From positions 1-64,000 of the forward strand of contig NZ_JAINWJ010000015.1 of the NCBI RefSeq assembly GCF_021021415.1: a stretch of DNA of 64,000 bases, in the 5' to 3' direction. Source of the stretch: Martelella mediterranea (GTDB taxonomy: Bacteria > Pseudomonadota > Alphaproteobacteria > Rhizobiales > Rhizobiaceae). Below, in pieces: positions 1 to 64,000 of the stretch (positions are counted from its first letter, which is position 1; each line of letters starts with the position of its first letter). The position numbers and the translations under genes were made by a program. The notes beneath the pieces are model-generated. The model did no database searches and was not told where the DNA came from. It was given only the letters and a program-made list of their open reading frames with translations.

Positions 1-1
1 G

Positions 2-865
2 CAAGGATCAGAGACCAAACCATCAAACAGAGTTGATGACGATTATGTGCGCGCAGCAATCGCCGAGGTCGAGGCTGCGGGCATCACCGACTGGCGCGCC
101 CACGGCCTGTCGCGCCCGCAACTGGCCGAAACGCTGGCAATGTTGCAGATCTACGAAACCGGCGCGGAGACCGGCTGCCCGGCCCATGTCGTGCACTGCT
201 CGGTCGCGCGCGGCTACGAAATTGCCGAGAATTACCGCCGCCAGGGCTTCTACGCGACCGCCGAATGCTGCATCCACTATCTGACGCTGGACGAGGAAAA
301 CGATGTCGCGCGTCTGGGCGGCATGGCCAAGATCAACCCGCCGGTGCGGCCGCGCCGCGAGGTCGAGGCGATCTGGCGTCATGTCGCCGAAGGTCGTGTT
401 TCCATGGTCTCGACCGACCATGTGAGCTGGGCGCGCGAGCGCAAGATCGATCCGGAAATACTCAAATGCGCCTCCGGCGTTCCCGGGCTCGAGGTGATGG
501 TGCCACTGTTCGTCAAGGGCGCGATGGAACGCGGCGTCCCGCTGTTCTGGGCTGCCCGGCTGATGGCCGAAAACCCGGCGCGCCATTTCCGCCTCGATCA
601 TCGCAAGGGCGGCATCGAAGTCGGCCGCGACGCCGACCTGACCGTGCTTGTCGACCGGCCCGCCGTCTATGAGGCCGCCGCCAGTGCGCATTCGGTTGCC
701 GACTGGTCTCCCTATGACGGCATCGCCTTGCCCTGGACCGTGGCCGCGGTCTGGCATGAAGGCAGGATGGTGTTCGACGGCAACGCGGTTCTGGCCGCAC
801 CGGGCAGCGGCGGCTTTGTCCGCCCGCCCGAAACGCTGGGCCTGCGCCGGGAGTTGCACGCATGA
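2..865 (+). CDS. Hydantoinase / dihydropyrimidinase-like amidohydrolase (5' truncated by window edge)
   Basis: The frame is open from the first bases of the window, so the gene starts upstream; 287 residues of the C-terminal part are visible. The cyclic amidohydrolase (allantoinase/dihydropyrimidinase) fold is shown by VVHCS, which carries a metal-ligand His, by STDH, which carries the catalytic/metal Asp, and by the closing GRDADLTVLVD segment typical of the family. The enzyme would open a five-membered hydantoin ring. It overlaps the next gene (an M20 carbamoylase) by 4 bp, the classical hydantoinase-carbamoylase pairing. With a urocanase paralogue and a DUF917 protein downstream, the likely substrate is hydantoin-5-propionate, giving N-carbamoyl-glutamate. 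That substrate is inferred. Allantoinase is the main alternative, but no other purine catabolism gene is present. Confidence 0.85.
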   Translation, partial: QGSETKPSNRVDDDYVRAAIAEVEAAGITDWRAHGLSRPQLAETLAMLQIYETGAETGCPAHVVHCSVARGYEIAENYRRQGFYATAECCIHYLTLDEENDVARLGGMAKINPPVRPRREVEAIWRHVAEGRVSMVSTDHVSWARERKIDPEILKCASGVPGLEVMVPLFVKGAMERGVPLFWAARLMAENPARHFRLDHRKGGIEVGRDADLTVLVDRPAVYEAAASAHSVADWSPYDGIALPWTVAAVWHEGRMVFDGNAVLAAPGSGGFVRPPETLGLRRELHA

Positions 866-2109
866 AACGCAATCTCCACGCCTCACAGGATCGGATAACC
901 GCTGACCTGACTGCGCTTTCCGCGATCACCGACACCGAAAGACCGTGGACGCGGCGCGCCTTCTCGCCCCTGTTCGACGAGGGGCGTCGCTTCCTGTGGG
1001 ATCGTTTCAAGGCGGCGGGCCTTGATGTTTCGCTGGACGCCGGCGCCAATCTGACCGGAATTCGCCAGGGAATCGCGCCGGACTCCGGCACGATCATGCT
1101 GGGGTCTCATTCCGATACCGTTCCCGATGGCGGGCGCTTCGACGGCGTTGCCGGGGTCGTCGTGGCGCTTGAGGTGGCTCGCATTCTTGCAGACAGGGGC
1201 GTGATGCTGCGCCACAACCTTGCCATCACCGACTTTCTGGCCGAGGAAGTGTCTATTTTCGGTGTTTCGTGCATCGGCTCGCGCGCCATGGCCGGTGTTC
1301 TGCCGCCCGCCTGGCTTGAGCGCCAGAGCGCCGGTCGCGATCTTCGCCGTGCCATTGGTGATGTCGGCGGCAATGCCGAGGCTCTCACCGGACCGTTGCG
1401 CCTCGATCTCAGCGCCTTTCTGGAAATGCACATAGAACAGGGACCCGTGCTGGAACGCGAGGGGCTGAGCCTTGGCATGGTGACCACGATCGTCGGCATA
1501 ACCCGGGTGGAGGTCAGCATCACCGGGCGACCCGAACACGCCGGCACGACCCCGATGGATGGCCGCGCCGACGCCCTGGCTGCCGCCTCCGAACTGGTCC
1601 TTTCAATCCGCGCGAAGGCCGTTGAGATGACGGCAGCGGGGCGGCATTTCACCGCGACGGTGGGCGAGTTCGAGATGAAGCCCAATGCCGCCAATGTCGT
1701 TCCCGGCCATGTCCGCATGCTGATCGATATCCGCGCCGAGACCGAGGCCGACATGGAGGCCTTTCTACGCTGGATCAAGGACAGCGAACAGGATGGGCAT
1801 CAAAACGGCATCGTCATCGAGACCCGCAAGATTTCTGAAAACGATCCGGTGCGCCTTGATGACGCTCTTGTCGACGCCCTGTCCGACGCGGCTTCTGCGC
1901 TGGATATCGGCCACCGGCGCATGGTTTCCGGCGCCGGCCACGATGCAGCGTTCATGGCCCGGCTCTGCCCGGCGGCAATGGTGTTCGTACCCTGTGTCGG
2001 CGGGCGCTCGCATTGCCCGGAGGAATGGGCCGACGCGGCCGATCTGTCTCTTGCCGCCGAGGTCCTGGCGGATACCGTAATCTCGATCGACGCGAACAAG
2101 GAAGGATAA
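862..2109 (+). CDS. M20 family Zn-dependent amidase (N-carbamoyl-amino-acid hydrolase / allantoate amidohydrolase family)
   Basis: A 415-residue M20 metallopeptidase-family amidase of the hydantoinase/carbamoylase group, of normal length. Visible motifs are GSHSDTVPDGG with metal ligand His83, the DGVAGV Asp94, the paired acidic residues of FLAEEVSIF near 128, HIEQGPVLE (His190), the dimerisation-domain stretch RPEHAGTTPMDG (224-234) and GGRSHCPEEW with His384. The family hydrolyses N-carbamoyl amino acids or allantoate to the free amino compound, CO2 and ammonia. It begins inside the stop region of the hydantoinase gene (ATGA overlap), so the two are probably translationally coupled. In this operon the expected job is N-carbamoyl-L-glutamate to L-glutamate, the last step of ergothioneine breakdown. 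Family assignment is firm; substrate is inferred from context. Confidence 0.88.
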   Translation: MKRNLHASQDRITADLTALSAITDTERPWTRRAFSPLFDEGRRFLWDRFKAAGLDVSLDAGANLTGIRQGIAPDSGTIMLGSHSDTVPDGGRFDGVAGVVVALEVARILADRGVMLRHNLAITDFLAEEVSIFGVSCIGSRAMAGVLPPAWLERQSAGRDLRRAIGDVGGNAEALTGPLRLDLSAFLEMHIEQGPVLEREGLSLGMVTTIVGITRVEVSITGRPEHAGTTPMDGRADALAAASELVLSIRAKAVEMTAAGRHFTATVGEFEMKPNAANVVPGHVRMLIDIRAETEADMEAFLRWIKDSEQDGHQNGIVIETRKISENDPVRLDDALVDALSDAASALDIGHRRMVSGAGHDAAFMARLCPAAMVFVPCVGGRSHCPEEWADAADLSLAAEVLADTVISIDANKEG

Positions 2110-2112
2110 CAG

Positions 2113-3204
2113 ATGGCACGCGTTCTCACCGAAAAGGATGTGGAACCCGCCGTGCGCGGCGGCGCGGTCTATGCCGCGGGCGGCGGAGGCTGGGTGCATC
2201 ACGGGCGCATGCTTGGCCGCGCGGCTGTCAATGCAGGCGCGCCGGAATTGGTCTCGGTCGAGGAGCTTGACGATGATGACTGGGTCGCCACCGCCGCCGC
2301 CATCGGCGCGCCCGCCTCGACCACGCCCTGGGAGATGCGCGGCGTCGATTATGTGAAGGCGGTTGAGCTCCTTCAGGAGGCGCTCGGCGCGCGCGTCGCG
2401 GCGCTGATGATCGGGCAGAACGGTAAATCCTCGACCCTCAACGCCTGGCTGCCTTCCGCCATTCTCGGCTGCAAAGTGCTCGATGCGGTTGGCGACATGC
2501 GCGCCCACCCGACCGGCGATATGGGCGCCATCGGCATGGCCGGACGGCCGGAAGAAACGATCCAGACCGCCGTCGGCGGCAATCGCGCGCAAAACCGCTA
2601 TATCGAGCTTGTCGCCAGAGGCGCCACGGGCCGCGTCTCGCCGGTTCTGCGCACCGCCTCGGATATGTCCGGCGGCTTTATTGCCTCGGCGCGCAACCCG
2701 GTACGCGCGTCCTACGTCGCCCGAAATGCGGCCCTTGGCGGAATTTCGAAGGCGCTGGAACTGGGCGAGGCGATTCTGGCGGCCGAACCCAGGGGCTCCT
2801 CCGCCATGCTCGATGCCATCGCCCATACAACTCGCGGAAGCTATATCGTCGAAGGAGAGATCACGGCAAAGAACGTGACCTATACCAACGAGGCCTTCGA
2901 TGTCGGAACCGTGACGATTGGCAGCGGCGACCGCGCCGTCACCTTGCATGTGATGAATGAATATATGGCCGTCGACGCGGCAGACGGACGCCGTATCGCC
3001 ACTTTCCCCGACGTTATCACCACGCTTTCGCCCGACGCGGAACCGCTGTCAGTCGGCGAGCTGAAGGTGGGTATGAAGATCCATGTCCTGCACGTGCCGA
3101 AAGCGCTTCTGCCGATCAGCGCCGGCGTTCTCGATCCCGCCGTCTATGTTCACCCGGAAAAGGTCATGGGCATCGACCTGACCTCTTATGCCTTGGAGGG
3201 CTGA
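2113..3204 (+). CDS. DUF917 / S-methyl-thiohydantoin desulfurase family protein
   Basis: A 363-residue cytoplasmic protein with the hallmarks of the DUF917 family, now named S-Me-THD in Pfam: an N-terminal AAGGGGWVHHGRML glycine-rich segment, SVEELDDDDWV, and a C-terminal beta-rich half ending in HVPKALLPISAG. From memory, members remove sulfur (as sulfide or methanethiol) from the thiohydantoin formed by thiourocanate hydratase, leaving the hydantoin. Older annotations call the family hydantoinase/oxoprolinase-like. Its position between the carbamoylase and the urocanase paralogue fits that role exactly. The start codon lies three bases after the previous stop, with an upstream AAGGA. Whether the leaving group is H2S or CH3SH cannot be read from the sequence. 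Confidence 0.85.
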   Translation: MARVLTEKDVEPAVRGGAVYAAGGGGWVHHGRMLGRAAVNAGAPELVSVEELDDDDWVATAAAIGAPASTTPWEMRGVDYVKAVELLQEALGARVAALMIGQNGKSSTLNAWLPSAILGCKVLDAVGDMRAHPTGDMGAIGMAGRPEETIQTAVGGNRAQNRYIELVARGATGRVSPVLRTASDMSGGFIASARNPVRASYVARNAALGGISKALELGEAILAAEPRGSSAMLDAIAHTTRGSYIVEGEITAKNVTYTNEAFDVGTVTIGSGDRAVTLHVMNEYMAVDAADGRRIATFPDVITTLSPDAEPLSVGELKVGMKIHVLHVPKALLPISAGVLDPAVYVHPEKVMGIDLTSYALEG

Positions 3205-3205
3205 C

Positions 3206-4864
3206 ATGCCGAAGGACAATCCCCGCCATCCGGCTTTTCCGATCCCCTCCGGCCCGACGCTTCGCGCCAAAGGCTGGCGGCAGGAGGCCCTGTTGCGCCT
3301 GATGGAAAATGTCCTGGCCGTCGGCGAGGACCCGGCAAATCTGGTGGTCTATGCCGCTCTGGGCAAGGCCGCGCGCAACAAGGCCGCACATGATGCGATC
3401 CGTCAGGCACTGATCGGCATGGACGAAGACCAGACCCTGGTGATCCAGTCGGGCAAACCCGTCGGCCTGATGAAAACCAGTCCCGAGGCGCCGATCGTGA
3501 TCATGGCGAACTGCAACATCGTCGGGCAGTGGGCCAGGGCCGAAAACTTCTATGATCTGGAACGCAAGGGATTGATCTGCTGGGGCGGCCTCACCGCCGG
3601 GGCATGGCAGTATATCGGCTCGCAGGGCGTTATTCAGGGGACTTATGAGATATTCATGCGGATCGCCGAGCGCCGTTTTGCTGGCAGTCTTTCCGGCCGT
3701 TTCATCTTGACCGCCGGTCTCGGCGGCATGGGCGGCGCCCAGCCGCTGGCCGGACGGATGGCGGGCGCTGCGATCCTATGCGTTGAGGTCGATCCCGCCC
3801 GCGCGGAAGCGCGGAAGAAAATCGGTTATCTCGATGAAATCGCACCGGACCTCGACGCAGCACTCGCGCGGATCGAGCAGGCCCGCGCCGAAGGTCGTGC
3901 GGTCTCAGTCGGGCTCGTCGGCAACGCCGCGGAGATTTACCCCGAGATCGCCCGGCGCGGCATCACCCCCGATATCGTGACTGATCAGACCTCGGCGCAC
4001 GATCTGGTCTATGGTTATATCCCCGAGGGGTACGACATCGAGCGCGTGCGCCGCCTACGCTTGCAGAACCCGGACGAACTGATCGAGGCCGGCCGCGCTT
4101 CAATCACGCGACATGTCTCGGCCATGCTGGATTTTCAGAAGAGCGGCGCCGAAGTGTTCGACAATGGCAATCTGATCCGCACGCAGGCGCAGATCGGCGG
4201 TGTGGAGAATGCCTTCGACATTCCGGTCTTCACCGAAGCCTATCTGCGGCCGCTGTTTTGCCGCGCGATCGGTCCGTTTCGCTGGATGGCGCTGTCGGGC
4301 GAGGCTTCCGACATCGGCAAGATCGACGATCTCGTGCTCGAAATGTTTCCCGACAACAGGATCGTCACCAACTGGATCCGGCTTGCGCGTGAAAATGTTC
4401 CCTTTGAAGGACTGCCCGCCCGTATCGCCTGGCTTGGCCATGGAGAGCGCAGCGCGCTGGCGCGCGCGGTCAACCAGATGGCCGCGACCGGCGCGTTACA
4501 GGGGCCGGTTGCGTTTTCCCGCGATCACCTTGACTCGGCCGGGATGGCGCATCCCAATATCATGACCGAGAACATGCGCGACGGCTCCGATGCGATCGCC
4601 GACTGGCCGCTTCTGGACGCGATGCTGTTATGCTCGTCCCGCGCCGATCTCGTCACCGTGCATTCCGGCGGCGGCGGCTATGCCGGCTATATGACCTCGG
4701 CCGGCGTCACGATCGTCGCCGATGGCACCGAGGCGGCCGACCGTCGCCTCGAAATCGCGCTCGACAATGACACCGGGCTCGGCGTCATCCGCTATGCCGA
4801 TGCCGGCTACCAAGACGCGCTGGACGAGGTGGCGCTTAAAAAAATCAACCATATTCCCGTCTGA
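3206..4864 (+). CDS. Urocanase-family hydratase, probable (S-methyl)thiourocanate hydratase
   Basis: A 552-residue urocanase-fold enzyme using tightly bound NAD. I start it at 3206, one base after the DUF917 stop, because a GGAGGG lies just upstream. Family marks are QSGKPVG (81-87), TAGAWQYIGSQGVIQGTYE, the dinucleotide loop GLGGMGGAQP (171-180), VTDQTSAHD, the catalytic-site Cys352 in LRPLFCRAIGPFRW, and ADAGYQDA near the end. It departs from true HutU at substrate-facing places: CWGGLTAGAW instead of MYGQMTAGSW, DNGNLIR instead of DYGNNIR, and VHSGGGGYAGY instead of HHGGGVGMG (HutU sequences from memory). No hutH, hutI or hutG lies nearby. The neighbours (DUF917, hydantoinase, carbamoylase, MIO-less lyase) point to thiourocanate or S-methylthiourocanate as substrate. 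A plain urocanase is possible but less likely. Confidence 0.85.
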   Translation: MPKDNPRHPAFPIPSGPTLRAKGWRQEALLRLMENVLAVGEDPANLVVYAALGKAARNKAAHDAIRQALIGMDEDQTLVIQSGKPVGLMKTSPEAPIVIMANCNIVGQWARAENFYDLERKGLICWGGLTAGAWQYIGSQGVIQGTYEIFMRIAERRFAGSLSGRFILTAGLGGMGGAQPLAGRMAGAAILCVEVDPARAEARKKIGYLDEIAPDLDAALARIEQARAEGRAVSVGLVGNAAEIYPEIARRGITPDIVTDQTSAHDLVYGYIPEGYDIERVRRLRLQNPDELIEAGRASITRHVSAMLDFQKSGAEVFDNGNLIRTQAQIGGVENAFDIPVFTEAYLRPLFCRAIGPFRWMALSGEASDIGKIDDLVLEMFPDNRIVTNWIRLARENVPFEGLPARIAWLGHGERSALARAVNQMAATGALQGPVAFSRDHLDSAGMAHPNIMTENMRDGSDAIADWPLLDAMLLCSSRADLVTVHSGGGGYAGYMTSAGVTIVADGTEAADRRLEIALDNDTGLGVIRYADAGYQDALDEVALKKINHIPV

Positions 4865-4927
4865 TCCTCCGGAGTGACGGGAGACGCATGCACAACCGAA
4901 AAATACCAATCAAAGAGGGAAATGATC

Positions 4928-5932
4928 ATGAAACTGAAGACCATTCTCACAGGCGCATTGCTGTCGGTCACGCTGGCCTCTGCCGCCTTTGCCCAGGAGG
5001 CGACCGATGAGCTCAAATTCTCATCCTTCCTGCCGGCCTCGACCGTGAACAACGCCGTATCGGTTCCGGCATTCATCGAACGCGCCGAAGAGCTTTCGGA
5101 CGGCGCCTTGCAGATCAAGCTTTATGCCGGCGGCTCGCTGGTTTCGGGCGGCGAGGTGCAGCTCAAGATCGTGCAGGACGGCATAGCCGATATCGCCGAA
5201 ATCCCGATCCCCTACACGCCCGGCCGCATCGAAGGCATGGATGTCTTCGAGCTTCCCAATCTCGCGCGCTCCAACTCCGACGGTTCGCTGGCGACGCTGG
5301 CGCTGATCGAAGAGGGCAAGATCACCGGACTGGATGATCTCGTCGTGCTCGGCGTGTTGCAGGCCGGCCCTTATTTCATCCACACCAGCGAGGAAATCGA
5401 CAGCCTGCGCGACCTGCGCGGCAAGAAACTCAGGGTTTCAGGACAAATGCAGGCACAGATCGTCTCGCGGCTGGGCGCGGTCCCGGTTTCGAATATTCCG
5501 GCCACGGGGCTGGCGGAGAATATCAGCCGCGGCCTGATTGACGGCGCGCTGGTCGATACCGGCAATCTCTACAATTTCGGCATCGGCGATCTCGTGCATT
5601 ATCACGTCACCAACCTTCCGCTGGGCTCGTTCACGGTGTTGTGGGCAATGTCGCGCGATCGCTATGAAAGCCTGTCGCCGAAATCACGCGAGGCGATCGA
5701 CGCGCTGCGCGGCGAGTGGTTCACCGAAGTGCTGGGCGCCAACATGGACAAGCAGACCGATGAAGTGACGGCGCGGCTGGAAGCATCGGGCGATCACCAT
5801 TTCGTCACCTTCAGCGAAGCCGATATGGAGCGGGCCGACAAGGTGCTGCAGCAGGTCGTCGACAACTGGGTCGCCGCCGACCCGGCCAATGCCGATACGC
5901 TGGAAGCCGCGAAGACACACCTGGGCAAATGA
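4928..5932 (+). CDS. TRAP transporter substrate-binding protein, DctP family (system 1)
   Basis: A 334-residue periplasmic binding protein with a clear Sec signal, MKLKTILTGALLSVTLASA, cut after AFA. I chose the ATG at 4928 because AGAGGGA ends seven bases upstream; an ATG at 4922 is too close to it. DctP landmarks are GGSLVSGGEVQLKIVQDGIAD, LRDLRGKKLRVSGQ (the Arg that usually salt-bridges a substrate carboxylate lies in this region), GLIDGALV and the C-terminal helices. It is followed by the small and large membrane subunits, and preceded 63 bp upstream by the hydratase in the same orientation. Substrate inferred from the operon: thiourocanate or S-methylthiourocanate made in the periplasm by the exported lyase, or intact ergothioneine. 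Confidence 0.88.
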   Translation: MKLKTILTGALLSVTLASAAFAQEATDELKFSSFLPASTVNNAVSVPAFIERAEELSDGALQIKLYAGGSLVSGGEVQLKIVQDGIADIAEIPIPYTPGRIEGMDVFELPNLARSNSDGSLATLALIEEGKITGLDDLVVLGVLQAGPYFIHTSEEIDSLRDLRGKKLRVSGQMQAQIVSRLGAVPVSNIPATGLAENISRGLIDGALVDTGNLYNFGIGDLVHYHVTNLPLGSFTVLWAMSRDRYESLSPKSREAIDALRGEWFTEVLGANMDKQTDEVTARLEASGDHHFVTFSEADMERADKVLQQVVDNWVAADPANADTLEAAKTHLGK

Positions 5933-5959
5933 TCGCCCAGCCGGGAGAAGGAACGCGAA

Positions 5960-6517
5960 ATGGCCAGGCTGTCCAATATGCTTGCGGTGGTGGGCCTAAG
6001 CGCCCTTCTGGCGGTGACCGCCCTGACCCTGTTCGATATCGCGCTGCGATCGGACATCGTTTACGGCCTGCGCGATCTTTCCCCCGGCTTCGACAATTTC
6101 GTGATGAACTCCGGCATTGACGGCTTGTCCGATCTATATGCCCCGCTCGGCATCGTCGCCATCGCCTTTTGTTTTCCGGCGATGGCAGCGGGCCGCAGCG
6201 CGATCACGGTGCGCTTCCTGATTGACGTCTTGCCGTGGCGTCTGCGCGAGACTCTGGATGTCTGCGGACACCTGTGCCTGCTGGCGATGTTCGCGCTGAT
6301 GGCGTGGTGGGTCAGCGACTATACGCTCGACATCTGGCGCTCGGGGGAAACGACCTGGCTCCTGAACCTGCCGCGCTGGCCGGCATGGGCGCTCGCCTCG
6401 CTTGCCTTGTGGATGTCGACACTGATCCAGTTCGTCGTTCTGGCGCGGCAATGCGGACGGGCGATTTCGGCATCCGAGCCACCCCCTCTGGAAAACGCCG
6501 CGGAAGGAGCGGAATGA
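5960..6517 (+). CDS. TRAP transporter small permease, DctQ family (system 1)
   Basis: A 185-residue inner-membrane protein with about four hydrophobic segments, the usual shape of a DctQ subunit. Visible features are an N-terminal anchor (SNMLAVVGLSALLAVTALTL), the central conserved GRSAITVRFLIDVLPW stretch matching the 'H(I/V)xVD' region of the family, and a final helix near 140-165. It lies 27 bp after the binding-protein gene behind a GGAGAAGGA ribosome site, and overlaps the large permease gene by 4 bp. It would pair with DctM to form the sodium-coupled membrane complex. Confidence 0.85.
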   Translation: MARLSNMLAVVGLSALLAVTALTLFDIALRSDIVYGLRDLSPGFDNFVMNSGIDGLSDLYAPLGIVAIAFCFPAMAAGRSAITVRFLIDVLPWRLRETLDVCGHLCLLAMFALMAWWVSDYTLDIWRSGETTWLLNLPRWPAWALASLALWMSTLIQFVVLARQCGRAISASEPPPLENAAEGAE

Positions 6518-7809
6518 TGTCGGACATCATGATCGGAGCGGCAGGTCTCGTAACGCTCTTGGCCTTCATTCTGGTCGGCGTCCCAATCGCCGCATCAATG
6601 GCTATCGTCGGCACGCTCTTCACCCTTTTCCTGACCTTCGAAGCCTCGGTCTTCTCGATCTTTGGCGTGGCGACGGTGCAGTCACTTTCCTCTCAGGAAT
6701 TGCTGATCATTCCGCTGTTTATACTGATGGGTGGCTTTTCCATCATTGCCGGAATGTCCTCGGAGATCTATCGGCTTGCGCATGCCTGGGTCGGACATCT
6801 GCGCGGCGGCCTGGCGCTGACGACCGTGGGCAGCAGCGCCGCCTTCGGCGCGATCTGCGGTTCATCCGTTGCCACCACCGCGACCATGGTCCAGATCGCC
6901 CTGCCGGAAATGCGGCGGCGCGGCTATTCCGATTCCCTTATCGCCGGTTCCATCGCCGGCGGCGGAACGCTGGGTTCGCTGATCCCGCCCTCCGTGGTGA
7001 TGGTCGTCTATGCCATCCTGACGCAGCAGAGCGTGCTGTCGCTGTTTCGCGCGGCAATCGTGCCCGCCATTGTCGCAGTGCTGTTTTACGCCATCGCCGT
7101 GCGCGTCTATATCGCCGTTCACGGAGACACGTCGGAAACCCTGGCCCGCGCCACCTGGAGCGAGCGCGCCAAGGCGACGGGACAGGCCAGGCTGACCATG
7201 CTGGTCGGCGTGATCATGCTTGGCGGCATCTACAGCGGCATTTTCACCGTCAACGAAGGTGCGGCGGTCGGCGTTGCCCTGGTGTTCGCGACCTGCATCG
7301 TGCGGGCACGTCTGACCCGCAGCAATTTCATCGACACGCTCAAGAAGGCGGCCTCGAACGTCGCCATGATCTATCTCATTCTGATCGGGGCCGAGATCTA
7401 CAAGAGCTTTCTCACCCTGTCGGGCCTGCCCGAGGCCGCGATCGCCTGGGTCGGCGGCATGGGACTGCCGCGCGAGGCGGTGCTGATTATCGTGATCCTG
7501 CTCTATATCGGCCTCGGCTGCGTGTTCGATGCGATGGCGGCGATGATTTTGACGATGCCGTTCATCTATCCGCTGATCGTCGGGCAACTTCAGTACGATC
7601 CGATCTGGTGGGGGATCATGAATGTGATGATCATCGAGATCGGCATGATCACGCCACCCGTCGGCATCAACCTGTTCGTGCTCAATGGCATCCAGAAGGA
7701 CCTCAAACTGCGCGATATCTACCGCGGCGCGTCGTTCTTCATCGTCGCCGACGTGCTGCGCATCATTTTCTTCCTGCTGTTTCCCGGCCTGGTTCTGCTT
7801 TTCGTCTGA
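6514..7809 (+). CDS. TRAP transporter large permease, DctM family (system 1)
   Basis: A 431-residue polytopic membrane protein of the DctM/ion-transporter superfamily. I take the ATG at 6514, which overlaps the DctQ stop (ATGA) and has AAGGAG upstream; open frame further upstream is only a shadow. Family features are IPLFILMGGF, the FGAICGSSVATTATM loop, AGGTLGSLIPPSVVMVVYA and the second-half repeat ending ITPPVGINLFVL. It completes the third TRAP component of the operon. Two GC-rich hairpins separate it from the lyase gene that follows, which may tune the relative amount of the two messages. Confidence 0.9.
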   Translation: MMSDIMIGAAGLVTLLAFILVGVPIAASMAIVGTLFTLFLTFEASVFSIFGVATVQSLSSQELLIIPLFILMGGFSIIAGMSSEIYRLAHAWVGHLRGGLALTTVGSSAAFGAICGSSVATTATMVQIALPEMRRRGYSDSLIAGSIAGGGTLGSLIPPSVVMVVYAILTQQSVLSLFRAAIVPAIVAVLFYAIAVRVYIAVHGDTSETLARATWSERAKATGQARLTMLVGVIMLGGIYSGIFTVNEGAAVGVALVFATCIVRARLTRSNFIDTLKKAASNVAMIYLILIGAEIYKSFLTLSGLPEAAIAWVGGMGLPREAVLIIVILLYIGLGCVFDAMAAMILTMPFIYPLIVGQLQYDPIWWGIMNVMIIEIGMITPPVGINLFVLNGIQKDLKLRDIYRGASFFIVADVLRIIFFLLFPGLVLLFV

Positions 7810-7826
7810 GCCGGACGACAGCGTCT

Positions 7827-7874
7827 GTGCCGTTAATGCGGCACCTCAGCGTATACCGGCCGCGGTAAGGCCGG
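7827..7874 (+). promoter_or_regulatory. Two tandem hairpins between dctM and the lyase gene
   Basis: GTGCCG-TTAATG-CGGCAC (7827-7844) and CCGGCC-GCGGTAA-GGCCGG (7856-7874) are two perfect 6-bp-stem inverted repeats in the 99-bp gap. Neither has a T-tract, so full termination is unlikely. They look more like mRNA stabilisers or processing sites separating the TRAP message from the exported lyase. The role is inference. Confidence 0.4.
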
Positions 7875-7908
7875 ATCTGCCATTCAAACAAAACAGAGGG
7901 TGACCACG

Positions 7909-9576
7909 ATGAGTTTTATGTTCAGAATTTCGAGACAGCTTATCGCCGGCAGCGCCGGCCTCGCGATCTGCCTTGCCGCAGGTGCGGCACTCGCCGACGA
8001 CTGGGTGATCGCAGGGCAGGACATGACCTTGGAAGATATTGCCGGTATCAGCCATGACAAGGATGCGCGGATAACCCTTACTGGGCCAGCATCCGAGCGC
8101 ATCGAGCAGGGGCTCGACCTGGTCATGGAGGCGGCGTTGCAGGGCAAGGCCGTCTACGGCTTGACCGTCGGCGTCGGCTGGAACAAGGATCGTCCAATCT
8201 TCGCGATGGAGGACGGCAAAAAGGTGCTGGATGCGGACTTGCTGGAGATGTCGCGAACCTTCAACCTCTCCTCGCTGCGTGCACACGGCGCCGGCATCGG
8301 AGATCCGATGCCGGTGGACGATGTTCGAGCGGCCATGGCAATCCGCCTGAACCAGATCGCGACGGGGCGAACCGGCGTGCAGCCGGCGGTGGCGGAAATG
8401 TACCGTCGGTTTATCGAACAGGGCATCACACCGGTCGTGCCCGAACGCGGTTCGGTTGGCGAGGCCGATATCACGCTTGCGTCTCACATCGGACTTGCAA
8501 TGATCGGCGAAGGAGACGTGTTTGTCGAAGGCGAACGGATCTCCGCCGCACAGGCGCTGAACGATGCTGGCATTGCCCCGCTGGAGCCGATCGGCAAGGA
8601 CTTCCTGTCGATCCTGAGCACGAATGCGCTCACTGTTGGCCGGGCGGCTCTGCTGAGCGAGGAGGTCAGGGAGTATCTCGATCTTCAAACCGCGATCTTC
8701 GCACTGCAACTGGAAGGTTTTAACGGCAATATCGCACCTTTCCTCGCCGAGAGCGCCGAGGAGCGGCCCTTTGATGAAAACATTACCGGCGCGGAAAAGG
8801 TCCGTAGCGCGCTCAAGGGTAGCTATCTCTGGGAAACCTCCGCCGGCCGACCTTTGCAGGACCCTCTTTCCTACCGGACGATGGCCTATGTACTGGGCGG
8901 TGCCTATGTGGCATTGCAGGATTTGCAGGACGCGCTCGAAATCCAGACCAATCACAGCGACGACAATCCGATGGTGGTCGTCGGCTCAGTCGATACGGAC
9001 GCCTCCTCGCAGGTCGCCAGCTATCTGATCGAAGGCGATGTCTCGGGTGCGATCTATCCGAGCGCGAATTTCGAAATGCTGCCCATTGCGACGCGCATCG
9101 AGGCTTTGAACACAGCTCTGGTCCGGCTGTCGCAGGCGATCACGATGCAGACCATTCGCCTCGAAAACCCCGAAATGACGGGGCTTTCCCGCTTCCTGGC
9201 GGCAGACGGCAATGCGGGTCACGCCTTCGGCGCGATCCAGAAACCGCTTGTGTCGCTGCTGGTCGAAAACGCGCAGATCGGCGCGCAAGCGCCGGTCGCG
9301 TCGATTGCCATGGCGGGCAATATCGAGGACCTCAACAGCAACGCACCGTTGTCTGTCGACAATCTGGCGCGGATTCTGGACAATATGTACTGGATGTCGT
9401 CGATCGCGTTGCTCCACGCCGCGCAGGCCGTGGATCTGCGCGATAGCCCGGCGCTGGGAGAAGCCTCGGGCGCGCTGCTTGAGGCCTACCGCGCGACCGT
9501 ACCCTTTGTCGAGCAAGACCGCATCTACACCATCGATTTCGCCAACGGCTACGAATTCTTGCGCAATGGTGGATAA
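7909..9576 (+). CDS. Exported MIO-less aromatic amino acid lyase fold enzyme, probable periplasmic ergothionase
   Basis: A 555-residue enzyme of the histidine/phenylalanine ammonia-lyase superfamily with an N-terminal Sec signal: an RISRQ basic end, a hydrophobic core, and cleavage after AALA near residue 29. I start it at ATG 7909, with AGAGGG eight bases upstream. Family marks are YGLTVGVG (83-90, HAL 'YGINTGFG'), LNQIATGRTGVQP, ERGSVG (179-184), LSTNALTVG, QDPLSYRTMAYVLGG and NHSDDNPMV. The Ala-Ser-Gly triad that cyclises into the MIO electrophile is missing: the site reads GSVGEADITLAS, apparently one residue short. From memory, ergothionases (trimethylammonia lyases) have this fold without MIO. 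With thiourocanate hydratase, DUF917, hydantoinase and carbamoylase in the same operon, ergothionase or an S-methyl-ergothioneine version is the best reading. Cytoplasmic location is usual, so the signal peptide is notable. Confidence 0.82.
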   Translation: MSFMFRISRQLIAGSAGLAICLAAGAALADDWVIAGQDMTLEDIAGISHDKDARITLTGPASERIEQGLDLVMEAALQGKAVYGLTVGVGWNKDRPIFAMEDGKKVLDADLLEMSRTFNLSSLRAHGAGIGDPMPVDDVRAAMAIRLNQIATGRTGVQPAVAEMYRRFIEQGITPVVPERGSVGEADITLASHIGLAMIGEGDVFVEGERISAAQALNDAGIAPLEPIGKDFLSILSTNALTVGRAALLSEEVREYLDLQTAIFALQLEGFNGNIAPFLAESAEERPFDENITGAEKVRSALKGSYLWETSAGRPLQDPLSYRTMAYVLGGAYVALQDLQDALEIQTNHSDDNPMVVVGSVDTDASSQVASYLIEGDVSGAIYPSANFEMLPIATRIEALNTALVRLSQAITMQTIRLENPEMTGLSRFLAADGNAGHAFGAIQKPLVSLLVENAQIGAQAPVASIAMAGNIEDLNSNAPLSVDNLARILDNMYWMSSIALLHAAQAVDLRDSPALGEASGALLEAYRATVPFVEQDRIYTIDFANGYEFLRNGG

Positions 9577-9587
9577 AACAACCGCAT

Positions 9588-9617
9588 GGCCGGTACCGGC
9601 GTCGCGTCGGCCCGGCC
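9588..9617 (+). terminator. Possible terminator hairpin after the lyase gene
   Basis: GGCCGG (9588-9593) and CCGGCC (9612-9617) can pair 12 bases after the stop codon, followed by a pyrimidine-rich TTGCCTGTTCTTTCT stretch. The loop is long (18 nt) and the U-tract is broken, so this is a weak candidate for the end of the ergothioneine operon. Confidence 0.3.
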
Positions 9618-9854
9618 TTGCCTGTTCTTTCTAGGTCCGCAATTGAAGGCTTTGGACATCTGGCCCAACCCTGCGGTCAGAACAAGAGCAGTCCGGAGTC
9701 GCGACAAGGCCGAACCGAACATGATCGTTGCCGTTAGAGCCGGATTCAAAAGTTCATGATGGGAAGCAATATCGTGCAAGGCGTCTGGTCATAACCGTGA
9801 TGCTTGCGACCCATGTTGTGGTGCTTGCGATGGACTTCTCCCAATCCTTGGCGA

Positions 9855-10140
9855 GGCGACGGCCCGTTCGCTATAGACCGTATTCCAATGCACGATCGCG
9901 TTGACGACAAGATTGAGGCCGGATGCGCGAAATAAATGGCTTTCGAACAATCGGTCGCGGATTTCGCCGCGCTCGCGGAAGAAAGCAGTGCGCTTCAGCT
10001 CGTGCGCAGCTTCGCCTTTATTCAGGCCGGCCTGGCAGTGGCGGCGCAATGATCGGCTGGTTTACCATTCGATCATGAACAGTGATCGCTCGATCCGCCG
10101 AGTTCCCGTAGCGCTCTTGCGAGCTGGCTTTCTACAGAGA
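9855..10140 (-). pseudogene. Tn3-family transposase remnant (C-terminal DDE region, broken)
   Basis: Minus-strand translation gives pieces typical of the C-terminus of Tn3-family transposases: ARALRELG, then after a frameshift RRIERSLFMIEW, an in-frame TAA at 10062-10064, then [28 protein letters not shown] and [20 protein letters not shown], after which the match is lost. An intact transposase is close to 1000 residues, so only about a tenth remains, with at least one frameshift and one stop. No inverted repeats, resolvase or passenger genes were recognised around it. It marks an old mobile-element insertion directly downstream of the ergothioneine operon, consistent with horizontal movement or later rearrangement. 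Confidence 0.82.
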
Positions 10141-10317
10141 TGCGGACGGCTTCTGTTATTTGACACGGCACCGGGCCCCACTCGCCTTAAATATTTCAAA
10201 GTCTTATTGTGCTGACCGGCGTCGAATCCACATGCCGATTTACAAGTAGTGGTTGGCTTGAGAGACAGAGGAGCGAACAGGTTTCCTGCAATCCGCGTCC
10301 TCCTTTTTCCCGGACGT
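10141..10317. other. Intergenic, no gene recognised
   Basis: Sequence between the transposase remnant and the end of the MATE gene. No plausible coding region, RNA gene or strong terminator was seen. Together with 9618-9854 it is probably decayed mobile-element flank. Confidence 0.4.
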
Positions 10318-11664
10318 TCAACGGTGCTGTGTGCCCGATGGCGAAAAGGTCCGTTCCGCCAGCTTCGGCAACGTCAGCCGGAAGAAGATCGAGCGCGCGC
10401 CCTGGAACAGCAGCATCGCCATCCAGAGCCCGTGATTGCCGAATAGCGGCTGCAGCACCGCCCATGCCGCGAAATAGCAGGCGAGCGACGCCAGCATCAG
10501 CGTGCGCATCTCGCGCGACCATGTCGCGCCGATGAATACGCCGTCCATCTGGAACGCGATCACGCCGATAAGCGGCATGATCGCCGCATAGGGCAGATAG
10601 GTGTGGGCGAGCGCCTGCGTCTCCGGGATCGGCGCGATCAACGCCACAACCATGGGCCCGGTCATAAAGAAGATCGCCGATACCACGAGCGCCATTGCCA
10701 CGCCCCAGAGCGTGGTGAGCTTGATGACGCGATCGAAGGCCGGGCGATAGAACGCGCCGACGGCACGGCCAGCAAGCTGTTCAGCGGCGGTCGCAAAACC
10801 GTCGAGGAAGGCAACGCCAAGGAAATAGTAACGCAGCAGCACGGTATTGGCGGCCAGGATGTCGGTGCCCAACACGCCTGACTGGCGGGTGAAGAAGGAA
10901 AGCCCGATCAGAAGCGCGAAGGAGCGGATCATCATGTCGCGGTTGACCGAGAACATCCGCTTGAGGGCGGAAAGGTCGGGCCACTCCCAAAGCTGCCGGT
11001 CGGTGCGCCGAAGGATGAGGGCCGCGCCGATCACGGCCGTCAGCCCCTCGGCGATCAGGCTCGCCGCACCCGCTCCGGCCAGTCCGAAGCCCAGCCACAA
11101 TACGCCGGCAAAGGCCAGAAACAGGTTCAGTGCATTCAGCGCCACCTGCAGAAGCAGCGCGGTTACCGCTTCGCCGCGACCGATCACCCAGCCGAAGACC
11201 ACGAAATTGAACAGCGCGAACGGTGCCGACCACACCCGCCAGGCATAATACGTCCAGGCCGCTTCGCCCACCGCGCCTTCGGCATCGAGCGCTGCCAACC
11301 CCAGATGCCCGATCGGCACGTGCAGCAGGAGAATGAGCAGGCCTGCGACGAGCGCGATCAGGATGCCCCCAAGCAGCATGCGTTGCTCCTGGCGGCGGTC
11401 GGCCGCGCCGACAGCTTGCGCGATGAAGCCAGTCGTCGCACCGCGCAGGAAGTTGAAGGTGGTGAACAGGACATCGAAGATGACGGCAGCAAGCGCCACG
11501 CCGCCAATCAGCACCTGATCGCGCAACTGGCCGACCACGCCGGTCGCGGCGAGGCTGACCAGCGGCGTCGAAAGATGGGCGACCATCATCGGCAGCGCGA
11601 TCGTGAAAACCTGCCGGTGCGTTACCTGAAAGGGGCGCGAAACCCGACCGACGGTATTCTCCAC
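10318..11664 (-). CDS. MATE family (DinF-like) multidrug efflux transporter
   Basis: A 448-residue inner-membrane protein with about twelve hydrophobic segments arranged as two similar halves, characteristic of MATE sodium- or proton-coupled drug exporters. The opening FTIALPMMVAHLSTPLVSL and GVVGQL are typical of the DinF branch. The open frame extends to 11724, but I prefer the GTG at 11664: it has AGGGA upstream and begins at the usual distance before the first membrane helix. It is not tightly linked to the downstream-lying operon; the gap to the PLP-enzyme gene is 360 bp. The exported compound is unknown. Confidence 0.85.
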   Translation of the reverse strand: MENTVGRVSRPFQVTHRQVFTIALPMMVAHLSTPLVSLAATGVVGQLRDQVLIGGVALAAVIFDVLFTTFNFLRGATTGFIAQAVGAADRRQEQRMLLGGILIALVAGLLILLLHVPIGHLGLAALDAEGAVGEAAWTYYAWRVWSAPFALFNFVVFGWVIGRGEAVTALLLQVALNALNLFLAFAGVLWLGFGLAGAGAASLIAEGLTAVIGAALILRRTDRQLWEWPDLSALKRMFSVNRDMMIRSFALLIGLSFFTRQSGVLGTDILAANTVLLRYYFLGVAFLDGFATAAEQLAGRAVGAFYRPAFDRVIKLTTLWGVAMALVVSAIFFMTGPMVVALIAPIPETQALAHTYLPYAAIMPLIGVIAFQMDGVFIGATWSREMRTLMLASLACYFAAWAVLQPLFGNHGLWMAMLLFQGARSIFFRLTLPKLAERTFSPSGTQHR

Positions 11665-12024
11665 GATAAGCTGTTCCCTGCTGGCACAACGAACGACTCG
11701 AAAAACGGACTCGGTTTTCGGCACGCGCGATGCGTAGATTCAATAACTTCGGAGCGCCCTTGGGGGTCCAAATGGACGCACGATGCTCCAAGCGATCCGC
11801 CAATCATAGCTGGCTGGTCCAGCGGAAAAGACAAAACATGGATTAGGGCGAGAATCTCCAACTCGTCAAGAGCGCTCGCCGGTGACCGGCTTCAGGCGAT
11901 GGCGCCAGTCGAAACCGGCATTCTCCTGAGTACCTAAACAGTTGAAAAAATGTGAGTACCGCCGCCATGCCCGACGTGAAGACCTCTCATCCTGGCCTCT
12001 CAACCCAAACCGGAAAGACGCGGC
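11665..12024. other. Intergenic region upstream of the MATE gene
   Basis: About 360 bp without a convincing gene. It should hold the MATE promoter and the 3' end of the seven-gene minus-strand operon. A short A/T inverted repeat, CGAAAA ... TTTTCG, sits near 11698-11718. Small open frames here have no family features or ribosome sites and are left out. Confidence 0.35.
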
Positions 12025-13146
12025 TCACGCTTCGCGCAATTCTCCGCTATCGAGAAAGCGCTCCAACTGATCGACATAGGGCGCAATGTCGAGGCCGTTT
12101 TCCTTCAGCCAGTCGGGGTTGTAATAGGTATCGGCGTAGCGTGCGCCGCTGTCGCAGATCAGGGTGACGAGCGCGCCTTCGCGCTTTTCGTGCATCATCT
12201 GCGCCGCGATCCGGCAGAGGCCGAAGAAATTGGTGCCGGTCGAGCCGCCGACCTGGCGGAAGATTCGCTTTGAGAGCACGTGCATGGCAGCAAGCGATGC
12301 TGCGTCGGGGACCCGGATCATGTGGTCGATGACCGTCGGCAGGAAGGAGGGTTCGACGCGCGGCCTGCCGATGCCCTCGATCCGGGAGCCGTCATTGCGG
12401 CTGATGGTGCGGTCGCCGCTGACATAGCTGTCATAGAACACCGAGTTCTCGACATCGACCACGCAGAGCCGTGTCGGCAGGTTGCGGTAGCGGATATAGC
12501 GGCCGATCGTGGCCGAGGTGCCGCCGGTTCCCGCGCTCATCACCACCCATTCGGGCGTGGGATGCTCCTCGTTTTCCATCTGCGCGAAAATGCTCTCGGC
12601 GATGTTGTTGTTGCCGCGCCAGTCGGTGGCGCGCTCGGCGAAGGTGAACTGGTCGAGATAGTGGCCGCCGGTCTCGGCGGCGATCCGCTGCGCGGCCTCG
12701 TAGACCTCGCCGGAGCGTTCGACCAGATGGCACTGGCCGCCGAAGCGTTCGATCGCCTCGATCTTCTGGCGCGATGTGGTGCGCGGCATCACGGCGATGA
12801 ACGGCAGATGGAGGATGCGGGCAAAATAGGCTTCCGAAACCGCCGTTGAGCCCGACGACGCCTCGACCAGCGTGGTGCCCTCGCGGATATGGCCGTTGCA
12901 GATGCCGTAAAGCACCAGCGAGCGGGCGAGGCGATGCTTCAGGCTGCCGGTCGGGTGCGTGCTTTCATCCTTCAGATAGACCGAAAGACCGGCAAGGCCG
13001 GGAAAGACCGGCTTGATCAGATGGGTGTCGGCGGAGCGGCGGGCGTCGCCCTGTAAAAGCCCGATGGCGCGGCGCGCCCAGGCCCGCTCGGCGCAGGCCG
13101 GCAGCGCGATGTCCAGACTGTCGGTCAGGAGGCTCTCGCCGCTCAT
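12025..13146 (-). CDS. PLP-dependent cysteine synthase-fold enzyme, Cds1-like (cysteine desulfhydrase candidate)
   Basis: A 373-residue fold-type II PLP enzyme. The Schiff-base lysine is Lys70 in [11 protein letters not shown], the substrate loop is [15 protein letters not shown] (95-109), and the phosphate-binding loop is [10 protein letters not shown] (204-212). The stretches [11 protein letters not shown] and [20 protein letters not shown] resemble the mycobacterial Cds1 (Rv3684) type of L-cysteine desulfhydrase as I remember it, rather than CysK/CysM. Such enzymes beta-eliminate cysteine or its S-derivatives to aminoacrylate and a thiol. It overlaps the RidA gene by 4 bp; RidA hydrolyses exactly that aminoacrylate. 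It is the last gene of a TRAP-headed operon, so the substrate is probably imported. Exact specificity is unknown. Confidence 0.8.
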
Positions 13147-13517
13147 AGCGCGATTACCGCCTCGACTTCGACCATCGCCCCCTTGGGAAGGGCCGAGACT
13201 TCATAGCAGGCGCGCGCCGGGAACGGCTCGGCAAAGGTCTTGCCGTATTCTTCGTTGACGTCGGCGAAGCCGGAAAGGTCGGTCAGAAGCACGGTAGTCT
13301 TGATCGTCTTCGTCAGGTCGGTTCCGGCTTCCTCGGCAATCGCCGCGATATTCTTCAGGCATTGCCGCATCTGCTCCACCGCGCCACCTTCCACGAACGC
13401 GCCGGTTGCCGGATCGATCGGAAGCTGACCCGACACGAACAGCAGATCGCCATGGCGAACGGCCTGGCTGTAGGGCCCGATGGCGGCGGGTGCCTTGTCG
13501 GTGGCGATGGCTTTCAT
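13143..13517 (-). CDS. RidA family enamine/imine deaminase
   Basis: A 124-residue protein of the YjgF/RidA family, of full normal length. The signature is complete: IGPYSQAV (13-20), [30 protein letters not shown], and the C-terminal [23 protein letters not shown], whose Arg binds the substrate carboxylate. RidA hydrolyses 2-aminoacrylate and related enamines from PLP enzymes, preventing damage to other PLP proteins. It is coupled by 4-bp overlaps to the Cds1-like gene downstream and the AhpD-like gene upstream, supporting a shared pathway with an aminoacrylate intermediate. Confidence 0.92.
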
Positions 13518-14101
13518 GGCGATGTCCTCTTCTCTTCATTGTCGGAATGGCCAAGCGGGTGCATCAGCCGGTTGGCCCAGCCGAATATAGCAATAGCATG
13601 AATGAGGTCGATGATCTCGAAGGGTTCGAGGCCTGCGGCCTTCAGCGCCGCGATATGGCTTTTGTCGGCTTTGGGCGGTGTCGCCGTCAGCGCCTCGGCG
13701 AACGCGACGATCGCGGCATCGCGGCCCGACAGCGCAGCGCGATTCTCGGTCCAGAGCGCGGCTATAACGTCGGATGAGCCGGACAGGCGAATGTGCTGGC
13801 GGGCGTGGACATTGGCGCAGTAGCGGCAGCCATTGACCTGGGATGCGGCCAGCGCGCCAAGCTCGCGGTCGGCGCGCGGCAGTCCGCCCTCGGCATACAT
13901 GATCGCGTTGAACAGCGTGGTGCGCGCGACATAGCTTTCGGGATCATGGGCAAGGGTGCGCACATAGGGCGAAACCTTCTTCGCCGACGGCGTCACCTTC
14001 ATCGCTTCCAGTTGTTCCGGTGTGGCGTCCTCGATCTCGACCGGCGGCAGATGCGGATGCCAGGTGAGCGGTTTGATGCGGATGGCTCCCAGAGCGCTCA
14101 T
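13514..14101 (-). CDS. AhpD-like / carboxymuconolactone decarboxylase family peroxidase-related protein
   Basis: A 195-residue CMD-domain protein carrying the redox motif CRYCANVHARQH (Cys92, Cys95, His99, His103), as in the alkylhydroperoxidase AhpD and the 'peroxidase-related enzyme' group. This motif supports thiol-based peroxide reduction or a related proton-transfer role. It overlaps both neighbours by 4 bp (RidA after it, a second CMD protein before it). The two CMD proteins may form a heteromeric pair. Whether it detoxifies a by-product or acts on the pathway substrate cannot be decided. Confidence 0.82.
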   Translation of the reverse strand: MSALGAIRIKPLTWHPHLPPVEIEDATPEQLEAMKVTPSAKKVSPYVRTLAHDPESYVARTTLFNAIMYAEGGLPRADRELGALAASQVNGCRYCANVHARQHIRLSGSSDVIAALWTENRAALSGRDAAIVAFAEALTATPPKADKSHIAALKAAGLEPFEIIDLIHAIAIFGWANRLMHPLGHSDNEEKRTSP

Positions 14102-14586
14102 GCACCTTCCTCCAACAGTGAAAGGCCGTGGGCGACCCTGATCTGAAAGCAGGCAAAGGCCAGAAGCTCGGACAGCGCGATCACCTGCGACACGCTCAGT
14201 CCGGCCTCAAGCAGCGCATCGAGGCTTTCGCGGGTGCTTGCGCCCGGATTGGCGGCGATCATGTCAGCATGGGCGGCGATCGCTGCAAGGCGATCGTCTT
14301 CCGGCATCTCACCGCGTGAAAGCGTGGCCAAGGCCTCGTCTTCCGGCACGGGATATTCGGCGAGCAGGCGTTCATCGTCCGCGGTCAGCGCCACCCGGCG
14401 GGCGATCGCAGCGCGCAGCGCCGGCGATAGGCCGAGATCGTTTTGAGGGGTGAGAACCGCCGCGCGGCAGTCTTCCGCGCCGTTCAGGAATTCGGGACGA
14501 AGCGCGCGAAATTTGTAGATTTCGCCCTCGTCGGCAAGGCCGCCGGCGCGGTCCAGCGCGTCGGGCCGGGCATGGTGTATAGTCAT
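14098..14586 (-). CDS. CMD-domain protein without CxxC motif
   Basis: A 162-residue helical protein resembling the 'CMD domain protein' family that accompanies AhpD-like proteins. Helices around residues 40-160 follow the CMD pattern (LSPALRAAIARRVALTADD and SVSQVIALSELLAFACFQIR), but the CxxC pair is absent; only a single Cys lies in ACFQIRVAHG. The start at 14586 overlaps the stop of the DctM gene (ATGA). A longer open frame running through dctM in another frame is a shadow. Likely partner of the next gene's product; function unknown. Confidence 0.72.
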   Translation of the reverse strand: MTIHHARPDALDRAGGLADEGEIYKFRALRPEFLNGAEDCRAAVLTPQNDLGLSPALRAAIARRVALTADDERLLAEYPVPEDEALATLSRGEMPEDDRLAAIAAHADMIAANPGASTRESLDALLEAGLSVSQVIALSELLAFACFQIRVAHGLSLLEEGA

Positions 14587-15872
14587 TGCGGTCCCATGAT
14601 GAGATTGGGGAGCCAGAGCGTGATTTCCGGCACGGTCGCCAGCAGGATCAGCACGACGATCGGCGGGATCAGCAGTGGCAGGATCGATATCGCCAGCTTT
14701 TCGAAACGCACGCCCGAAACGGCCGACATCAGGTAAAGCCCGACGCCGAGCGGCGGCGTGGCGATGCCTAAAAGCAGGGCAAGGGTGATCACCATGCCGA
14801 ACTGCACCCGGTCGATGCCGAAGGCATCGGCGGCGGGCAGAAGCAGCGGCAGGAGAATGATCTTGGCCGGCGTCGCCTCCATGAAGCAGCCGATGATGAC
14901 CAGCAGCACGATGGTGAAGGCCATGAACACCCACGGCTTGCTGATCGCCTCCAGAATGCCGGAGGCAAAGGCCTGCGGCACCTGCTCGAAGGCAAACAGC
15001 CAGCCCATGATCTGGGAGACGCCGATGATCATCATGATCAGGGAGGAAAGCACCGCACTTTCGGTGAGCGCGTCGCGCACGCCCTTCCATGTCACCGTGC
15101 GATAGAACAGGCCGATCAGCAGCGAATAGCCGCAGGCGATCACGCCGGCTTCGGTGGCCGTGGCAAAGCCGAAGATGATGGCGCTCAGGATGATGGCGGG
15201 CGCGATCAACGCCGGCAGTCCCTCGAGCGTGGCGCGGCGGATATCGCCGATGCTGGCGCGTTTCTCACGCGGCATCGGCGTCCAGATCGAAACGACGCGG
15301 ATATAGAGGATGAAGGAAATCGCCACGAGAATGCCGGGAATGATGCCGGCCAGAAACAGCCGAGCCACCGATTGGTTGGCAAGCCAGGCATAGACGATCA
15401 GGCTGATCGAGGGCGGAACGATCGGCCCGACAAGCGAGGTCGCGACGGTCAGCGCCGCGGAGAATTGAGGCGAATAACCGCGCTCGCGCATGGCCTTCAC
15501 CTCAAGCTGGCCGAGACCGGCGATATCGGCCGTGGCCGCGCCCGAAACGCCCGCAAACAGCAGCGATGCGACGACGTTGACATAGGCAAGTCCGGCGCGG
15601 AAATGGCCGATCAGTGCCAGACAGAAATTGAAGATGCGATCGGTCAAACCAATGGTGTTCATCAGATTGCCGGCCAGCACGAAGAACGGGATTGCGAGCA
15701 GCGCCGGCTTTGCCGCGCCGTCTAGAATCTGTTGCGGGACGACGATGCCCATATCGCCGAAACCGGCCCAGTAGAGGCCGATAATGGCGCCGGCGCCGAT
15801 GGCGACGGTCACCGGCACGCCGATCAGCATCAGCAGCACGAAGCCGCCGATGACAATGAGGCCGAGGGTCAT
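14583..15872 (-). CDS. TRAP transporter large permease, DctM family (system 2)
   Basis: A 429-residue polytopic membrane protein with the DctM pattern: ALLAIPFFVLAGNLM, FAGVSGAATADIAGLG, ATSLVGPIVPPSISLIVYA and the second-half GIATPPLGVGLYLM. It overlaps DctQ upstream and the CMD gene downstream by 4 bp each, so translation of transporter and enzymes is coupled. This is the large sodium-coupled channel subunit that imports the substrate of the CMD/AhpD/RidA/PLP-enzyme operon. Confidence 0.9.
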   Translation of the reverse strand: MTLGLIVIGGFVLLMLIGVPVTVAIGAGAIIGLYWAGFGDMGIVVPQQILDGAAKPALLAIPFFVLAGNLMNTIGLTDRIFNFCLALIGHFRAGLAYVNVVASLLFAGVSGAATADIAGLGQLEVKAMRERGYSPQFSAALTVATSLVGPIVPPSISLIVYAWLANQSVARLFLAGIIPGILVAISFILYIRVVSIWTPMPREKRASIGDIRRATLEGLPALIAPAIILSAIIFGFATATEAGVIACGYSLLIGLFYRTVTWKGVRDALTESAVLSSLIMMIIGVSQIMGWLFAFEQVPQAFASGILEAISKPWVFMAFTIVLLVIIGCFMEATPAKIILLPLLLPAADAFGIDRVQFGMVITLALLLGIATPPLGVGLYLMSAVSGVRFEKLAISILPLLIPPIVVLILLATVPEITLWLPNLIMGPQ

Positions 15873-16390
15873 TCGACGGCTCCTTTTTCGACCGGTTCGA
15901 TATCACGCGGGAACGCTTCGGCCCGGCCGGTGGCGATCTCGATGAAGGACAGCAGGAAATGCAGGAACACCAGCGATGCGGAGACGAACAGCGGCAGCGA
16001 CTGGGTCCAGATCGGCAGGCCGGTGCCATCCATCGGCGCGCGCTGCAGCGAGATCAGCGCCGGCGCGCCGCGCAGGATCGCCGCCATCACGCCCATGCCG
16101 ACAAGGCAGGCGAACATGCCGCCGACCCGCCGCCCGACGGGCGGCAGGCGCGACATGAAGATATCGACAACCACGTCGCGGCGGTTGCGCATATAGACGA
16201 AGAAGCCAAGCAGCAGCATCCAGATGAACAACAGCAGCGTCCACGAGAATATCCAGCCGAAGGCGTGATCGAACACCGCCCGGAAGGCGACGTTGAAAAG
16301 GTTCAGCGCCACCATGACGGCGAGACAGAGGGTCGCCAGCCCCTTGAAGAGGCTGGCGATGGCGTCAAGAAACCCGTCAAGCGCGCGCAT
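15869..16390 (-). CDS. TRAP transporter small permease, DctQ family (system 2)
   Basis: A 173-residue membrane protein with four hydrophobic segments and the DctQ-type central region (FVYMRNRRDVVVDIFMSRLP, equivalent to the family's short conserved loop before VD). It follows the binding-protein gene by five bases and overlaps dctM by 4 bp. Confidence 0.85.
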   Translation of the reverse strand: MRALDGFLDAIASLFKGLATLCLAVMVALNLFNVAFRAVFDHAFGWIFSWTLLLFIWMLLLGFFVYMRNRRDVVVDIFMSRLPPVGRRVGGMFACLVGMGVMAAILRGAPALISLQRAPMDGTGLPIWTQSLPLFVSASLVFLHFLLSFIEIATGRAEAFPRDIEPVEKGAVE

Positions 16391-16395
16391 CGAAC

Positions 16396-17406
16396 TTACT
16401 CTTGCTTCGCTGCCTGAACGGCGTCCAGCAGGCCTTCGGGCAGTTCGCCGTTGTCGGCGCGCTGCTGATAGAAGGCCGCCATCCTGTCGCTGAACTGCGT
16501 GGTGTCGAAGTCGAAGTTCACGGTGACGCCATTCTTGGCTTCAAGGTCCGTCTTCAACGATGCGGCCTGTTCTTCCAGCAACTGACGGGCATAGGCTGCC
16601 GCTTCCTTGTGGGCGCGTTCGAAGGCATCCTGCTGCTCCGGCGTGAGCTTTTCCCAGGCCTTGTCGTTCATCATCCAGGCCACCGCCTGCGGATATTCAT
16701 CAGTACGGATGATGTAGGGCGCGACTTCGTAGAAGCGGGTGGATTCGATCAGCTCCGCCGGAGAGGTCACCGCGTCGACGATGCCACGATTGATGCCGTC
16801 ATAGACCTCGCCCCAGGGCAGAACCCGCACTTCCGCGCCGAGATAGGTCCAGGCGTCGATTACGAGCTGATCCTGGAACTGGCGCATCTTCAGGCCCTTG
16901 ATATCGTCAACGGACTCGACCGGCTTGGTCGAAAGAAGCGTGCGGAACGTGCCGCGCGGCATGTCCGGAATGCTGCCGAGGACGGTGATGTTGGCCTTGT
17001 CCTTCACTTCCGTGAGCCAGGACTGGAACAGATCGCCGTCGATGAAGGTCGACCACTGATCGTAATTGTCGAACAGGAACGGCGCGGAGGCATAGCGGAT
17101 GCTGTCCTCCCAGCGCGACATGAAGGACAGGCTCGACGGCGCGAGCTGGATGATCCCCTGGCTGAGCTGTTCGATGACGGAATCCATCGAGCCGATCTGC
17201 TCATTGGGATAGATCTTCACCTCGATCTCGCCATCGGTGTATTCCGACACCAGATCAGCGAACTTCTGGTAGGCCTTCCCCTCGAAACTGTCGGGGGTCA
17301 TCATCGAGCTCAGCCGCCAGACGTCGGCTGCCGAGGCGGTCTGCACCATTGTGGCCGTTGTGATCGCGATCGTCGCGACGCCTGCGATGCGTGCTATCAA
17401 AGACAT
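16396..17406 (-). CDS. TRAP transporter substrate-binding protein, DctP family (system 2)
   Basis: A 336-residue secreted binding protein. I place the start at 17406 (MSLIARIAGV...), where AGAGGAA precedes the ATG; the open frame further upstream lacks a ribosome site. The signal peptide ends at TASA. DctP features are GKAYQKFADLVSEYTDGEI, IYPNEQIGSMDSVIEQLSQG, DIKGLKMRQFQDQL (ligand-carboxylate Arg region), GIVDAVTSP and the closing helices. It heads the minus-strand operon; the divergent LysR gene 103-124 bp away is the likely regulator. Substrate unknown. Confidence 0.88.
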   Translation of the reverse strand: MSLIARIAGVATIAITTATMVQTASAADVWRLSSMMTPDSFEGKAYQKFADLVSEYTDGEIEVKIYPNEQIGSMDSVIEQLSQGIIQLAPSSLSFMSRWEDSIRYASAPFLFDNYDQWSTFIDGDLFQSWLTEVKDKANITVLGSIPDMPRGTFRTLLSTKPVESVDDIKGLKMRQFQDQLVIDAWTYLGAEVRVLPWGEVYDGINRGIVDAVTSPAELIESTRFYEVAPYIIRTDEYPQAVAWMMNDKAWEKLTPEQQDAFERAHKEAAAYARQLLEEQAASLKTDLEAKNGVTVNFDFDTTQFSDRMAAFYQQRADNGELPEGLLDAVQAAKQE

Positions 17407-17489
17407 GCTGCTATTCCTCTGTTTTATCGTTCCGTTTCCGGTCTCGCCATCGCGGCTCACTGCCCGTGACGCGTGAATGGCTTAATCTG

Positions 17490-17520
17490 CACTTGCCAAT
17501 ATCACGTATATGGATAATGA
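17490..17520. promoter_or_regulatory. Candidate LysR-type operator between TRAP system 2 and the LysR gene
   Basis: The divergent gap contains AATATCACGTATATGGATAAT, an imperfect ATAT-N-ATAT dyad with T/A spacing like a LysR box. The decamer ATTATCCATA (minus strand here) recurs inside the candidate MocR operator near 22432. Assignment is tentative. Confidence 0.3.
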
Positions 17521-17530
17521 TGAGTTCAAT

Positions 17531-18496
17531 ATGTCAATATCGAATGATAAAATTTCCGATGTGAAAGCGCTCGAAGCCTTCCAGGCCGCCATGGCCTGCG
17601 GCTCGATGACGGCGGCTGCCAAGCAATTGGGTATCGGCCAGCCGGCCGTGACGCGACAGATCAAGGAACTGGAGGATTCGGTGGGTTTCCCGCTGTTTCA
17701 CCGCAACGGGCCGCGCATATCGCCGACCGAGCGCGGGCTTCAGTTCTATGGAGAGGTGCAGCGGCTGATGTCGGGCCTGCATCAGATTCGCGAACGCGCC
17801 GCCGCCATTCGCGACGGTCAGATCGCCGCGATCGATATCGCCGCAACGCCAACCATGGCGGGCGGGCTTCTGAGCCCGACACTGGCGCGCATGGGGCTGG
17901 ACCTGCCGGGTGTCGTCAATATCGAGGCCATGAGTGCCGAGCATGTGGCGCGTGCCCTGACCAGCCGGACGGCCGATTTCGGCCTCTCGGCCCTGCCATT
18001 TGAACACGCCACGCTGGAAGCGAAGGTGATCTGCGAATCCCGCCTGGTCGCAGCCGTCGAAAAGGGCGGTGCGTTTGATGCCGAGGAGCCGTTGCCTCTC
18101 GAAGCCTTAGCGGCCGCGCGGCTTCTGACCGTCGGCAATGCCTACCGCATTCGCGGCAAGATCAACGGCGCACTCAAGCGCCAGGATATTGTGCCCGCCG
18201 CCGAGATCGTCACCAATTCCTCGCTCAACGCGATGATGGCCGCCCGCGCCGGGCTCGGCATCGCCATCATCGATCCGGTCACGGCATTCGGCATTCCCGT
18301 CGATGGCGTGTCGATCCGGCCGCTCGCCGTGGACCTGCCCTATATCTGGGGTCTTTTCAGCGCCGCGGGCCGTGTGCTTCCCGCAGAACTTCTCTCCTTC
18401 GTGGCAGGTTTCGAGGCTGCCTGTTCAACGACCATACCGGATTGCGTGTTTCACGATCCCTCGGACATCCGGGCGCTGGAACGGTCCAGTCTGTAA
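17531..18496 (+). CDS. LysR family transcriptional regulator
   Basis: A regulator of about 321 residues with a textbook N-terminal winged helix-turn-helix: VKALEAFQAAMACGSMTAAAK, then QPAVTRQIKELEDSVGFPLFHR and LSPTERG-like ISPTERG. It is followed by a type 2 periplasmic-binding-protein effector domain. An ATG at 17510 is possible, but I prefer 17531, since the dyad overlaps the first. It is divergent from the TRAP-CMD-RidA-PLP enzyme operon and upstream of a flavin monooxygenase and an M19-like gene on its own strand. It probably controls both arms in response to the imported compound. Confidence 0.88.
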   Translation: MSISNDKISDVKALEAFQAAMACGSMTAAAKQLGIGQPAVTRQIKELEDSVGFPLFHRNGPRISPTERGLQFYGEVQRLMSGLHQIRERAAAIRDGQIAAIDIAATPTMAGGLLSPTLARMGLDLPGVVNIEAMSAEHVARALTSRTADFGLSALPFEHATLEAKVICESRLVAAVEKGGAFDAEEPLPLEALAAARLLTVGNAYRIRGKINGALKRQDIVPAAEIVTNSSLNAMMAARAGLGIAIIDPVTAFGIPVDGVSIRPLAVDLPYIWGLFSAAGRVLPAELLSFVAGFEAACSTTIPDCVFHDPSDIRALERSSL

Positions 18497-18515
18497 TGCA
18501 AGGAACTCGATCCCG

Positions 18516-19952
18516 ATGACGCAAACCTCTGGCCTTCAGGCTCTGGAAGCCGAACTCGAACGGCAAAGCATGCTGCTGAACCTGCCGCCGAAGGCATGGA
18601 TGCCGGCAACACGCGGCCCGGATGGCGCCGAGGTTCTGGATGTCGCGATCATCGGCGCGGGCCTTTGCGGCCTTGCCGCCAATCTCGCGCTCAACATGGA
18701 AGGCATTTTCAACGTCCGTCTGTTCGACCGCGCGGCGAAGGGACGCGAGGGGCCATGGGTCACCTATGCGCGCATGGAAACGCTGCGCACCGTCAAGGAA
18801 GCCGCCGGGCCCGCCATGGGCATTCCCGCGTTGACCTTCCGCGCCTGGTTCGAGGTGCAATGGGGCGTGGAGGCCTGGGACCGCATGGAGTTCGCCCCGC
18901 GCACCATGTGGATGGACTACATGAACTGGTTTTCGCGGGTGACCGAGGCCGATATCGTCAATGACTGCGATGTCGAAGGGATCGCGCCGGAGGGCAATCT
19001 GCTGCGGCTGACGACAACGCAAGGAACGGTGCTGGCCCGCCGGGTGGTTATCGCCACCGGTCTTGACGCCATGGGCGCGCCGCGCCTTCCCGCCGTCGCG
19101 CGCCATATTCCCAAGGGCAAGGTCTATCATTCCGCCGACGTGTTCGACGCGAAAACGCTGAAGGGCAAACGGGTCGTTGTCGTCGGCGCCGGTGCTTCCG
19201 CCATGGACAACGCGGCGACCGCGCTGGAAGAGGGCTGCGCCCGGCTCGATCTTCTGGTGCGCCGTCCCGCCATTCCCGTCATCGACAAGTTTACCGGAAC
19301 CGGTTCGCGCGGCATGACATCGGGCTTTGTCGGCCTGCCCGACCGGGTCAAGTGGGAGATCATGAACGAGGGCGACCGCTTTCCCGTGCCCCCGCCGAAG
19401 CACTCGGTCGAGCGGGTTGCCCGCCACGACAATGCCTTTCTCCACGTCGGCGCGCCGGTCACTGGAGTTGAGGAAACCGCGGATGGCATCCGTGTCTTTA
19501 CGCCAAGGGGCGCGCTCGACGCCGATGTCGCGATTTTCGCCACCGGCTTCGGCATCGATCTTGCAATGCGGCCGGAGTTTGCCGCCTTCGCCTCCGACAT
19601 CCGCACCTGGGGCGATGTGATGGGCGCAGCAAAGGCGGCGGAAAACCCCGGCCTCGCCGCCCATCCCTATCTCGGCCCCGACTTCACCTTCATCGAAAAG
19701 CGTGAAGGCGCATGCCCCGCGCTTTCGAAACTCACCTGCTTTGCCTACCCTTCAGTTCCCAGCCACGGCAAGGTGACCTCCGGCATCCCGGCCTCGAGCG
19801 AGGGCGCGCGACGGCTCGCCTCCGGTCTGGTGCGCTCCTTCATGGCGGAGGATGCCGAAATCCATCTCGCCCGCTTCCGCGACTACGATCGCCCCGACAT
19901 GACCGGCGAGGAATGGCTTCCGAGCGAACTCGCCGCCACGGCCTGCATTTAG
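18516..19952 (+). CDS. Flavin-containing monooxygenase-like NAD(P)/FAD oxidoreductase
   Basis: A 478-residue two-dinucleotide-domain flavoprotein. The FAD-binding site is VAIIGAGLCGLAAN (43-56), the NADP site is VVVVGAGASAMDNA (220-233), and GKVYHSADVF (201-210) matches the FMO/Baeyer-Villiger fingerprint with its central His. The start at 18516 has AAGGAA upstream; the long open frame before it runs out of frame through lysR. The N-terminal 40 residues before the FAD site are longer than in trimethylamine monooxygenase, and the sequence does not look like that enzyme. It probably oxygenates an S, N or carbonyl centre of the substrate taken up by TRAP system 2. It lies 20 bp after lysR and 11 bp before the M19-like gene. 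Confidence 0.8.
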   Translation: MTQTSGLQALEAELERQSMLLNLPPKAWMPATRGPDGAEVLDVAIIGAGLCGLAANLALNMEGIFNVRLFDRAAKGREGPWVTYARMETLRTVKEAAGPAMGIPALTFRAWFEVQWGVEAWDRMEFAPRTMWMDYMNWFSRVTEADIVNDCDVEGIAPEGNLLRLTTTQGTVLARRVVIATGLDAMGAPRLPAVARHIPKGKVYHSADVFDAKTLKGKRVVVVGAGASAMDNAATALEEGCARLDLLVRRPAIPVIDKFTGTGSRGMTSGFVGLPDRVKWEIMNEGDRFPVPPPKHSVERVARHDNAFLHVGAPVTGVEETADGIRVFTPRGALDADVAIFATGFGIDLAMRPEFAAFASDIRTWGDVMGAAKAAENPGLAAHPYLGPDFTFIEKREGACPALSKLTCFAYPSVPSHGKVTSGIPASSEGARRLASGLVRSFMAEDAEIHLARFRDYDRPDMTGEEWLPSELAATACI

Positions 19953-19963
19953 GAAAAGTCTCC

Positions 19964-20947
19964 ATGAACGAACTCCATTCCTCCTCGATCGTCATTGACG
20001 CGTTGCAATGCTCGGATTTCAACCGCGACATCCTTCTGGAAGCCCAGGCGGGCGGCGTAACCGCGATCAGCGCGTCCTCCGTACTGTGGGAAAACTTCCG
20101 CGGCGGCATCGAATATGTGGTCATGTGGAAAGAGAAGCTGGCCGAAAACGCCGATATCGCGATGCCGGTGAAAACGCTGGACGATATCCGCCGCGCCAAG
20201 GTGGCGGGCAAGGTCGGCATCATCTTCGGCTGGCAGAACACCTCGCCGGTCGAGGACCGGTTGGACTATTTCGGCATCTTCAAGGACCTCGGCGTCAACA
20301 TCATGCAGTTGACCTACAATACCCAGAACCTGTTCGGCGCGGGCTATCTTGAGGAAAAGGACAGCGGCCTGACCGGCTTCGGCCGCGAGGCCGTGGACGA
20401 GATGGGAAGATGCGGCATTCTGATCGACCTCTCCCATGTCGGCATCCAGACCTCCCTCGACACGATCGCCTGTTCGAAAAAGCCGGTCGCCATTACCCAC
20501 TGCCTGCCGCGCGCGCTGAAGGATGTGCCGCGCAACAAGCCGGACGAGGTGTTCAAGGCCTGCGCCGAAAAGGGCGGCGTCATCGGCACCTCGCTGTTTT
20601 CACCCGGTCTTGCCAAAGGCAATGACGCAACGGTTGCCGACGTCATCGACGCCATGGAATATACGATGGACCTTGTCGGCGAGGACCATGTCGCGATCGG
20701 TACCGACTTCAATCACAATCGCCCCCGTCCAGGCCCGTGGCTGCTCTGGGCCAACAAGGACAAGGGCACTGGCCGCACGCTGACCGAGTTCGGCTCGGCC
20801 AGGATCACCAAGCCCGAAGGCATCCGCCGCAATGACGAATTCCCGAACCTGACCGCGGAAATGCAGCGCCGCGGCTGGTCGCAAAGCCGGATCGAAAAGA
20901 TCCTCGGCGGCAACTGGATGCGGCTGTTCGGCACAGCCTGGGGCTGA
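19964..20947 (+). CDS. M19 (renal/membrane dipeptidase) family protein with altered metal site
   Basis: A 327-residue TIM-barrel protein of peptidase family M19. The downstream landmarks are intact: GLTGFGREAVDEMGRCG, LIDLSHVG (His158), AITHCLPRAL (His179), RNKPDE and AIGTDFNHNR (Asp248). However, the N-terminal HxD that binds the first metal (normally in IDGHxDxP) is replaced by IDALQCSDFN (11-20), and the bridging Glu position reads FGWQNTS (88-94), with Gln. A branch of the family in other proteobacteria, as I remember it, shares these changes, so the enzyme may be mononuclear and act on something other than a dipeptide. It starts 11 bp after the monooxygenase gene and probably forms one transcript with it. 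Confidence 0.78.
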   Translation: MNELHSSSIVIDALQCSDFNRDILLEAQAGGVTAISASSVLWENFRGGIEYVVMWKEKLAENADIAMPVKTLDDIRRAKVAGKVGIIFGWQNTSPVEDRLDYFGIFKDLGVNIMQLTYNTQNLFGAGYLEEKDSGLTGFGREAVDEMGRCGILIDLSHVGIQTSLDTIACSKKPVAITHCLPRALKDVPRNKPDEVFKACAEKGGVIGTSLFSPGLAKGNDATVADVIDAMEYTMDLVGEDHVAIGTDFNHNRPRPGPWLLWANKDKGTGRTLTEFGSARITKPEGIRRNDEFPNLTAEMQRRGWSQSRIEKILGGNWMRLFGTAWG

Positions 20948-20966
20948 CGCGATCTGGTTCAGAAGG

Positions 20967-20981
20967 GCTCCCGCAAGGAGC
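20967..20981. terminator. Weak hairpin between convergent genes
   Basis: GCTCC-CGCAA-GGAGC lies 20 bases after the M19-like gene and 45 bases from the end of the MocR gene. There is no T-tract, so it is only a possible transcription stop. Confidence 0.25.
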
Positions 20982-21025
20982 GGGGAACGCGCGAAGCCGG
21001 GACAGGGAAACGTCGCCGAGAAAAA

Positions 21026-22369
21026 TCAGACGATGGCCTTGATGCCGAGCGAGGGTTGATCGATCAAACCGGCAAGCAGGACGAGCCCCTCCTCCAGCAA
21101 ATCCCGATCCGGCGCCACGCCGAGCGAAATACGCACCGCCTCGACCGGATGCGCAACAGTTGCAAAGGCCGTGGCGGGCACGATGGAAACCCCTGCCCGG
21201 TCGGCATGTTCGGCAAAATCCGATGCCCGCCAGCGCCCCGGCAGGCGAAGCCAGAGATGATGACCATGCCGATCGGCGGCAAAGTCCAGATTTGCGAGGG
21301 CCGTCGCGGCAATTTTCTGGCGCGCCTTATTCTCCGCGCGAATAAACCGGGTAATTTCGTCCAGCATACCGCTTGCGATCCAGCGGCTTGCAAGCGCCGA
21401 CATCAGCGGCGGCGCCATCAGCATAGTCGCGCGCAGAACGCTCGCGAGACGACGCGCTGCATGGTCGGAGGGCGCTGCGACATAGGCGATGCGCAGCGCC
21501 GGCGTGGCGCATTTGGAAAGCGTTGCGATGTGCCATGTGATATCCGGGGCGAACGCGGAAATCGGCGGCGTCGGATCGGGCAGCAGAGCAGCATATGGAT
21601 CATCCTCCACAATGATGACTTCGTGGCGACGGGCAATCTCTGCCAGCGATCGCCGGCGCTCTTGCGGCAACGTGGCCGTCGTCGGATTGTCGATGCTGGG
21701 AATGACGTAAAGTAGTCTGACATTGCGATCCCTGCAGGCCTTTTCGAAGGCGTCGGGCAGGATGCCGTCGCTGTCCATGGCCAGCGGCGCTATCGAAAAC
21801 CCCTTCTGGATCGCGACCGCCTTCAGGCCGGGATAGGTCATGGCGCCTGCTGCGACAATGTCACCCTGCTTAAGCAACAGGTCGCAGATGGCATAAAGAG
21901 CGCACTGGGCGCCGGCACTGACGACGATCCGATCGGGCGTCAGTCCGTCGGCCCGTGCGCCGAGCCAGCGTGCGGCGGCGGCCCTGTCCGGCTCCGCACC
22001 TGTGCTTTCCTGATAGTGCAGATGCAGCAATCCGGTCGGGCTACTCAGAATCTCCTTCAGCATGTCCGGGATCAGGCGACCGAAATCGGCATCGGACGGC
22101 TGTGGCGGAATGTTCATGCTGAGATCGATCAGCGGATGAACGTTCTCCGCCGGCGCGCCGTGCTGTGTTTCTGAAATGAAAGTGCCGCGACCGGCCTGCG
22201 CCGACACAAGGCCACGCCGGCGCGCCTCGTTGAAGGCGCGCGTCACCGTGGTCAGATCGACGCCAAGCGTCTCCGCTATGGCGCGCTGCGCGGGCAGGCG
22301 CTCACCATGCGCAACCCGCCCTGAGCGAATATCGGCCTCAAGCGCGTCGACAATGCCGAGATATTTCAT
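21026..22369 (-). CDS. MocR/PdxR-type regulator (GntR HTH fused to class I aminotransferase domain)
   Basis: A 447-residue MocR protein. An N-terminal GntR winged helix is visible in [28 protein letters not shown] and [12 protein letters not shown]. After a linker comes an aminotransferase fold with the PLP lysine in [14 protein letters not shown] and the dinucleotide-like [16 protein letters not shown] prefer the ATG at 22369 (AAGG seven bases upstream) to 22402. MocR regulators sense PLP or an amino-acid-PLP adduct. A perfect 7-bp inverted repeat just upstream is a good operator. Its targets are unclear: it converges on the M19-like gene and is divergent from DUF983. Confidence 0.87.
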
Positions 22370-22424
22370 CCGGGCGCCTTCTATCAGTCGGGGTGTCCAC
22401 ATCGCGCTTCAAAAACTCCGTAGG

Positions 22425-22451
22425 CCGTACAATTATCCATACAATGTACGG
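22425..22451. promoter_or_regulatory. Inverted repeat CCGTACA-N13-TGTACGG, candidate MocR operator
   Basis: Perfect 7-bp arms (22425-22431 and 22445-22451) in the AT-rich gap 56 bp upstream of the MocR start. Spaced dyads upstream of the regulator gene are usual for autoregulated MocR proteins. The rest of the gap (22452-22712) is AT-rich for this genome and holds further GTAC/TACGTA-containing words near 22518 and 22600, but no gene. Confidence 0.5.
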
Positions 22452-22712
22452 GTATGTGTGTAAACCAATCGCTTTGCCGGAACCGATCTATTGCAAGAGA
22501 TTGCTTGATATTCAACGTACACAAACGGCTCGAGGCGTAAATGATAAATTTCCCTGATTGTGTATGGCACCAAAACTGTTGCACCGAGCGCATACAAATA
22601 TTACGTACGTGGATAAATGTATGGCTCGATTGAGTCCACGACAGCCTCATGGCAGCGCAGCTCAGATGATGCGCCAGAATGGATTACCGTGACAGAATCA
22701 AAGAAGAACACC

Positions 22713-23102
22713 ATGATCAAAAGCAATGATGAGTGGCCCAGACTTGAGCCCTGGCGCGTCGGCATCCGCGGCAGGTGTCCGCGTTGTGGCAAGGGCAGGC
22801 TGTTTTCAGGCTTCCTCAAGCTTGCGCCCGGCTGCGAGGCTTGCGGGCTGAGCTACGACTTTGCCGAACCAGCCGACGGCCCCGCTTTCTTCGTGATCTG
22901 CTTCGGCTGCGTCCCCTCGGTGTTCTTCGCCGTGTGGGCTGAGGTCACTTTTCAACCCTCGATGTGGTTTCACGTCCTGGTATCGGTGCCGCTGGTGTTC
23001 CTGTCCTGCGTGCCGCTGCTGAGACCACTGAAAGGATGGCTGGTCGCAAGCCAGTTTCATCACAAGGCCGAAGAAGGCAAGCTGGTGGGACGAGAGGACT
23101 GA
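22713..23102 (+). CDS. DUF983 family membrane protein
   Basis: A 129-residue protein of the DUF983 family, common in Alphaproteobacteria. An N-terminal zinc-ribbon-like segment, RGRCPRCGKGRLF, is followed by a second pair, CEACGLSYDF, and then two membrane helices around residues 60-105. A GTG at 22689 is an alternative start. Function is not established for the family, which often sits near cytochrome oxidase genes elsewhere but not here. Confidence 0.82.
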   Translation: MIKSNDEWPRLEPWRVGIRGRCPRCGKGRLFSGFLKLAPGCEACGLSYDFAEPADGPAFFVICFGCVPSVFFAVWAEVTFQPSMWFHVLVSVPLVFLSCVPLLRPLKGWLVASQFHHKAEEGKLVGRED

Positions 23103-23481
23103 ACAAGCTGCCGTCCCCGCATCGGTGGGGCAAACCAACACATGGAGTGCACCGCGCCACGAAAGCGCCTGTCTCCCGGGTGTCGGCCCCATCCGCGCGA
23201 CGAATCGCGAGACTCGATCGAGTCCGCTTTCGGCCAATCAGACAACCCTGAAAACATCCTATTATAATAACCAGACTTTACCAGCTGACGATCAACTCAG
23301 TGTCGTAGCGGCGCCCCTATAGCGGGGCTATGACGCCTTATGCCAAGGATCAATGACTGGAACCTTGCCGGCCACCGTTTCCTGCTGACCCGTTTTGTTG
23401 CTATTGAGGCTTGAACCGGCCCTAGCGTGACCGAATTCATAGCAGCATTCTCATATGTGCTGGACAGCAGAACGGATAGTT
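23103..23481. other. Intergenic region with two GC hairpins
   Basis: About 380 bp with no credible gene. CCCC-GCATCGGT-GGGG follows the DUF983 stop (about 23115-23130), and GCCCC-TATAGC-GGGGC with extended imperfect stem lies at 23302-23334. Neither has a U-tract. The permease promoter should lie in the last 100 bases. Confidence 0.4.
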
Positions 23482-25263
23482 ATGATCGAGTTCATCGGCG
23501 TTTCCCCAGCCATTGTGGCACTAGTGCTTCTGGCGCTTTTGTTTGTCGCTTTCACGCTCGAAAAGTACCCGCCGGACGTCACGGCCGTCATCGGCGCCGC
23601 CGTGTTCATTATCCTTGGACTGGTGCCTGCGGATGATGTGATGGGCGTGTTTTCCAGCTCTGCTCCGATCACAATCGGGGCGATGTTCGTGGTCTCAGGC
23701 GCGCTGCTGCGCACCGGCGTACTGGATGCCCTTGCCGATTTCATCGTGGAACGCGCCAAATCTCACCCGGTCCTGGCGATTGTAATCTTTATCTTCATCG
23801 CCGCCGCTGCCTCCGCCTTCATGAACAGCACGCCCGTTGTTCTCGTTCTCATTCCGGTGGTTGTTCGGCTTGCGGCGAGCCTGAGCATGGCGCCGACCCG
23901 GCTGCTGATCCCGCTTTCCTACACGGCCATTCTCGGAGGGACATGCACGTTGATCGGCACCTCCACCAATCTTCTGGTGGCAGGTGTTGCGCAACAGAAC
24001 GGTCTGGAGGCGTTCTCGATCTTCGAGATCGCGCCCGTCGGCATCATCTCCGCGATCGTAGGCGGCGTTTCTGTTTTCGTGCTCGGCAAGTTCCTTCTCC
24101 CGCAACGCGATAGCGATGAGAATGTCCTTGATGAGGAGACGCCGTTTCTGTCCGAGATCACAATTCTGTCCAAGTATGCCGGCATCGGAAAAACGCTCTC
24201 CGAAGCCAGCGATTTTCAGCGTTCCGGCATTCGCGTGACAGGCATAAAGCGCGGGAGCGAGATCGAACGCGGCGACTTGTCCGAACACGTCCTTCAACAG
24301 GGAGACACGGTGATCGTCATTGCGCCGACATCCGAGCTCCTGACCCTTGAAGAGCAGGACGGATTGCAGGTGGGCCTGAGCCGTTCGGTTCTGCTGGACC
24401 CGGATGCCGAGACACGCGTGGCCGAAGTTATCGTGTCGCCATCGCGCAGAAGCTCGGGCACGAGCATAGCGGGCCTGGCGCTCGGGCGGCGCGCCGGCAT
24501 GCGTGTTTTGGGCGCCTATCGCGCCAGCCACGTGGCCGGCCCCGACTTGGTGAATGTTCAATTGCGGCCGGCAGACAAACTGCTTCTTGAGGGCACGTCC
24601 GAAGGTTTCAATGATTTGTCCAGGGTCGGCGACGTTGTTTCCGTTACGGAACCAGGCGGCCGCGCCTTTCGGCGTCGCCAGGCCCCGATTGCCGTACTGA
24701 CCCTGATCGGCATCGTCACGCTTGCCGCCTTCAATGTTCTGCCGATCGGCATCCTTGCCCTGCTGGGCGTTGCCGTCATTCTCGCGCTGCGCTGTATCGA
24801 CAGCGATGAGGCCTGGAAGACCATAGACGGATCCATTCTTATTCTGATCTTCGCGATGCTGATCGTCGGCGCCGGCCTGGAAAACAGCGGCGCCGTGGAG
24901 CTTGTCGTGGGTATGCTGAAACCGTGGCTGCAAAACCTGTCGCCAATGCTCATGCTGCTGGCGGTCTATTTCGTCGGCTCCATCCTGACGGAAACCGTCA
25001 CCAACAATGCCGTGGCGGTGGTCTACACGCCCGTCGTCATAGCGCTTGCCACCCAGCTCGGTCTTGATCCGCGTCCGTTCGTCGTCGCGGTCATGTTCTC
25101 GGCAAGTGCGAGCTTTGCGACGCCGATTGGCTACCAGACAAACACGCTCGTCTATGGCGCCGGCAATTACCGCTTCAGCGACTTCCTCAAAATGGGTATT
25201 CCGATGAACATCATCGTCGGACTTACCTCGGTCTTCGCGATCGGCCTTTTCTTCCCGATGTGA
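23482..25263 (+). CDS. SLC13/DASS-type permease with two RCK_C (TrkA-C) domains
   Basis: A permease of about 593 residues with the layout membrane half, cytoplasmic insert, membrane half. Helices 1-6 include STPVVLVLIPVVVRLA and LGGTCTLIGTSTNLLVAG, the conserved 'SxTNxx' sodium/anion site. The insert around 215-390 holds two TrkA-C-like modules (LSEASDFQRSGIRVTGIKR and GLALGRRAGMRVLGAY). The second half carries TETVTNNAVAVV, the symmetric site. Such proteins import sulfate or dicarboxylates, or act as citrate/arsenite transporters, with RCK_C domains as ligand-controlled gates. The ATG at 23482 has a poor ribosome site. It stands alone and ends four bases before the start of an open frame leading into the DUF4129 gene. 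Confidence 0.85.
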   Translation: MIEFIGVSPAIVALVLLALLFVAFTLEKYPPDVTAVIGAAVFIILGLVPADDVMGVFSSSAPITIGAMFVVSGALLRTGVLDALADFIVERAKSHPVLAIVIFIFIAAAASAFMNSTPVVLVLIPVVVRLAASLSMAPTRLLIPLSYTAILGGTCTLIGTSTNLLVAGVAQQNGLEAFSIFEIAPVGIISAIVGGVSVFVLGKFLLPQRDSDENVLDEETPFLSEITILSKYAGIGKTLSEASDFQRSGIRVTGIKRGSEIERGDLSEHVLQQGDTVIVIAPTSELLTLEEQDGLQVGLSRSVLLDPDAETRVAEVIVSPSRRSSGTSIAGLALGRRAGMRVLGAYRASHVAGPDLVNVQLRPADKLLLEGTSEGFNDLSRVGDVVSVTEPGGRAFRRRQAPIAVLTLIGIVTLAAFNVLPIGILALLGVAVILALRCIDSDEAWKTIDGSILILIFAMLIVGAGLENSGAVELVVGMLKPWLQNLSPMLMLLAVYFVGSILTETVTNNAVAVVYTPVVIALATQLGLDPRPFVVAVMFSASASFATPIGYQTNTLVYGAGNYRFSDFLKMGIPMNIIVGLTSVFAIGLFFPM

Positions 25264-25370
25264 AAGCCGGCCCTATGTCGCAGCTTGCTCTTTGCGCGAC
25301 GACCGCCTGGCGTTTGAAGCCGCCCCGCACACGTGCTAAAGCCGGACGGACGTTCTCGGGGACAGATTCG

Positions 25371-26069
25371 ATGAAGCCGGAAAGCCGCATACTGTCAGCC
25401 ATTTATGCGGCTTTATTGCTGGTCGTCGCGAGCCTCGCCGCCGGTTGCACGGAGGCGACCGACCGCCCGCTTGATCCGCCCCGAGGCCCCTCGGGCGAGG
25501 CCTATCTTGAGGCGGTCGAGGGGAAGGGCCTGCAGACCGGCATAAGCTACAGTTCCGGTGAGAAGGAAGTCCCCGAGCTTCCCGACAGGCCGGAGAATGG
25601 CGATTTCGACATCGGAAAATCGGCCGGCTGGGCGCTGATCGCGTTTCTGGTGCTGGCTTTGGCGGTTCTTGCCTTCCGCTCCCGCAACGTATTTGCGGAA
25701 CTTGCCGGCTCCAATGGGGGACGCGCCTTTTCCGCGACACCTCGCCCCCAGGAAACCACGTCAACTGCCATCGACCATGACCTTATCGAGAGGCTGCGCG
25801 GCGAACCGGATCACCGCGAAGGCCTGCGCGCCGTGCTTCAGCGTTTTCTGGTCCTCGCGGCTGAGGAAAACAGCATTCCGGTCAAGCGCAGCCTCACCAC
25901 GCGGGAAATCATGCAGCGCCTGCCCGGCGGGTTCGCGCAGCGCGAGGCGCTTGAAACGCTGGCTCTGGAAGTCGAGCGCGTCGTTTTCGGCGGCCACGCC
26001 ATCGATCCCGCGCGGTATCAGCATTGTCTCGACCTTGCGGCCCCGTTCCTCAGGAGGGCCAAAACATGA
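25371..26069 (+). CDS. DUF4129 domain lipoprotein/membrane protein
   Basis: A 232-residue protein starting at 25371, where the N-terminus becomes a lipoprotein-type signal (ILSAIYAALLLVVASLAAGC, lipobox LAAGC). A single membrane helix at about 85-105 precedes a cytoplasmic C-terminal DUF4129 domain with KRSLTTREIMQRLPGG and VERVVFGGHAID. DUF4129 proteins are regular members of the MoxR-DUF58 operons and may act as a membrane adaptor. It overlaps the DUF4350 gene by 4 bp. The combination of a lipobox Cys with a cytoplasmic domain is odd; the N-terminus may simply be a cleaved or uncleaved helix. Confidence 0.8.
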   Translation: MKPESRILSAIYAALLLVVASLAAGCTEATDRPLDPPRGPSGEAYLEAVEGKGLQTGISYSSGEKEVPELPDRPENGDFDIGKSAGWALIAFLVLALAVLAFRSRNVFAELAGSNGGRAFSATPRPQETTSTAIDHDLIERLRGEPDHREGLRAVLQRFLVLAAEENSIPVKRSLTTREIMQRLPGGFAQREALETLALEVERVVFGGHAIDPARYQHCLDLAAPFLRRAKT

Positions 26070-27418
26070 GCGAGCAATCTCAGGACAACGCTTCCGGCAA
26101 TTCCGCCCCTCTCATCATTCTGGCCGTGGTTGTGATTGCCGGGCTTGCGCTGATGTATTTTTCGTCCTCTTCGAGCCGCATCGACCGCAGCGCCATCGGC
26201 ACGGACGGGCTTGCGATCTGGCTGCGGGATCAGGGCATGGATGTTCTGAACACGGCTCCCGAGGAGATCGTCGGGCAAAAGACACCGATCCTGCGCATCC
26301 TGCCGCTTTATGACACCGATCTGACGGTCGGACCTCGGGAAGCCGAGGAGCTTGAGCAAGGAAGCCCGCGCGCGACGCTGCGCAACCTCTCGCTTGCGGC
26401 ATTCCGGTCCAAGATCGAAAGCGCGGACACGCTTGTGATCCTGCCCAAATGGCGCAGCGACATGATCACCAGCGGCACCGCCGATCCCGACGTGCTTATT
26501 CCGCCGGGACAGATGACGATCTTCGGCCTCTGGCGCGGCCCCACCGTCGCGGCGGCCGGCGATGGCTTCGTGCAAGCGCCCGTCACGAAGGATCTGACGG
26601 AGGAAACGCTTGCGGACGAGGCGGCGCTTTATGCGCCGCGGGTGCTCAGCGATATCGTCGACGATGCCTGCATGCCGCTCCTTTCCCTTGCCGGGCGGGG
26701 CACGCTGCTTGCCCGCTGCGATGATCTCTGGGGCGAGGGCCGCAGCTTCTACCTGCTATCCGACCCCGATCTGGTGGACAATCACGGGCTCGCCAATGGC
26801 GACAACGCGGATATCGCGGTGGCGATGATCGCGCCGCTTGCCGCGGGCCGTCCGGTCTATATCGACACGACCACCTACGCCAATATCACCGACACTAGCG
26901 GCCAGGACCCGCGGACGCGTTCGCTCGCCGACCTCGGCCGGTTTTTCGAATACCCGTTTTCGCTGTTCTGGATCGGCATTGTCATCGCGTCCGGGCTCGC
27001 GCTGTGGCGCGGAAGCCGCCGGTTCGGCGCGCCGGTCGGCGAAGCGAGTGCCCTCGACATGGCCTCCAAGGCGCGCACCATTACGGCTTCGGCGCGGCTG
27101 TTGCGGCTTGCAGGCAGCGAGCGCGATCTCGTTTCGGCCTATATCCGGGCGCGTATGGAGACGCTCGACGGCATCGTGCTTGGCGCCGCGCGCCGGCCGA
27201 TGCCCGCAAACGAAATTGCCGGCGAAATCATCCGCCGCGTCAGCCACCGCGTTCCCGAAACCGGCAAGCGTCTGGCCGAGGCCTATGGCCAACTGGCCGG
27301 AGACGGACCCGAGACCCATCAGCGCCTTGCGGCGCTCATTCCCTTTGAAGAAGCATTTCAGGAGACCCTCGATGCATTTGGACACGCTTCGCGACCTTCG
27401 CGACCGGCTGACCGGTGA
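26066..27418 (+). CDS. DUF4350 domain membrane protein
   Basis: A 450-residue protein with an N-terminal helix (APLIILAVVVIAGLALMYF), then a large domain with SAIGTDGLAIWLRDQGMDV typical of DUF4350, a second helix around 315-335 (YPFSLFWIGIVIASGLALW), and a C-terminal cytoplasmic helical part. DUF4350 is structurally related to GATase-like domains and is found in MoxR-DUF58-RDD operons. It starts by ATGA overlap with the DUF4129 gene and overlaps the MoxR start by 47 bp. Precise function is unknown. Confidence 0.8.
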   Translation: MSEQSQDNASGNSAPLIILAVVVIAGLALMYFSSSSSRIDRSAIGTDGLAIWLRDQGMDVLNTAPEEIVGQKTPILRILPLYDTDLTVGPREAEELEQGSPRATLRNLSLAAFRSKIESADTLVILPKWRSDMITSGTADPDVLIPPGQMTIFGLWRGPTVAAAGDGFVQAPVTKDLTEETLADEAALYAPRVLSDIVDDACMPLLSLAGRGTLLARCDDLWGEGRSFYLLSDPDLVDNHGLANGDNADIAVAMIAPLAAGRPVYIDTTTYANITDTSGQDPRTRSLADLGRFFEYPFSLFWIGIVIASGLALWRGSRRFGAPVGEASALDMASKARTITASARLLRLAGSERDLVSAYIRARMETLDGIVLGAARRPMPANEIAGEIIRRVSHRVPETGKRLAEAYGQLAGDGPETHQRLAALIPFEEAFQETLDAFGHASRPSRPADR

Positions 27419-28328
27419 GATTGAAAAGGCGGTTCAGGGGCAGGAGGCGATTGTCGAACTCCTGCTGATCTCGCTGTTCGCGCGCGGCCACTGCCTGCTG
27501 GAGGGGCCGCCCGGCACGGCAAAGACCCTGCTGGCGCGCAGCCTCGCCGCATCGCTGACCCTCGATTTCAAGCGCATCCAGTTCACGCCGGACCTGATGC
27601 CGGGCGATGTGACGGGCTCGAACATTTTCGACTTCGATGCCCGGCGCTTCGAACTGATCAAGGGACCGATCTTCACCGATATCCTGCTAACCGACGAGAT
27701 CAACCGCGCGCCGCCGAAAACACAGGCCGCCCTTTTGCAGGTGATGAGCGAACGCCAGGCGACGATCGACGGTGTGGATCATTCCGTCGGTGACGTCTTC
27801 TTCGTGGTCGCGACCCAGAACCCGATCGAGCAGCAGGGCACCTATCCCCTGCCGGAAGCGCAGCTCGACCGGTTCCTGTTCAAGCTGGTCATCGATCACC
27901 CGGATAAGACGGCGGAGTTCGAGATCCTCAAGCGCCACGCCAATCAGGGGCTCGATGCGCATGCAAGACAGGCGGCGATCAAGCCCGTGGCCGACCTTGA
28001 GGACATCCGCGCCGGACAGGCTCTGATCGACGACATTCGCCTGGACGAGACGATATTGCGCTATGTTCTGGCGCTGGCGCGGGCGACGCGCGAGGATGGC
28101 GATATCGCGCACGGCGTGTCGACCCGCGCGGCGGATGCCCTTTGCGGCGCGGTCCGCGCCCGCGCGGCGCTCGACGGTCGCGACTATGCGTTGCCCGACG
28201 ACGTCAAGGGCCTGTTCGTTCCGGTGATGCGCCATCGCATCGTTTTGGGACCGGCGGCCGAGATCGAGGGCCGCACGCCGCAGGCGGTGCTGGAGGGCAT
28301 ACTCGACAGAACCGAAGCGCCCCGCTGA
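27372..28328 (+). CDS. MoxR-type AAA+ ATPase
   Basis: A 318-residue AAA+ ATPase. Walker A is GPPGTAKT (45-52), Walker B is LLTDEIN with the MoxR-typical NRAPPKTQAALLQVMSE following, sensor 1 is VVATQNPIEQQGTYPLPEAQLDRF, and the C-terminal lid ends with PDDVKGLFVPVMRHRI. MoxR proteins are chaperone-like ATPases that insert cofactors or remodel partners, typically with a VWA/DUF58 protein encoded next door. The start at 27372 has AGGAGA upstream and lies inside the end of the DUF4350 gene. The stop overlaps the DUF58 start as TGATG. Confidence 0.9.
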   Translation: MHLDTLRDLRDRLTGEIEKAVQGQEAIVELLLISLFARGHCLLEGPPGTAKTLLARSLAASLTLDFKRIQFTPDLMPGDVTGSNIFDFDARRFELIKGPIFTDILLTDEINRAPPKTQAALLQVMSERQATIDGVDHSVGDVFFVVATQNPIEQQGTYPLPEAQLDRFLFKLVIDHPDKTAEFEILKRHANQGLDAHARQAAIKPVADLEDIRAGQALIDDIRLDETILRYVLALARATREDGDIAHGVSTRAADALCGAVRARAALDGRDYALPDDVKGLFVPVMRHRIVLGPAAEIEGRTPQAVLEGILDRTEAPR

Positions 28329-29641
28329 TGCGTCCCTCCGTCCTGCTCCTTGCTCTGGCCTGCGCTCTGGCGGTCTTGACGGTCGCGGTTCTCGCAGTGC
28401 CCGCGGTTCCGGTCGAGATCGTTGCCGGTGCATGGCTGCTGCTCGGTGCGGCGGTGATCGCGGACTGGGCTGTCAGCCCCGGCGCGCGTCATTTCGCCAT
28501 GGAGATCGACGCGCCGGCCGAAATCTTTGCGGGTGAGGAAGGGATTGTTGCGCTGCGGCTGAAGGGCAAGGAGGGCACGCGCGCTGTAGCGCCAGCCGCC
28601 GGCCGTCTGCGCTGGCCGGAGGGGCTGGCCGGTCCGGGAGACTTCAGGCTGATGCCCACGGGGGCGCATATCGCCGCCGCCGATCTTCCCGCGCGCGCTT
28701 TGAAACGGGGCAAGTGGCGGATCGCGTCCGTCTCGACGCTGCGCAGGAGCCGTCTCGGTCTTCTTGACCTCATCGCCAATCATCCGCTCGACCGCGAAAT
28801 CGCCGTCGTTCCAAGCATCCGCGCGATCACCTCGGGCGCAATCGACACGCAGCTCGCCACGACGGAGTTTGGCGCGAAGGCGGCCAGCATTCATGGCGAA
28901 GGCTCGGAGTTTCATCAGCTCCGCGAATTCGTAGCCGGGATGGACACCCGCATGATCGATTACAAGCGCAGCGCCCGCCATGGCGGGCTGGTGGCGCGGC
29001 AGATGCAGGCAGAGCGCAACCACGCGATCGTGCTCGCCCTCGACAACGGTCATCTTATGCGCGAGCCGATCGACGGGCTCGCCAAGATCGACCACATGAT
29101 CAACGCCTCGCTGGCGCTTGCCTGGGCCGGCATCCAGAGCGGCGACAGGGTCGGGCTGTTCGCCTTTGATGCAAGGCCGCGCCTGTTCGTGCCGCCGATG
29201 GAGGGCCGGCGCGCCTTCGCGCAGCTGCGCTCGCACACGGCGGCGCTGGACTACCGGCTGGTGGAGACCAACCACACGCTGGCGCTCAGCCATCTGCACC
29301 AGCGCCTGTCCCGACGCAGCCTCGTTGTCGTGTTCTCCGACTTCGTCGACACGACGACGGCGGAGCTGCTGATTGAAAATGTGCAGATGCTGAACCGGCA
29401 TCATGTGGTGGTGTTCGTCAGCCTGCGCGATCCGCTGCTTGCGGCCTATCACCACAAGTCGGTGAACAGCCTCGCCATGGTCTCCGAGGTGGCGGCCGCC
29501 GCCGATCTCGAGCGGGAGCGCCGGCGGGTGCTGAATAGTCTTTCCCGGCTTGGCGTCTTCGTCATCGAAACCGCGCCGGGCGGGCTGAGACCGGAACTGA
29601 TCTCGACCTACCTCTCCATCCGCTCCCGGGAGCTGATATGA
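28328..29641 (+). CDS. DUF58 domain protein (VWA-like MoxR partner)
   Basis: A 437-residue protein with two N-terminal membrane helices (residues 4-50) and a soluble region. The DUF58 signature is seen as GEGSEFHQLREFVAGMDTRMIDYKRSARHGG, followed by a von-Willebrand-A-like fold (IVLALDNG, FSDFVD, VVVFVSLRDP). DUF58 proteins work with MoxR ATPases and membrane partners. The neighbours fit this: MoxR is directly upstream with a 1-base stop/start overlap, and SpoIIM follows with a 4-bp overlap. Confidence 0.88.
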   Translation: MRPSVLLLALACALAVLTVAVLAVPAVPVEIVAGAWLLLGAAVIADWAVSPGARHFAMEIDAPAEIFAGEEGIVALRLKGKEGTRAVAPAAGRLRWPEGLAGPGDFRLMPTGAHIAAADLPARALKRGKWRIASVSTLRRSRLGLLDLIANHPLDREIAVVPSIRAITSGAIDTQLATTEFGAKAASIHGEGSEFHQLREFVAGMDTRMIDYKRSARHGGLVARQMQAERNHAIVLALDNGHLMREPIDGLAKIDHMINASLALAWAGIQSGDRVGLFAFDARPRLFVPPMEGRRAFAQLRSHTAALDYRLVETNHTLALSHLHQRLSRRSLVVVFSDFVDTTTAELLIENVQMLNRHHVVVFVSLRDPLLAAYHHKSVNSLAMVSEVAAAADLERERRRVLNSLSRLGVFVIETAPGGLRPELISTYLSIRSRELI

Positions 29642-30681
29642 AAACATCCGGCGAAACGATCCGTTCAAGCCGTTTTCGCCTGGAACGCGAAAGCGACTGG
29701 CTGCGGCTGCAGGCCATTCTGGACCAGGCGGAACGGCGGGGCGTGAAAAGCCTCGCCTTCGAGGATGCCCGCGATCTGGTGACGCTTTACAGGCAGGCGG
29801 TGAACGCGCTTTCGGTGGCGCGCGAGATCTCGCTCGATAGCGCGATTGTCGCCTATCTGGAAAGCCTGTGCGCGCGGGCCTATCTGGTGGTCTATGCGCC
29901 GCGCGCCAGCATTCGCGGCATTGTCTCCCGCTTCTTCCGCCAGGGCGCGCCGCTGGCTTTCCGTCGTTCGGGCATCGAACTCGTACTCGCCTTCGTCCTG
30001 ATGGTTCTGGGCGGCGTGGCGGCTTTTGCGCTGACGCGAACGGACCCGACCTGGTTCTATGCCTTTGTGCCGGAAGGGCTGGCGGCTGGGCGCGGCCCGC
30101 AGGCCAGCGCCGATGCGCTGCGCCGGGTGATTTACGACAGCGAACCGGGCGCGATCGAAGAACTCGGCGCCTTCGCGACCTATCTGTTTTCGCACAATAC
30201 AAGGGTTGCCATCTTCTCCTTCGTTCTCGGCATTCTCGCCTGCGTGCCGAGCGCGCTGCTGATGCTCTACAATGGCAGCGTCATCGGTGCTCTCGGCGCG
30301 GTCTATGCGGACAAGGGGCTGGGACTGGACCTGTTCGCCTGGCTTTCGATCCATGGCGTCACCGAGCTTTCCGCGATCGCCATCGCCACGGCGGGCGGCT
30401 TTCGACTGGGACGCGCGGTTCTGTTTCCGGGCGAGAAAACGCGCAAGGCCGCGCTCGCCGACGCCGCGCATGATGCGGTCAAGCTGGCCGTGTTGGCGGC
30501 GCTGATGCTGGTGGCCGCCGGGCTGCTGGAAGGCTTCGCCCGGCAACTCGTGACCGCGCCGGTGTGGCGGATCGCGATCGGCTGGAGCATCGGCGCGCTC
30601 TGGTTTTTCTGGTTGCTGGGTGCCGGGCGGCAGAAGGGCTTCGCAAGGAGCCGACCAGTGGCCACGGAGGCGACATTATGA
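29638..30681 (+). CDS. SpoIIM domain (stage II sporulation protein M-like) membrane protein
   Basis: A 347-residue protein. An N-terminal helical cytoplasmic part holds SLAFEDARDLVTLYRQAVNALSVAR, and about five membrane helices follow. The SpoIIM hallmark is NTRVAIFSFVLGILACVPSALLMLYNGSVIGAL and the SIHGVTELSAIAIA motif. In non-sporulating bacteria SpoIIM proteins occur in MoxR-DUF58-RDD operons, not sporulation. Overlaps on both sides are 4 bp. Confidence 0.87.
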   Translation: MKTSGETIRSSRFRLERESDWLRLQAILDQAERRGVKSLAFEDARDLVTLYRQAVNALSVAREISLDSAIVAYLESLCARAYLVVYAPRASIRGIVSRFFRQGAPLAFRRSGIELVLAFVLMVLGGVAAFALTRTDPTWFYAFVPEGLAAGRGPQASADALRRVIYDSEPGAIEELGAFATYLFSHNTRVAIFSFVLGILACVPSALLMLYNGSVIGALGAVYADKGLGLDLFAWLSIHGVTELSAIAIATAGGFRLGRAVLFPGEKTRKAALADAAHDAVKLAVLAALMLVAAGLLEGFARQLVTAPVWRIAIGWSIGALWFFWLLGAGRQKGFARSRPVATEATL

Positions 30682-31610
30682 GCGCCGAAACAGCCACGAT
30701 AAAGCCCGGAACCGCCAAAGCCAGACACAGCGGGAAGGTGAAAGCGGGCGGCCGGCTGCTGACGATCGTGCCGCCCGAGGGCGTGCCGTTCGATCTCAGG
30801 ATCGCCAGCCTGTTCGCCCGCGCCGGCGCGCAAATCATCGACATCATCATCACGGTAGGCGCCAGCCTGCTGTTGCTGGTGGCGGTGGGGCTGATCGGAT
30901 CGGTGGATTTTGCGACCGCCACGGCAATCGCATCGCTGATCTTTCTGTTCATCGGGACGCCCTACTATATCCTCGCGGAACTGCTCGCCAACGGGCGCAC
31001 GCCGGGCAAGCGGCTGCTGGGCATCCGCGCGGTCTCCGTAGAGGGCGGCGGATTGTCGGTGCATCAGATCGTGGTGCGCAATCTGCTCAAGGAAATCGAA
31101 ATCTTCACGCCGATCCTTTTGCTGTTCGGCGCAACGCCCGATAATCTTCTGATCCCCTTGGTCGCGCTGGCATGGCTGATTGTTGTGATCGCCTTTCCCG
31201 CTTTCAACGCGCAAAGCCAGCGCATCGGCGACCTGATCGCCGGCACGGCCGTGATTGCAACGCCCGCTGCGGCGCTTCTGCCCGATCTGGCCAGCGCCCC
31301 CGCAACGCCATCGGCGGAGCGTTTCGTTTTCACGCCGACGCAGATGGACCTTTACGGCGCCTATGAGCTGCAGGTTCTGGAAAAACTGCTGCGCGGCGAG
31401 CGAAACGAAATCAGCCGTCCGCGGCTTTCCGACGCCGCCATGCGCATTCGCCGCAAGATCGGCTATGAAGAAACCATCGCGCCGCATGAGGAAGAAGCCT
31501 TCCTGCAGGCGTTCTACATCGCCCAGCGGGGCTATCTCGAACAGAAGAAACTGTTCGGCGACGCGCGCGCTGACAAACACTACGGAAGCGAACATTCGGG
31601 TGCCGACTGA
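30678..31610 (+). CDS. RDD family membrane protein
   Basis: A 310-residue protein with an RDD domain in the first 190 residues: LFARAGAQIIDIIITVG (the Arg-Asp-Asp-like pair in helix 1), then PYYILAELLANGRTPGKRLLGIR and RVGDLIAGT-like QRIGDLIAGTAVI. The C-terminal third is a cytoplasmic helical extension (FTPTQMDLYGAYELQVLEKLL) found in the MoxR-operon type of RDD protein. It overlaps the SpoIIM gene by 4 bp. Some RDD proteins act as Na+/H+ antiporters, but for this context the role is unknown. Confidence 0.85.
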   Translation: MSAETATIKPGTAKARHSGKVKAGGRLLTIVPPEGVPFDLRIASLFARAGAQIIDIIITVGASLLLLVAVGLIGSVDFATATAIASLIFLFIGTPYYILAELLANGRTPGKRLLGIRAVSVEGGGLSVHQIVVRNLLKEIEIFTPILLLFGATPDNLLIPLVALAWLIVVIAFPAFNAQSQRIGDLIAGTAVIATPAAALLPDLASAPATPSAERFVFTPTQMDLYGAYELQVLEKLLRGERNEISRPRLSDAAMRIRRKIGYEETIAPHEEEAFLQAFYIAQRGYLEQKKLFGDARADKHYGSEHSGAD

Positions 31611-31696
31611 CGCATTTTCCATTGAAACCATGGACTTTTTCGTCTCATCGGTTAGTCAGCACCAGGTTTTGACGAATCTGAAGGAGCAAGCCAAAC

Positions 31697-32470
31697 ATGA
31701 CATCCACCGACGCCCCGGCCACCAGGCCCGCCTTTGGCGTGAACGAGCGGATTGGAGAAACATTCTCCGTTTTGCGCCAACGTTTCATGACCTTTGTCAT
31801 CCTGTCCGCAGTCCCCGGAATTCTCGTTGAGCTCACCTCCTATGCCACGGGTCTGGGCACCGGGTTTGAGGCCGACCCGTTCGCGTCGGGTCAGGCGACC
31901 CCGTCTGTCTTCATCATCATACTCGTTTCGGCGATCCTGCCGATGCTGCTCTATTCGATCATGACCGGCATGATGGTTCTGGCCGCCTATGACACGAAGT
32001 CGGGCCGCCCGGTCCGGCTGGAGGCCTATCTGAAGGCCGTGATCCGCCGCCTGCCGGCGCTCATCCTCGTCACGCTTGTCGCGTCCTTCGGCGTTGCCAT
32101 CGCCTTTATGCTGTTCATCGTTCCGGGGCTCTGGCTCGCCGGCGCCTGGGCCGTCTGCGTCCCCGTCGTGATGATCGAGGGCATGGGTTTCGGCGCCCTT
32201 GCGCGCAGTCGTCAACTGACGAAGGAATACCGCTGGCCGATCATCGGCTTCATCGTGGTCGCCTACATCATCATCTTCGTCATCACGTTCCTGGTCGCGC
32301 TCGCGGCAGGCCTGCTGCCGATCCCGATGCTCATTGTCGCCATTGCACTCGGCCTGATCAACGGCGTCGCCACGGCCCTGATTTCGATTGCGGTTTCGGT
32401 GGCCTATGCACGGCTGCGCGAAATCAAGGAAGGCGTCGGATACGCCGACCTCGCAGAGGTGTTTGACTAG
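31697..32470 (+). CDS. Polytopic membrane protein of unknown function
   Basis: A 257-residue protein with about six membrane helices and a cytoplasmic N-terminal stretch (FGVNERIGETFSVLRQRF) reminiscent of glycerophosphodiesterase-membrane-domain or YciC-like proteins. Family marks include FIVPGLWLAGAWAVCVPVVMIEG, followed by ALARSRQLTKEYRW, a pattern seen in many such membrane proteins. It lies 86 bp after the RDD gene and before a strong terminator, so it is probably the last gene of the MoxR operon. I cannot assign a function. Confidence 0.7.
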   Translation: MTSTDAPATRPAFGVNERIGETFSVLRQRFMTFVILSAVPGILVELTSYATGLGTGFEADPFASGQATPSVFIIILVSAILPMLLYSIMTGMMVLAAYDTKSGRPVRLEAYLKAVIRRLPALILVTLVASFGVAIAFMLFIVPGLWLAGAWAVCVPVVMIEGMGFGALARSRQLTKEYRWPIIGFIVVAYIIIFVITFLVALAAGLLPIPMLIVAIALGLINGVATALISIAVSVAYARLREIKEGVGYADLAEVFD

Positions 32471-32536
32471 AGCGGTTCCCTGACTGGTCAAAAGCCGTTG
32501 GGCTTTGCCACTTGAGGATAGGTTTGTCAGCAAACT

Positions 32537-32565
32537 AAGGCCAGCACCAAAGCGCTGGCCTTTTT
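32537..32565 (+). terminator. Rho-independent terminator of the MoxR operon
   Basis: A perfect 9-bp stem AAGGCCAGC / GCTGGCCTT with an 8-nt loop, followed by a TTTTT run. It lies 67 bases after the last membrane-protein gene. Confidence 0.88.
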
Positions 32566-33140
32566 CGGTGCATATCGCAACTCGTTAACGGCCGGACTGC
32601 ATTTTCCGAACAGATCCAAAAAAGCGCAAATTCATACCGCCCTTCGGATGTGCCGCAACCGGCCGTCCACTTTGTCGAAGCCCTTCGCCATAGCTACGGC
32701 TGTGCCGGCGGGCTTGTTCGCGTGGAATGTCCGGTTTCGACAAACAGAACGGATTCCATTTAAACCTGAAGGACTCTAATCGCAACGATGGCGAAAGGTC
32801 GATGTCTTTCATTGGCGAGCGTAACAGTTCAGTAAACGCAGGCCAAGGCTGACAGGGCTCGATCATCAGCATGCCCGCAGTCCGAACGTCGCCGCTAGAA
32901 ATAGCGCTTGAGTTCCAATTTATTTTATAACTATAATAATATCCGCCGCGTCCGGACAGGGTGCGCAAACAGGGTCGGCTACCTCGGCGCCAAGATCGGG
33001 GAACGACCGGACGGAGTGTGCAGTACACATGACCACGCGCTGAAGAAGCTGCGGCCGGTTCGGCAGACGTGGAAACATCGCGGTTTACAAAACTCCGGTC
33101 CTCGGATCGAGAGCCAAAAATGGAAAAAAGGGGAATTTAT
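32566..33140. other. Long leader region upstream of TRAP system 3
   Basis: About 575 bp without a supported gene. Base composition is more AT-rich around 32910-32945, where TTTTATAACTATAATAAT contains the dyad TTATA-AC-TATAA (32925-32936), similar to AT dyads upstream of genes near 52.8, 57.9 and 60.9 kb. This may be the promoter or operator for the TRAP operon. A 147-codon minus-strand open frame here lacks any recognised feature and is not called. Confidence 0.4.
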
Positions 33141-34097
33141 ATGCGTCGCTTATTGCTTGCCGGCTTGTCCGCAGTCGGTCTGGCCTTGTCCTTCACAGTA
33201 GCCACGGCCGAGGAGGTTACGCTCAAGGCCGGTGTCTTCATTCCGCCCAACGCCTCCTTTGGCGTGCCGATGGACATTTTCGTCGATCATGTCAACGAAG
33301 TCGGCAAGGGCGTTCTGCAGATTCGGCTGTTGGGACCGGAAGCCATTCCCGGCGCCGAGCAGCCCAACGCCGTGATCTCCGGCGTGCTCGACATGGCCGC
33401 GGTTCCGCCGCCCTACTACAAAGGCATGTTCGTGGAAGCCGATGCCGTATCGCTGACCGACCACACGCTGGCCGAACTGCGCGAATCCGACGCTTACAAG
33501 ATGATAAGCGACATGGCCGAGGAGAAAATGGGCGTCGTCTACCTGACCACCTATGGCGGCGGCATCACCTTCCACGTCTACCTCAACAAGGACGCAAACA
33601 GCCTGGACGATGTCCGCGGCAGCCGGCTGCGCAGCCAGACGATCTACAAGCAGATTTACGATCAACTGGGTGTGGAGGGGACGAACATTCCGACCCCCGA
33701 CGTGTTCACGGCGCTCGAACGCGGCGTGGTTGAGGGCTATGGCTGGCCGCTGAACGGCATCGGCGAGATGGGCTGGGCCCCCGAGACCAAGGTCCGGATC
33801 GACCCGGGTTTCTATAATGTCGACGTGACCGTGATCATGAACGAGAAGAGCCTTGAGAAACTCGACGACGAGCAGCGCAAGGTGCTCTTCGACTCGGTGG
33901 CGTGGTTCGACGACTACATGGTCGAGTGGACCGAGAAAGCGCTTCAGGACGAAATCGAGTTCCAGAAAAACGCAGGCATCAAGACCATCGATATCGGCCA
34001 CGAATATGTCGATCTCGCGTTGGAGCAGTATTGGGCCGACCTCGAAAAGCAGAGCCCGGAGACCATCCCGGCCATCCGCAAGGCGCTGATGAAATAG
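33141..34097 (+). CDS. TRAP transporter substrate-binding protein, DctP family (system 3)
   Basis: A 318-residue periplasmic binding protein. The ATG at 33141 follows AAAAGGGGA and opens a Sec signal (MRRLLLAGLSAVGLALSFTV, cut after ATA). DctP features are VDHVNEVGKGVLQIRLLGPEAIPG, LDDVRGSRLRSQTIYKQIYDQLG (substrate Arg region), ALERGVVEGYGWPL and a C-terminal helix with QYWADLEKQSPE. It is the first gene of a P-Q-M operon ending in a strong terminator. The convergent minus-strand genes for an FAD oxidase, RidA and an ornithine-cyclodeaminase homologue suggest an amino-acid- or amine-derived acid as substrate. That is inference. Confidence 0.87.
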   Translation: MRRLLLAGLSAVGLALSFTVATAEEVTLKAGVFIPPNASFGVPMDIFVDHVNEVGKGVLQIRLLGPEAIPGAEQPNAVISGVLDMAAVPPPYYKGMFVEADAVSLTDHTLAELRESDAYKMISDMAEEKMGVVYLTTYGGGITFHVYLNKDANSLDDVRGSRLRSQTIYKQIYDQLGVEGTNIPTPDVFTALERGVVEGYGWPLNGIGEMGWAPETKVRIDPGFYNVDVTVIMNEKSLEKLDDEQRKVLFDSVAWFDDYMVEWTEKALQDEIEFQKNAGIKTIDIGHEYVDLALEQYWADLEKQSPETIPAIRKALMK

Positions 34098-34350
34098 TTG
34101 TCCTTGCTCAGCCAGTTGGACCGGGGCGCCTCCCCGGTCCTTTCTGGCGCCAATCCCAACGGCAATCCGGTTGCACCGCCGTCGCACATGTTCCCCGGCC
34201 GGCAGACCTTGCGGCGCCATACGCCCCAGCTCTGTCATCGATGCGGGTACACATGCGTGACGGTAGTGCGTCCGAAGCCGATCGATTGACGTCAAGGCTG
34301 AACTTCCAACGCCCTTCCAAGCGCCAGACGCCAGCCCAGGACACCCTGAC

Positions 34351-34860
34351 ATGACATTTCTCGTTAGGATTTATCTACTCATCATAAATTTCCTCGCCGC
34401 CATCGCCATTGCGATGCTTGCGGTGCTCGTGCTCCTGATCGGCGGAGAAGCCATCACCCGCACGCTGCATCTGCCGTTCTTGCCGGGCGTCGTGGAACTG
34501 TCGGAATACGCGCTGTTCATGATGGCGATGCTTGCCGCGCCCTGGCTGCTGCACCACAACGGTCATCTCGCGGTCAACGTGGTCGTCGACCTTCTGCCGC
34601 AAAAATTGCGCTCGGCCACCGCGTTGCTGACCTGGGTACTGGGGCTCTGTGCCACAAGCGTGACCTTCTGGATCGGCGTCCGGCTCCTCATGCAATCGTA
34701 CACATCGGGCCAGCTGATCTTTCGCGATCTCATCATTCAGGACTGGCTGCTTCAATGGCAAGTGCCACTGGTGATGGCCCTGCTAAGCATCGAATTTCTC
34801 GGCCGGATCGTCTCGGCGGCCCTCCCCTCCACGGGCTCTGCTCAACACAAGGCGCAATAA
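34351..34860 (+). CDS. TRAP transporter small permease, DctQ family (system 3)
   Basis: A 169-residue protein with four membrane helices and the DctQ core LLHHNGHLAVNVVVDLLPQKLRS (matching the family's 'HI.V....LP...R' loop) around residues 68-90. It lies 253 bp after the binding-protein gene, a longer gap than in the other three TRAP operons of the window, and ends three bases before dctM. Confidence 0.85.
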   Translation: MTFLVRIYLLIINFLAAIAIAMLAVLVLLIGGEAITRTLHLPFLPGVVELSEYALFMMAMLAAPWLLHHNGHLAVNVVVDLLPQKLRSATALLTWVLGLCATSVTFWIGVRLLMQSYTSGQLIFRDLIIQDWLLQWQVPLVMALLSIEFLGRIVSAALPSTGSAQHKAQ

Positions 34861-34862
34861 TC

Positions 34863-36179
34863 ATGCAGGAATGGACTTTCGCACTATTGCTGATGTTCGG
34901 CGGCGTGGTGGCCATGCTGCTGATCGGCCTACCGATCGTGTTCGCCTTTCTGGTGGTCAACATTGTTGGCGCCATCATCTTTCTCGGTGGGGAAATCGGG
35001 CTCACGCAAATGGTGAGAAACATGGGGCCCGCCGTCGCCAACTATTCGCTCGCGCCGGTGCCGCTGTTCGTCCTGATGGGCGAGATCATGTTGCAGACCG
35101 GCATGGCATCACGATCGATCGATGCGATTGACCGGCTGATATCCCGCGTGCCCGGGCGCCTCTCCATCGTCGCCGTTCTGAGCGGCACGGTGTTCTCCTC
35201 GCTTTCGGGATCGACCATCGCCAATGTCGCAGTGGTGGGGCGTACGCTTTATCCGCAAATGCACGATCGCGGTTATCACCCGGTCATGGCGGTCGGCCCG
35301 GTCCTTGCCGTTGGCGGCATCGCCATGCTCATTCCGCCATCAAGCCTCGGCGTGCTCCTAGGCAGCCTGGCGCAGATATCCATCAACGACCTGCTGCTGA
35401 CCGCGATCGTTCCAGGCGTCCTGATGGCACTCCTGTTCCTGGGATTCATTATCGTAAGCTGTGTCATCAGGCCCGATATTGCGCCGGTATTTGATGTCAA
35501 GGAGTTGACCTGGAAGCAACGGCTGATGCCGGTGGTAACCCATGTGTTGCCGCTCATGCTGATCTTCGTGGCGGTCGTGGGCAGCATGTTCACCGGCGTC
35601 GCCACGCCGACCGAGGCATCGGCGATCGGCGTGCTTGCAACAATCGTTGCGGCTGCGGGCTACCGGGCACTGTCGATCGAAAGCCTGCGCAAATCGCTGG
35701 TCGAAACCACGAAATTCAGCGGCATGCTCCTGATCATTATCTGTACCTCGGGCACCTTCTCGCAGATCCTCGCCTTCAGCGGCGCGACCCAGAGCCTTGC
35801 CGAGATGGTAACGTCCTCCGGCCTGACACCGCTTCTTCTGGTGCTCGGCATGCTCGCCGTGCTGGTGTTCCTCGGCTGTTTCATGGATCAACTGTCGATG
35901 ATGATGCTGACCCTGCCGATCTTCATGCCGATCGTAGCCGGCCTCGGGATCGACCAGCTCTGGTTCGGCGTGCTCGTGCTGATCGTTCTCGAGATCAGCC
36001 TTATTACACCGCCTTTCGGCCTGCTGCTATTCGTGATGCAAGGCGTCGTCGGAAAGCAGCTGAAGGTCACGACCATCTATGCCGCGGTCGCGCCATTCAT
36101 CCTGCTCGAATTTATCATTCTGGCGCTCATGATCGTCTTCCCGCAGTTGACATCCTGGCTTCCAGGCCTGCTGAGGTAG
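34863..36179 (+). CDS. TRAP transporter large permease, DctM family (system 3)
   Basis: A 438-residue DctM protein. The family pattern is APVPLFVLMGEIMLQTGMAS, FSSLSGSTIANVAVVGRTLYP, GGIAMLIPPSSLGVLLG and, in the second half, FLGCFMDQLSMMMLTLPIF and LITPPFGLLLFVMQG. The start at 34863 follows the DctQ stop directly; the longer open frame upstream is out of register with dctQ. Transcription ends at the strong hairpin 34 bases downstream. Confidence 0.9.
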   Translation: MQEWTFALLLMFGGVVAMLLIGLPIVFAFLVVNIVGAIIFLGGEIGLTQMVRNMGPAVANYSLAPVPLFVLMGEIMLQTGMASRSIDAIDRLISRVPGRLSIVAVLSGTVFSSLSGSTIANVAVVGRTLYPQMHDRGYHPVMAVGPVLAVGGIAMLIPPSSLGVLLGSLAQISINDLLLTAIVPGVLMALLFLGFIIVSCVIRPDIAPVFDVKELTWKQRLMPVVTHVLPLMLIFVAVVGSMFTGVATPTEASAIGVLATIVAAAGYRALSIESLRKSLVETTKFSGMLLIIICTSGTFSQILAFSGATQSLAEMVTSSGLTPLLLVLGMLAVLVFLGCFMDQLSMMMLTLPIFMPIVAGLGIDQLWFGVLVLIVLEISLITPPFGLLLFVMQGVVGKQLKVTTIYAAVAPFILLEFIILALMIVFPQLTSWLPGLLR

Positions 36180-36212
36180 GATACAGCGAAGAGCATCCAG
36201 ACAATGCAAACG

Positions 36213-36255
36213 AAAGGTCGCGACCAGCATACACCAAGCTGGTCGCGACCTTTTT
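36213..36255 (+). terminator. Strong rho-independent terminator (bidirectional capable)
   Basis: A perfect 15-16 bp stem, AAAGGTCGCGACCAGC with its complement GCTGGTCGCGACCTTT, a 9-nt loop and a T5 run, between the convergent dctM (+) and FAD oxidoreductase (-) genes. The A-run on the left makes it usable from both sides. Confidence 0.92.
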
Positions 36256-36302
36256 GCTTGTCATGAAGAGGTTTCGAAGGCCTCGCAGCCCCAACGCGTT
36301 GG

Positions 36303-37601
36303 CTATTTCGAAAGCCGGCTGAAGCGGTAGGGTGCCGGGTCGACGATCGGCGTTGCGTTCGACACGAGATCGGCAGCCAGTTGGCCTGCGGCGGGCGACG
36401 TGCCGAAACCATGACCCGAGAATCCGGTGGCCAATGTCAGGCCGGGGACCCGATCAAGGCCTGAAATAACCGGCAGCGAATCCGGGGTGACGTCGATCAT
36501 CCCGGCCCAGGTCTCCCTGATCTCGGCTTTCTCGAAAACCGGGAAGGCCTTGACCGTATTGGCGATGGCTTCGGCGATAAGGCCCGCATCGACCAAGGGG
36601 TCCTTTGTGCGCACCCGCTCGAATGGTGAAGGACCGGTATCCTTCCACCGTCTCGGCAAGCCGAGATCGCCAAGGAACTCGCGCCCCAGCGATAAACGCA
36701 AATACTTCCAATTGTCCCGAAGGGTCGGCAGATATTTGAGCCCGATCAACAGGTTGTCGATGGTCAGCGGATGGCAGAGCGCGCCGCGCTGGGTCACGGT
36801 GTATCCGCCGTCCAGCCGCTTTCGAAACGAAAAATCCGAAGCCCCGAACGCGATATCCGACGGCCCGTCCATGGGCGCTGTGCGGATGACGGAGGCGACC
36901 ATCGGAAGCGTGGGCAACGAGATGCCCATATTGCCAAGGAAGCGACGCGACCACAGCCCGGCGGCAAGCAGCACCTGATCGCATTTGATTTCGCCGCGCT
37001 CGGTGTGGACGCCCGCCACCCGCCCTCCCGCAAGGGAAAGCGAAAATGCGGTGCAATTCTCGATGATGACTGCGCCCTTCTGCTGCGCCGCCGTCGCGAT
37101 CGCGCTCGAAGCCAGCGTCGGCTCGGCATAACCGTCCGAGGGCGTATAGATGCCACCCGCCCATTTCTGTGCCGTGCCGGGCATCAGATCGTCGATCTCG
37201 CGCGGCGTCACGAGGCGGGAATCGAGCGAAAGGTCAGAGACGGCCTGTAGCCATTTCCTGTGAGGCTCCATTTCGGCTTCGGTACGCGCGGCATACATGA
37301 TGCCGGCGCGCCGGTACCCCGCGTCAAAGCCCGTGCGCTGGGGCATCTGTGTCCAGAGCTGGTCGGAGGTCACGGCGAGGGCCACATCCTCTGGGTGGCG
37401 GTTCAGCTTCCGCACCCAGCCGAGATTCCGGGATGACTGCTCTGCGCCAATCCGCCCCTTTTCCAGAATGGTGACCGGAATGCCTCGCTCGGCAAGCGTC
37501 AGACCGGCCGTCAGCCCGATGATCCCGCCGCCGAGAATGACGACAGTGGTCTGCTTGGGCAAATCGGATGAGGTCTGTACGGGTCTGATGAGCGGCGCCA
37601 T
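36303..37601 (-). CDS. FAD-dependent oxidoreductase, DadA/GlpD-like amine or D-amino acid oxidase family
   Basis: A 432-residue DAO-fold flavoprotein. The FAD site is VVILGGGIIGLTAGLTLAERG (20-40), with an ILEKG acidic strand end. GWVRKLNRHPED follows, and near the C-terminus ETWAGMIDVTPDSLPVISG and GFSGHGFGTSPAAG are classical for sarcosine/D-amino-acid oxidase relatives. These oxidise C-N bonds of amino acids or amines to imines. RidA, encoded just upstream, would hydrolyse the imine. With the ornithine-cyclodeaminase-family gene it forms a three-gene minus-strand operon. The substrate is unknown; opines, amines and N-methyl amino acids are candidates. Confidence 0.85.
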   Translation of the reverse strand: MAPLIRPVQTSSDLPKQTTVVILGGGIIGLTAGLTLAERGIPVTILEKGRIGAEQSSRNLGWVRKLNRHPEDVALAVTSDQLWTQMPQRTGFDAGYRRAGIMYAARTEAEMEPHRKWLQAVSDLSLDSRLVTPREIDDLMPGTAQKWAGGIYTPSDGYAEPTLASSAIATAAQQKGAVIIENCTAFSLSLAGGRVAGVHTERGEIKCDQVLLAAGLWSRRFLGNMGISLPTLPMVASVIRTAPMDGPSDIAFGASDFSFRKRLDGGYTVTQRGALCHPLTIDNLLIGLKYLPTLRDNWKYLRLSLGREFLGDLGLPRRWKDTGPSPFERVRTKDPLVDAGLIAEAIANTVKAFPVFEKAEIRETWAGMIDVTPDSLPVISGLDRVPGLTLATGFSGHGFGTSPAAGQLAADLVSNATPIVDPAPYRFSRLSK

Positions 37602-37655
37602 GAGAAGGGTCCTGAACGCGGTGCGTGTTCGCTTAGGAGTGAATGGGCATGTGGA

Positions 37656-38081
37656 TCACGTGGCGGAGAGATTGATCAACCTGGTGTTGCCCTTGCCCGC
37701 ACCACGATAGGCCGTCACGTCGATCTCCACACGGTAGACTTTGGAACCCAATGCCGGGCAGACCATCGTCGTCGCCGGATCGATGCCGCGAAACGCCTTG
37801 CCCAGAACCTCGCCCACGGCATCGCCATCGGCCGGATCCTGAACATAGACTCGTGATGAAACCACATCCTCCAGGCCAGATTCCACCGCGCGAAGCGCCC
37901 GCTCGATATTGGCCAGAACCTGCTCGGTCTGCGCGGTGATGTCGTCCGGAATCTCCTTGGTTTCCGGATTCCGGCCCGCGGTGTTGGACACGAAAATCAG
38001 ATTGTCCACCGCGACCACGCGCGAATAGCTGGCCCAGTCCTCGAACTTGTTGCCGGTTTTTACCTTGATCACATCAACCAT
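37656..38081 (-). CDS. RidA family protein (second copy)
   Basis: A 141-residue YjgF/RidA-family protein more divergent than the copy at 13.1 kb. Features are WASYSRVVAVDNLIFVSNTAG, ITAQTEQVLANIERAL, VSSRVYVQD and the C-terminal VYRVEIDVTAYRG. The invariant substrate Arg of RidA (in 'ARxxYxVxxLPxxxxVEVE') is not obvious, since the region reads TTMVCPALGSKVYRVEID. It may belong to a RidA subfamily with a different role. It sits between the FAD oxidoreductase and ornithine-cyclodeaminase-family genes. Confidence 0.85.
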   Translation of the reverse strand: MVDVIKVKTGNKFEDWASYSRVVAVDNLIFVSNTAGRNPETKEIPDDITAQTEQVLANIERALRAVESGLEDVVSSRVYVQDPADGDAVGEVLGKAFRGIDPATTMVCPALGSKVYRVEIDVTAYRGAGKGNTRLINLSAT

Positions 38082-38108
38082 TTTTTGTCTCTCCAGATTG
38101 CAGCAAGC

Positions 38109-39248
38109 CTAGCGAAGAACCGGCTCGTCCCAGAGATTGAGCTTCACGCCAATCCCCTTCTCGATCGCATTGCGGTAAAGGATCGTTCCCCATGCGACGT
38201 CCTCGACCGGCATGCCGCCGACCGAAAGCATGATGATTTCGTCGTCATTCCGCCGGCCGGGCGCCTCGCCGGCAACGATGCGGCTCAGATCCTCAATGTC
38301 ATCCATGCGCAGCCGGCCTTCGTCGACCAGATCCATGAAGCGCATGCCAACCGCGGGAATGTGATTGTGCGTCGGCTTCGGGGTTTCGTGGTGCCAGGCC
38401 TCATAGAGCGGCGTGAATTCCAGCACCTTGCGCACATCGGGACCTTCGACGCCGCGGTCGAAATTTCCAAGGGCCGGCATGGCGAAGAACGTGCCGGGGC
38501 TGATCCACTCGCGCTTCACATGCGGATAGGTGGACGGATCGCCCGTCGGGCCGGATGAGCAATAGGCCACCACATCGGATCCGCGCACCAGTTCCTCGTC
38601 GGTGCCGACTTCCTCGATATGTTTGACCTGCGGATAGGTACTTCTGACCCATTCCGCGAAAGCGTCGAGATTCTTGCGACCACGTCCCTTCACCTTGACG
38701 GTGTCGATGCCGGGGCAGGCGGCGATGAAAGCGCTGAGCGAGGTCTTGCCCATGACGCCCGGACCGAGGATGCCTGCAACCCTGGAGTCCTTTCTCGCCA
38801 GATGCCTGGCGCCAACCCCCGGCACAGCGCCGGTGCGATAGGCCGACAGCAGGTTTGCCGACATCAGCGCGAGCGGCGCGCCTGTATCGGTGTCATTCAG
38901 GATGAACATCAGGATCGAACGCGGCAGGCCCCTCTCCCGGTTCGCGATGTTGGAGCCGTACCATTTCACGCCGGTCGTGCCGAATTTGCCGCCAAGATAG
39001 GCCGGCATCGCCATGAAACGGCGATCTGCCGTGGGCTTCGGCATGTTCGGGAACGGCGAATTTTCGGGGAACAGGATCAGCGAGCCGTGCGAACTGTTGT
39101 TCGCTCCGGCCATGCGATAGTCGCCACCAGCAAGCAACGCGAACATCTCTTCCATGGCATCGACACAGGCGGGCATGTCGGTCACACCGGCGCGCACCAT
39201 ATCGGGCTCGGACAGGTAGATGAAATCGATCTTGGTGGAAATGGTCAT
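38109..39248 (-). CDS. Ornithine cyclodeaminase / mu-crystallin family protein
   Basis: A 379-residue protein, somewhat longer than the usual 310-350 of the family. The start at 39248 (MTISTKIDF...) is used because the upstream extension has no ribosome site. Family features are an N-terminal substrate domain with FGTTGVKWYGSN (Lys position of ornithine cyclodeaminase), LMSANLLSAYRTGAVPGVGARHLA and the NAD-binding loop GILGPGVMGKTSL. Members deaminate ornithine to proline, or reduce/oxidise cyclic imines and opine-like compounds. Some close relatives carry the database name 'tyramine oxidase subunit B' (from memory, unverified). It is first in the operon with RidA and the FAD oxidoreductase. 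Confidence 0.82.
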   Translation of the reverse strand: MTISTKIDFIYLSEPDMVRAGVTDMPACVDAMEEMFALLAGGDYRMAGANNSSHGSLILFPENSPFPNMPKPTADRRFMAMPAYLGGKFGTTGVKWYGSNIANRERGLPRSILMFILNDTDTGAPLALMSANLLSAYRTGAVPGVGARHLARKDSRVAGILGPGVMGKTSLSAFIAACPGIDTVKVKGRGRKNLDAFAEWVRSTYPQVKHIEEVGTDEELVRGSDVVAYCSSGPTGDPSTYPHVKREWISPGTFFAMPALGNFDRGVEGPDVRKVLEFTPLYEAWHHETPKPTHNHIPAVGMRFMDLVDEGRLRMDDIEDLSRIVAGEAPGRRNDDEIIMLSVGGMPVEDVAWGTILYRNAIEKGIGVKLNLWDEPVLR

Positions 39249-39608
39249 TCTGTCATCCTCGTTGTCAACCGGCGGTTCGCCAAACCGTGGCCGTCTGCTG
39301 CGAGCCTCTGCACGAGCGCAAGGTGACCGGTAGAGCGGCACGGCGCTCCGACCTTCCCAAAGCGCCACGTCTCCTCTCCCGCAGCATAACTACGTATTCG
39401 ACGGCCCAAGACATGTCCGGATATGCGGAGGTTTCAATCACGGGCCGTCTGCCAACTCCCGGCGAACGGTTTTTGAGTGGTACTGCATGGGCAGACCCCC
39501 ATGAATTGCGCTTGCGGTCATTTACGTTACAATTCCGGCCACGCTCCGTGGGGACGGTCGCGGCTCTCCGGACCGCTGCGCGCAGGCAAAATCGGTGGCG
39601 TTTTCACA
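39249..39608. other. Intergenic region upstream of the ornithine-cyclodeaminase-family operon
   Basis: About 360 bp between the end of the AraC gene and the start of the operon on the same strand. It should contain the operon promoter and the AraC-family target sites, but I could not identify clear direct repeats. No gene seen. Confidence 0.35.
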
Positions 39609-40706
39609 TCAAGGATGGGATGATTGTCTGCGGACAGCCTTGCGCGCAGCACTCGGCGATACGCCGGTCAGACTCCGAAAGGCGCGAGAGAACGCCGCCT
39701 GGTTTCCATAGCCGAGATGCTCGGCCATTTGCTCGATGGTGATCGTTCCGCCACTCATCAGATTCCGGGCCTTTTTCAAGCGTTCGTCATTAACGATTTT
39801 TCTGAAGCTCGTGTCGTGCGCGCTGAGTTGGCGACGGATGGTGCGGGGGCTGACGGCGAGTTCGTCGCACACCGATTTAAGATCGATAGCCTCCCGGCCG
39901 AGCCGCCGCGCAACGATCAGCGCAACACGCTCGGGAAGCGAGCAATGAGGCTCTTCCGGCGCGCTGAGCAGATCGAACAGGTGGCTCTCGACGATCTGAC
40001 GGGCTGCCTCGTTGAAGCGCAGCCAATTGCTTAAGGGGCGCTCGAGATCGGATTCGCGAAGCACCATGCCGTTGGCGGAGGCGTTGCCTCTGATCCTGCA
40101 TTTGAAGAAGCGACGCAGAACCTCTGCGCGGTCGGAAACGTCGTGCTCGAACCTCACTTCCACAGGGTTCCAGCGGTCGGACAGCAATTGCCGCACCATG
40201 CCGCACAGGCCCGCTATGGCGTATTCCGCGTCCTGGCGCCTCGGCCATACGCTCAGATCGTCGATCATGTAGACGTATACGCTTTGCTCTTCCTGCCTCT
40301 TGCAGGCCATGGTGGTATGGCTCTGCCATAACCTTTGAAAACGCGCGAATACGTCCAGAGCACCTCTTAACGTCTGGGCCGTCGCAAGCAGGGAATAGAC
40401 CGGACCAATCTCCCAGGCGCGAAACGCCTGGCCCATTTCCAGGCCGAGATAGGGCCGCTCCAGCAGGTTGGCCGCATCCTCGAAGAAACCGACATAGGCG
40501 CGCAACGGGATCATCGCATATGGGCTCACGGCCGGGCCATCGGTCAGGCCATGCCGGTACAAGAGGTCCGTCAGGTTCTTGCCGTCACCCGTTAGTTCCC
40601 TGACAATGGCGTCAACGAACAAGCGCCGCACGACCGGCAGGGCTTCGCTGCGACCGGCAACTTCATAGGTTCCCGTTCCAGCGGCATGTTTAGCGTTGGT
40701 CTGCAT
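39609..40706 (-). CDS. AraC family regulator with Arabinose_bd-type (OruR-like) N-terminal domain
   Basis: A 365-residue regulator. The first 230 residues match the 'AraC-type, N-terminal' sensor domain found in OruR- and ArgR-like regulators: PYLGLEMGQAFRAWEIGPVYSLL and FARFQRLWQSH. The C-terminal AraC DNA-binding domain has two HTHs (LKSVCDELAVSPRTIRRQLS and ITIEQMAEHLGYGNQAAFSRAFRSLTGVSPSAAR). It lies immediately upstream of the ornithine-cyclodeaminase/RidA/FAD oxidase operon on the same strand and divergent from the ABC importer, so it could control either or both. Confidence 0.88.
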   Translation of the reverse strand: MQTNAKHAAGTGTYEVAGRSEALPVVRRLFVDAIVRELTGDGKNLTDLLYRHGLTDGPAVSPYAMIPLRAYVGFFEDAANLLERPYLGLEMGQAFRAWEIGPVYSLLATAQTLRGALDVFARFQRLWQSHTTMACKRQEEQSVYVYMIDDLSVWPRRQDAEYAIAGLCGMVRQLLSDRWNPVEVRFEHDVSDRAEVLRRFFKCRIRGNASANGMVLRESDLERPLSNWLRFNEAARQIVESHLFDLLSAPEEPHCSLPERVALIVARRLGREAIDLKSVCDELAVSPRTIRRQLSAHDTSFRKIVNDERLKKARNLMSGGTITIEQMAEHLGYGNQAAFSRAFRSLTGVSPSAARKAVRRQSSHP

Positions 40707-41066
40707 GGCCTACTCCAATACGGTAGGCGGCGGCGACCGCCGTCCCCAAATTTTATTTTACTTACGAAACAATAGCGCGATTATGGCCGCTAATGCAAAA
40801 TATTCGGTCACAAAGTGCATGGATCGCGGGTTTTGGTGTCCTCTACACTCACATGAGTTCGTTCGACCGTCCAAACTGGCTCCGCTGTACCAAGACTGCG
40901 ATGAACAGACCGGAACTAGATATACCATGTTCTACGCTCACTGGTTTGCAGTTTCGGCCGCGGACTTTCCGCAATCGCGCGTCAAAACGGTCGGACTTTT
41001 TATTCAGCGGACCGGAGCGGTCTGCAATGCGGCATTCGTGTCCTCAGCCAAGCAAGGAGAATACCG
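40707..41066. other. Divergent promoter region, AraC gene / ABC importer
   Basis: About 360 bp, AT-richer than average near 40745-40800 (TTTTATTTTACTTACG). Expected to hold both divergent promoters. The overlapping plus-strand open frames here show no recognised domain. A good AAGGAG ribosome site for the ABC binding protein closes the region. Confidence 0.35.
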
Positions 41067-42599
41067 ATGAACAAGATCGACAGGCGACTGTTCCTGAAGC
41101 TCGCAGCCGCGGCCGGAGGGGCACTGGTGGCCCGCCCGAATCTTACCTTTGCCGATGATGGCGAAATCGAAAACGTCTCGATCGCCTGGACCTCCGATCC
41201 GGTAACATGGGATCCCAACCAGCGGCTTGCGCCCGACCCGCAGTCCATTCTCAAGACCATTTTCGATCAGCCGATCGACCAGCTTCAGAATCTCGAGCTG
41301 GCGCCCAATGTGCTGACGGACTGGGAACTGGCTGACGACGCAATGAGCATGCATGTCTGGATGCGCGACGACATCACGTTTTCCGACGGTTCGCCGATGA
41401 CGATGGAGGACTTCCGCTACACCTTCTTCGAACGCATTCAGCAAGGCGATGAAATCGATCTCGTTGTCGGCTTCGGGGTCGTATCCGACATCGAGATCAT
41501 CTCGCCAACCGAGGGCATCATGCGGTTTTCGCAGCCCTTCGCCACCCCGGCGCAATGGCTGAGTTTCAGCGCGAGCTTCGTGATTTCGAAGGCCTATGCC
41601 GAGAAGGTGGGCATCGAGGGCCTGCAGACCAAGCCAATGGGCTCGGGACCCTATGAACTGGTGGAATACGAGCGCGACAGCCGGATCGTGCTGAAACGCC
41701 GCGACGACTACTGGGGCGAGTTGCCGGCCATCAAGCAGCTCACCTTCGAGATCATTCCCGACGCCACGGCCCGTCTTGCGGCGCTTGAATCCGGCAATGT
41801 CGACTTCGCCGTCGAACTGTCGATCCGCGACGTCAAGCGCCTGCAGCAATCCGATCGCTTCAAGGCCATCGCCAACCCGATCGCCCGGATCATTTATGTC
41901 ACAGTGCGCGCCGACGGCACCTTCGAGGACAAGAACATCCGTCTTGCCGCCCACTACGCCATCAACAAGGAATTGTTGTCCAAGGCCTTCTTCGGCGGAG
42001 ACGCCGTGGCGATCGATGCGCCCTCGATCCCGGGCATGCCCGGCTATCCCGAGGATTTCGAATTCCCCTACGATCCCGAGAAGGCCATGGAATTACTGGC
42101 GCAATCCGGCTATGGCCCGGACAATCCGGTTACCATCGGTTTCGCAACCACCAACGGCAACTTCACCGGCGATTACGATATCGCCCGCGCCATCGTGACG
42201 ATGTGGGAGAAGGTCGGCATCAAGACGGACCTCCAGGTCATCACCGAGGGGCAATGGTACGATCTCAACGCCACCGGCAAGCTTCCCGATGCGTCGCTGT
42301 TCGTCTGGGAGAACGGCACCGGCGACCCGGAAATCTTCACCGGCAACATGTTCAACGCCGATCTGCCGTTCGCCACTTTCCGGCGCCCCGACATCACAGC
42401 CAAGATCAAGCCGCTGTTCGATATCGCGGACTATGACGAGCGCATCCGCAAATATGATGAGCTGAACCGCTGGCTCATTGAAGAAGGGGCGATCATACCA
42501 TTGCTGCAGGCGATCCAGACCATCGGCTTCAGCAACCAGTTCAACTTCCAGCCCTGGACCAATGGCTGGATTCTGCCCAGCGCCATCACGAAGGCCTGA
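41067..42599 (+). CDS. ABC transporter substrate-binding protein, family 5 (Dpp/Opp-type)
   Basis: A 510-residue extracellular solute-binding protein of family 5. The N-terminus has a twin-arginine-like DRRLFLKLAAAAGG signal, so it may be Tat-exported. The family is shown by WTSDPVTWDPNQRLAPD, TWELADDAMSMHVWMRDDITFSDGSPMTMEDF-type text around 85-115, MGSGPYELVEYERDSRIVLKR-type text near 190-210, and ENGTGDPEIF near the C-terminus. It heads an operon with two permeases and a fused ATPase. Substrates of this family range from peptides and opines to glycosides and nickel, so specificity is open. The aldehyde dehydrogenase downstream hints at a catabolic substrate. Confidence 0.88.
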   Translation: MNKIDRRLFLKLAAAAGGALVARPNLTFADDGEIENVSIAWTSDPVTWDPNQRLAPDPQSILKTIFDQPIDQLQNLELAPNVLTDWELADDAMSMHVWMRDDITFSDGSPMTMEDFRYTFFERIQQGDEIDLVVGFGVVSDIEIISPTEGIMRFSQPFATPAQWLSFSASFVISKAYAEKVGIEGLQTKPMGSGPYELVEYERDSRIVLKRRDDYWGELPAIKQLTFEIIPDATARLAALESGNVDFAVELSIRDVKRLQQSDRFKAIANPIARIIYVTVRADGTFEDKNIRLAAHYAINKELLSKAFFGGDAVAIDAPSIPGMPGYPEDFEFPYDPEKAMELLAQSGYGPDNPVTIGFATTNGNFTGDYDIARAIVTMWEKVGIKTDLQVITEGQWYDLNATGKLPDASLFVWENGTGDPEIFTGNMFNADLPFATFRRPDITAKIKPLFDIADYDERIRKYDELNRWLIEEGAIIPLLQAIQTIGFSNQFNFQPWTNGWILPSAITKA

Positions 42600-42672
42600 A
42601 CGGGTCTGTCGATCTCCCTTGACCGCCGCCGCTCAGCGGCGGTCAGCAATTCTCTTTCAGGGACCGAGATAG

Positions 42673-43689
42673 TTGATCAAATCACTGCTGTTGATCTTCG
42701 CACGACGCCTCGCCTCGCTTTTGCCGGTGTTCGTCATCGTTTCGATGCTGGTGTTCGTGGCCTTGAGAGCACTGCCGGTCAATCCCGCTCAAATGGCGCT
42801 GCCGCCGCAGGCAACCCTTGAACAGGTCGAGGCCAAGCGCCTGGAAATGGGGCTCGATAAACCCATCTGGGAACAATATGCCCACTGGGTGGGACAGGCT
42901 GTCCGGGGTGATTTCGGCGATTCCGCCCAGTACCGAATGCCGACCAGCGAGGTCATACTGTCGCGCCTGCCCGCCACTGTCGAACTGGCGCTCGGCGCAC
43001 TGATCTTTGCGGTGATCGTCGGCGTGGCCGGCGGGCTGACTCTGTTTGCGGTTCGCGGCACGCCGCTTGAGGGCGCGGCGGTTTTCGGAACGTCGGTGCT
43101 GATGGCGCTGCCGGATTTCCTGTTGTCCCTGCTCTTCATCCTGCTTTTCGGCGTGATCATTCAGATTTTTCCCGTCAATGGGCGTCTCGGTCCGGGAATG
43201 ATCGTGCCCGACCAGACCGGTTTCTTGGTTATCGACGCCTTCCTGACCGGCGACCCGACGCTAATCGGCAGCGTTCTCTCCCATATGGTGCTGCCGGTCA
43301 TGGCGCTCGGCCTCGCCTTCGCCCCGCTGATCATCCGGGTGCTGCATTCCAGCCTGATCTCGATCTATGAGGAAAGCTACATCCGCCAGGCCCGGATGCG
43401 CGGCCTGAGCGAAACCCAGATTCTGTTCGGGCAGGCGCTGAAAAACGCCATGCTGCCCGTTATCATCCTCGTCGGCACTCAGTTCGGCCTGCTTTTTGGC
43501 GGAACGTTGCTGGTCGAGATGATCTTCTCCTATCCCGGCATTGGCAATCTGATGCTGCGGTCGATGCAGTCCAGCGACCTGGAGGTCATCCAGACGGTCG
43601 CGCTGATCTATTGCGCGACCACGCTGCTTTTCAATTCACTCGCCGATGCTCTCGCCTACATGATTAATCCAAGGTTGCGTTCCTCATGA
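42673..43689 (+). CDS. ABC transporter permease, DppB-type
   Basis: A 338-residue inner-membrane protein starting with TTG at 42673 behind an AGGGA site. It has the DppB/OppB layout: helix 1 with RRLASLLPVFVIVSMLVF, LGLDKPIWEQYAHW-type MGLDKPIWEQYAHWVGQ, and the EAA loop EESYIRQARMRGLSETQILFGQALKNA near residue 240. It overlaps the DppC gene by 4 bp. Confidence 0.88.
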   Translation: MIKSLLLIFARRLASLLPVFVIVSMLVFVALRALPVNPAQMALPPQATLEQVEAKRLEMGLDKPIWEQYAHWVGQAVRGDFGDSAQYRMPTSEVILSRLPATVELALGALIFAVIVGVAGGLTLFAVRGTPLEGAAVFGTSVLMALPDFLLSLLFILLFGVIIQIFPVNGRLGPGMIVPDQTGFLVIDAFLTGDPTLIGSVLSHMVLPVMALGLAFAPLIIRVLHSSLISIYEESYIRQARMRGLSETQILFGQALKNAMLPVIILVGTQFGLLFGGTLLVEMIFSYPGIGNLMLRSMQSSDLEVIQTVALIYCATTLLFNSLADALAYMINPRLRSS

Positions 43690-44525
43690 GCCGATTTCCG
43701 ACCAGATTGCTCGACACGCGCTTCATCATCGGCTCGGTATTGGCGTCGACCGTTCTCTTCGCCGCGATCTTCGCCCCCTGGCTGGCGCCCTACCCTCCCA
43801 ACGACCAGGATCTGCTGAATATGCTGATGCCGCCGGTCTGGGCCCCGGGCGGTTCGATGGAACACGTGCTGGGCACCGACAGCCTGGGGCGGGACACGCT
43901 TTCCCGCCTGCTCTACGGGGCGCGGATCGCCATGTATGTCGCCTTCTTCGCCTCGACCGGGGCGATGCTGCTCGGCGCGGTGCTCGCCAATCTGGCAGGC
44001 TATTTCGGCGGTTGGGTCGACTGGCTCATCAGCCGCCTTGTCGAGGTCTGGCTGTCCTTTCCGCCCGTCGTGCTGTCCATGCTGTTGATCATCGGGCTTG
44101 GCATCGGCATCGACAAGGTGATCCTCGCCATCGTTCTGGTGGACTGGACGCGGTTCTGTCGTGTCTTGCGAAGCGACGTCCAGGTGACGCGGCGCAAGGA
44201 CTATGTCTCCTTCGCCCGTCTCATCGGATTTTCGCACCTGCGCATCATGACGCGCGAGATCCTGCCCGCGACCATGCCGATGCTGATCACCCTGTTCAGC
44301 CTGCAGATGGGCATCTCCGTCGTCGTCGAAGCCATCCTGTCCTTCGTCTCGATGGGCGTTCCGCCCAATGAACCGGGATGGGGCCAGATGATCGCCGATG
44401 CCCGCATGGACGTCTATTCGGCGCCGTGGGGACTGCTTCTGCCCATCGCCGCTATCTTCCTGACCGTGCTCGGTTTCAACCTGCTCGGCGACGGATTGCG
44501 GCGCGTTCTCGACCCCCGTCAATAA
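43686..44525 (+). CDS. ABC transporter permease, DppC-type
   Basis: A 279-residue membrane protein of the DppC/OppC type. Features are an N-terminal helix, GTDSLGRDTLSRLLYGARIAMYVAF (the DppC 'GTDxxGRD' hallmark), the EAA loop RRKDYVSFARLIGFSHLRIMTREILP, and the closing LTVLGFNLLGDGLRRVLDPR. It begins by ATGA overlap with DppB and is followed after 19 bp by the fused ATPase gene. Confidence 0.9.
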   Translation: MSRFPTRLLDTRFIIGSVLASTVLFAAIFAPWLAPYPPNDQDLLNMLMPPVWAPGGSMEHVLGTDSLGRDTLSRLLYGARIAMYVAFFASTGAMLLGAVLANLAGYFGGWVDWLISRLVEVWLSFPPVVLSMLLIIGLGIGIDKVILAIVLVDWTRFCRVLRSDVQVTRRKDYVSFARLIGFSHLRIMTREILPATMPMLITLFSLQMGISVVVEAILSFVSMGVPPNEPGWGQMIADARMDVYSAPWGLLLPIAAIFLTVLGFNLLGDGLRRVLDPRQ

Positions 44526-44544
44526 CAAACTGGATCAATCTGCC

Positions 44545-46377
44545 ATGGCCTCGGTACCTATCCTGCGAATATCCGGCCTGGAGGCGGGACTGCCCGCGGC
44601 GAAAGCGCGGGTCCTGAGCGATATTTCACTGACGATCGAGCCGGGAAGAATCCTTGGCGTGATCGGTGAATCCGGCGCCGGTAAGTCGATGCTCGGAAAC
44701 GCCATCGCCGACACGCTCGCCCCTGGAATCGAAGTCACCAACGGCCGGATAAACTTCGACGGCCACGAACTGACGACAATGTCGCGACCCAAGCGACGGC
44801 AAATTCTCGGGCGTGAGATCGGCTTCATCCCGCAAGAGCCGATGACCGCGCTCAATCCCAGCCTGACTGTGGGTCAACAGTTCGTGCGCCACCTCAAGCG
44901 CATCGGCATCGAGCAGAAATCCAGCCGGAAGGCGCGCGCGATCGAACTTCTGGACGAGGTCGGTCTGCACAACCCTTCGCAACTTTTGCATTCCTATCCC
45001 CACCAACTCTCCGGTGGCATGCTGCAACGGGTGCTGATCGCCATGGCGTTCGCCTCCAATCCCAGGCTGGTCATCGCCGATGAGCCGACAACGGCGCTCG
45101 ACGTGACAATGCAGGCGCTCGTCATGGAGCTGATCAAGAGAATGCGGGACTCGCACCAGACCTCGGTGCTGCTGATCACGCATGATCTGCGGCTTGCTGC
45201 GGATGTGTGCGACGATGTGAGCGTTCTTTACGCCGGGCGTATTGTGGAGGACGGACCGGCAAAAAGCATTCTCAACGACCCCAGGCATCCCTATTCGCGC
45301 TGTCTTAACCTCGCGACACCGAGCATGGAGGCCGCGAACCGAACCCTGCTGATACTGCCGAAGGCGATGGCCAGCATTGCCGAACGCAATGAACTGCGCG
45401 GCTGCGAATTTGCGCCCCGCTGTCCCCTTGCGGTCGAACACTGCAGTCAGCAACGTCCACCGCTTGAAACCAAAATCGGCGGCCACCGGAGCGCCTGTTT
45501 CCGCTCCGAACTCACAGCAACGATCGAAACGCCGCCCGGAACGATGGACGCGCTGCAGGATTTCTCCTCGCAGAAGATCGTTCTCAAGGCCTCCAATCTT
45601 CGCAAGAGTTATGTGTTGAGGGACCTGTTCGGCCGGGCGCGCCACGTCGAAGCCCTCAAGGGCCTCAATTTTGAGGTGCGCGAAGGCGAGTTCGTCGGCG
45701 TGGTCGGGGAAAGCGGCTCGGGAAAAACCACGCTCACGAAACTGATCGTCGGCCTTGAAGATGTCAGCGAAGGGGAATTGAGGGTTGCCGAACTCGACGG
45801 CGCCGACCATTCCAGCGCGAACCGGCGCAGAATTCTCGACCAGGTGCAATTGGTGTTTCAGGATCCGGAATCGGCCCTCAATCCGCGCAGGACCGTCGGG
45901 AGCCTGACGACCCAAGCCGTGGAAGCGAAGGGGCTTCCGCCATCTGCGCAAAGCCGGGACGCACTGGCGCGCCAACTGCTCGAATATGTGAAGCTGACGC
46001 CGGACATGATATCCCGCTTCCCCAAACAGCTCTCCGGCGGCCAGAAACAGCGCGTCAACATTGCGCGCGCGCTCTGTTCGAACCCGCGGCTGCTGGTGGC
46101 CGACGAGATCGTGTCCGGTCTCGATGTTTCGGTGCAGGCGCAAATTCTGGAACTGTTGCGGGAACTGCGCAAGAAGACGCCGTTTTCGCTGTTGCTGATC
46201 TCTCACGACCTGTCCGTGGTCCGCCACCTCTGCGACAGGGCGCTCGTCATGTACAAGGGCGAGATTGTCGAGCAGGGACCCGTCGATGAGGTCTTCGGCA
46301 ATCCCCGGCACGATTATACGCGCACTCTGGTCGCCGCAGCGATCGGCAAGCCACCCCACGAGATGGACATCGCCTAG
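44545..46377 (+). CDS. Fused double-domain ABC ATPase (DppD-DppF type)
   Basis: A 610-residue protein carrying two complete oligopeptide-type ATPase domains in one chain. Domain 1 has Walker A GESGAGKS (41-48), signature LSGGMLQR and the Walker B region LVIADEPTTALDVTMQA, and ends with the OppD-type Cys cluster (CEFAPRCPLAVEHCSQQRP). Domain 2 has Walker A GESGSGKTT, signature LSGGQKQRVNIARAL and VADEIVSGLDVSVQAQ. Such fusions are common in Rhizobiales Opp/Dpp operons. A RIME-like repeat immediately follows the stop codon. Confidence 0.9.
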   Translation: MASVPILRISGLEAGLPAAKARVLSDISLTIEPGRILGVIGESGAGKSMLGNAIADTLAPGIEVTNGRINFDGHELTTMSRPKRRQILGREIGFIPQEPMTALNPSLTVGQQFVRHLKRIGIEQKSSRKARAIELLDEVGLHNPSQLLHSYPHQLSGGMLQRVLIAMAFASNPRLVIADEPTTALDVTMQALVMELIKRMRDSHQTSVLLITHDLRLAADVCDDVSVLYAGRIVEDGPAKSILNDPRHPYSRCLNLATPSMEAANRTLLILPKAMASIAERNELRGCEFAPRCPLAVEHCSQQRPPLETKIGGHRSACFRSELTATIETPPGTMDALQDFSSQKIVLKASNLRKSYVLRDLFGRARHVEALKGLNFEVREGEFVGVVGESGSGKTTLTKLIVGLEDVSEGELRVAELDGADHSSANRRRILDQVQLVFQDPESALNPRRTVGSLTTQAVEAKGLPPSAQSRDALARQLLEYVKLTPDMISRFPKQLSGGQKQRVNIARALCSNPRLLVADEIVSGLDVSVQAQILELLRELRKKTPFSLLLISHDLSVVRHLCDRALVMYKGEIVEQGPVDEVFGNPRHDYTRTLVAAAIGKPPHEMDIA

Positions 46378-46378
46378 A

Positions 46379-46423
46379 GCATCGGGCGAAAAAGTGGAAT
46401 CCGGTTTTTCGATAACCCGATGC
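46379..46423. repeat. RIME-like intergenic palindrome
   Basis: GCATCGGGCGAAAAA, an 11-12 nt loop region, then TTTTTCGATAACCCGATGC: a long imperfect inverted repeat with a central GGAATCCGG. The words match the RIME-type intergenic repeats spread through Rhizobium/Brucella genomes, as I remember them. It starts two bases after the ABC ATPase stop and may also act as a hairpin 3' end. Confidence 0.7.
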
Positions 46424-46474
46424 GTCAAAACAAAGAGCCGGAATTAACCGGCAACGCACACCATGGAGACAGCA

Positions 46475-47977
46475 ATGAACAAGCTCGACAACGACCTCGG
46501 CAGACTGGGCGCCGCCGCGCGCGCCTTCCTCGATCGCGATCACGGACTGCATATCGACGGCAAGTCGAGCGCCGACGGTTCGCGATACGAGATCATCGAC
46601 CCGACAAGCGGCAGGCCGGTTGCGACGGCGACCGAAGCGAGTGAGGCGGACGTCAATACGGCTGTCGCCGCAGCACGGCGCGCCCTCAAGGGGCCGTGGG
46701 GCCGCATGCGTCCCAATGAGCGCCAGAACTGCCTGCTGCGCATGGCGGCGCTACTTGAGCAGAACGGCCAGGAGATATCGGAGATCGGCGCCGTGGAATC
46801 GGGACGGTTGCTGGCCAATACGCGCGGCATCGATGTCGATTACTCGAACCATTTCCTCACCTACATGGCCGGCTGGGCAACGAAGATAGAAGGCAGCACG
46901 ATGCCGCTGTCGATGCCCTACATTCCCGACGGCGATTTCGATGGCTTCACGTTGCGCGAGCCCATTGGCGTTGTCGCCGCGATCGTTCCGTGGAACGTCG
47001 CTCTGGGCATCGCCGTCTGGAAGATCGCGCCTGCGCTTGCGGCGGGCTGCACCATGGTGCTGAAACCCGCGCCGCAGACCCCGCTGACCGCGTTGCGGTT
47101 CGCCGAGATCGCTCTTGAAGCCGGCGTTCCGGAAGGCGTGTTGAACATCATCACGGGCAGTGCGCCCGAACTGGGCTCGGCCCTCGTCCGGCATCCTGAT
47201 GTCGACAAGATCACCTTTACCGGCTCCACCGAGACCGGGCGTTTGATCGCGCAGGCGACCGCCGGTTCCTTCAAAAGCGTGAGCATGGAACTGGGCGGCA
47301 AGTCCCCGTTCATCATCATGGAGGACGCCAATCTCGATCGCGCCATACCGGCAGCCGCCTGGGGTATATTCGGCAATCACGGGCAGAATTGCTGCGCCGG
47401 GTCCCGCCTCTACGTCCACAAGCGCCACTATGAGGACGTTCTTGAGGGCGTTTCGAAAATCGCACGGGACATTCAGCTTGGCTCGCCGCTGCTCCCGGAA
47501 ACGCAGATGGGGCCGTTGGCAAACCACAGGCAACGCGAACGGGTGCTCGGCTATATCGAGGCCGGGCGCAGCCAGGGCGCGCGCGTCGTCGCCGGCGGCG
47601 GCGCTCCCGATCATGGCGGCGCTTATATCGAGCCGACAGTGCTGGCCGACGTCACTGCCGACATGACCCCGGTGCGCGAGGAGATTTTCGGTCCGGTGCT
47701 GGTGGCCGCATCATTCGATACAGACGAAGAGGCGCTACGCCTCGCCAACGACACGGAATACGGCCTGGGCGCCAGCGTCTGGTCGCAGGACCTCGACCGC
47801 GTCCGGGCCATGACCCGGGGCCTTGAGGCCGGATCGGTCTGGGTGAACGTCCACAACGCGCTGGATATGGCCCTGCCCTTCGGCGGCTGGAAGAATTCCG
47901 GCCAGGGTTTCGATCTCGGCAAGGAGTCGGTTCTGGGACACACAAGGCTTAAGGCAGTGGTTCACCACTATCAGTAG
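46475..47977 (+). CDS. NAD(P)-dependent aldehyde dehydrogenase
   Basis: A 500-residue ALDH of normal length. Features are the cofactor/substrate loop VPWNVALGIAVWKIAPALAAG, the glycine loop FTGSTETGR, the general base Glu272 in MELGGKSP, the catalytic Cys306 in GQNCCAGSR, and EEIFGPVLVAASFDTDEEAL. I prefer ATG 46475 (GGAGA just upstream) to 46463. It lies about 100 bp after the ABC importer with a RIME repeat between, and converges on an SDR gene. It probably oxidises an aldehyde made from the imported substrate or by the nearby monooxygenase/SDR pathway. Confidence 0.9.
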   Translation: MNKLDNDLGRLGAAARAFLDRDHGLHIDGKSSADGSRYEIIDPTSGRPVATATEASEADVNTAVAAARRALKGPWGRMRPNERQNCLLRMAALLEQNGQEISEIGAVESGRLLANTRGIDVDYSNHFLTYMAGWATKIEGSTMPLSMPYIPDGDFDGFTLREPIGVVAAIVPWNVALGIAVWKIAPALAAGCTMVLKPAPQTPLTALRFAEIALEAGVPEGVLNIITGSAPELGSALVRHPDVDKITFTGSTETGRLIAQATAGSFKSVSMELGGKSPFIIMEDANLDRAIPAAAWGIFGNHGQNCCAGSRLYVHKRHYEDVLEGVSKIARDIQLGSPLLPETQMGPLANHRQRERVLGYIEAGRSQGARVVAGGGAPDHGGAYIEPTVLADVTADMTPVREEIFGPVLVAASFDTDEEALRLANDTEYGLGASVWSQDLDRVRAMTRGLEAGSVWVNVHNALDMALPFGGWKNSGQGFDLGKESVLGHTRLKAVVHHYQ

Positions 47978-47987
47978 CTGGCAGATA

Positions 47988-48014
47988 CCCCGGGCGGCTA
48001 TTTCGCCCCCGGGG
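47988..48014. terminator. GC-rich hairpin between convergent ALDH and SDR genes
   Basis: CCCCGGGCG ... CGCCCCCGGGG forms an imperfect stem with a 7-nt loop, ten bases after the ALDH stop and eight bases before the SDR stop on the other strand. No clear U-tract, but the position suits a shared terminator. Confidence 0.5.
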
Positions 48015-48021
48015 ATTTCCC

Positions 48022-48783
48022 TTAGCGCATATAGATGCCGCCATTGACGTCGAAGCAGGCCCCGTTGACGAAGCCGGCTTCCGGGCCCGCCATCAGAACG
48101 ATGAGCTTCGCGACGAATTTCGGATCGCCCAGATGCCCGACCGGGATACCGGCCAAGGCGGCGGGGAGCTTGTCGTCGGTCAGGACGGAACGCACCATCG
48201 GCGTATCGTGCGGACCGGGCGCTATGGCGTTGGTCGTCACCCCGAACGCGGCGAGGTCGCGCGCAAAAACTTTCGTCAGCGTCAGGATGGCGCCCTTTGA
48301 GGCGGCATAATGCGCGCCGGTCGCCGTGCCGCCATTCTGTCCGGCGATCGAGGCGAGATTGATGATCCGCCCGTAGCCGTTCTGCTTGAAGTGCCGACCG
48401 AAGATCTGGCTGCCGGCAAAACATCCGCCCGCATTTGTCGCGAGGATGTTGTTGAAGTCCGCCGGATCGATGTCGAGCAGCGGCTTCACCTCGGTGCGCG
48501 CGGCATTGTTCACCAGAACATGCGCCTTGTCCCAGCGTTCGACGATCATGTCGAGCGCCGACTGGAAGTCGCCGGGCTGCGAGACATCGATTTTTGCCGC
48601 CACAGCCGTCTGGCCGGTGCTGTCGAGCCGGATCGCCACGTCCTCGGCAGCCGTCATGTCGACGTCCGAGACCACGACGCGAAAACCCGCCTCATGCAGG
48701 GCGTGCGAAATATCCGCGCCGAGCCCGTTTCCGCCGCCGGTGACCACGGCGGTCTGCATTCCATCAACCTCGGGCGCGGCCAT
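48022..48783 (-). CDS. Short-chain dehydrogenase/reductase (classical SDR)
   Basis: A classical SDR of about 253 residues. The cofactor loop is TGGGNGLG, with NNAA at the NAG position, the catalytic Ser in NLASIAGQ and the YxxxK motif as YAASK, then APGPHDTPM and the C-terminal GFVNGACFDVNGG. Starts at 48786 (GTG), 48783 and 48759 are all possible. It is downstream of the flavin monooxygenase on the same strand and probably acts in the same pathway, oxidising an alcohol or reducing a ketone. Confidence 0.88.
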   Translation of the reverse strand: MAAPEVDGMQTAVVTGGGNGLGADISHALHEAGFRVVVSDVDMTAAEDVAIRLDSTGQTAVAAKIDVSQPGDFQSALDMIVERWDKAHVLVNNAARTEVKPLLDIDPADFNNILATNAGGCFAGSQIFGRHFKQNGYGRIINLASIAGQNGGTATGAHYAASKGAILTLTKVFARDLAAFGVTTNAIAPGPHDTPMVRSVLTDDKLPAALAGIPVGHLGDPKFVAKLIVLMAGPEAGFVNGACFDVNGGIYMR

Positions 48784-48916
48784 CACGATGCGCCCTCGAT
48801 GTAAGCGGCGGCCCGTAAATCGCGGGCGCGGGAGAATGCGTGCATATCAGTCGTCCTTTCCGGTTGTCTCATGCCACCTCGACAGGTGACATCGTCGCGT
48901 TTCGAAACCTGCGGCC

Positions 48917-50059
48917 TCAGGGATAGCCGGGAAAACCCGGCTGATCGAGCATGACCGCGCCGGCCGCCGTCCAGGTTCCCATGCCCATGAAGGCGTGCTG
49001 ACCGACGGCGGCTGCGTCCATCATGCACCGGTTCAGCGTGTGCCCGCGAACGATGGCGGGCGTGCCGCCGAGTTCGAAAGCGCGCCTAGAAACATCGGCC
49101 CCGGCCCGCGCCGCTTCGGTGGACGCGAGGCGAAGATTGAGATGCACATCGGGCGAAACCGGATCGCCCGCCAGAATCTGCTCCCAGGCCTTGTCGGTGA
49201 CCTCATAGAAGAATGCGCGCGCGCCGGCGAGCGCGGCTTCCGCCTTGGCGAGTTCCTGCTGTACATAGGGTTTGGCGCCGGCCGAGGGACCGCCGGTGAT
49301 CGATTTGCGCCCCGCGCTTTCGCGCAGGAAGTCGAGGGCCTCGCGCGCCGCGCCAAGCCCGACGACCGCAAGCACCTGAGCCGCCAGCGCCATTGCCGGG
49401 TATTTGAAGATCGGCTCGCTCCGCTCGGCTTTCGCGCCTCGGATGAAGGTCCAGTCCGCCGACACCAGGACATTTTTCGCGACGATGTCGTGGCTGCCGG
49501 TCGCGCACAGTCCCACCGTATCCCAGACCTCCTCGATCTCGACCCTGTCGGCCGGCATGACCGCCATACGCGGCAAGGGGCTTTCGTTGGAGTCATCGAT
49601 GATGCCGCCGCCAATCAGATCAGCGCCCATGCAGCCCGACGCGTAAGGCCAGCGGCCGCTGACCAGAAAGCCCTTGTCGGTCTTCTCGACCTTTTGCGGG
49701 GGAAAGATCGATCCGGCAAAGGTCAGATCCGGGTTCTGGCCGTAAATGTGCTCGAACGTGTCCTTGGGCAGCGCGGCAAGATAGGTGGAACTGACGCCGA
49801 AGCTGGCGACCCAGCCCGTTGACGCATCGGCGCGCGACAGTTCCTCGATGAGATGCAGGAACTGAGCAGGGGACAGCTCGTCGCCACCCAAAGACCTGGG
49901 CACAAAGGCACGATAGACGCCGATCTTCTTCAGCTTCCGGACGATATCGCCAGGAATATGCCGCAGCGTCTCGAACTCCTCGCGGCGCGACCGGACCTCC
50001 TGCTTGAGGCTCTCCAGCTCGCCTTTTCCCTCAACCGCTTCAATTACTTGGTCGCTCAT
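48917..50059 (-). CDS. Acyl-CoA-dehydrogenase-fold flavin monooxygenase, oxygenase component (HpaB/HsaA-like group D)
   Basis: A 380-residue protein with the acyl-CoA dehydrogenase fold used by reduced-flavin-dependent monooxygenases. Features are LRHIPGDIVRKLKKIGVYRAFVPRSLGGDE (helical N-domain), ELSRADASTGWVASFG, a beta domain with FLVSGRWPYASGC and GSHDIVAKNVLV, and C-terminal helices with TLNRCMMDAAAVGQHAF. The start at 50059 is chosen, with AGGGAGAC upstream. The gene upstream encodes a flavin reductase domain, so together they form a two-component monooxygenase. Aromatic hydroxylases (HsaA, C2) and desulfurising enzymes (DszC) are relatives. Substrate unknown. Confidence 0.83.
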   Translation of the reverse strand: MSDQVIEAVEGKGELESLKQEVRSRREEFETLRHIPGDIVRKLKKIGVYRAFVPRSLGGDELSPAQFLHLIEELSRADASTGWVASFGVSSTYLAALPKDTFEHIYGQNPDLTFAGSIFPPQKVEKTDKGFLVSGRWPYASGCMGADLIGGGIIDDSNESPLPRMAVMPADRVEIEEVWDTVGLCATGSHDIVAKNVLVSADWTFIRGAKAERSEPIFKYPAMALAAQVLAVVGLGAAREALDFLRESAGRKSITGGPSAGAKPYVQQELAKAEAALAGARAFFYEVTDKAWEQILAGDPVSPDVHLNLRLASTEAARAGADVSRRAFELGGTPAIVRGHTLNRCMMDAAAVGQHAFMGMGTWTAAGAVMLDQPGFPGYP

Positions 50060-50155
50060 GCTCGTCTCCCTTTTTCCAGGGCTTTTCCGGCGCAAACCGG
50101 AATTGCTCTATCTGTCTGTCTTTTCGCGCCTCAGGCGCCAGGTGCCAACTGAGGG

Positions 50156-51079
50156 TTACCTGGCTTCCGGTTCGCGGGTTGCGCTTACGAATTTGAGAAT
50201 TCCACGGCTCAGCAACTCCGCGTCGCGCTGATGCGCGCGCCGCGGCCAGCGATGGATGGAGTTGAGCATGCCGATGATGGCGTTGGCGGCCATGTCCGGG
50301 TCGTCGACATCGAACTCACCGCTTTCCTTTCCACGCTTCAACAGTGCGCGCAGCTTGTCTTCCACATTCCGCTTGCGCTCGTTCACGCCTTGAAGTTCGT
50401 CGGCGGCGGCAAAGTTCTCGTGCGAATAAAACTCGCGCAGCAAATCCACCCTGGGGGCGTTCAGGTCGATAAAGACCCGCGCGAAATCCCCGAGTTGGTC
50501 TGTTGCCGAACCCGATGTCTTCATGGTCCTGTCGAGCGCTTGGTCGACCTCTCCCACGACGGCTTCATAAGCCGCGATCTGCTCGCTTTTGGCGCGGACA
50601 AGGCTTGCCCAGGTGCCGTTCATGAAAAGCAGCGGCTGCTCGTCCGGCATCACCGACACCGCTTCGACAAGTCCCACAAACAGCGTGTGCGTGGAAAACT
50701 CGATCGACTGTGCGAGGCTGCATTCAAAGCTCGCGGCGCTGTCGGACAACACTGGCGCGCCGCGCCCGGAGGTGCGCCACGCGCCATAGGCAAAGCGCTC
50801 TTCGCCCTTGGCCCCTTTGCCGCCGGCAAAGGCGCTGGCGATCTCATGCTGATCGCGCCGCAGCACGTTGACCACGAAGCCGTCACCAGCGGTGATCGCC
50901 GCGTGCGAGGCGTTGGAGCGATTGACCGCGACGCCCAGTTGCGGCGGCTCGGCGGTCAGCGACATCACCGCGGTCGCCGTCATGCCTGCACGCGCGCCGG
51001 GGGCGCCCGCCGTGATCACGTTAACCGCGGCAGCCAATTGCCGCATGCCTATTCGGAAGTCGTCCTGCGAAACCGTCAT
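50156..51079 (-). CDS. Flavin reductase fused to TetR-type C-terminal ligand-binding domain
   Basis: A 307-residue protein, about twice the length of a normal flavin reductase. Residues 5-163 are an HpaC/RutF-type FMN reductase: QLAAAVNVITAGAPGARAGMT, TAVMSLTAEPPQLGVAVN, FVVNVL and LLFMNGTW. Residues about 190-300 are all-helical and read like the ligand-binding half of TetR regulators, with EFYSHENF, a charged helix ELQGVNERKRNVEDKLRAL, and ESGEFDVDDPDMAANAIIG followed by MLNSIHRW. No helix-turn-helix is present. It supplies reduced flavin to the monooxygenase downstream; the TetR-like half may dimerise or sense the substrate. AGGAG precedes the ATG. Confidence 0.78.
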   Translation of the reverse strand: MTVSQDDFRIGMRQLAAAVNVITAGAPGARAGMTATAVMSLTAEPPQLGVAVNRSNASHAAITAGDGFVVNVLRRDQHEIASAFAGGKGAKGEERFAYGAWRTSGRGAPVLSDSAASFECSLAQSIEFSTHTLFVGLVEAVSVMPDEQPLLFMNGTWASLVRAKSEQIAAYEAVVGEVDQALDRTMKTSGSATDQLGDFARVFIDLNAPRVDLLREFYSHENFAAADELQGVNERKRNVEDKLRALLKRGKESGEFDVDDPDMAANAIIGMLNSIHRWPRRAHQRDAELLSRGILKFVSATREPEAR

Positions 51080-51112
51080 GTCTACGCTCCTCCGCGATTT
51101 TGCCTATTATGA

Positions 51113-51139
51113 GAATATTCACTCGAAATGTCGAATATT
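51113..51139. promoter_or_regulatory. GAATATTC-type inverted repeat upstream of the flavin reductase gene
   Basis: GAATATTC (51113-51120) and GAATATT (51133-51139) flank ACTCGAAATGTC, 34-60 bases upstream of the flavin reductase start. GAATATTCAnnCGAA also occurs at 51758, upstream of the NTF2-like and MarR genes, suggesting one regulator for both. Confidence 0.5.
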
Positions 51140-51212
51140 TTTTTGACAAAAAGCAGAACCACCACCTCGAAGCCAGACCAGATAGCGGCTTGAGCCAATC
51201 AGGACTGGCCGC

Positions 51213-51623
51213 TTATGGGCAAAAGGTCTCCTGAAGAAACAACCAACCCGGCCGCTTCCCCTCGCCCCGATCCACCAGCACCGCCGCTGCCCAACGATCA
51301 TTGGTCCCGGTGTCCTGAATCTGGCGCTCCTTGTAGCGGACAAGCGCAGTCTTGCCCTCGACATGACGGATTTCCACGTCGCTGATTTCCATGATCAGCG
51401 TCGGTCGGCTGCCGCGCTGCTTGGGAAAGCCGACATGCATGGCCTCAATGCTCACGACATTGCCTGCCGCGCCGACCATCTGATAGCCGGGCTCGAAGCA
51501 GTGGAGGACCGCCTCGGCGTCCTCCGTCCCTTCCGCTCTGAACCAGGCCTGCAACTGCCGATGCAGCGCATCCGGCTCCTTCTCTGCCATAGCCGTGAAT
51601 GATGCTCGTTTTGAATCCGTCAT
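51213..51623 (-). CDS. NTF2/SnoaL-like (DUF4440-type) protein
   Basis: A 136-residue alpha+beta cone protein: ALHRQLQAWFRAEGTEDAEAVLHCFEPGYQMVGAAG at the N-terminal helices, then strands around IMEISDVEIRHVEGKTALVRYKERQIQ and a C-terminal GWLFLQETFCP strand. This pattern fits the SnoaL/DUF4440 branch of the NTF2 fold, used as small-molecule isomerases, cyclases or binding proteins. It has a GGGAGA ribosome site. It is upstream of the flavin reductase on the same strand with 133 bp between, and divergent from MarR. A role with the monooxygenase is likely, but the reaction is unknown. Confidence 0.7.
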   Translation of the reverse strand: MTDSKRASFTAMAEKEPDALHRQLQAWFRAEGTEDAEAVLHCFEPGYQMVGAAGNVVSIEAMHVGFPKQRGSRPTLIMEISDVEIRHVEGKTALVRYKERQIQDTGTNDRWAAAVLVDRGEGKRPGWLFLQETFCP

Positions 51624-51742
51624 ATACTATTCTCCCTCGAAACCGTTTGCCGGCGGTCCTCTCAGCCCGAGAACAGGCCTGTCATTCTGGTCTTTTTTCG
51701 CCAGCCGCCTCGGTCGCTATTTGGTTGATACGCATGTTGGAA

Positions 51743-51773
51743 CTAGCATATTTGCTAGAATATTCAAACGAAT
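51743..51773. promoter_or_regulatory. Perfect dyad CTAGCA-TATT-TGCTAG plus GAATATTC motif in the MarR/NTF2 divergent promoter
   Basis: CTAGCA (51743-51748) and TGCTAG (51753-51758) form a 16-bp operator-sized palindrome, immediately followed by GAATATTCAAACGAA (51758-51772), which repeats the motif found at 51113. Located between the NTF2-like gene (-) and the marR gene (+). A MarR dimer is the obvious candidate ligand. Confidence 0.55.
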
Positions 51774-51916
51774 TTGGGTATACTTGAGGGATTGGAAACG
51801 GCAGTCGCCGCAAAAAGCGCCTTGCTCGCGGCCCTGCAGATGATGTTTAAGACGTATTCAAACTGCGTTTGCGCAACTTGGAAAGACTGGATCGGCATCA
51901 TCACGGGACGCCGGGG

Positions 51917-52408
51917 ATGGAGAACTCAGTTCAAATGAGCAAGACGACCGAGCCTAAGGTGAGCCTCGACCCGACGAAAGACGACTTCGATTATCAGACG
52001 TCTCCCTTCTACAATCTTGCACGGGTCCTCTCACTTTATCATCAGCGCCTCGATGCAGCTCTCAAACCGGTGGGCATGGATGTGGCTCGCTGGCGTATCC
52101 TCACCATTCTCGAGAAACGCGAGCCCGCCACTGTCACCAAGCTGTCCACAGAAACGATGATCCGGATTTCCACCATTGCCAAACTGGTTCAGCGGATGGC
52201 GGCGGAGGGTCTTGTGGACACAAGGCCATCGACCGAGGACGCACGCTCCACGGATGTATTTCTGACCGAGCTTGGGCGTGAGAAGATGGCGGTGGTTTTC
52301 CAGAAGGCCCGCGCGATCGCGATTCAGGCCTGTCACGATATCGAGACTGATGACCTGCATGCCGTCAATGTGATCACCCGGAAGATCTTCTCCAATCTCA
52401 ATCCTTGA
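51917..52408 (+). CDS. MarR family transcriptional regulator
   Basis: A regulator of about 163 residues. The winged helix is seen as GMDVARWRILTILEKREPATVTKLS, the recognition helix as MIRISTIAKLVQRMAAEGLVDTR, and the wing as STEDARSTDVFLTELGREKM. An ATG at 51935 is an alternative start; neither has a strong ribosome site. MarR proteins of this type usually repress aromatic or CoA-thioester catabolism genes and respond to a pathway metabolite. It lies between the monooxygenase group and the TRAP/acyl-CoA group and could control either. Confidence 0.87.
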   Translation: MENSVQMSKTTEPKVSLDPTKDDFDYQTSPFYNLARVLSLYHQRLDAALKPVGMDVARWRILTILEKREPATVTKLSTETMIRISTIAKLVQRMAAEGLVDTRPSTEDARSTDVFLTELGREKMAVVFQKARAIAIQACHDIETDDLHAVNVITRKIFSNLNP

Positions 52409-52829
52409 ACGTCGGCCTTGAACATAGGCTTTGAACGCGAGCCTCGAATGCCGGCCGAAGCGATTTGGGCCCCGAGCGCACACTGCTCAAGCAGGCGAGC
52501 CAACAAAGCGTGACCGATTGCGGATCACGCGCATTGACAAATTACCATTTTCATGTGAATTTTCTCCTAAATAAGAAGATTGATCGAGGCCAGCATGCCC
52601 GATCACGAGAGGGGACTGATGGTATACGGAGCAATGCCCGGAGGGAGACCGGGTCATCCGATGTTGTGCTCGCTACACCTTTTGCGTGACGTTCAGCGAA
52701 CGCTTGCGCCGCTATACGCCGACAACTAAGCACCAAAAATCCGCAGCGAGAACAGTTCAACGCCTCCCCTTGAACAGAAGAACGTTACAAAATTTTATAT
52801 GTAAACGACTGAAAAAGGAGACGTCACAG
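52409..52829. other. Leader/promoter region of TRAP operon 4
   Basis: About 420 bp with no gene. TTGACA at about 52534 with the AT-rich stretch after it is a possible -35 region. The 12-mer CAAATTACCATT (52538-52549) recurs exactly at 61050-61061 in the acyl-CoA ligase/thiolase promoter region. CCCG-GAGGGAGAC-CGGG is a small hairpin near 52640. Confidence 0.4.
52793..52806. promoter_or_regulatory. AT dyad TTTTATATGTAAAC, candidate shared operator (site A)
   Basis: Lies 24 bp upstream of the DctP start. It resembles TTTTATATGTATAACA at 57862, TTTTAGATGTATAATA at 60878 and the palindrome TTTATATATAAA at 61079, all in front of genes of the same cluster. It could instead be part of a -10 element. 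Confidence 0.4.
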
Positions 52830-53852
52830 ATGAAGTATATCGGAAAGCTCGCGGCTGCATCCGCTCTGTTTTTGATGCAGGCCTCCAACACGGTATGGGC
52901 CGAGACCACGATGCGGTTCTCGATCTGGCTGCCGCCCACTCACCCGCTGGTGGAAGATGTTCTGGTTCCCTTCGCCGAGGATATCGAGAAGGTCACCGAG
53001 AACCGGGTGAAAGTGGAAATACTACCGGCTCCGCTGGGTGCTCCTCCCGCTCACTACGACCTCGTCAAGAACGGCGTCATCGATCTGGCGCAGGGCAACC
53101 AGGCTTACACGCCGGGCCGGTTCAAGACGATGGTCATCGGCGAACTGCCCTTCCTTGGCGACACCGCCGAAGCGACCTCGGTTGCCTACTGGCGCACCTG
53201 GGATGCCATGCTGAAAGATGCCGGCGAATACGACGACGTACACGTGCTGAGCGTATTCACCCACGGGCCCGGCGGGGCCTTTTTCAAGAATCCCGATATC
53301 GACAGCATCGAGCAGATCAATGGCCAGAAGATGCGCGTCGGCGGCGGCGTTGCGCACGAGGTCGCCACCACGCTCGGCGCCGCGCCGGTCGAAGGCCCCT
53401 CGTCCAAGGCATACGAGCTTCTGTCGCAGGGTGTGGCGGATGGCATCCTGTTCCCGCTGGAATCCGTGAAATACTTCAATCTCGACGGCCTGCTGTCGAA
53501 AGGGCTTATGGTTCCCGGCGGTCTCTATAACACCTCCTTCTTCATGATCATGGGCAAGAACACCTGGGAAAGCCTCTCGGAAGAGGACCAGGCCGCCATC
53601 GACAAGATCAGCGGCGAGGCGCTGGCGCGCAAGGCAGGCCAGATGTGGGACCGGATCGACGGCGACGCCCGCGAGGCAATGGCCGGCACGGTTGAAATCC
53701 AGGAGATCTCCGACGCGGATATGGCGTCCCTCAGGGAGAAGCTTCAGCCGGTCATCGAAAAAGGCATCGAAGAAGTCTCCTCCACGGGGATCGACGGCCA
53801 GGCCGCCTATGAGATGATGAAGGCCGAAGTGGCCAAGGTATCGGCCGAATAG
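52830..53852 (+). CDS. TRAP transporter substrate-binding protein, DctP family (system 4)
   Basis: A 340-residue periplasmic protein. The ATG at 52830 follows AAGGAG; the signal peptide MKYIGKLAAASALFLMQAS ends around VWA. DctP features are FAEDIEKVTENRVKVEILPAPLG, INGQKMRVGGGVAHEVATTLGA (substrate Arg in the MRVGG region), LLSQGVADGILFPLES and the C-terminal helices. It leads a P-Q-M operon that continues into an opine-dehydrogenase-family gene and a 3-hydroxyacyl-CoA dehydrogenase, so the imported acid is probably activated and oxidised by neighbouring enzymes. Confidence 0.88.
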   Translation: MKYIGKLAAASALFLMQASNTVWAETTMRFSIWLPPTHPLVEDVLVPFAEDIEKVTENRVKVEILPAPLGAPPAHYDLVKNGVIDLAQGNQAYTPGRFKTMVIGELPFLGDTAEATSVAYWRTWDAMLKDAGEYDDVHVLSVFTHGPGGAFFKNPDIDSIEQINGQKMRVGGGVAHEVATTLGAAPVEGPSSKAYELLSQGVADGILFPLESVKYFNLDGLLSKGLMVPGGLYNTSFFMIMGKNTWESLSEEDQAAIDKISGEALARKAGQMWDRIDGDAREAMAGTVEIQEISDADMASLREKLQPVIEKGIEEVSSTGIDGQAAYEMMKAEVAKVSAE

Positions 53853-53880
53853 GCAATCGCTTGAAGGGGAGGTCACGGGC

Positions 53881-54384
53881 ATGCGTTCCAAACCAATGAA
53901 GATCGCCGTTCTGGGTCTCAAAATATTATGTGGCCTGATGCTGGTCTCCATGATGATGCTCACGATCGTGGACGTCGTCGGACGCTACCTGATGAACCGC
54001 CCTCTTATCGGCGCAACCGAAATGACAGAACTGCTGCTGGCGGCCATCATCTTTGTGGGGCTGCCGGCAGCGGGCCTCGATGACGAACACATCACTGTGG
54101 ACATCATCACCGCGCAAACGCCACTCTCCGTCGAGCCGTTCCGGCGGGCGCTGGTCGCCGTCTTGTCGGCGGCAGTTCTGGGCGTGGTGTGCTGGCGGCT
54201 GTGGATCGTGGGCGACAATCTGGCGGGCTACGGCGCGGTGACCGACAGTCTGGATATCCCCGTCGCCCCCGTCGCCTACCTTACCTCGGTCCTGACCGGC
54301 ATCGCCGTGCTTGTCACCCTGCTGGTCGGCTTTACCCCGCCCCGGCGTCCACATCACGTTCAAGACCAGGATAAGACCATATGA
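53881..54384 (+). CDS. TRAP transporter small permease, DctQ family (system 4)
   Basis: A 167-residue protein with four membrane helices and the DctQ consensus VDVVGRYLMNRPLIGATEMTELLL early on, plus DDEHITVDIITAQTPL, the family's conserved loop. It lies 28 bp after dctP and overlaps dctM by 4 bp. Confidence 0.88.
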   Translation: MRSKPMKIAVLGLKILCGLMLVSMMMLTIVDVVGRYLMNRPLIGATEMTELLLAAIIFVGLPAAGLDDEHITVDIITAQTPLSVEPFRRALVAVLSAAVLGVVCWRLWIVGDNLAGYGAVTDSLDIPVAPVAYLTSVLTGIAVLVTLLVGFTPPRRPHHVQDQDKTI

Positions 54385-55670
54385 GTAGCTGGGAAGTCGG
54401 CATCGCCCTGCTCTTTATCATGCTCGGGGCAGGCGTCCCGATCTCGTTCGCCCTCACGCTTGTCGGCACGATCGGCACAGCCTCGATCATTGGCTGGCAG
54501 GCCTCTTTTTCCCTCCTCGGGCAGACATTCTTTGACAACAGCCACGCCTACTCGCTGTCCATCCTTCCGCTCTTCCTGATGATGGGCAATTTCGTCGTAC
54601 AGTCCGGCGTCGCGAAGGAAATGTACGATGCGGCCTATGCGTGGCTGCGCCATCGCCGGGGCGGGCTGGCGCTGGCGACGATCGTCGCGTGCGGCGGCTT
54701 TTCCTCGGTCTGCGGATCATCTCTTGCGACCGCGGCGACCATGTCCAAGATCGCCATGCCGTCAATGCGCCGGTTCGGCTATCCCGATACGCTCTCCACC
54801 GCCTCGATCGCGGCAGGCGGCACCCTTGGGATCCTGATTCCACCTTCGGTCATCCTGGTCATCTACGGCATCATGACGCAGCAGGATATCGGCAAACTGT
54901 TCATCGCCGGCATCATACCCGGCATCGTCGGCATCCTCGGATACGCGATCGCGGTCATCTATTCGGTGCGCCGGCGCGGCGTAAACCTGCCCGAAGAGCC
55001 CAAATTGCCGCTGATGCAGCGCATCTATGCCTTGCGCGGCGTTTCCGGCGCGCTGCTGATCTTCACCTTCATCATGGGCGGCATCTATTTCGGCGTCTTC
55101 ACCCCGACCGAAAGCGCCGGCATGGGCGCCGGGGGCGCGCTGCTGCTGCTGATCGCCAAAGGCCGGTTCAAATGGCGGGAAACGCTTAACACTTTGTTCG
55201 ATACAGCCAAGACCACGGCGATGATGTTCTTCATCCTGTTCGGCGCGCTGACCTTCGCCAATTACGTCAACCTGTCCGGTATGACCTCAGATATGCAGTC
55301 GCTGCTCGGCGCTTTCGGCGACAATCCTTACGTGACCATGCTCCTGATCGTGCTCATCTACATCGTGCTTGGGTGTATGCTCGAAGCGCTTTCGGTGATC
55401 ACCCTCACGATCCCGATCTTCGTCCCGATCGTCGCGGCCCAGGGTTTCGACCTAATCTGGTTCGGGATCTTTGTCGTGGTCGTCTCGGAAATCAGCTACA
55501 TCACGCCGCCGGTCGGATTGAATGCCTTCGTGCTGCGTTCCGTCGTCCGCGACGTGTCGCTTGGTACGATCTTCAGGGGTCTGGTGCCATTTCTGGTCAT
55601 CGACATCCTGCGGGTCGCGCTTCTTTTGCTCTTCCCGGCTCTGGTCCTGTTCCTGCCGTCCAACATGTAG
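54381..55670 (+). CDS. TRAP transporter large permease, DctM family (system 4)
   Basis: A 429-residue DctM protein. The pattern is LSILPLFLMMGNFVVQSG, FSSVCGSSLATAATMSKIAMP, AAGGTLGILIPPSVILVIYG, VLGCMLEALSVITLTIPIF and YITPPVGLNAFVL. It resembles the system 1 permease more than systems 2 and 3 in the CGSS loop and in the GxLIPPSVIxVIYxI(M/L)TQQ segment. Followed after 48 bp by the opine-dehydrogenase-family gene. Confidence 0.9.
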   Translation: MSSWEVGIALLFIMLGAGVPISFALTLVGTIGTASIIGWQASFSLLGQTFFDNSHAYSLSILPLFLMMGNFVVQSGVAKEMYDAAYAWLRHRRGGLALATIVACGGFSSVCGSSLATAATMSKIAMPSMRRFGYPDTLSTASIAAGGTLGILIPPSVILVIYGIMTQQDIGKLFIAGIIPGIVGILGYAIAVIYSVRRRGVNLPEEPKLPLMQRIYALRGVSGALLIFTFIMGGIYFGVFTPTESAGMGAGGALLLLIAKGRFKWRETLNTLFDTAKTTAMMFFILFGALTFANYVNLSGMTSDMQSLLGAFGDNPYVTMLLIVLIYIVLGCMLEALSVITLTIPIFVPIVAAQGFDLIWFGIFVVVVSEISYITPPVGLNAFVLRSVVRDVSLGTIFRGLVPFLVIDILRVALLLLFPALVLFLPSNM

Positions 55671-55718
55671 CCGTCCCGGTCGGCGCCCCAATGCACATGC
55701 ACAAGGAGTGAAGCGCAT

Positions 55719-56810
55719 ATGATTATTACGGTTCTGGGTGGAGGAAACGGGTCATTTGCCGCCGCGGCAGACCTCACGCTCGCCGGCCACGAAGTCCGCT
55801 TGTGGCGACGCGATGAGGCGCAGGTGTCCGCGCACCGCGCGGCGGGCGGCACCATCACGCTGATCGAGGGCCGCAAGGAGGCCGTCGTGACGCTGCACAC
55901 CATAACAAGCTCCATCGCCGAGGCTCTTGCCGGGGCCGAACTCATCCTCTGCCCCTTGCCGGCGTTTGCGCAGGTTTCGATCGCGCGGCTCGCCGCGCCG
56001 CATCTGGAGGACGGTCAGGTGGTCTTTCTGCCGCCGGGCACTTTCGGCAGCTATGTTTTCGCCAAAACCGTCAAGGACGCCGGCGGGTCGACGGACGTCG
56101 CCTTCGCCGAGACCGGCACGCTGCCATGGCTTGCGCGCAAGAAAGGCGCTTACGAGGTTCGTCTGTCGGGGCGCGGCGTAAGGCTGCCGACAGGCGTGTT
56201 CCCGCAATCCAAATCAGCCCATGCGCTGGAGGTGATCGGGCGCGCGTTTCCGGGGGTAATCGAGGATTGCGGTGATGCGCTATCGGCCGCCCTGATGAAT
56301 GCCGGGCCGATCATCCACCCGCCCCTGATCGTGATGAACGCGGCGGCGATCGAGCATTTCGACACCTGGGACATTCATACCGAAGGCACCCAGCCAGCCG
56401 TTCGCCGGGTCACCGACGCGCTGGATCGGGAGCGCATCGCGGTGCGGGAAGCGTTCGGCTATGGCGCGCCGCACTTCCCCCTCGCCGATCACTACAGCAA
56501 GACCGGCGAACTGTGGATGTACGGCCGCGAAGACCACGACACCATCAGCGAAACCCGGGACTGGAACGAGAGCCTGGATCTGACAGCACATCGCTACATG
56601 CTCGAGGACACGCGCATGGGCTTGTCCCTGCTGTCCTCGTTCGGCGCGCTGGCCGGGGTGTCGACGCCGCTCGTCAACGGTTTCATGGCCATTGGCGGCG
56701 CGATCGTCGGCGAGGATTTCATGAAGACCGGACGCAGCCGTTCGGCGCTGGGCCTCGATCATCTGGACCGGGACGCGCTTCGGGACCTGCTTGTCGAGGG
56801 TTTCAGATGA
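55719..56810 (+). CDS. Octopine/nopaline (opine) dehydrogenase family protein
   Basis: A 363-residue protein with an N-terminal Rossmann domain (ITVLGGGNGSFAAAADL) and the C-terminal opine-dehydrogenase domain. The catalytic His is His200 in MNAGPIIHPPLI, followed by HTEGTQPAVRRVTDALD and DTRMGLSLLSSFG. Family members reductively condense an amino acid with a 2-keto acid, or do the reverse oxidation. AAGGAG precedes the ATG. In an import operon the oxidative, catabolic direction is more likely, for example on an N-substituted amino acid. It overlaps the 3-hydroxyacyl-CoA dehydrogenase gene by 4 bp. Substrates are unknown. Confidence 0.85.
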   Translation: MIITVLGGGNGSFAAAADLTLAGHEVRLWRRDEAQVSAHRAAGGTITLIEGRKEAVVTLHTITSSIAEALAGAELILCPLPAFAQVSIARLAAPHLEDGQVVFLPPGTFGSYVFAKTVKDAGGSTDVAFAETGTLPWLARKKGAYEVRLSGRGVRLPTGVFPQSKSAHALEVIGRAFPGVIEDCGDALSAALMNAGPIIHPPLIVMNAAAIEHFDTWDIHTEGTQPAVRRVTDALDRERIAVREAFGYGAPHFPLADHYSKTGELWMYGREDHDTISETRDWNESLDLTAHRYMLEDTRMGLSLLSSFGALAGVSTPLVNGFMAIGGAIVGEDFMKTGRSRSALGLDHLDRDALRDLLVEGFR

Positions 56811-57790
56811 GAGAAAAGATCGCCTGCCTCGGCGCAGGGCGCATGGGGCGCGGCATAGCCGTCGTGTTCGCCTATGCCGGCCATCCCGTCGACATCATCG
56901 ACTTCAAGGACCGCGACGCGGACGGCTTCGGCCGTCTCGTCGCGGAGGTTCGCGACGAGATAGCCTCGACGCTGGCGATGCTGGCCCGGATCGGCCTTAT
57001 GCAGGACCAGCATATCGACATGATCGCCAATCGCGTGCGGGTGGTTCCCAAGGGCGAAGCGGCCATCGCCCTTGTGGATACCAGCGTCGTTTTCGAAGGA
57101 CTTCCGGAGATCCTCGATCTCAAGCGCGAGGCGTTCGCCGAGATCTCCGCCATGGCCGGGCCGGAGGTCATCATCGCATCCACCACGTCGACCATTCTGG
57201 TCGACGACCTGTCGGGATCGGTGGTCCATCCGGAGCGCTTCCTGAACGCGCACTGGCTCAACCCCGCCTTCCTCGTTCCTCTGGTGGAAGTCTCGCCGGG
57301 CGCCAATACCGGTGACGCGACAACCAAAAAGCTGATCGCCTTGCTCGAAAGCGTAGGCAAGGTGCCGGTGGTCTGCGCCGCGCGCCCCGGCTATATCGTG
57401 CCGCGCATCCAGACACTGGCGATGAACGAGGCCGCGCGCATGGTCGGCGAGGGTGTGGCCACGGCCGAGGATATCGACAAGGCGATTATCCACGGTTTCG
57501 GCTTTCGCTTCGCAATCCTTGGCCTGCTGGAATTCATCGATTGGGGCGGCGGCGACATCCTGCACTATGCCTCGCGCTATCTCGTCGGCGCACTTGGCGA
57601 TGAGCGCTATGCCGCGCCTCCGATCATCGCGGAGAACATGGAGGCCGGCCGCATCGGCCTCAAATCCGGTGAGGGCTTCTACAATTTCAAGGACATTGAT
57701 CCCGAGGCCTACAGGGAAAAGCGCCTCGGCGATTTTGCGGCGGCACTCAGGAATATGGGGCTGGCCCGCTCACCCGTACTGGATGGCTGA
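56807..57790 (+). CDS. 3-hydroxyacyl-CoA dehydrogenase family protein
   Basis: A 327-residue protein with an NAD-binding GAGRMGRGIA near residue 9, IDFKDRD, the catalytic-region ASTTSTILVDDL, His149 in NAHWLNPAFLVPLVE, and the C-terminal domain RPGYIVPRIQTLAMNEA with FGFRFAILGLLEFIDWGGGD. The starting ATG at 56807 overlaps the previous stop; a longer open frame is a shadow. The family includes 3-hydroxybutyryl-CoA and carnitine dehydrogenases. The WGGGD C-terminal motif region matches 3-hydroxyacyl-CoA dehydrogenases of catabolic clusters. Substrate undetermined. Confidence 0.87.
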   Translation: MREKIACLGAGRMGRGIAVVFAYAGHPVDIIDFKDRDADGFGRLVAEVRDEIASTLAMLARIGLMQDQHIDMIANRVRVVPKGEAAIALVDTSVVFEGLPEILDLKREAFAEISAMAGPEVIIASTTSTILVDDLSGSVVHPERFLNAHWLNPAFLVPLVEVSPGANTGDATTKKLIALLESVGKVPVVCAARPGYIVPRIQTLAMNEAARMVGEGVATAEDIDKAIIHGFGFRFAILGLLEFIDWGGGDILHYASRYLVGALGDERYAAPPIIAENMEAGRIGLKSGEGFYNFKDIDPEAYREKRLGDFAAALRNMGLARSPVLDG

Positions 57791-57861
57791 GCGCGTCGGC
57801 CCATTCGCCAGCGCGGAAGAGCCCCTCTCCCGAGACGAAACAGGCTTCTTCCAATATTTTA

Positions 57862-57877
57862 TTTTATATGTATAACA
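57862..57877. promoter_or_regulatory. AT dyad TTTTATATGTATAACA, candidate shared operator (site B)
   Basis: Contains TTATA-TG-TATAA (57864-57875), 75 bp upstream of the MFS start in an otherwise GC-rich context. Differs from the site at 60878 at only two of sixteen positions. Confidence 0.45.
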
Positions 57878-57950
57878 ATATCTCGGCGTATGGACCGGTC
57901 CTGTTGCTATCCTCGCCGGGTGACGCTTGTTTTCCGGGGGAGGCACGCCA

Positions 57951-59138
57951 TTGGCGCAGACAAACAATCCAAATCCGCTGGTCATCGTCGCCACGCTAGG
58001 ACTGTCGGCTGGCCTTGGTCCCGCCAGCATGACGCTGGTCACCCCATCGCTGCCAGCCATCGAGACGGCGCTGGGCGTGTCGTCCTTTATGATAGCTCTG
58101 GCGCAATCGGTGTTTCTATTTGGCCTCGCCGTGCCGCAACTGGTGTTCGGCGCATTTTCCGACCGGTTCGGCCACCGGCCTCCCCTGATCGTGGGGATGA
58201 TCCTGTTCGCCCTGGGAAGCCTGATCTGCATGGTGACGCCGAACTTCGAATGGCTGGTCGCGGGACGGATTCTTCAGGCGGTCGGAGCGTCGTCGGGCAT
58301 GGTGACCTCGCGGGCGCTCATGCGCGAACTCTACCCGACGGAACGCGCCGCCGCCATGCTCGGCTACATGACGGTCGGCATCATGGTGATCCCGATGCTC
58401 GCGCCGGTGGCGGGCGGATACATTCAGTCGAGCATCGGCTGGCGTGGGAACTTCGCACTGCTGTCGGCCATATCGATACTGCTCGTGGTGACGGTGAGCG
58501 CCATGGTGCCCAACGTCGTCTCCCGACGTCCGCCGCGGCCCCGTTCGACCGTCGAGATCTATGGCCGTCTGCTGCAGTCGAAAGCATTCCGCTATTTCAC
58601 CTGGCAGGTCATCCTGCCGAGCTTTCTGGCGCAAACCTTCTTTGCAGCCGCACCGTTCGTGCTCGAACAGCATTACCGCCTGAGCCCCAATTCCTATGGC
58701 GCGCTCTTCGCCATCCCGGCAGTTGGCTTCATGCTGGGAAATCTCACCTCTGGCCGGCTTGCCGAGCGGTTGGGCGTCAACAGGATGATGGGGTTCGGCA
58801 CTGCGCTCGCCTTCACGCTGTCGGTGCCGCTCGCCGCGATCTATGTGGCGGGATCACTCTCGGTGTTCTGGCTGTTCCTGCTTGTCGGCACTCTGACCTT
58901 GGGGCACGGACTGGTTGTGCCAAGCGCGACCGCCAGCGCCACCAGCGCGCTGGACACATCGTTCGGCAGCGCCGCCGGCATGCTGGGCTTCCTGCAATTC
59001 GCCCTGTCAGGCCTTGGTGTGCTCGTGCTCGTGCCGGCCGCAAATTTCGGACCGGCCTCGATCGTCTGGTCCTATGTGCTGGTAAGCGTGGTGACCTTCG
59101 GCATGTATCTGATGCGTGCCGTCACGCGCGACACTTGA
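57951..59138 (+). CDS. MFS transporter, Bcr/CflA drug-resistance type
   Basis: A 395-residue, 12-helix major facilitator protein. I use the TTG at 57951, with GGGGGAGG six bases upstream. DHA1/Bcr features are TLVTPSLPAIETALGV at helix 1, the motif-A loop GAFSDRFGHRPPLIVG, GRILQAVGASSGMVTSRALMREL and PMLAPVAGGYIQSSIGWR. Likely exports a toxic intermediate or by-product of the surrounding pathway. It follows the 3-hydroxyacyl-CoA dehydrogenase after 160 bp, with its own AT-rich promoter region and operator-like dyad. Confidence 0.87.
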   Translation: MAQTNNPNPLVIVATLGLSAGLGPASMTLVTPSLPAIETALGVSSFMIALAQSVFLFGLAVPQLVFGAFSDRFGHRPPLIVGMILFALGSLICMVTPNFEWLVAGRILQAVGASSGMVTSRALMRELYPTERAAAMLGYMTVGIMVIPMLAPVAGGYIQSSIGWRGNFALLSAISILLVVTVSAMVPNVVSRRPPRPRSTVEIYGRLLQSKAFRYFTWQVILPSFLAQTFFAAAPFVLEQHYRLSPNSYGALFAIPAVGFMLGNLTSGRLAERLGVNRMMGFGTALAFTLSVPLAAIYVAGSLSVFWLFLLVGTLTLGHGLVVPSATASATSALDTSFGSAAGMLGFLQFALSGLGVLVLVPAANFGPASIVWSYVLVSVVTFGMYLMRAVTRDT

Positions 59139-59214
59139 GACAATGACACGCCGGAGAAGATCCGGTCGCCGCAATCTGACAGGCGACTGAACCTTACCCT
59201 GCGCGTTCAAAAGA

Positions 59215-60840
59215 TCAGGCCTTTGCGGCCTTCTCGCGATCCCAGATGCCCTCCACAAGCCCCTGATCGCGGAACACGGTTTTCTTGATCTTGCCGTTTT
59301 CGGTATGCGGCATTTCGTCGACGAAGCGGATGAAGCGCGGGACTGCGAACTTCGCGAGCCGCATCTGTGCATAAGCGACCAGTTCTTCCGGTTCCAGCGC
59401 CTTGCCCGCCTTGATCTTGACGGCAACGGCCACCTCGTCCTCCCCCAGTTCCGAAGGCAACGGAAACACCGCGCAGCTATCGACGGCGGGATGCTTGTGC
59501 AGTTCCTGCTCGACCTCCCAGGAGGAGATGTTTTCGCCGCGACGGCGGATGGCGTCCTTCATCCGGTCGATGAACTTGAAGCTGCCGTCCGGTTCGCGCA
59601 GCACCCGGTCGCCCGAGTGAAACCAGAAATTCCGCCACGCCTCGACGGTCTTGTCCGGCATGCCGAAATAGCCGGTGGCGAACGAATAGGGCTGGGTCGG
59701 CCTCAGCAGCAGTTCGCCGGCCTCGCCGTCCGGCACCTCGCTGTCGTATTCGTCCACGATGATGGCTTCCGCGCCACTGCTCAGATAGCCCATGCCGCCC
59801 GGTCGATCCGAAGGAATGCGGCTCCAGAACACGAAATTGGTCTCGGTAGACGCGTAGCCGTCCACCAGCGGCACGTTGAAGCGCTCGCGGAAGGGCTCGT
59901 GGAGCGGGCCGGGAACGCCGCCGCCAAGGGCCACGCGAATGCTGTGACTGGTTTCTTCCGGACGTTGCGGCTGGGCCATCAGAATGGCCGCCATGGCGCC
60001 AAGCAGATAGGTGACGGTGGCCTTGCGTTCCTTGCATATCCGCCAGAAACCGGACGCCGTGAACTTGGGTTCCAGCACATATTCGCAGCCATTGATCAGC
60101 GCCTGGTAGAAACAGTTCAAGGCATTGGTGTGGAAGACCGGCAGCATGGTCATCAGCACGTCGCCTTCGCGCACGCCGAGAGCCTCAGCGGAATAGACGC
60201 CCCACCAGAACATCTGGGCCTGCGGGCAGCAAACGCCCTTGGATGGGCCGGTCGTGCCGGAGGTATAAAGGATGACGGCGGTGTCGCTGACTTTCACCGG
60301 CGGCGGCGTCATATCCGCCACGGTTTCGGGCGCGGTGATCAAGGCGTCATCGGGACCGTGAATGCCGTCCTTGCGGATCGTCCATATCTGCGGTGGGACC
60401 GCCGTTCCGTTCTCGAGCCCTTCCAGAACACCGAGATTGTCTTCCTCGATCACCAGAATCCTGGCGGTGGAATTGTTCATGACGCCTTCGAGCTGCGCGC
60501 CGCGGAACGCCGTATTGATCGGTGTCGCAATGGCGCCGAGCCACGCGCAGCCGAGATAGATCTGCATGAATTCGGGTCGATTATTGCAGTGGATGGCAAC
60601 CCGGTCTCCGGCGACGATACCTGCCTCGGCAAGGCGCTGCGCCCAGCCAGCGGCAACGACCGGGGTCTCGGCAAAGGTCCAGCGCGTATCACCAAAGGTG
60701 AACAAGATCCTGTCGCCGTATTTCTCGGCCTGGCGCAGCAGCATGGTCGAGAGAATCCGGTCGGACGGCGGGAACGCGGCTAAGGCCCGGTCGTAGGCGC
60801 TATCCTGCGTCTGGGCGGCGTTTTCATGAGCTTTTGGCAT
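59215..60840 (-). CDS. Acyl-CoA synthetase / AMP-forming ligase
   Basis: A 541-residue ANL-superfamily ligase. The P-loop-like motif is YTSGTTGPSKGV, the A5 motif region is VDGYASTETNFVFWS, A7 is WFHSGDRVLREPDG, hinge and A8 are FIDRMKDAIRRRGENISSWEVE, and the C-terminal lysine lies in ENGKIKK. It activates a carboxylic acid to its CoA thioester at the cost of ATP. Relatives act in carnitine/crotonobetaine (CaiC-like) or medium-chain acid metabolism. It is divergent from the thiolase-like gene and shares the AT-dyad promoter motif, so it probably loads the TRAP-imported acid for the CoA-dependent steps encoded nearby. Confidence 0.88.
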   Translation of the reverse strand: MPKAHENAAQTQDSAYDRALAAFPPSDRILSTMLLRQAEKYGDRILFTFGDTRWTFAETPVVAAGWAQRLAEAGIVAGDRVAIHCNNRPEFMQIYLGCAWLGAIATPINTAFRGAQLEGVMNNSTARILVIEEDNLGVLEGLENGTAVPPQIWTIRKDGIHGPDDALITAPETVADMTPPPVKVSDTAVILYTSGTTGPSKGVCCPQAQMFWWGVYSAEALGVREGDVLMTMLPVFHTNALNCFYQALINGCEYVLEPKFTASGFWRICKERKATVTYLLGAMAAILMAQPQRPEETSHSIRVALGGGVPGPLHEPFRERFNVPLVDGYASTETNFVFWSRIPSDRPGGMGYLSSGAEAIIVDEYDSEVPDGEAGELLLRPTQPYSFATGYFGMPDKTVEAWRNFWFHSGDRVLREPDGSFKFIDRMKDAIRRRGENISSWEVEQELHKHPAVDSCAVFPLPSELGEDEVAVAVKIKAGKALEPEELVAYAQMRLAKFAVPRFIRFVDEMPHTENGKIKKTVFRDQGLVEGIWDREKAAKA

Positions 60841-60877
60841 GATCGTATCCCGGAAAATTCAAACGAAACTGCAATTA

Positions 60878-60893
60878 TTTTAGATGTATAATA
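60878..60893. promoter_or_regulatory. AT dyad TTTTAGATGTATAATA, candidate shared operator (site C)
   Basis: Located 38 bp upstream of the ligase start (minus strand). Differs at two of sixteen positions from the site at 57862. Confidence 0.45.
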
Positions 60894-61078
60894 CTCTCAA
60901 GCCGACGTCAAACCGTCCGTGTCGTTTTGCCTGTCCGACCGCATTTCCCCACAGAAACATGGCGCGGCGGGCGGTCCGGGGCCGGAACAGCAGGACCGGC
61001 TTCAGGCTGGCATAGCGTTGGGGTCCTGGGGACGAAAATCGCGCCATCGCAAATTACCATTGCGGGCAACAAATTTTC

Positions 61079-61090
61079 TTTATATATAAA
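61079..61090. promoter_or_regulatory. Perfect palindrome TTTATATATAAA, candidate shared operator (site D)
   Basis: Lies between the divergent ligase and thiolase-like genes, 18 bp after CAAATTACCATT (61050-61061), the 12-mer also present upstream of TRAP system 4. Confidence 0.4.
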
Positions 61091-61196
61091 ATAAACATTG
61101 GCTGAACTGGTTCGGTTCTGGAGCCGCACCCTCAGCCTTGGGGAAGTCAGGCAGATATCTCGGCCTGCAATCCTCACGGCCCAATTGCCCGCCAGA

Positions 61197-61300
61197 GCAT
61201 TTCCGGTGAAGGCCGGATCATCAGAAATGCGCTGTCTTATTGCTGTTGGCGCTTTCCGGACGGAAAACCGGTGTCCACGCTGCGGGAAGCGCCTTATAAG
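61197..61300. repeat. RIME-like intergenic repeat
   Basis: GCATTTC (61197-61203) and GAAATGC (61224-61230) form one dyad. This is followed by GGCGCTTTCCGGACGGAAAA with CCGGTGTCCAC and GGGAAGCGCC, the second dyad. The core CTTTCCGGACGGAAAACCGG is, from memory, a hallmark of Rhizobiales RIME-type repeats. The rest of the 60841-61568 gap shows no supported gene; a 66-codon frame at 61360 lacks family features and has a poorly spaced ribosome site. Confidence 0.68.
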
Positions 61301-61568
61301 CTGAGAAAGTCACGCCGCGCATAGCCCGGCAGAGTTTCATCGATACGGAGATCGGGAGGATGACGGACAAGAAGCTGAAGCGCCACCTGCCGATGCAAAC
61401 GGCTTTCGGCGGCCGGGACGGCAAAGGGCTCCTTCTCAGCGTCTCGCCGCCCGAGCATGGCGGGGCGAGTACAATTCAGATCATCGCGGACGCGCGCAAG
61501 CTATGCCCGTCTTCCAATGCAACCAGAGGCAATGACGATATTGCCCCGAACCTCTGCTGATCCCCTCC

Positions 61569-62750
61569 ATGACGCATTCCACAAGCAATCGACGCCCCTA
61601 TGACAACGTGGTGATCACCACGCCGGTAACGATCCCCTATGAGCGATTTTCCAACAAGACCGCCCATTGGTGGATCGGTCGCGCGGTGCGATCGCTGCTG
61701 GACGATTCCGGCATCGACAAGGCCGATATCGACGGCTTCTGCCTGTCGAGTTTCACCCTCGGCTCGGATGCCGCCATTGGTCTCACCGAACATTTGGGCC
61801 TGTCCGTTCGCTGGCTGGATCACATTCCGCTCGGCGGGGCCAGCGGCATCAGCGCCATCCGCCGCGCGGCAAGAGCGGTGGAAGCCCGCGACTGCGACGT
61901 CGTCGTCTGCGTTGCCGGCGATACCAACCACACGGATAGCTTCCGCCAGACCCTGTCGAACTTTTCGCGATTTTCCCAGGACGCGGCCTATCCCTATGGC
62001 GCGGGCGGCGCCAATGCCAGCTTCGGCATGATTGCGCGCCACTATATGAAGACCTTCGGCATCGAGCGTGAGGATCTCGGACGGATCGCCGTATCGCAGC
62101 GTCAGAACGCCCTGCGCAATCCCAATGCGCTGATGAAGAAGCCCCTGACGCTCGATCAGTACATGAATGCAAGACCCATCTCGGATCCGATCCACCTGTT
62201 CGACTGCGTGATGCCCTGCGCCGGCGCAGAAGCGTTTCTGATCATGCGCGAGGAGACGGCGGCGGCGAACGGGCTGGCCGGCGCAAAGATCCTCAGCACC
62301 ATCGAACGGCACAATGTGCGCACCGACGACGTGGTGCAGACCCATGGCGGCTGGGTTGCCGATATCGACGATCTTTATGCCATGGCCGGGCTGAAGCCGG
62401 ACGACATGGACTTCGTGCAGACCTATGACGACTATCCCTTCATCGTGATGATGCAGTTCGAGGATCTCGGCTTCTGCAAGAAGGGCGAAGGCCCCGAATT
62501 CGTTCGCAGCCACGACCTCACGATCGACGGCGATTTCCCCCATAACACCACCGGCGGCCAGCTCTCGTCTGGACAGGCGGGTGCGGGCGGCGCCTATATC
62601 GGACTGACCGAAGCCGTGCGACAGGTGCTCGGCACCGCCGGGCCGACGCAGGTCAAGGATGCAAAGGTCGGCCTCGCATCCGGTTTTGGCATGATCAACT
62701 ACGCGAGAGGCCTGTCCTCCGGCGCGGTCATTCTCACGGGAGACAGATGA
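61569..62750 (+). CDS. Thiolase-fold protein lacking the catalytic cysteine (Ltp2/SCP2-thiolase-like)
   Basis: A 393-residue thiolase-superfamily protein related to SCP-x/Ltp2 lipid-transfer thiolases. The nucleophile loop, normally NNCxSG, reads IPLGGASGISAI (86-97), so Gly90/Ala91 replace the Cys. The C-terminal GHPxGATG motif reads GGQLSSGQAGAGG (329-341), with Gln336 for the His. Tyrosines remain in QTYDDYPFIV (286 and 289) and NYAR (378). In Ltp2, a retro-aldolase, the thiolase chemistry is also lost and Tyr residues act, in complex with a DUF35 protein. The next gene, overlapping by 4 bp, encodes exactly such a DUF35 domain. Likely a carbon-carbon lyase acting on a 3-hydroxyacyl-CoA. 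Activity is inferred. Confidence 0.8.
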   Translation: MTHSTSNRRPYDNVVITTPVTIPYERFSNKTAHWWIGRAVRSLLDDSGIDKADIDGFCLSSFTLGSDAAIGLTEHLGLSVRWLDHIPLGGASGISAIRRAARAVEARDCDVVVCVAGDTNHTDSFRQTLSNFSRFSQDAAYPYGAGGANASFGMIARHYMKTFGIEREDLGRIAVSQRQNALRNPNALMKKPLTLDQYMNARPISDPIHLFDCVMPCAGAEAFLIMREETAAANGLAGAKILSTIERHNVRTDDVVQTHGGWVADIDDLYAMAGLKPDDMDFVQTYDDYPFIVMMQFEDLGFCKKGEGPEFVRSHDLTIDGDFPHNTTGGQLSSGQAGAGGAYIGLTEAVRQVLGTAGPTQVKDAKVGLASGFGMINYARGLSSGAVILTGDR

Positions 62751-63994
62751 TGGTCGAGCCTCTCAATCCCCCGAAGCGCAAAAACCCGCTCAAGCGGACA
62801 CAACAGCAGACCCTTCCGCCCGCAGCCCGCAGCCGGTCGGCGCAACTGCTGACCCAGGCGGCGGCCGAGGGACGGTTCGCGCTGCAGCGCTGCGCGGAAT
62901 GCAAGGATTATATCTATCCTCCCCGCGAAGTCTGCCCCAACTGCCTGTCGGTCGATCTGGCGCTGACCGATGCGCCCGATGGCGGCGTGATCGTCTCGGA
63001 GACCACCACCCATGTGACCTCGGACAGCTATTTTCGCGAGCGGATGCCCTGGCGGATCGGCATGGTGAAGCTCGACTGCGGCCCGATCGCCGTTGCGCAC
63101 CTGCATGGCGACTGCCAGGATGGCGACCGCGTGCGGGCGACATTGCGGCTCGACAAATCCGGCCAGGCCGTCTTCTTTGCGATACCCACAGAACCCACCC
63201 CAAATATGGACCAAGACAGGCAGTGGTACGAAATGGTTGCGAAACCCCAATTCCGCCGCGTGCTGGTGACCAACGGCCGTTCCGCCATCGGTCAGGCCGT
63301 GGCAAGCGCCCTGGCCGAGACCGGGGCCACCGTCTATGTCGGCATCGCCGAGCCCTGGAAGCCCTTTCCCGGCGAGGAAAAGCTGCGCAAGGGCAATTTC
63401 AAGATCGTACCGCTCGATGCGCCAGACGAACGCTCGGTTCGAGAACTGGCGGCCGATATCGGCGGCAAGATCGATATTCTGGTCAACACCTCGGAGTTCA
63501 TCCGTCCCGGCGGTCTTCTGGACCGTAGCCGCACCACCGTCATCCGCGATGAAATGGAGCAGCTCTATCTGGGCTTCGTGAACCTCGCCCAATCGTTTGC
63601 CCCCGCCATGCTGGGGCGCGGCGCGGACCAGATCAACAGCGCGGCGGCCTGGGTCAACATCTTCTCCGTTCATGCGCTTGCCAATTGGTCGGCGTTCGGC
63701 ACCCACAGCGCCGCGGAGGCCGCCTGCCTTTCGCTTTCTCACTGCCTGCGCGGCGAACTGCGCAGCGGTGGGGTGCGCGTGATAAATCTGTTCACCGGGC
63801 CAACCGACACGGAATGGTTCCAGACCCTGCCACCCCCGAAGGTCGCGCCCAAGGCGCTTGGCAGCGCCGTGGTCAAAGCTCTCAACGAGGGCGTCGAGGA
63901 GATGTTCGTTGGCGATGTCGCCAAGGAGATACAGCAGAACCTCGTCGACAATCCGAAGAGCGTTGAGCGCGAATTCACCAACCGGCACACCTGA
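62747..63994 (+). CDS. DUF35 (zinc ribbon-OB fold) fused to SDR-like domain
   Basis: A 415-residue two-domain protein. Residues about 35-155 form a DUF35 module: a zinc ribbon with Cys49, Cys52, Cys63 and Cys66 (RCAECKDYIYPPREVCPNC), then an OB fold. Residues about 168-400 follow the SDR plan, with cofactor loop VTNGRSAIGQAVA (174-186), strand DILVNTSE (243-250) and Ser307 in NIFSVH. The YxxxK position reads THSAAEAA (319-326), with His320 and Glu324 instead of Tyr and Lys. Acidic or basic cofactor-selectivity residues are not clear. It overlaps the thiolase-like gene by 4 bp and should form its heteromeric partner. The SDR half may be structural, or bind a product aldehyde. Confidence 0.8.
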   Translation: MMVEPLNPPKRKNPLKRTQQQTLPPAARSRSAQLLTQAAAEGRFALQRCAECKDYIYPPREVCPNCLSVDLALTDAPDGGVIVSETTTHVTSDSYFRERMPWRIGMVKLDCGPIAVAHLHGDCQDGDRVRATLRLDKSGQAVFFAIPTEPTPNMDQDRQWYEMVAKPQFRRVLVTNGRSAIGQAVASALAETGATVYVGIAEPWKPFPGEEKLRKGNFKIVPLDAPDERSVRELAADIGGKIDILVNTSEFIRPGGLLDRSRTTVIRDEMEQLYLGFVNLAQSFAPAMLGRGADQINSAAAWVNIFSVHALANWSAFGTHSAAEAACLSLSHCLRGELRSGGVRVINLFTGPTDTEWFQTLPPPKVAPKALGSAVVKALNEGVEEMFVGDVAKEIQQNLVDNPKSVEREFTNRHT

Positions 63995-64000
63995 GTGGAA

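Follow-up and report, generated by a model that had tools for sequence, protein, structure and literature searches.

An ergothioneine-catabolic gene run of Martelella mediterranea with a TRAP transporter and a lyase that looks exported

Positions 2-9576 of the window (the whole stretch of 64,000 nucleotides analysed from Martelella mediterranea) encoded eight plus-strand genes, assigned by Pfam to an amidohydrolase, an M20 family protein, an S-Me-THD (former DUF917) protein, a urocanase, DctP, DctQ, DctM and an aromatic lyase. The TRAP transporter set was complete, with PF03480, PF04290 and PF06808 all above their cut-offs. Pfam thereby bore out an earlier note on this DNA, which had placed five enzyme families and a full TRAP importer in one plus-strand run. 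The features were as follows.

1..40, no strand: end of a repeat, insertion-element-like, splitting the hydantoinase gene (32 bases searched; about 40 identical in the compared ends)
41..865, plus: ErtD hydantoin-5-propionate amidohydrolase, C-terminal part, interrupted (NF058538, model positions 183-446 of 446)
862..2109, plus: ErtE N-carbamyl-L-glutamate amidohydrolase, M20 (NF058540)
2113..3204, plus: thiohydantoin desulfurase, S-Me-THD/DUF917 family (NF058529)
3206..4864, plus: thiourocanate hydratase (NF058530); open frame from 3188
4922..5932, plus: TRAP solute-binding protein DctP with leader (PF03480; among the leader-positive DctP controls)
5960..6517, plus: TRAP small permease DctQ (PF04290)
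6514..7809, plus: TRAP large permease DctM (PF06808; TIGR00786 above cut-off)
7909..9576, plus: ergothionase-type lyase without MIO triad (6s7j; GSVGEADIT); open frame from GTG 7900
7909..7995, plus: predicted Sec-type leader of the lyase, MSFMFRISRQLIAGSAGLAICLAAGAALA (leader test; extent approximate)

The first four genes were close-packed, with a 4-base overlap (862-865), 3 bases between 2109 and 2113, and a single base between desulfurase and hydratase if the latter starts at ATG 3206. The spacing of 1-4 bases described earlier held for these four genes, but the lyase gene, last of the run after the TRAP genes, lay outside the tight pack, 99 bases past dctM if its start is ATG 7909. Promoter (3 vs 1.6 expected) and terminator (2 vs 5.0 expected) scans were uninformative.

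The run had the same enzyme set as the known ergothioneine catabolic (Ert) pathway (NF058529, NF058530, NF058538, NF058540), and three of the four model-covered enzymes scored above the cut-offs: the hydratase with thiourocanate hydratase (NF058530, 1029.7 bits vs 930), the desulfurase with thiohydantoin desulfurase (NF058529, 567.3 bits vs 440) and the carbamoylase with ErtE (NF058540, 573.1 bits vs 520), the last scoring higher with the generic Zn-dependent hydrolase model NF009531 (616 vs a cut-off of 486). With three NCBIfam Ert models passed, the assignment to ergothioneine breakdown was upheld; the gene run is real and, by these models, a member of the Ert pathway, and its enzymes are predicted to convert ergothioneine to glutamate. 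The window differed from this pathway in having a TRAP transporter in the carrier slot, where an MFS protein is usual, and in its split hydantoinase gene. The Ert ergothioneine catabolic pathway has reportedly been reconstituted in vitro in five steps.

The claim that every step to glutamate was encoded failed for this strain: 2-865 held only the C-terminal part of the hydantoinase, as the window begins at a contig end inside this gene. NF058538 was its best family (434.8 vs a cut-off of 600, scored on the C-terminal part only), and the full-length hydantoinase of a related locus (L005) passed the same model (758 vs 600). Residues 1-189 were found at the end of another contig, C26. Both hydantoinase contig ends ran into a repeat which, searched with the first 32 bases of the window, occurred at four places in the genome, each a contig end; the compared ends were identical to base 40 and then differed. 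The hydantoinase gene of this strain looks interrupted by a repeated, mobile-type element, in which case C26 and the window contig would be adjacent. Because the gene is split, the ring-opening step has probably been lost in this strain or taken over by another enzyme. On the contig presumed to be adjacent, a LysR regulator gene was oriented divergently to the operon.

The best solved relative of the window lyase was the T. denticola ergothionase (6s7j; 37% identity, 4.8e-86), which likewise has no MIO triad; the window lyase displayed GSVGEADIT at the motif, so that its earlier description as a MIO-less lyase was accurate. The active-site reading was limited to this triad, as elsewhere some motifs were missing and the alignment was unsafe, and the MIO serine was kept in none of 76 aligned lyase rows. 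Scores under all eight listed ammonia-lyase/aminomutase cut-offs, together with the missing triad, led to the rejection of HutH as its identity, and no curated ergothionase model occurred among its profile matches. At E <= 1e-50 the lyase was found in 2 of 61 relatives, own genome counted (the other one 31% identical, with a different motif). In wider draws at E <= 1e-60, again with the own genome counted, it occurred in 2 of 385 genomes for the class and in 1 of 398 for the phylum. A genome contig scan found 181 lyase relatives, from which the best-matching 79 loci were kept, and the counts below therefore describe this best-matching part.

A Sec-type leader was detected by a home-made leader test in 66 of 78 scored lyases, including that of the window. 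Controls comprised four cytoplasmic enzymes of the collected loci, all negative (0/51, 0/45, 0/38 and 0/39, i.e., 0/173), and DctP, positive in 11 of 11. The window lyase was positive from starts 7900, 7909 and 7918 and passed narrowly (hydrophobicity 1.77 vs a limit of 1.7, first passing stretch). Betaine importers adjoined 7 of 9 leader-less lyases vs 0 of 66 leader lyases; the leader-less lyases formed one 10-row clade (support 93), so that this contrast rests on few events, and Fisher values for leader vs importer type take no account of kinship. Twenty of the 66 leader lyases were without any tested partner type, and 13 were accompanied by a FAD protein, with 12 of these 13 FAD proteins starting RRxF[LI], typical of Tat export. 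The window lyase looks like an exported, periplasmic ergothionase. Among the papers searched, "ergothionase" and "periplasm" were found together only in PMC4621440, in a passage on another matter, and the leader may already be in print; no paper pairing ergothioneine with DUF917 was found among them.

Alternatively, the TRAP transporter could import whole ergothioneine for a cytoplasmic lyase whose N-terminal segment is uncleaved or functionless. A review (PMC7653990) concludes from the occurrence of ergothionase in bacteria that ergothioneine transporters exist, and the characterised T. denticola enzyme falls in the leader-less clade, unlike the window lyase. However, the frequency of the leader with clean controls, and the association of leader-less lyases with betaine importers, none of which occurred in the window, make whole import unlikely.

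The slot between hydratase and lyase held a carrier in 29 of 37 loci (MFS in 26; TRAP, BCCT and OpuAC in one each), and in Photobacterium relatives of DctP (66%), DctQ (55%) and DctM (72%) lay directly 5' of its lyase. The shared slot and the Photobacterium and Thalassospira loci support the view that the TRAP transporter serves the ergothioneine pathway, as had been proposed. Its cargo, however, is likely thiourocanate and not ergothioneine, because the lyase appears exported and a transporter beside an exported first enzyme would import the product; the slot and the Thalassospira cassette also point to thiourocanate. The nearest solved DctP relatives left the ligand undecided, and DctM-like matches occurred at three further places in the 64-kb window. 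The family of the MFS partner also contains betaine carriers, which makes this partner non-discriminating, and TRAP genes carrying ectoines, likewise zwitterions, exist. DctP was found at E <= 1e-50 in 8 of 385 class-draw genomes, own included; among six stretches examined from the seven others, one lay near HutH and HutF and one beside an anhydromuramic acid kinase gene. The TRAP subfamily was rejected as a pathway marker, with the cassette at 0 of 6 examined class loci. Eleven plasmid records contained DctP, two of which were examined, one in an Ert cassette and one beside hutC.

The operon search in other genomes suggested by the earlier note recovered the same gene order (hydantoinase-M20-desulfurase-hydratase-carrier-lyase) in cassettes of Paracoccus denitrificans and Agrobacterium (L005-L008, L017), at 67-87% identity, whereas their carrier was one MFS protein. 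Plasmid pCSC3H3 of Thalassospira marina (L100) harbored a cassette, three tested enzymes of which passed Ert models, along with a LysR gene in divergent orientation and a related TRAP (DctP 45%, DctM 48%); unlike in the window, a UbiD-family gene stood between hydratase and TRAP, and no lyase was found in the 18.9 kb stretch examined. It was the one lyase-less cassette found with a window-type TRAP. Among class genomes, 5 of 372 carried a desulfurase above cut-off, as did 6 of 374 among those of the phylum (own counted in each), which leaves nine other genomes. The 18 kb around these nine contained a distant lyase (27-30% identity, GS[IM]GC motif) at seven, a MIO-type HutH at one and no lyase at one, with OpuAC at two and the window-type lyase and window TRAP at none. 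Eight of ten desulfurase plasmid records were examined, Thalassospira included: three had a distant lyase and five no lyase in the stretch, these five displaying a window-type TRAP (1), another TRAP (1) or amino-acid ABC genes (3). The leader test was negative for eight of ten distant lyases; L132 was positive from its earliest start only, while L146 was positive with its annotated start included, which counts against a simple rule that the distant type is cytoplasmic. EgtD had no match in the Martelella genome.

An oxidised or other derivative, e.g., ergothioneine sulfonate, could be the true substrate with the enzyme order unchanged: a publication, by its title, deals with an ergothioneine sulfonate pathway of Agrobacterium radiobacter, and lyases from Agrobacterium share 72-73% identity with the window lyase. 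Yet the hydratase and desulfurase passed equivalog models whose names specify thiourocanate and thiohydantoin, and PMC7653990 cites an A. radiobacter ergothionase acting on ergothioneine, leaving such a substrate quite improbable.

Queries with HutH, HutU, HutI, HutG, HutF and HutC found no further hut gene in the 64-kb window: HutH matched the lyase (26.5%) and HutU the hydratase (49%), with no other match. The claimed absence of hut genes was valid within these limits, but contig C41 carried side-by-side matches to HutF, HutI, HutH, HutG and HutU. Histidine utilisation was rejected for the run (MIO triad absent from the lyase; window without hits to HutI, HutG and HutF). A lyase acting on hercynine, with urocanate then entering the hut pathway, would fit Paracoccus saliphilus, where a 67% lyase is placed after hutIHGU, the plasmid also carries a related TRAP next to hutC, and HutU is genuine (943.5 bits; thiourocanate model 676.4 vs a cut-off of 930). 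The window lyase, however, neighbours thiourocanate and thiohydantoin enzymes, with the hut locus on another contig, and hercynine is a very improbable substrate here. S-methyl-ergothioneine, the other substrate allowed by the earlier note, is barely credible and was rejected, as the hydratase (NF058531, 732.3 vs 880) and the desulfurase (NF058532, 286.3 vs 450) failed both curated S-methyl models, although the Pfam family of the desulfurase bears the name of the S-methyl enzyme; the NCBIfam models settle the branch as that of non-methylated ergothioneine.

The gene run is best explained, with fair probability, as an operon for ergothioneine breakdown whose steps are divided between the two sides of the inner membrane. 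Sec would export the lyase to the periplasm, where it would cleave ergothioneine to trimethylamine and thiourocanate, and DctPQM would bring in the latter, a carboxylate. In the cytoplasm, the hydratase would convert thiourocanate to thiohydantoin propionate, the desulfurase take off sulfide, the hydantoinase open the ring and the carbamoylase free glutamate, the divergent LysR being the putative regulator. For the family, a joint reading seems slightly better than even: Gram-negative ergothionases would be mostly periplasmic, with trimethylamine staying outside; thiourocanate would be imported (MFS or TRAP, here DctPQM) or, where a lineage has the Tat-type FAD partner, reduced in the periplasm; and lyase-less cassettes (Thalassospira) would be scavengers using the product of other cells' ergothionase.

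The route of ergothioneine, a fungal antioxidant, to glutamate is already known, and the exported first enzyme with a TRAP transporter would be a new variation on it. If ergothionase is periplasmic in most Gram-negatives of the family, no ergothioneine transporter would be needed there. Trimethylamine would be set free outside the cytoplasm, which bears on trimethylamine from dietary ergothioneine, and thiourocanate would be a good open to uptake by other bacteria. For the reading of genomes, the leader and the adjoining carrier would then show which compound crosses the membrane.

Eight plus-strand genes (Pfam families) were found within the first 9.6 kb of the window, which spans bases 1-64000 of contig C14 in a genome of 5.41 Mb and 106 contigs:

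2-865, + strand, amidohydrolase part (hydantoinase)
862-2109, + strand, M20 hydrolase (carbamoylase)
2113-3204, + strand, S-Me-THD/DUF917 (desulfurase)
3188 or 3206-4864, + strand, urocanase family (hydratase)
4922-5932, + strand, DctP
5960-6517, + strand, DctQ
6514-7809, + strand, DctM
7900 or 7909-9576, + strand, aromatic lyase

The earlier note's single run of five enzyme families with a complete TRAP importer was recovered, as was its tight spacing of the first four genes (a 4-base overlap, 3 bases and 1 base). The TRAP genes started 57 bases past the hydratase, and the lyase lay 99 bases downstream of dctM. This genome is rich in TRAP genes, and DctP or DctM queries also matched the window at 14715-17400, 35031-36149 and 52857-55613.

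All families of the pathway were represented, but the claim that every step is encoded did not extend to an intact hydantoinase gene. In Paracoccus protein numbering, residues 1-189 were found at the end of contig C26 (77% identity) and residues 185-458 at the start of C14 (82%). The first 32 bases of the window had four genome copies (C14, C20, C80, C86), as did the final 33 of C26 (C11, C26, C63, C96), and all eight stood at contig ends; the aligned ends were identical to one point and divergent beyond, the shared stretch being window 1-40. The simplest reading of these sequences would be a four-copy insertion element inside the hydantoinase gene, its interior unassembled, with C26 and C14 presumably adjacent in the genome. 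On C26, a LysR gene diverged from the hydantoinase gene start, an arrangement also found in Thalassospira. One second hydantoinase-like gene (26% identity) occurred elsewhere in the genome.

Judged by curated NCBIfam models for ergothioneine-degradation chemistry, the operon is assigned to the non-methylated ergothioneine pathway, which is already known and curated and whose hydratase, desulfurase, hydantoinase and carbamoylase steps end in glutamate. Against the thiourocanate hydratase model (cut-off 930) the hydratase scored 1029.7, and against its S-methyl counterpart (cut-off 880) it fell short at 732.3; the desulfurase reached 567.3 with the thiohydantoin desulfurase model (cut-off 440) and 286.3, below the required 450, with that of the S-methyl enzyme. 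Of the two routes formerly left side by side, the ergothioneine branch was thus kept and the S-methyl-ergothioneine branch rejected. The M20 enzyme exceeded the cut-off for ErtE, the N-carbamyl-L-glutamate amidohydrolase (573.1 vs 520), and was outscored there by a generic Zn-hydrolase model (616). The best family for the hydantoinase part was ErtD, the hydantoin-5-propionate amidohydrolase (434.8 vs a cut-off of 600, only model positions 183-446 being covered). The hydratase's best solved relative (8.7e-241) was 7ned, deposited as a urocanate hydratase, which we take to be thiourocanate hydratase. The lyase fell under every listed ammonia-lyase cut-off, and its best solved relative was the T. 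denticola ergothionase 6s7j (4.8e-86). Its proposed lack of MIO was borne out, E188-A189-D190 (within GSVGEADIT) replacing the ASG triad and the MIO serine being absent from all 76 aligned lyase rows.

The lyase N-terminus, MSFMFRISRQLIAGSAGLAICLAAGAALA, carries a predicted Sec-type leader. Three aligned lyases used as query against genome contigs gave 181 relatives, the best 80 of which (79 loci) were kept; with the window, and minus two with cut-off N-termini, 78 lyases were scored by a simple test run over alternative starts. Among these best-matching relatives and the window, 66 of 78 were positive. Of the 12 negatives, nine started at the enzyme core, and three (L017, L052, L063) had an N-terminal extension that missed the rule. 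On a subset of loci, cytoplasmic controls were all negative (hydratase 0/51, desulfurase 0/45, M20 0/38, hydantoinase 0/39), and the exported control DctP was positive in 11/11 (one without a start excluded).

Importer types near lyases were sought by tblastn with one representative each (>80 bits; >150 for an FAD partner). Betaine importers adjoined 7/9 leader-less lyases (BCCT 6, OpuAC 1) vs 0/66 with a leader (Fisher 1.8e-8, uncorrected for kinship). Leader-less lyases formed a single ten-row clade including T. denticola (support 93, quick tree method) and a MAG labelled betaproteobacterial, with BCCT. Partners of the 66 leader lyases were MFS (31), the FAD protein (13), TRAP (2) or none of these types (20). 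The 37 loci with hydratase or desulfurase, many closely related and so not independent, comprised 33 with a leader (MFS 30, TRAP 2, none 1), two leader-less (BCCT, OpuAC) and two ambiguous (MFS). Among 37 loci with the hydratase, the carrier lay between hydratase and lyase in 29 (MFS 26, BCCT 1, OpuAC 1, and TRAP 1, the window), the other eight having a different order or no carrier seen. TRAP and MFS interchanged inside the window lyase clade (Photobacterium, P. saliphilus, Paracoccus, Agrobacterium, Rhizobium). In the Photobacterium locus (L009), a further lyase-like gene (15699-17158) was spread over two overlapping frames and dctM (8593-9896) over two frames, through either draft-sequence frameshifts or decay. 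A contig labelled Bacillus subtilis carried a Pseudochrobactrum-like cassette (same order, near-identical leader, GC 0.526 vs 0.528) and is probably contamination.

The 13 FAD-partner loci (L019-L024, L026, L028, L029, L038, L040, L048, L081; Pfam on one representative) belonged to enterics, Sutterellaceae and Campylobacterota. Twelve of these partners had an RRxF[LI] start, and they may reduce thiourocanate, possibly in the periplasm. Molybdenum-hydroxylase-type genes near lyases, mostly in anaerobes (L016, L050, L054, L055, L077, L079, L080, L083; Pfam on L016), could represent another fate of thiourocanate. In 11 loci a porin-type cluster, identified from one representative, stood close to the lyase. 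On Sinorhizobium meliloti pSymA (L086, 7932-13865), a 43% lyase neighboured LysR, ABC genes and a gene annotated dimethylsulfoniopropionate lyase. Another type of MIO-less lyase, distantly related to the window's (GS[IM]GC in members read), accompanied the same cassette in other Alphaproteobacteria (L132-L137, L139, L146-L148), with OpuAC betaine import genes beside it in L132, L133 and L148.

On Thalassospira marina pCSC3H3, a TRAP relative (DctP 45%, DctQ 37%, DctM 48%) ended a hydantoinase-M20-desulfurase-hydratase-UbiD run with a divergent LysR, as on C26. Its hydantoinase, desulfurase and hydratase exceeded the Ert model cut-offs; no lyase lay within the 18.9 kb stretch, and the plasmid was absent from lyase matches at E <= 1e-60. 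On a P. saliphilus plasmid (L101, 5881-23852), a TRAP relative stood beside hutC, followed by hutIHGU and a 67% lyase with a leader, which might be a hercynine route. A simple TRAP rule is countered by six related TRAP loci that lacked the cassette and by other lyase-less cassettes with amino-acid ABC genes or a different TRAP.

Ergothionase has been taken to imply ergothioneine transporters (PMC7653990), and PMC13405746 reports its activity in Burkholderia, Cupriavidus, A. radiobacter and T. denticola. In the tree, a Cupriavidus neocaledonicus lyase (L057) fell among the leader-bearing enzymes and that of T. denticola among the leader-less ones, so the window lyase would be bracketed if the reported Cupriavidus enzyme is L057. 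A two-compartment reading with a TRAP carrier found no mention in the literature searched, a set to which the key primary papers did not belong. From the gene content, families, predicted leader and neighbours of the window operon, we infer that ergothioneine would enter the periplasm, presumably via porins, and be cleaved there by the exported lyase to trimethylamine and thiourocanate; DctPQM would then take thiourocanate into the cell, where hydratase, desulfurase, hydantoinase and carbamoylase would convert it to glutamate.
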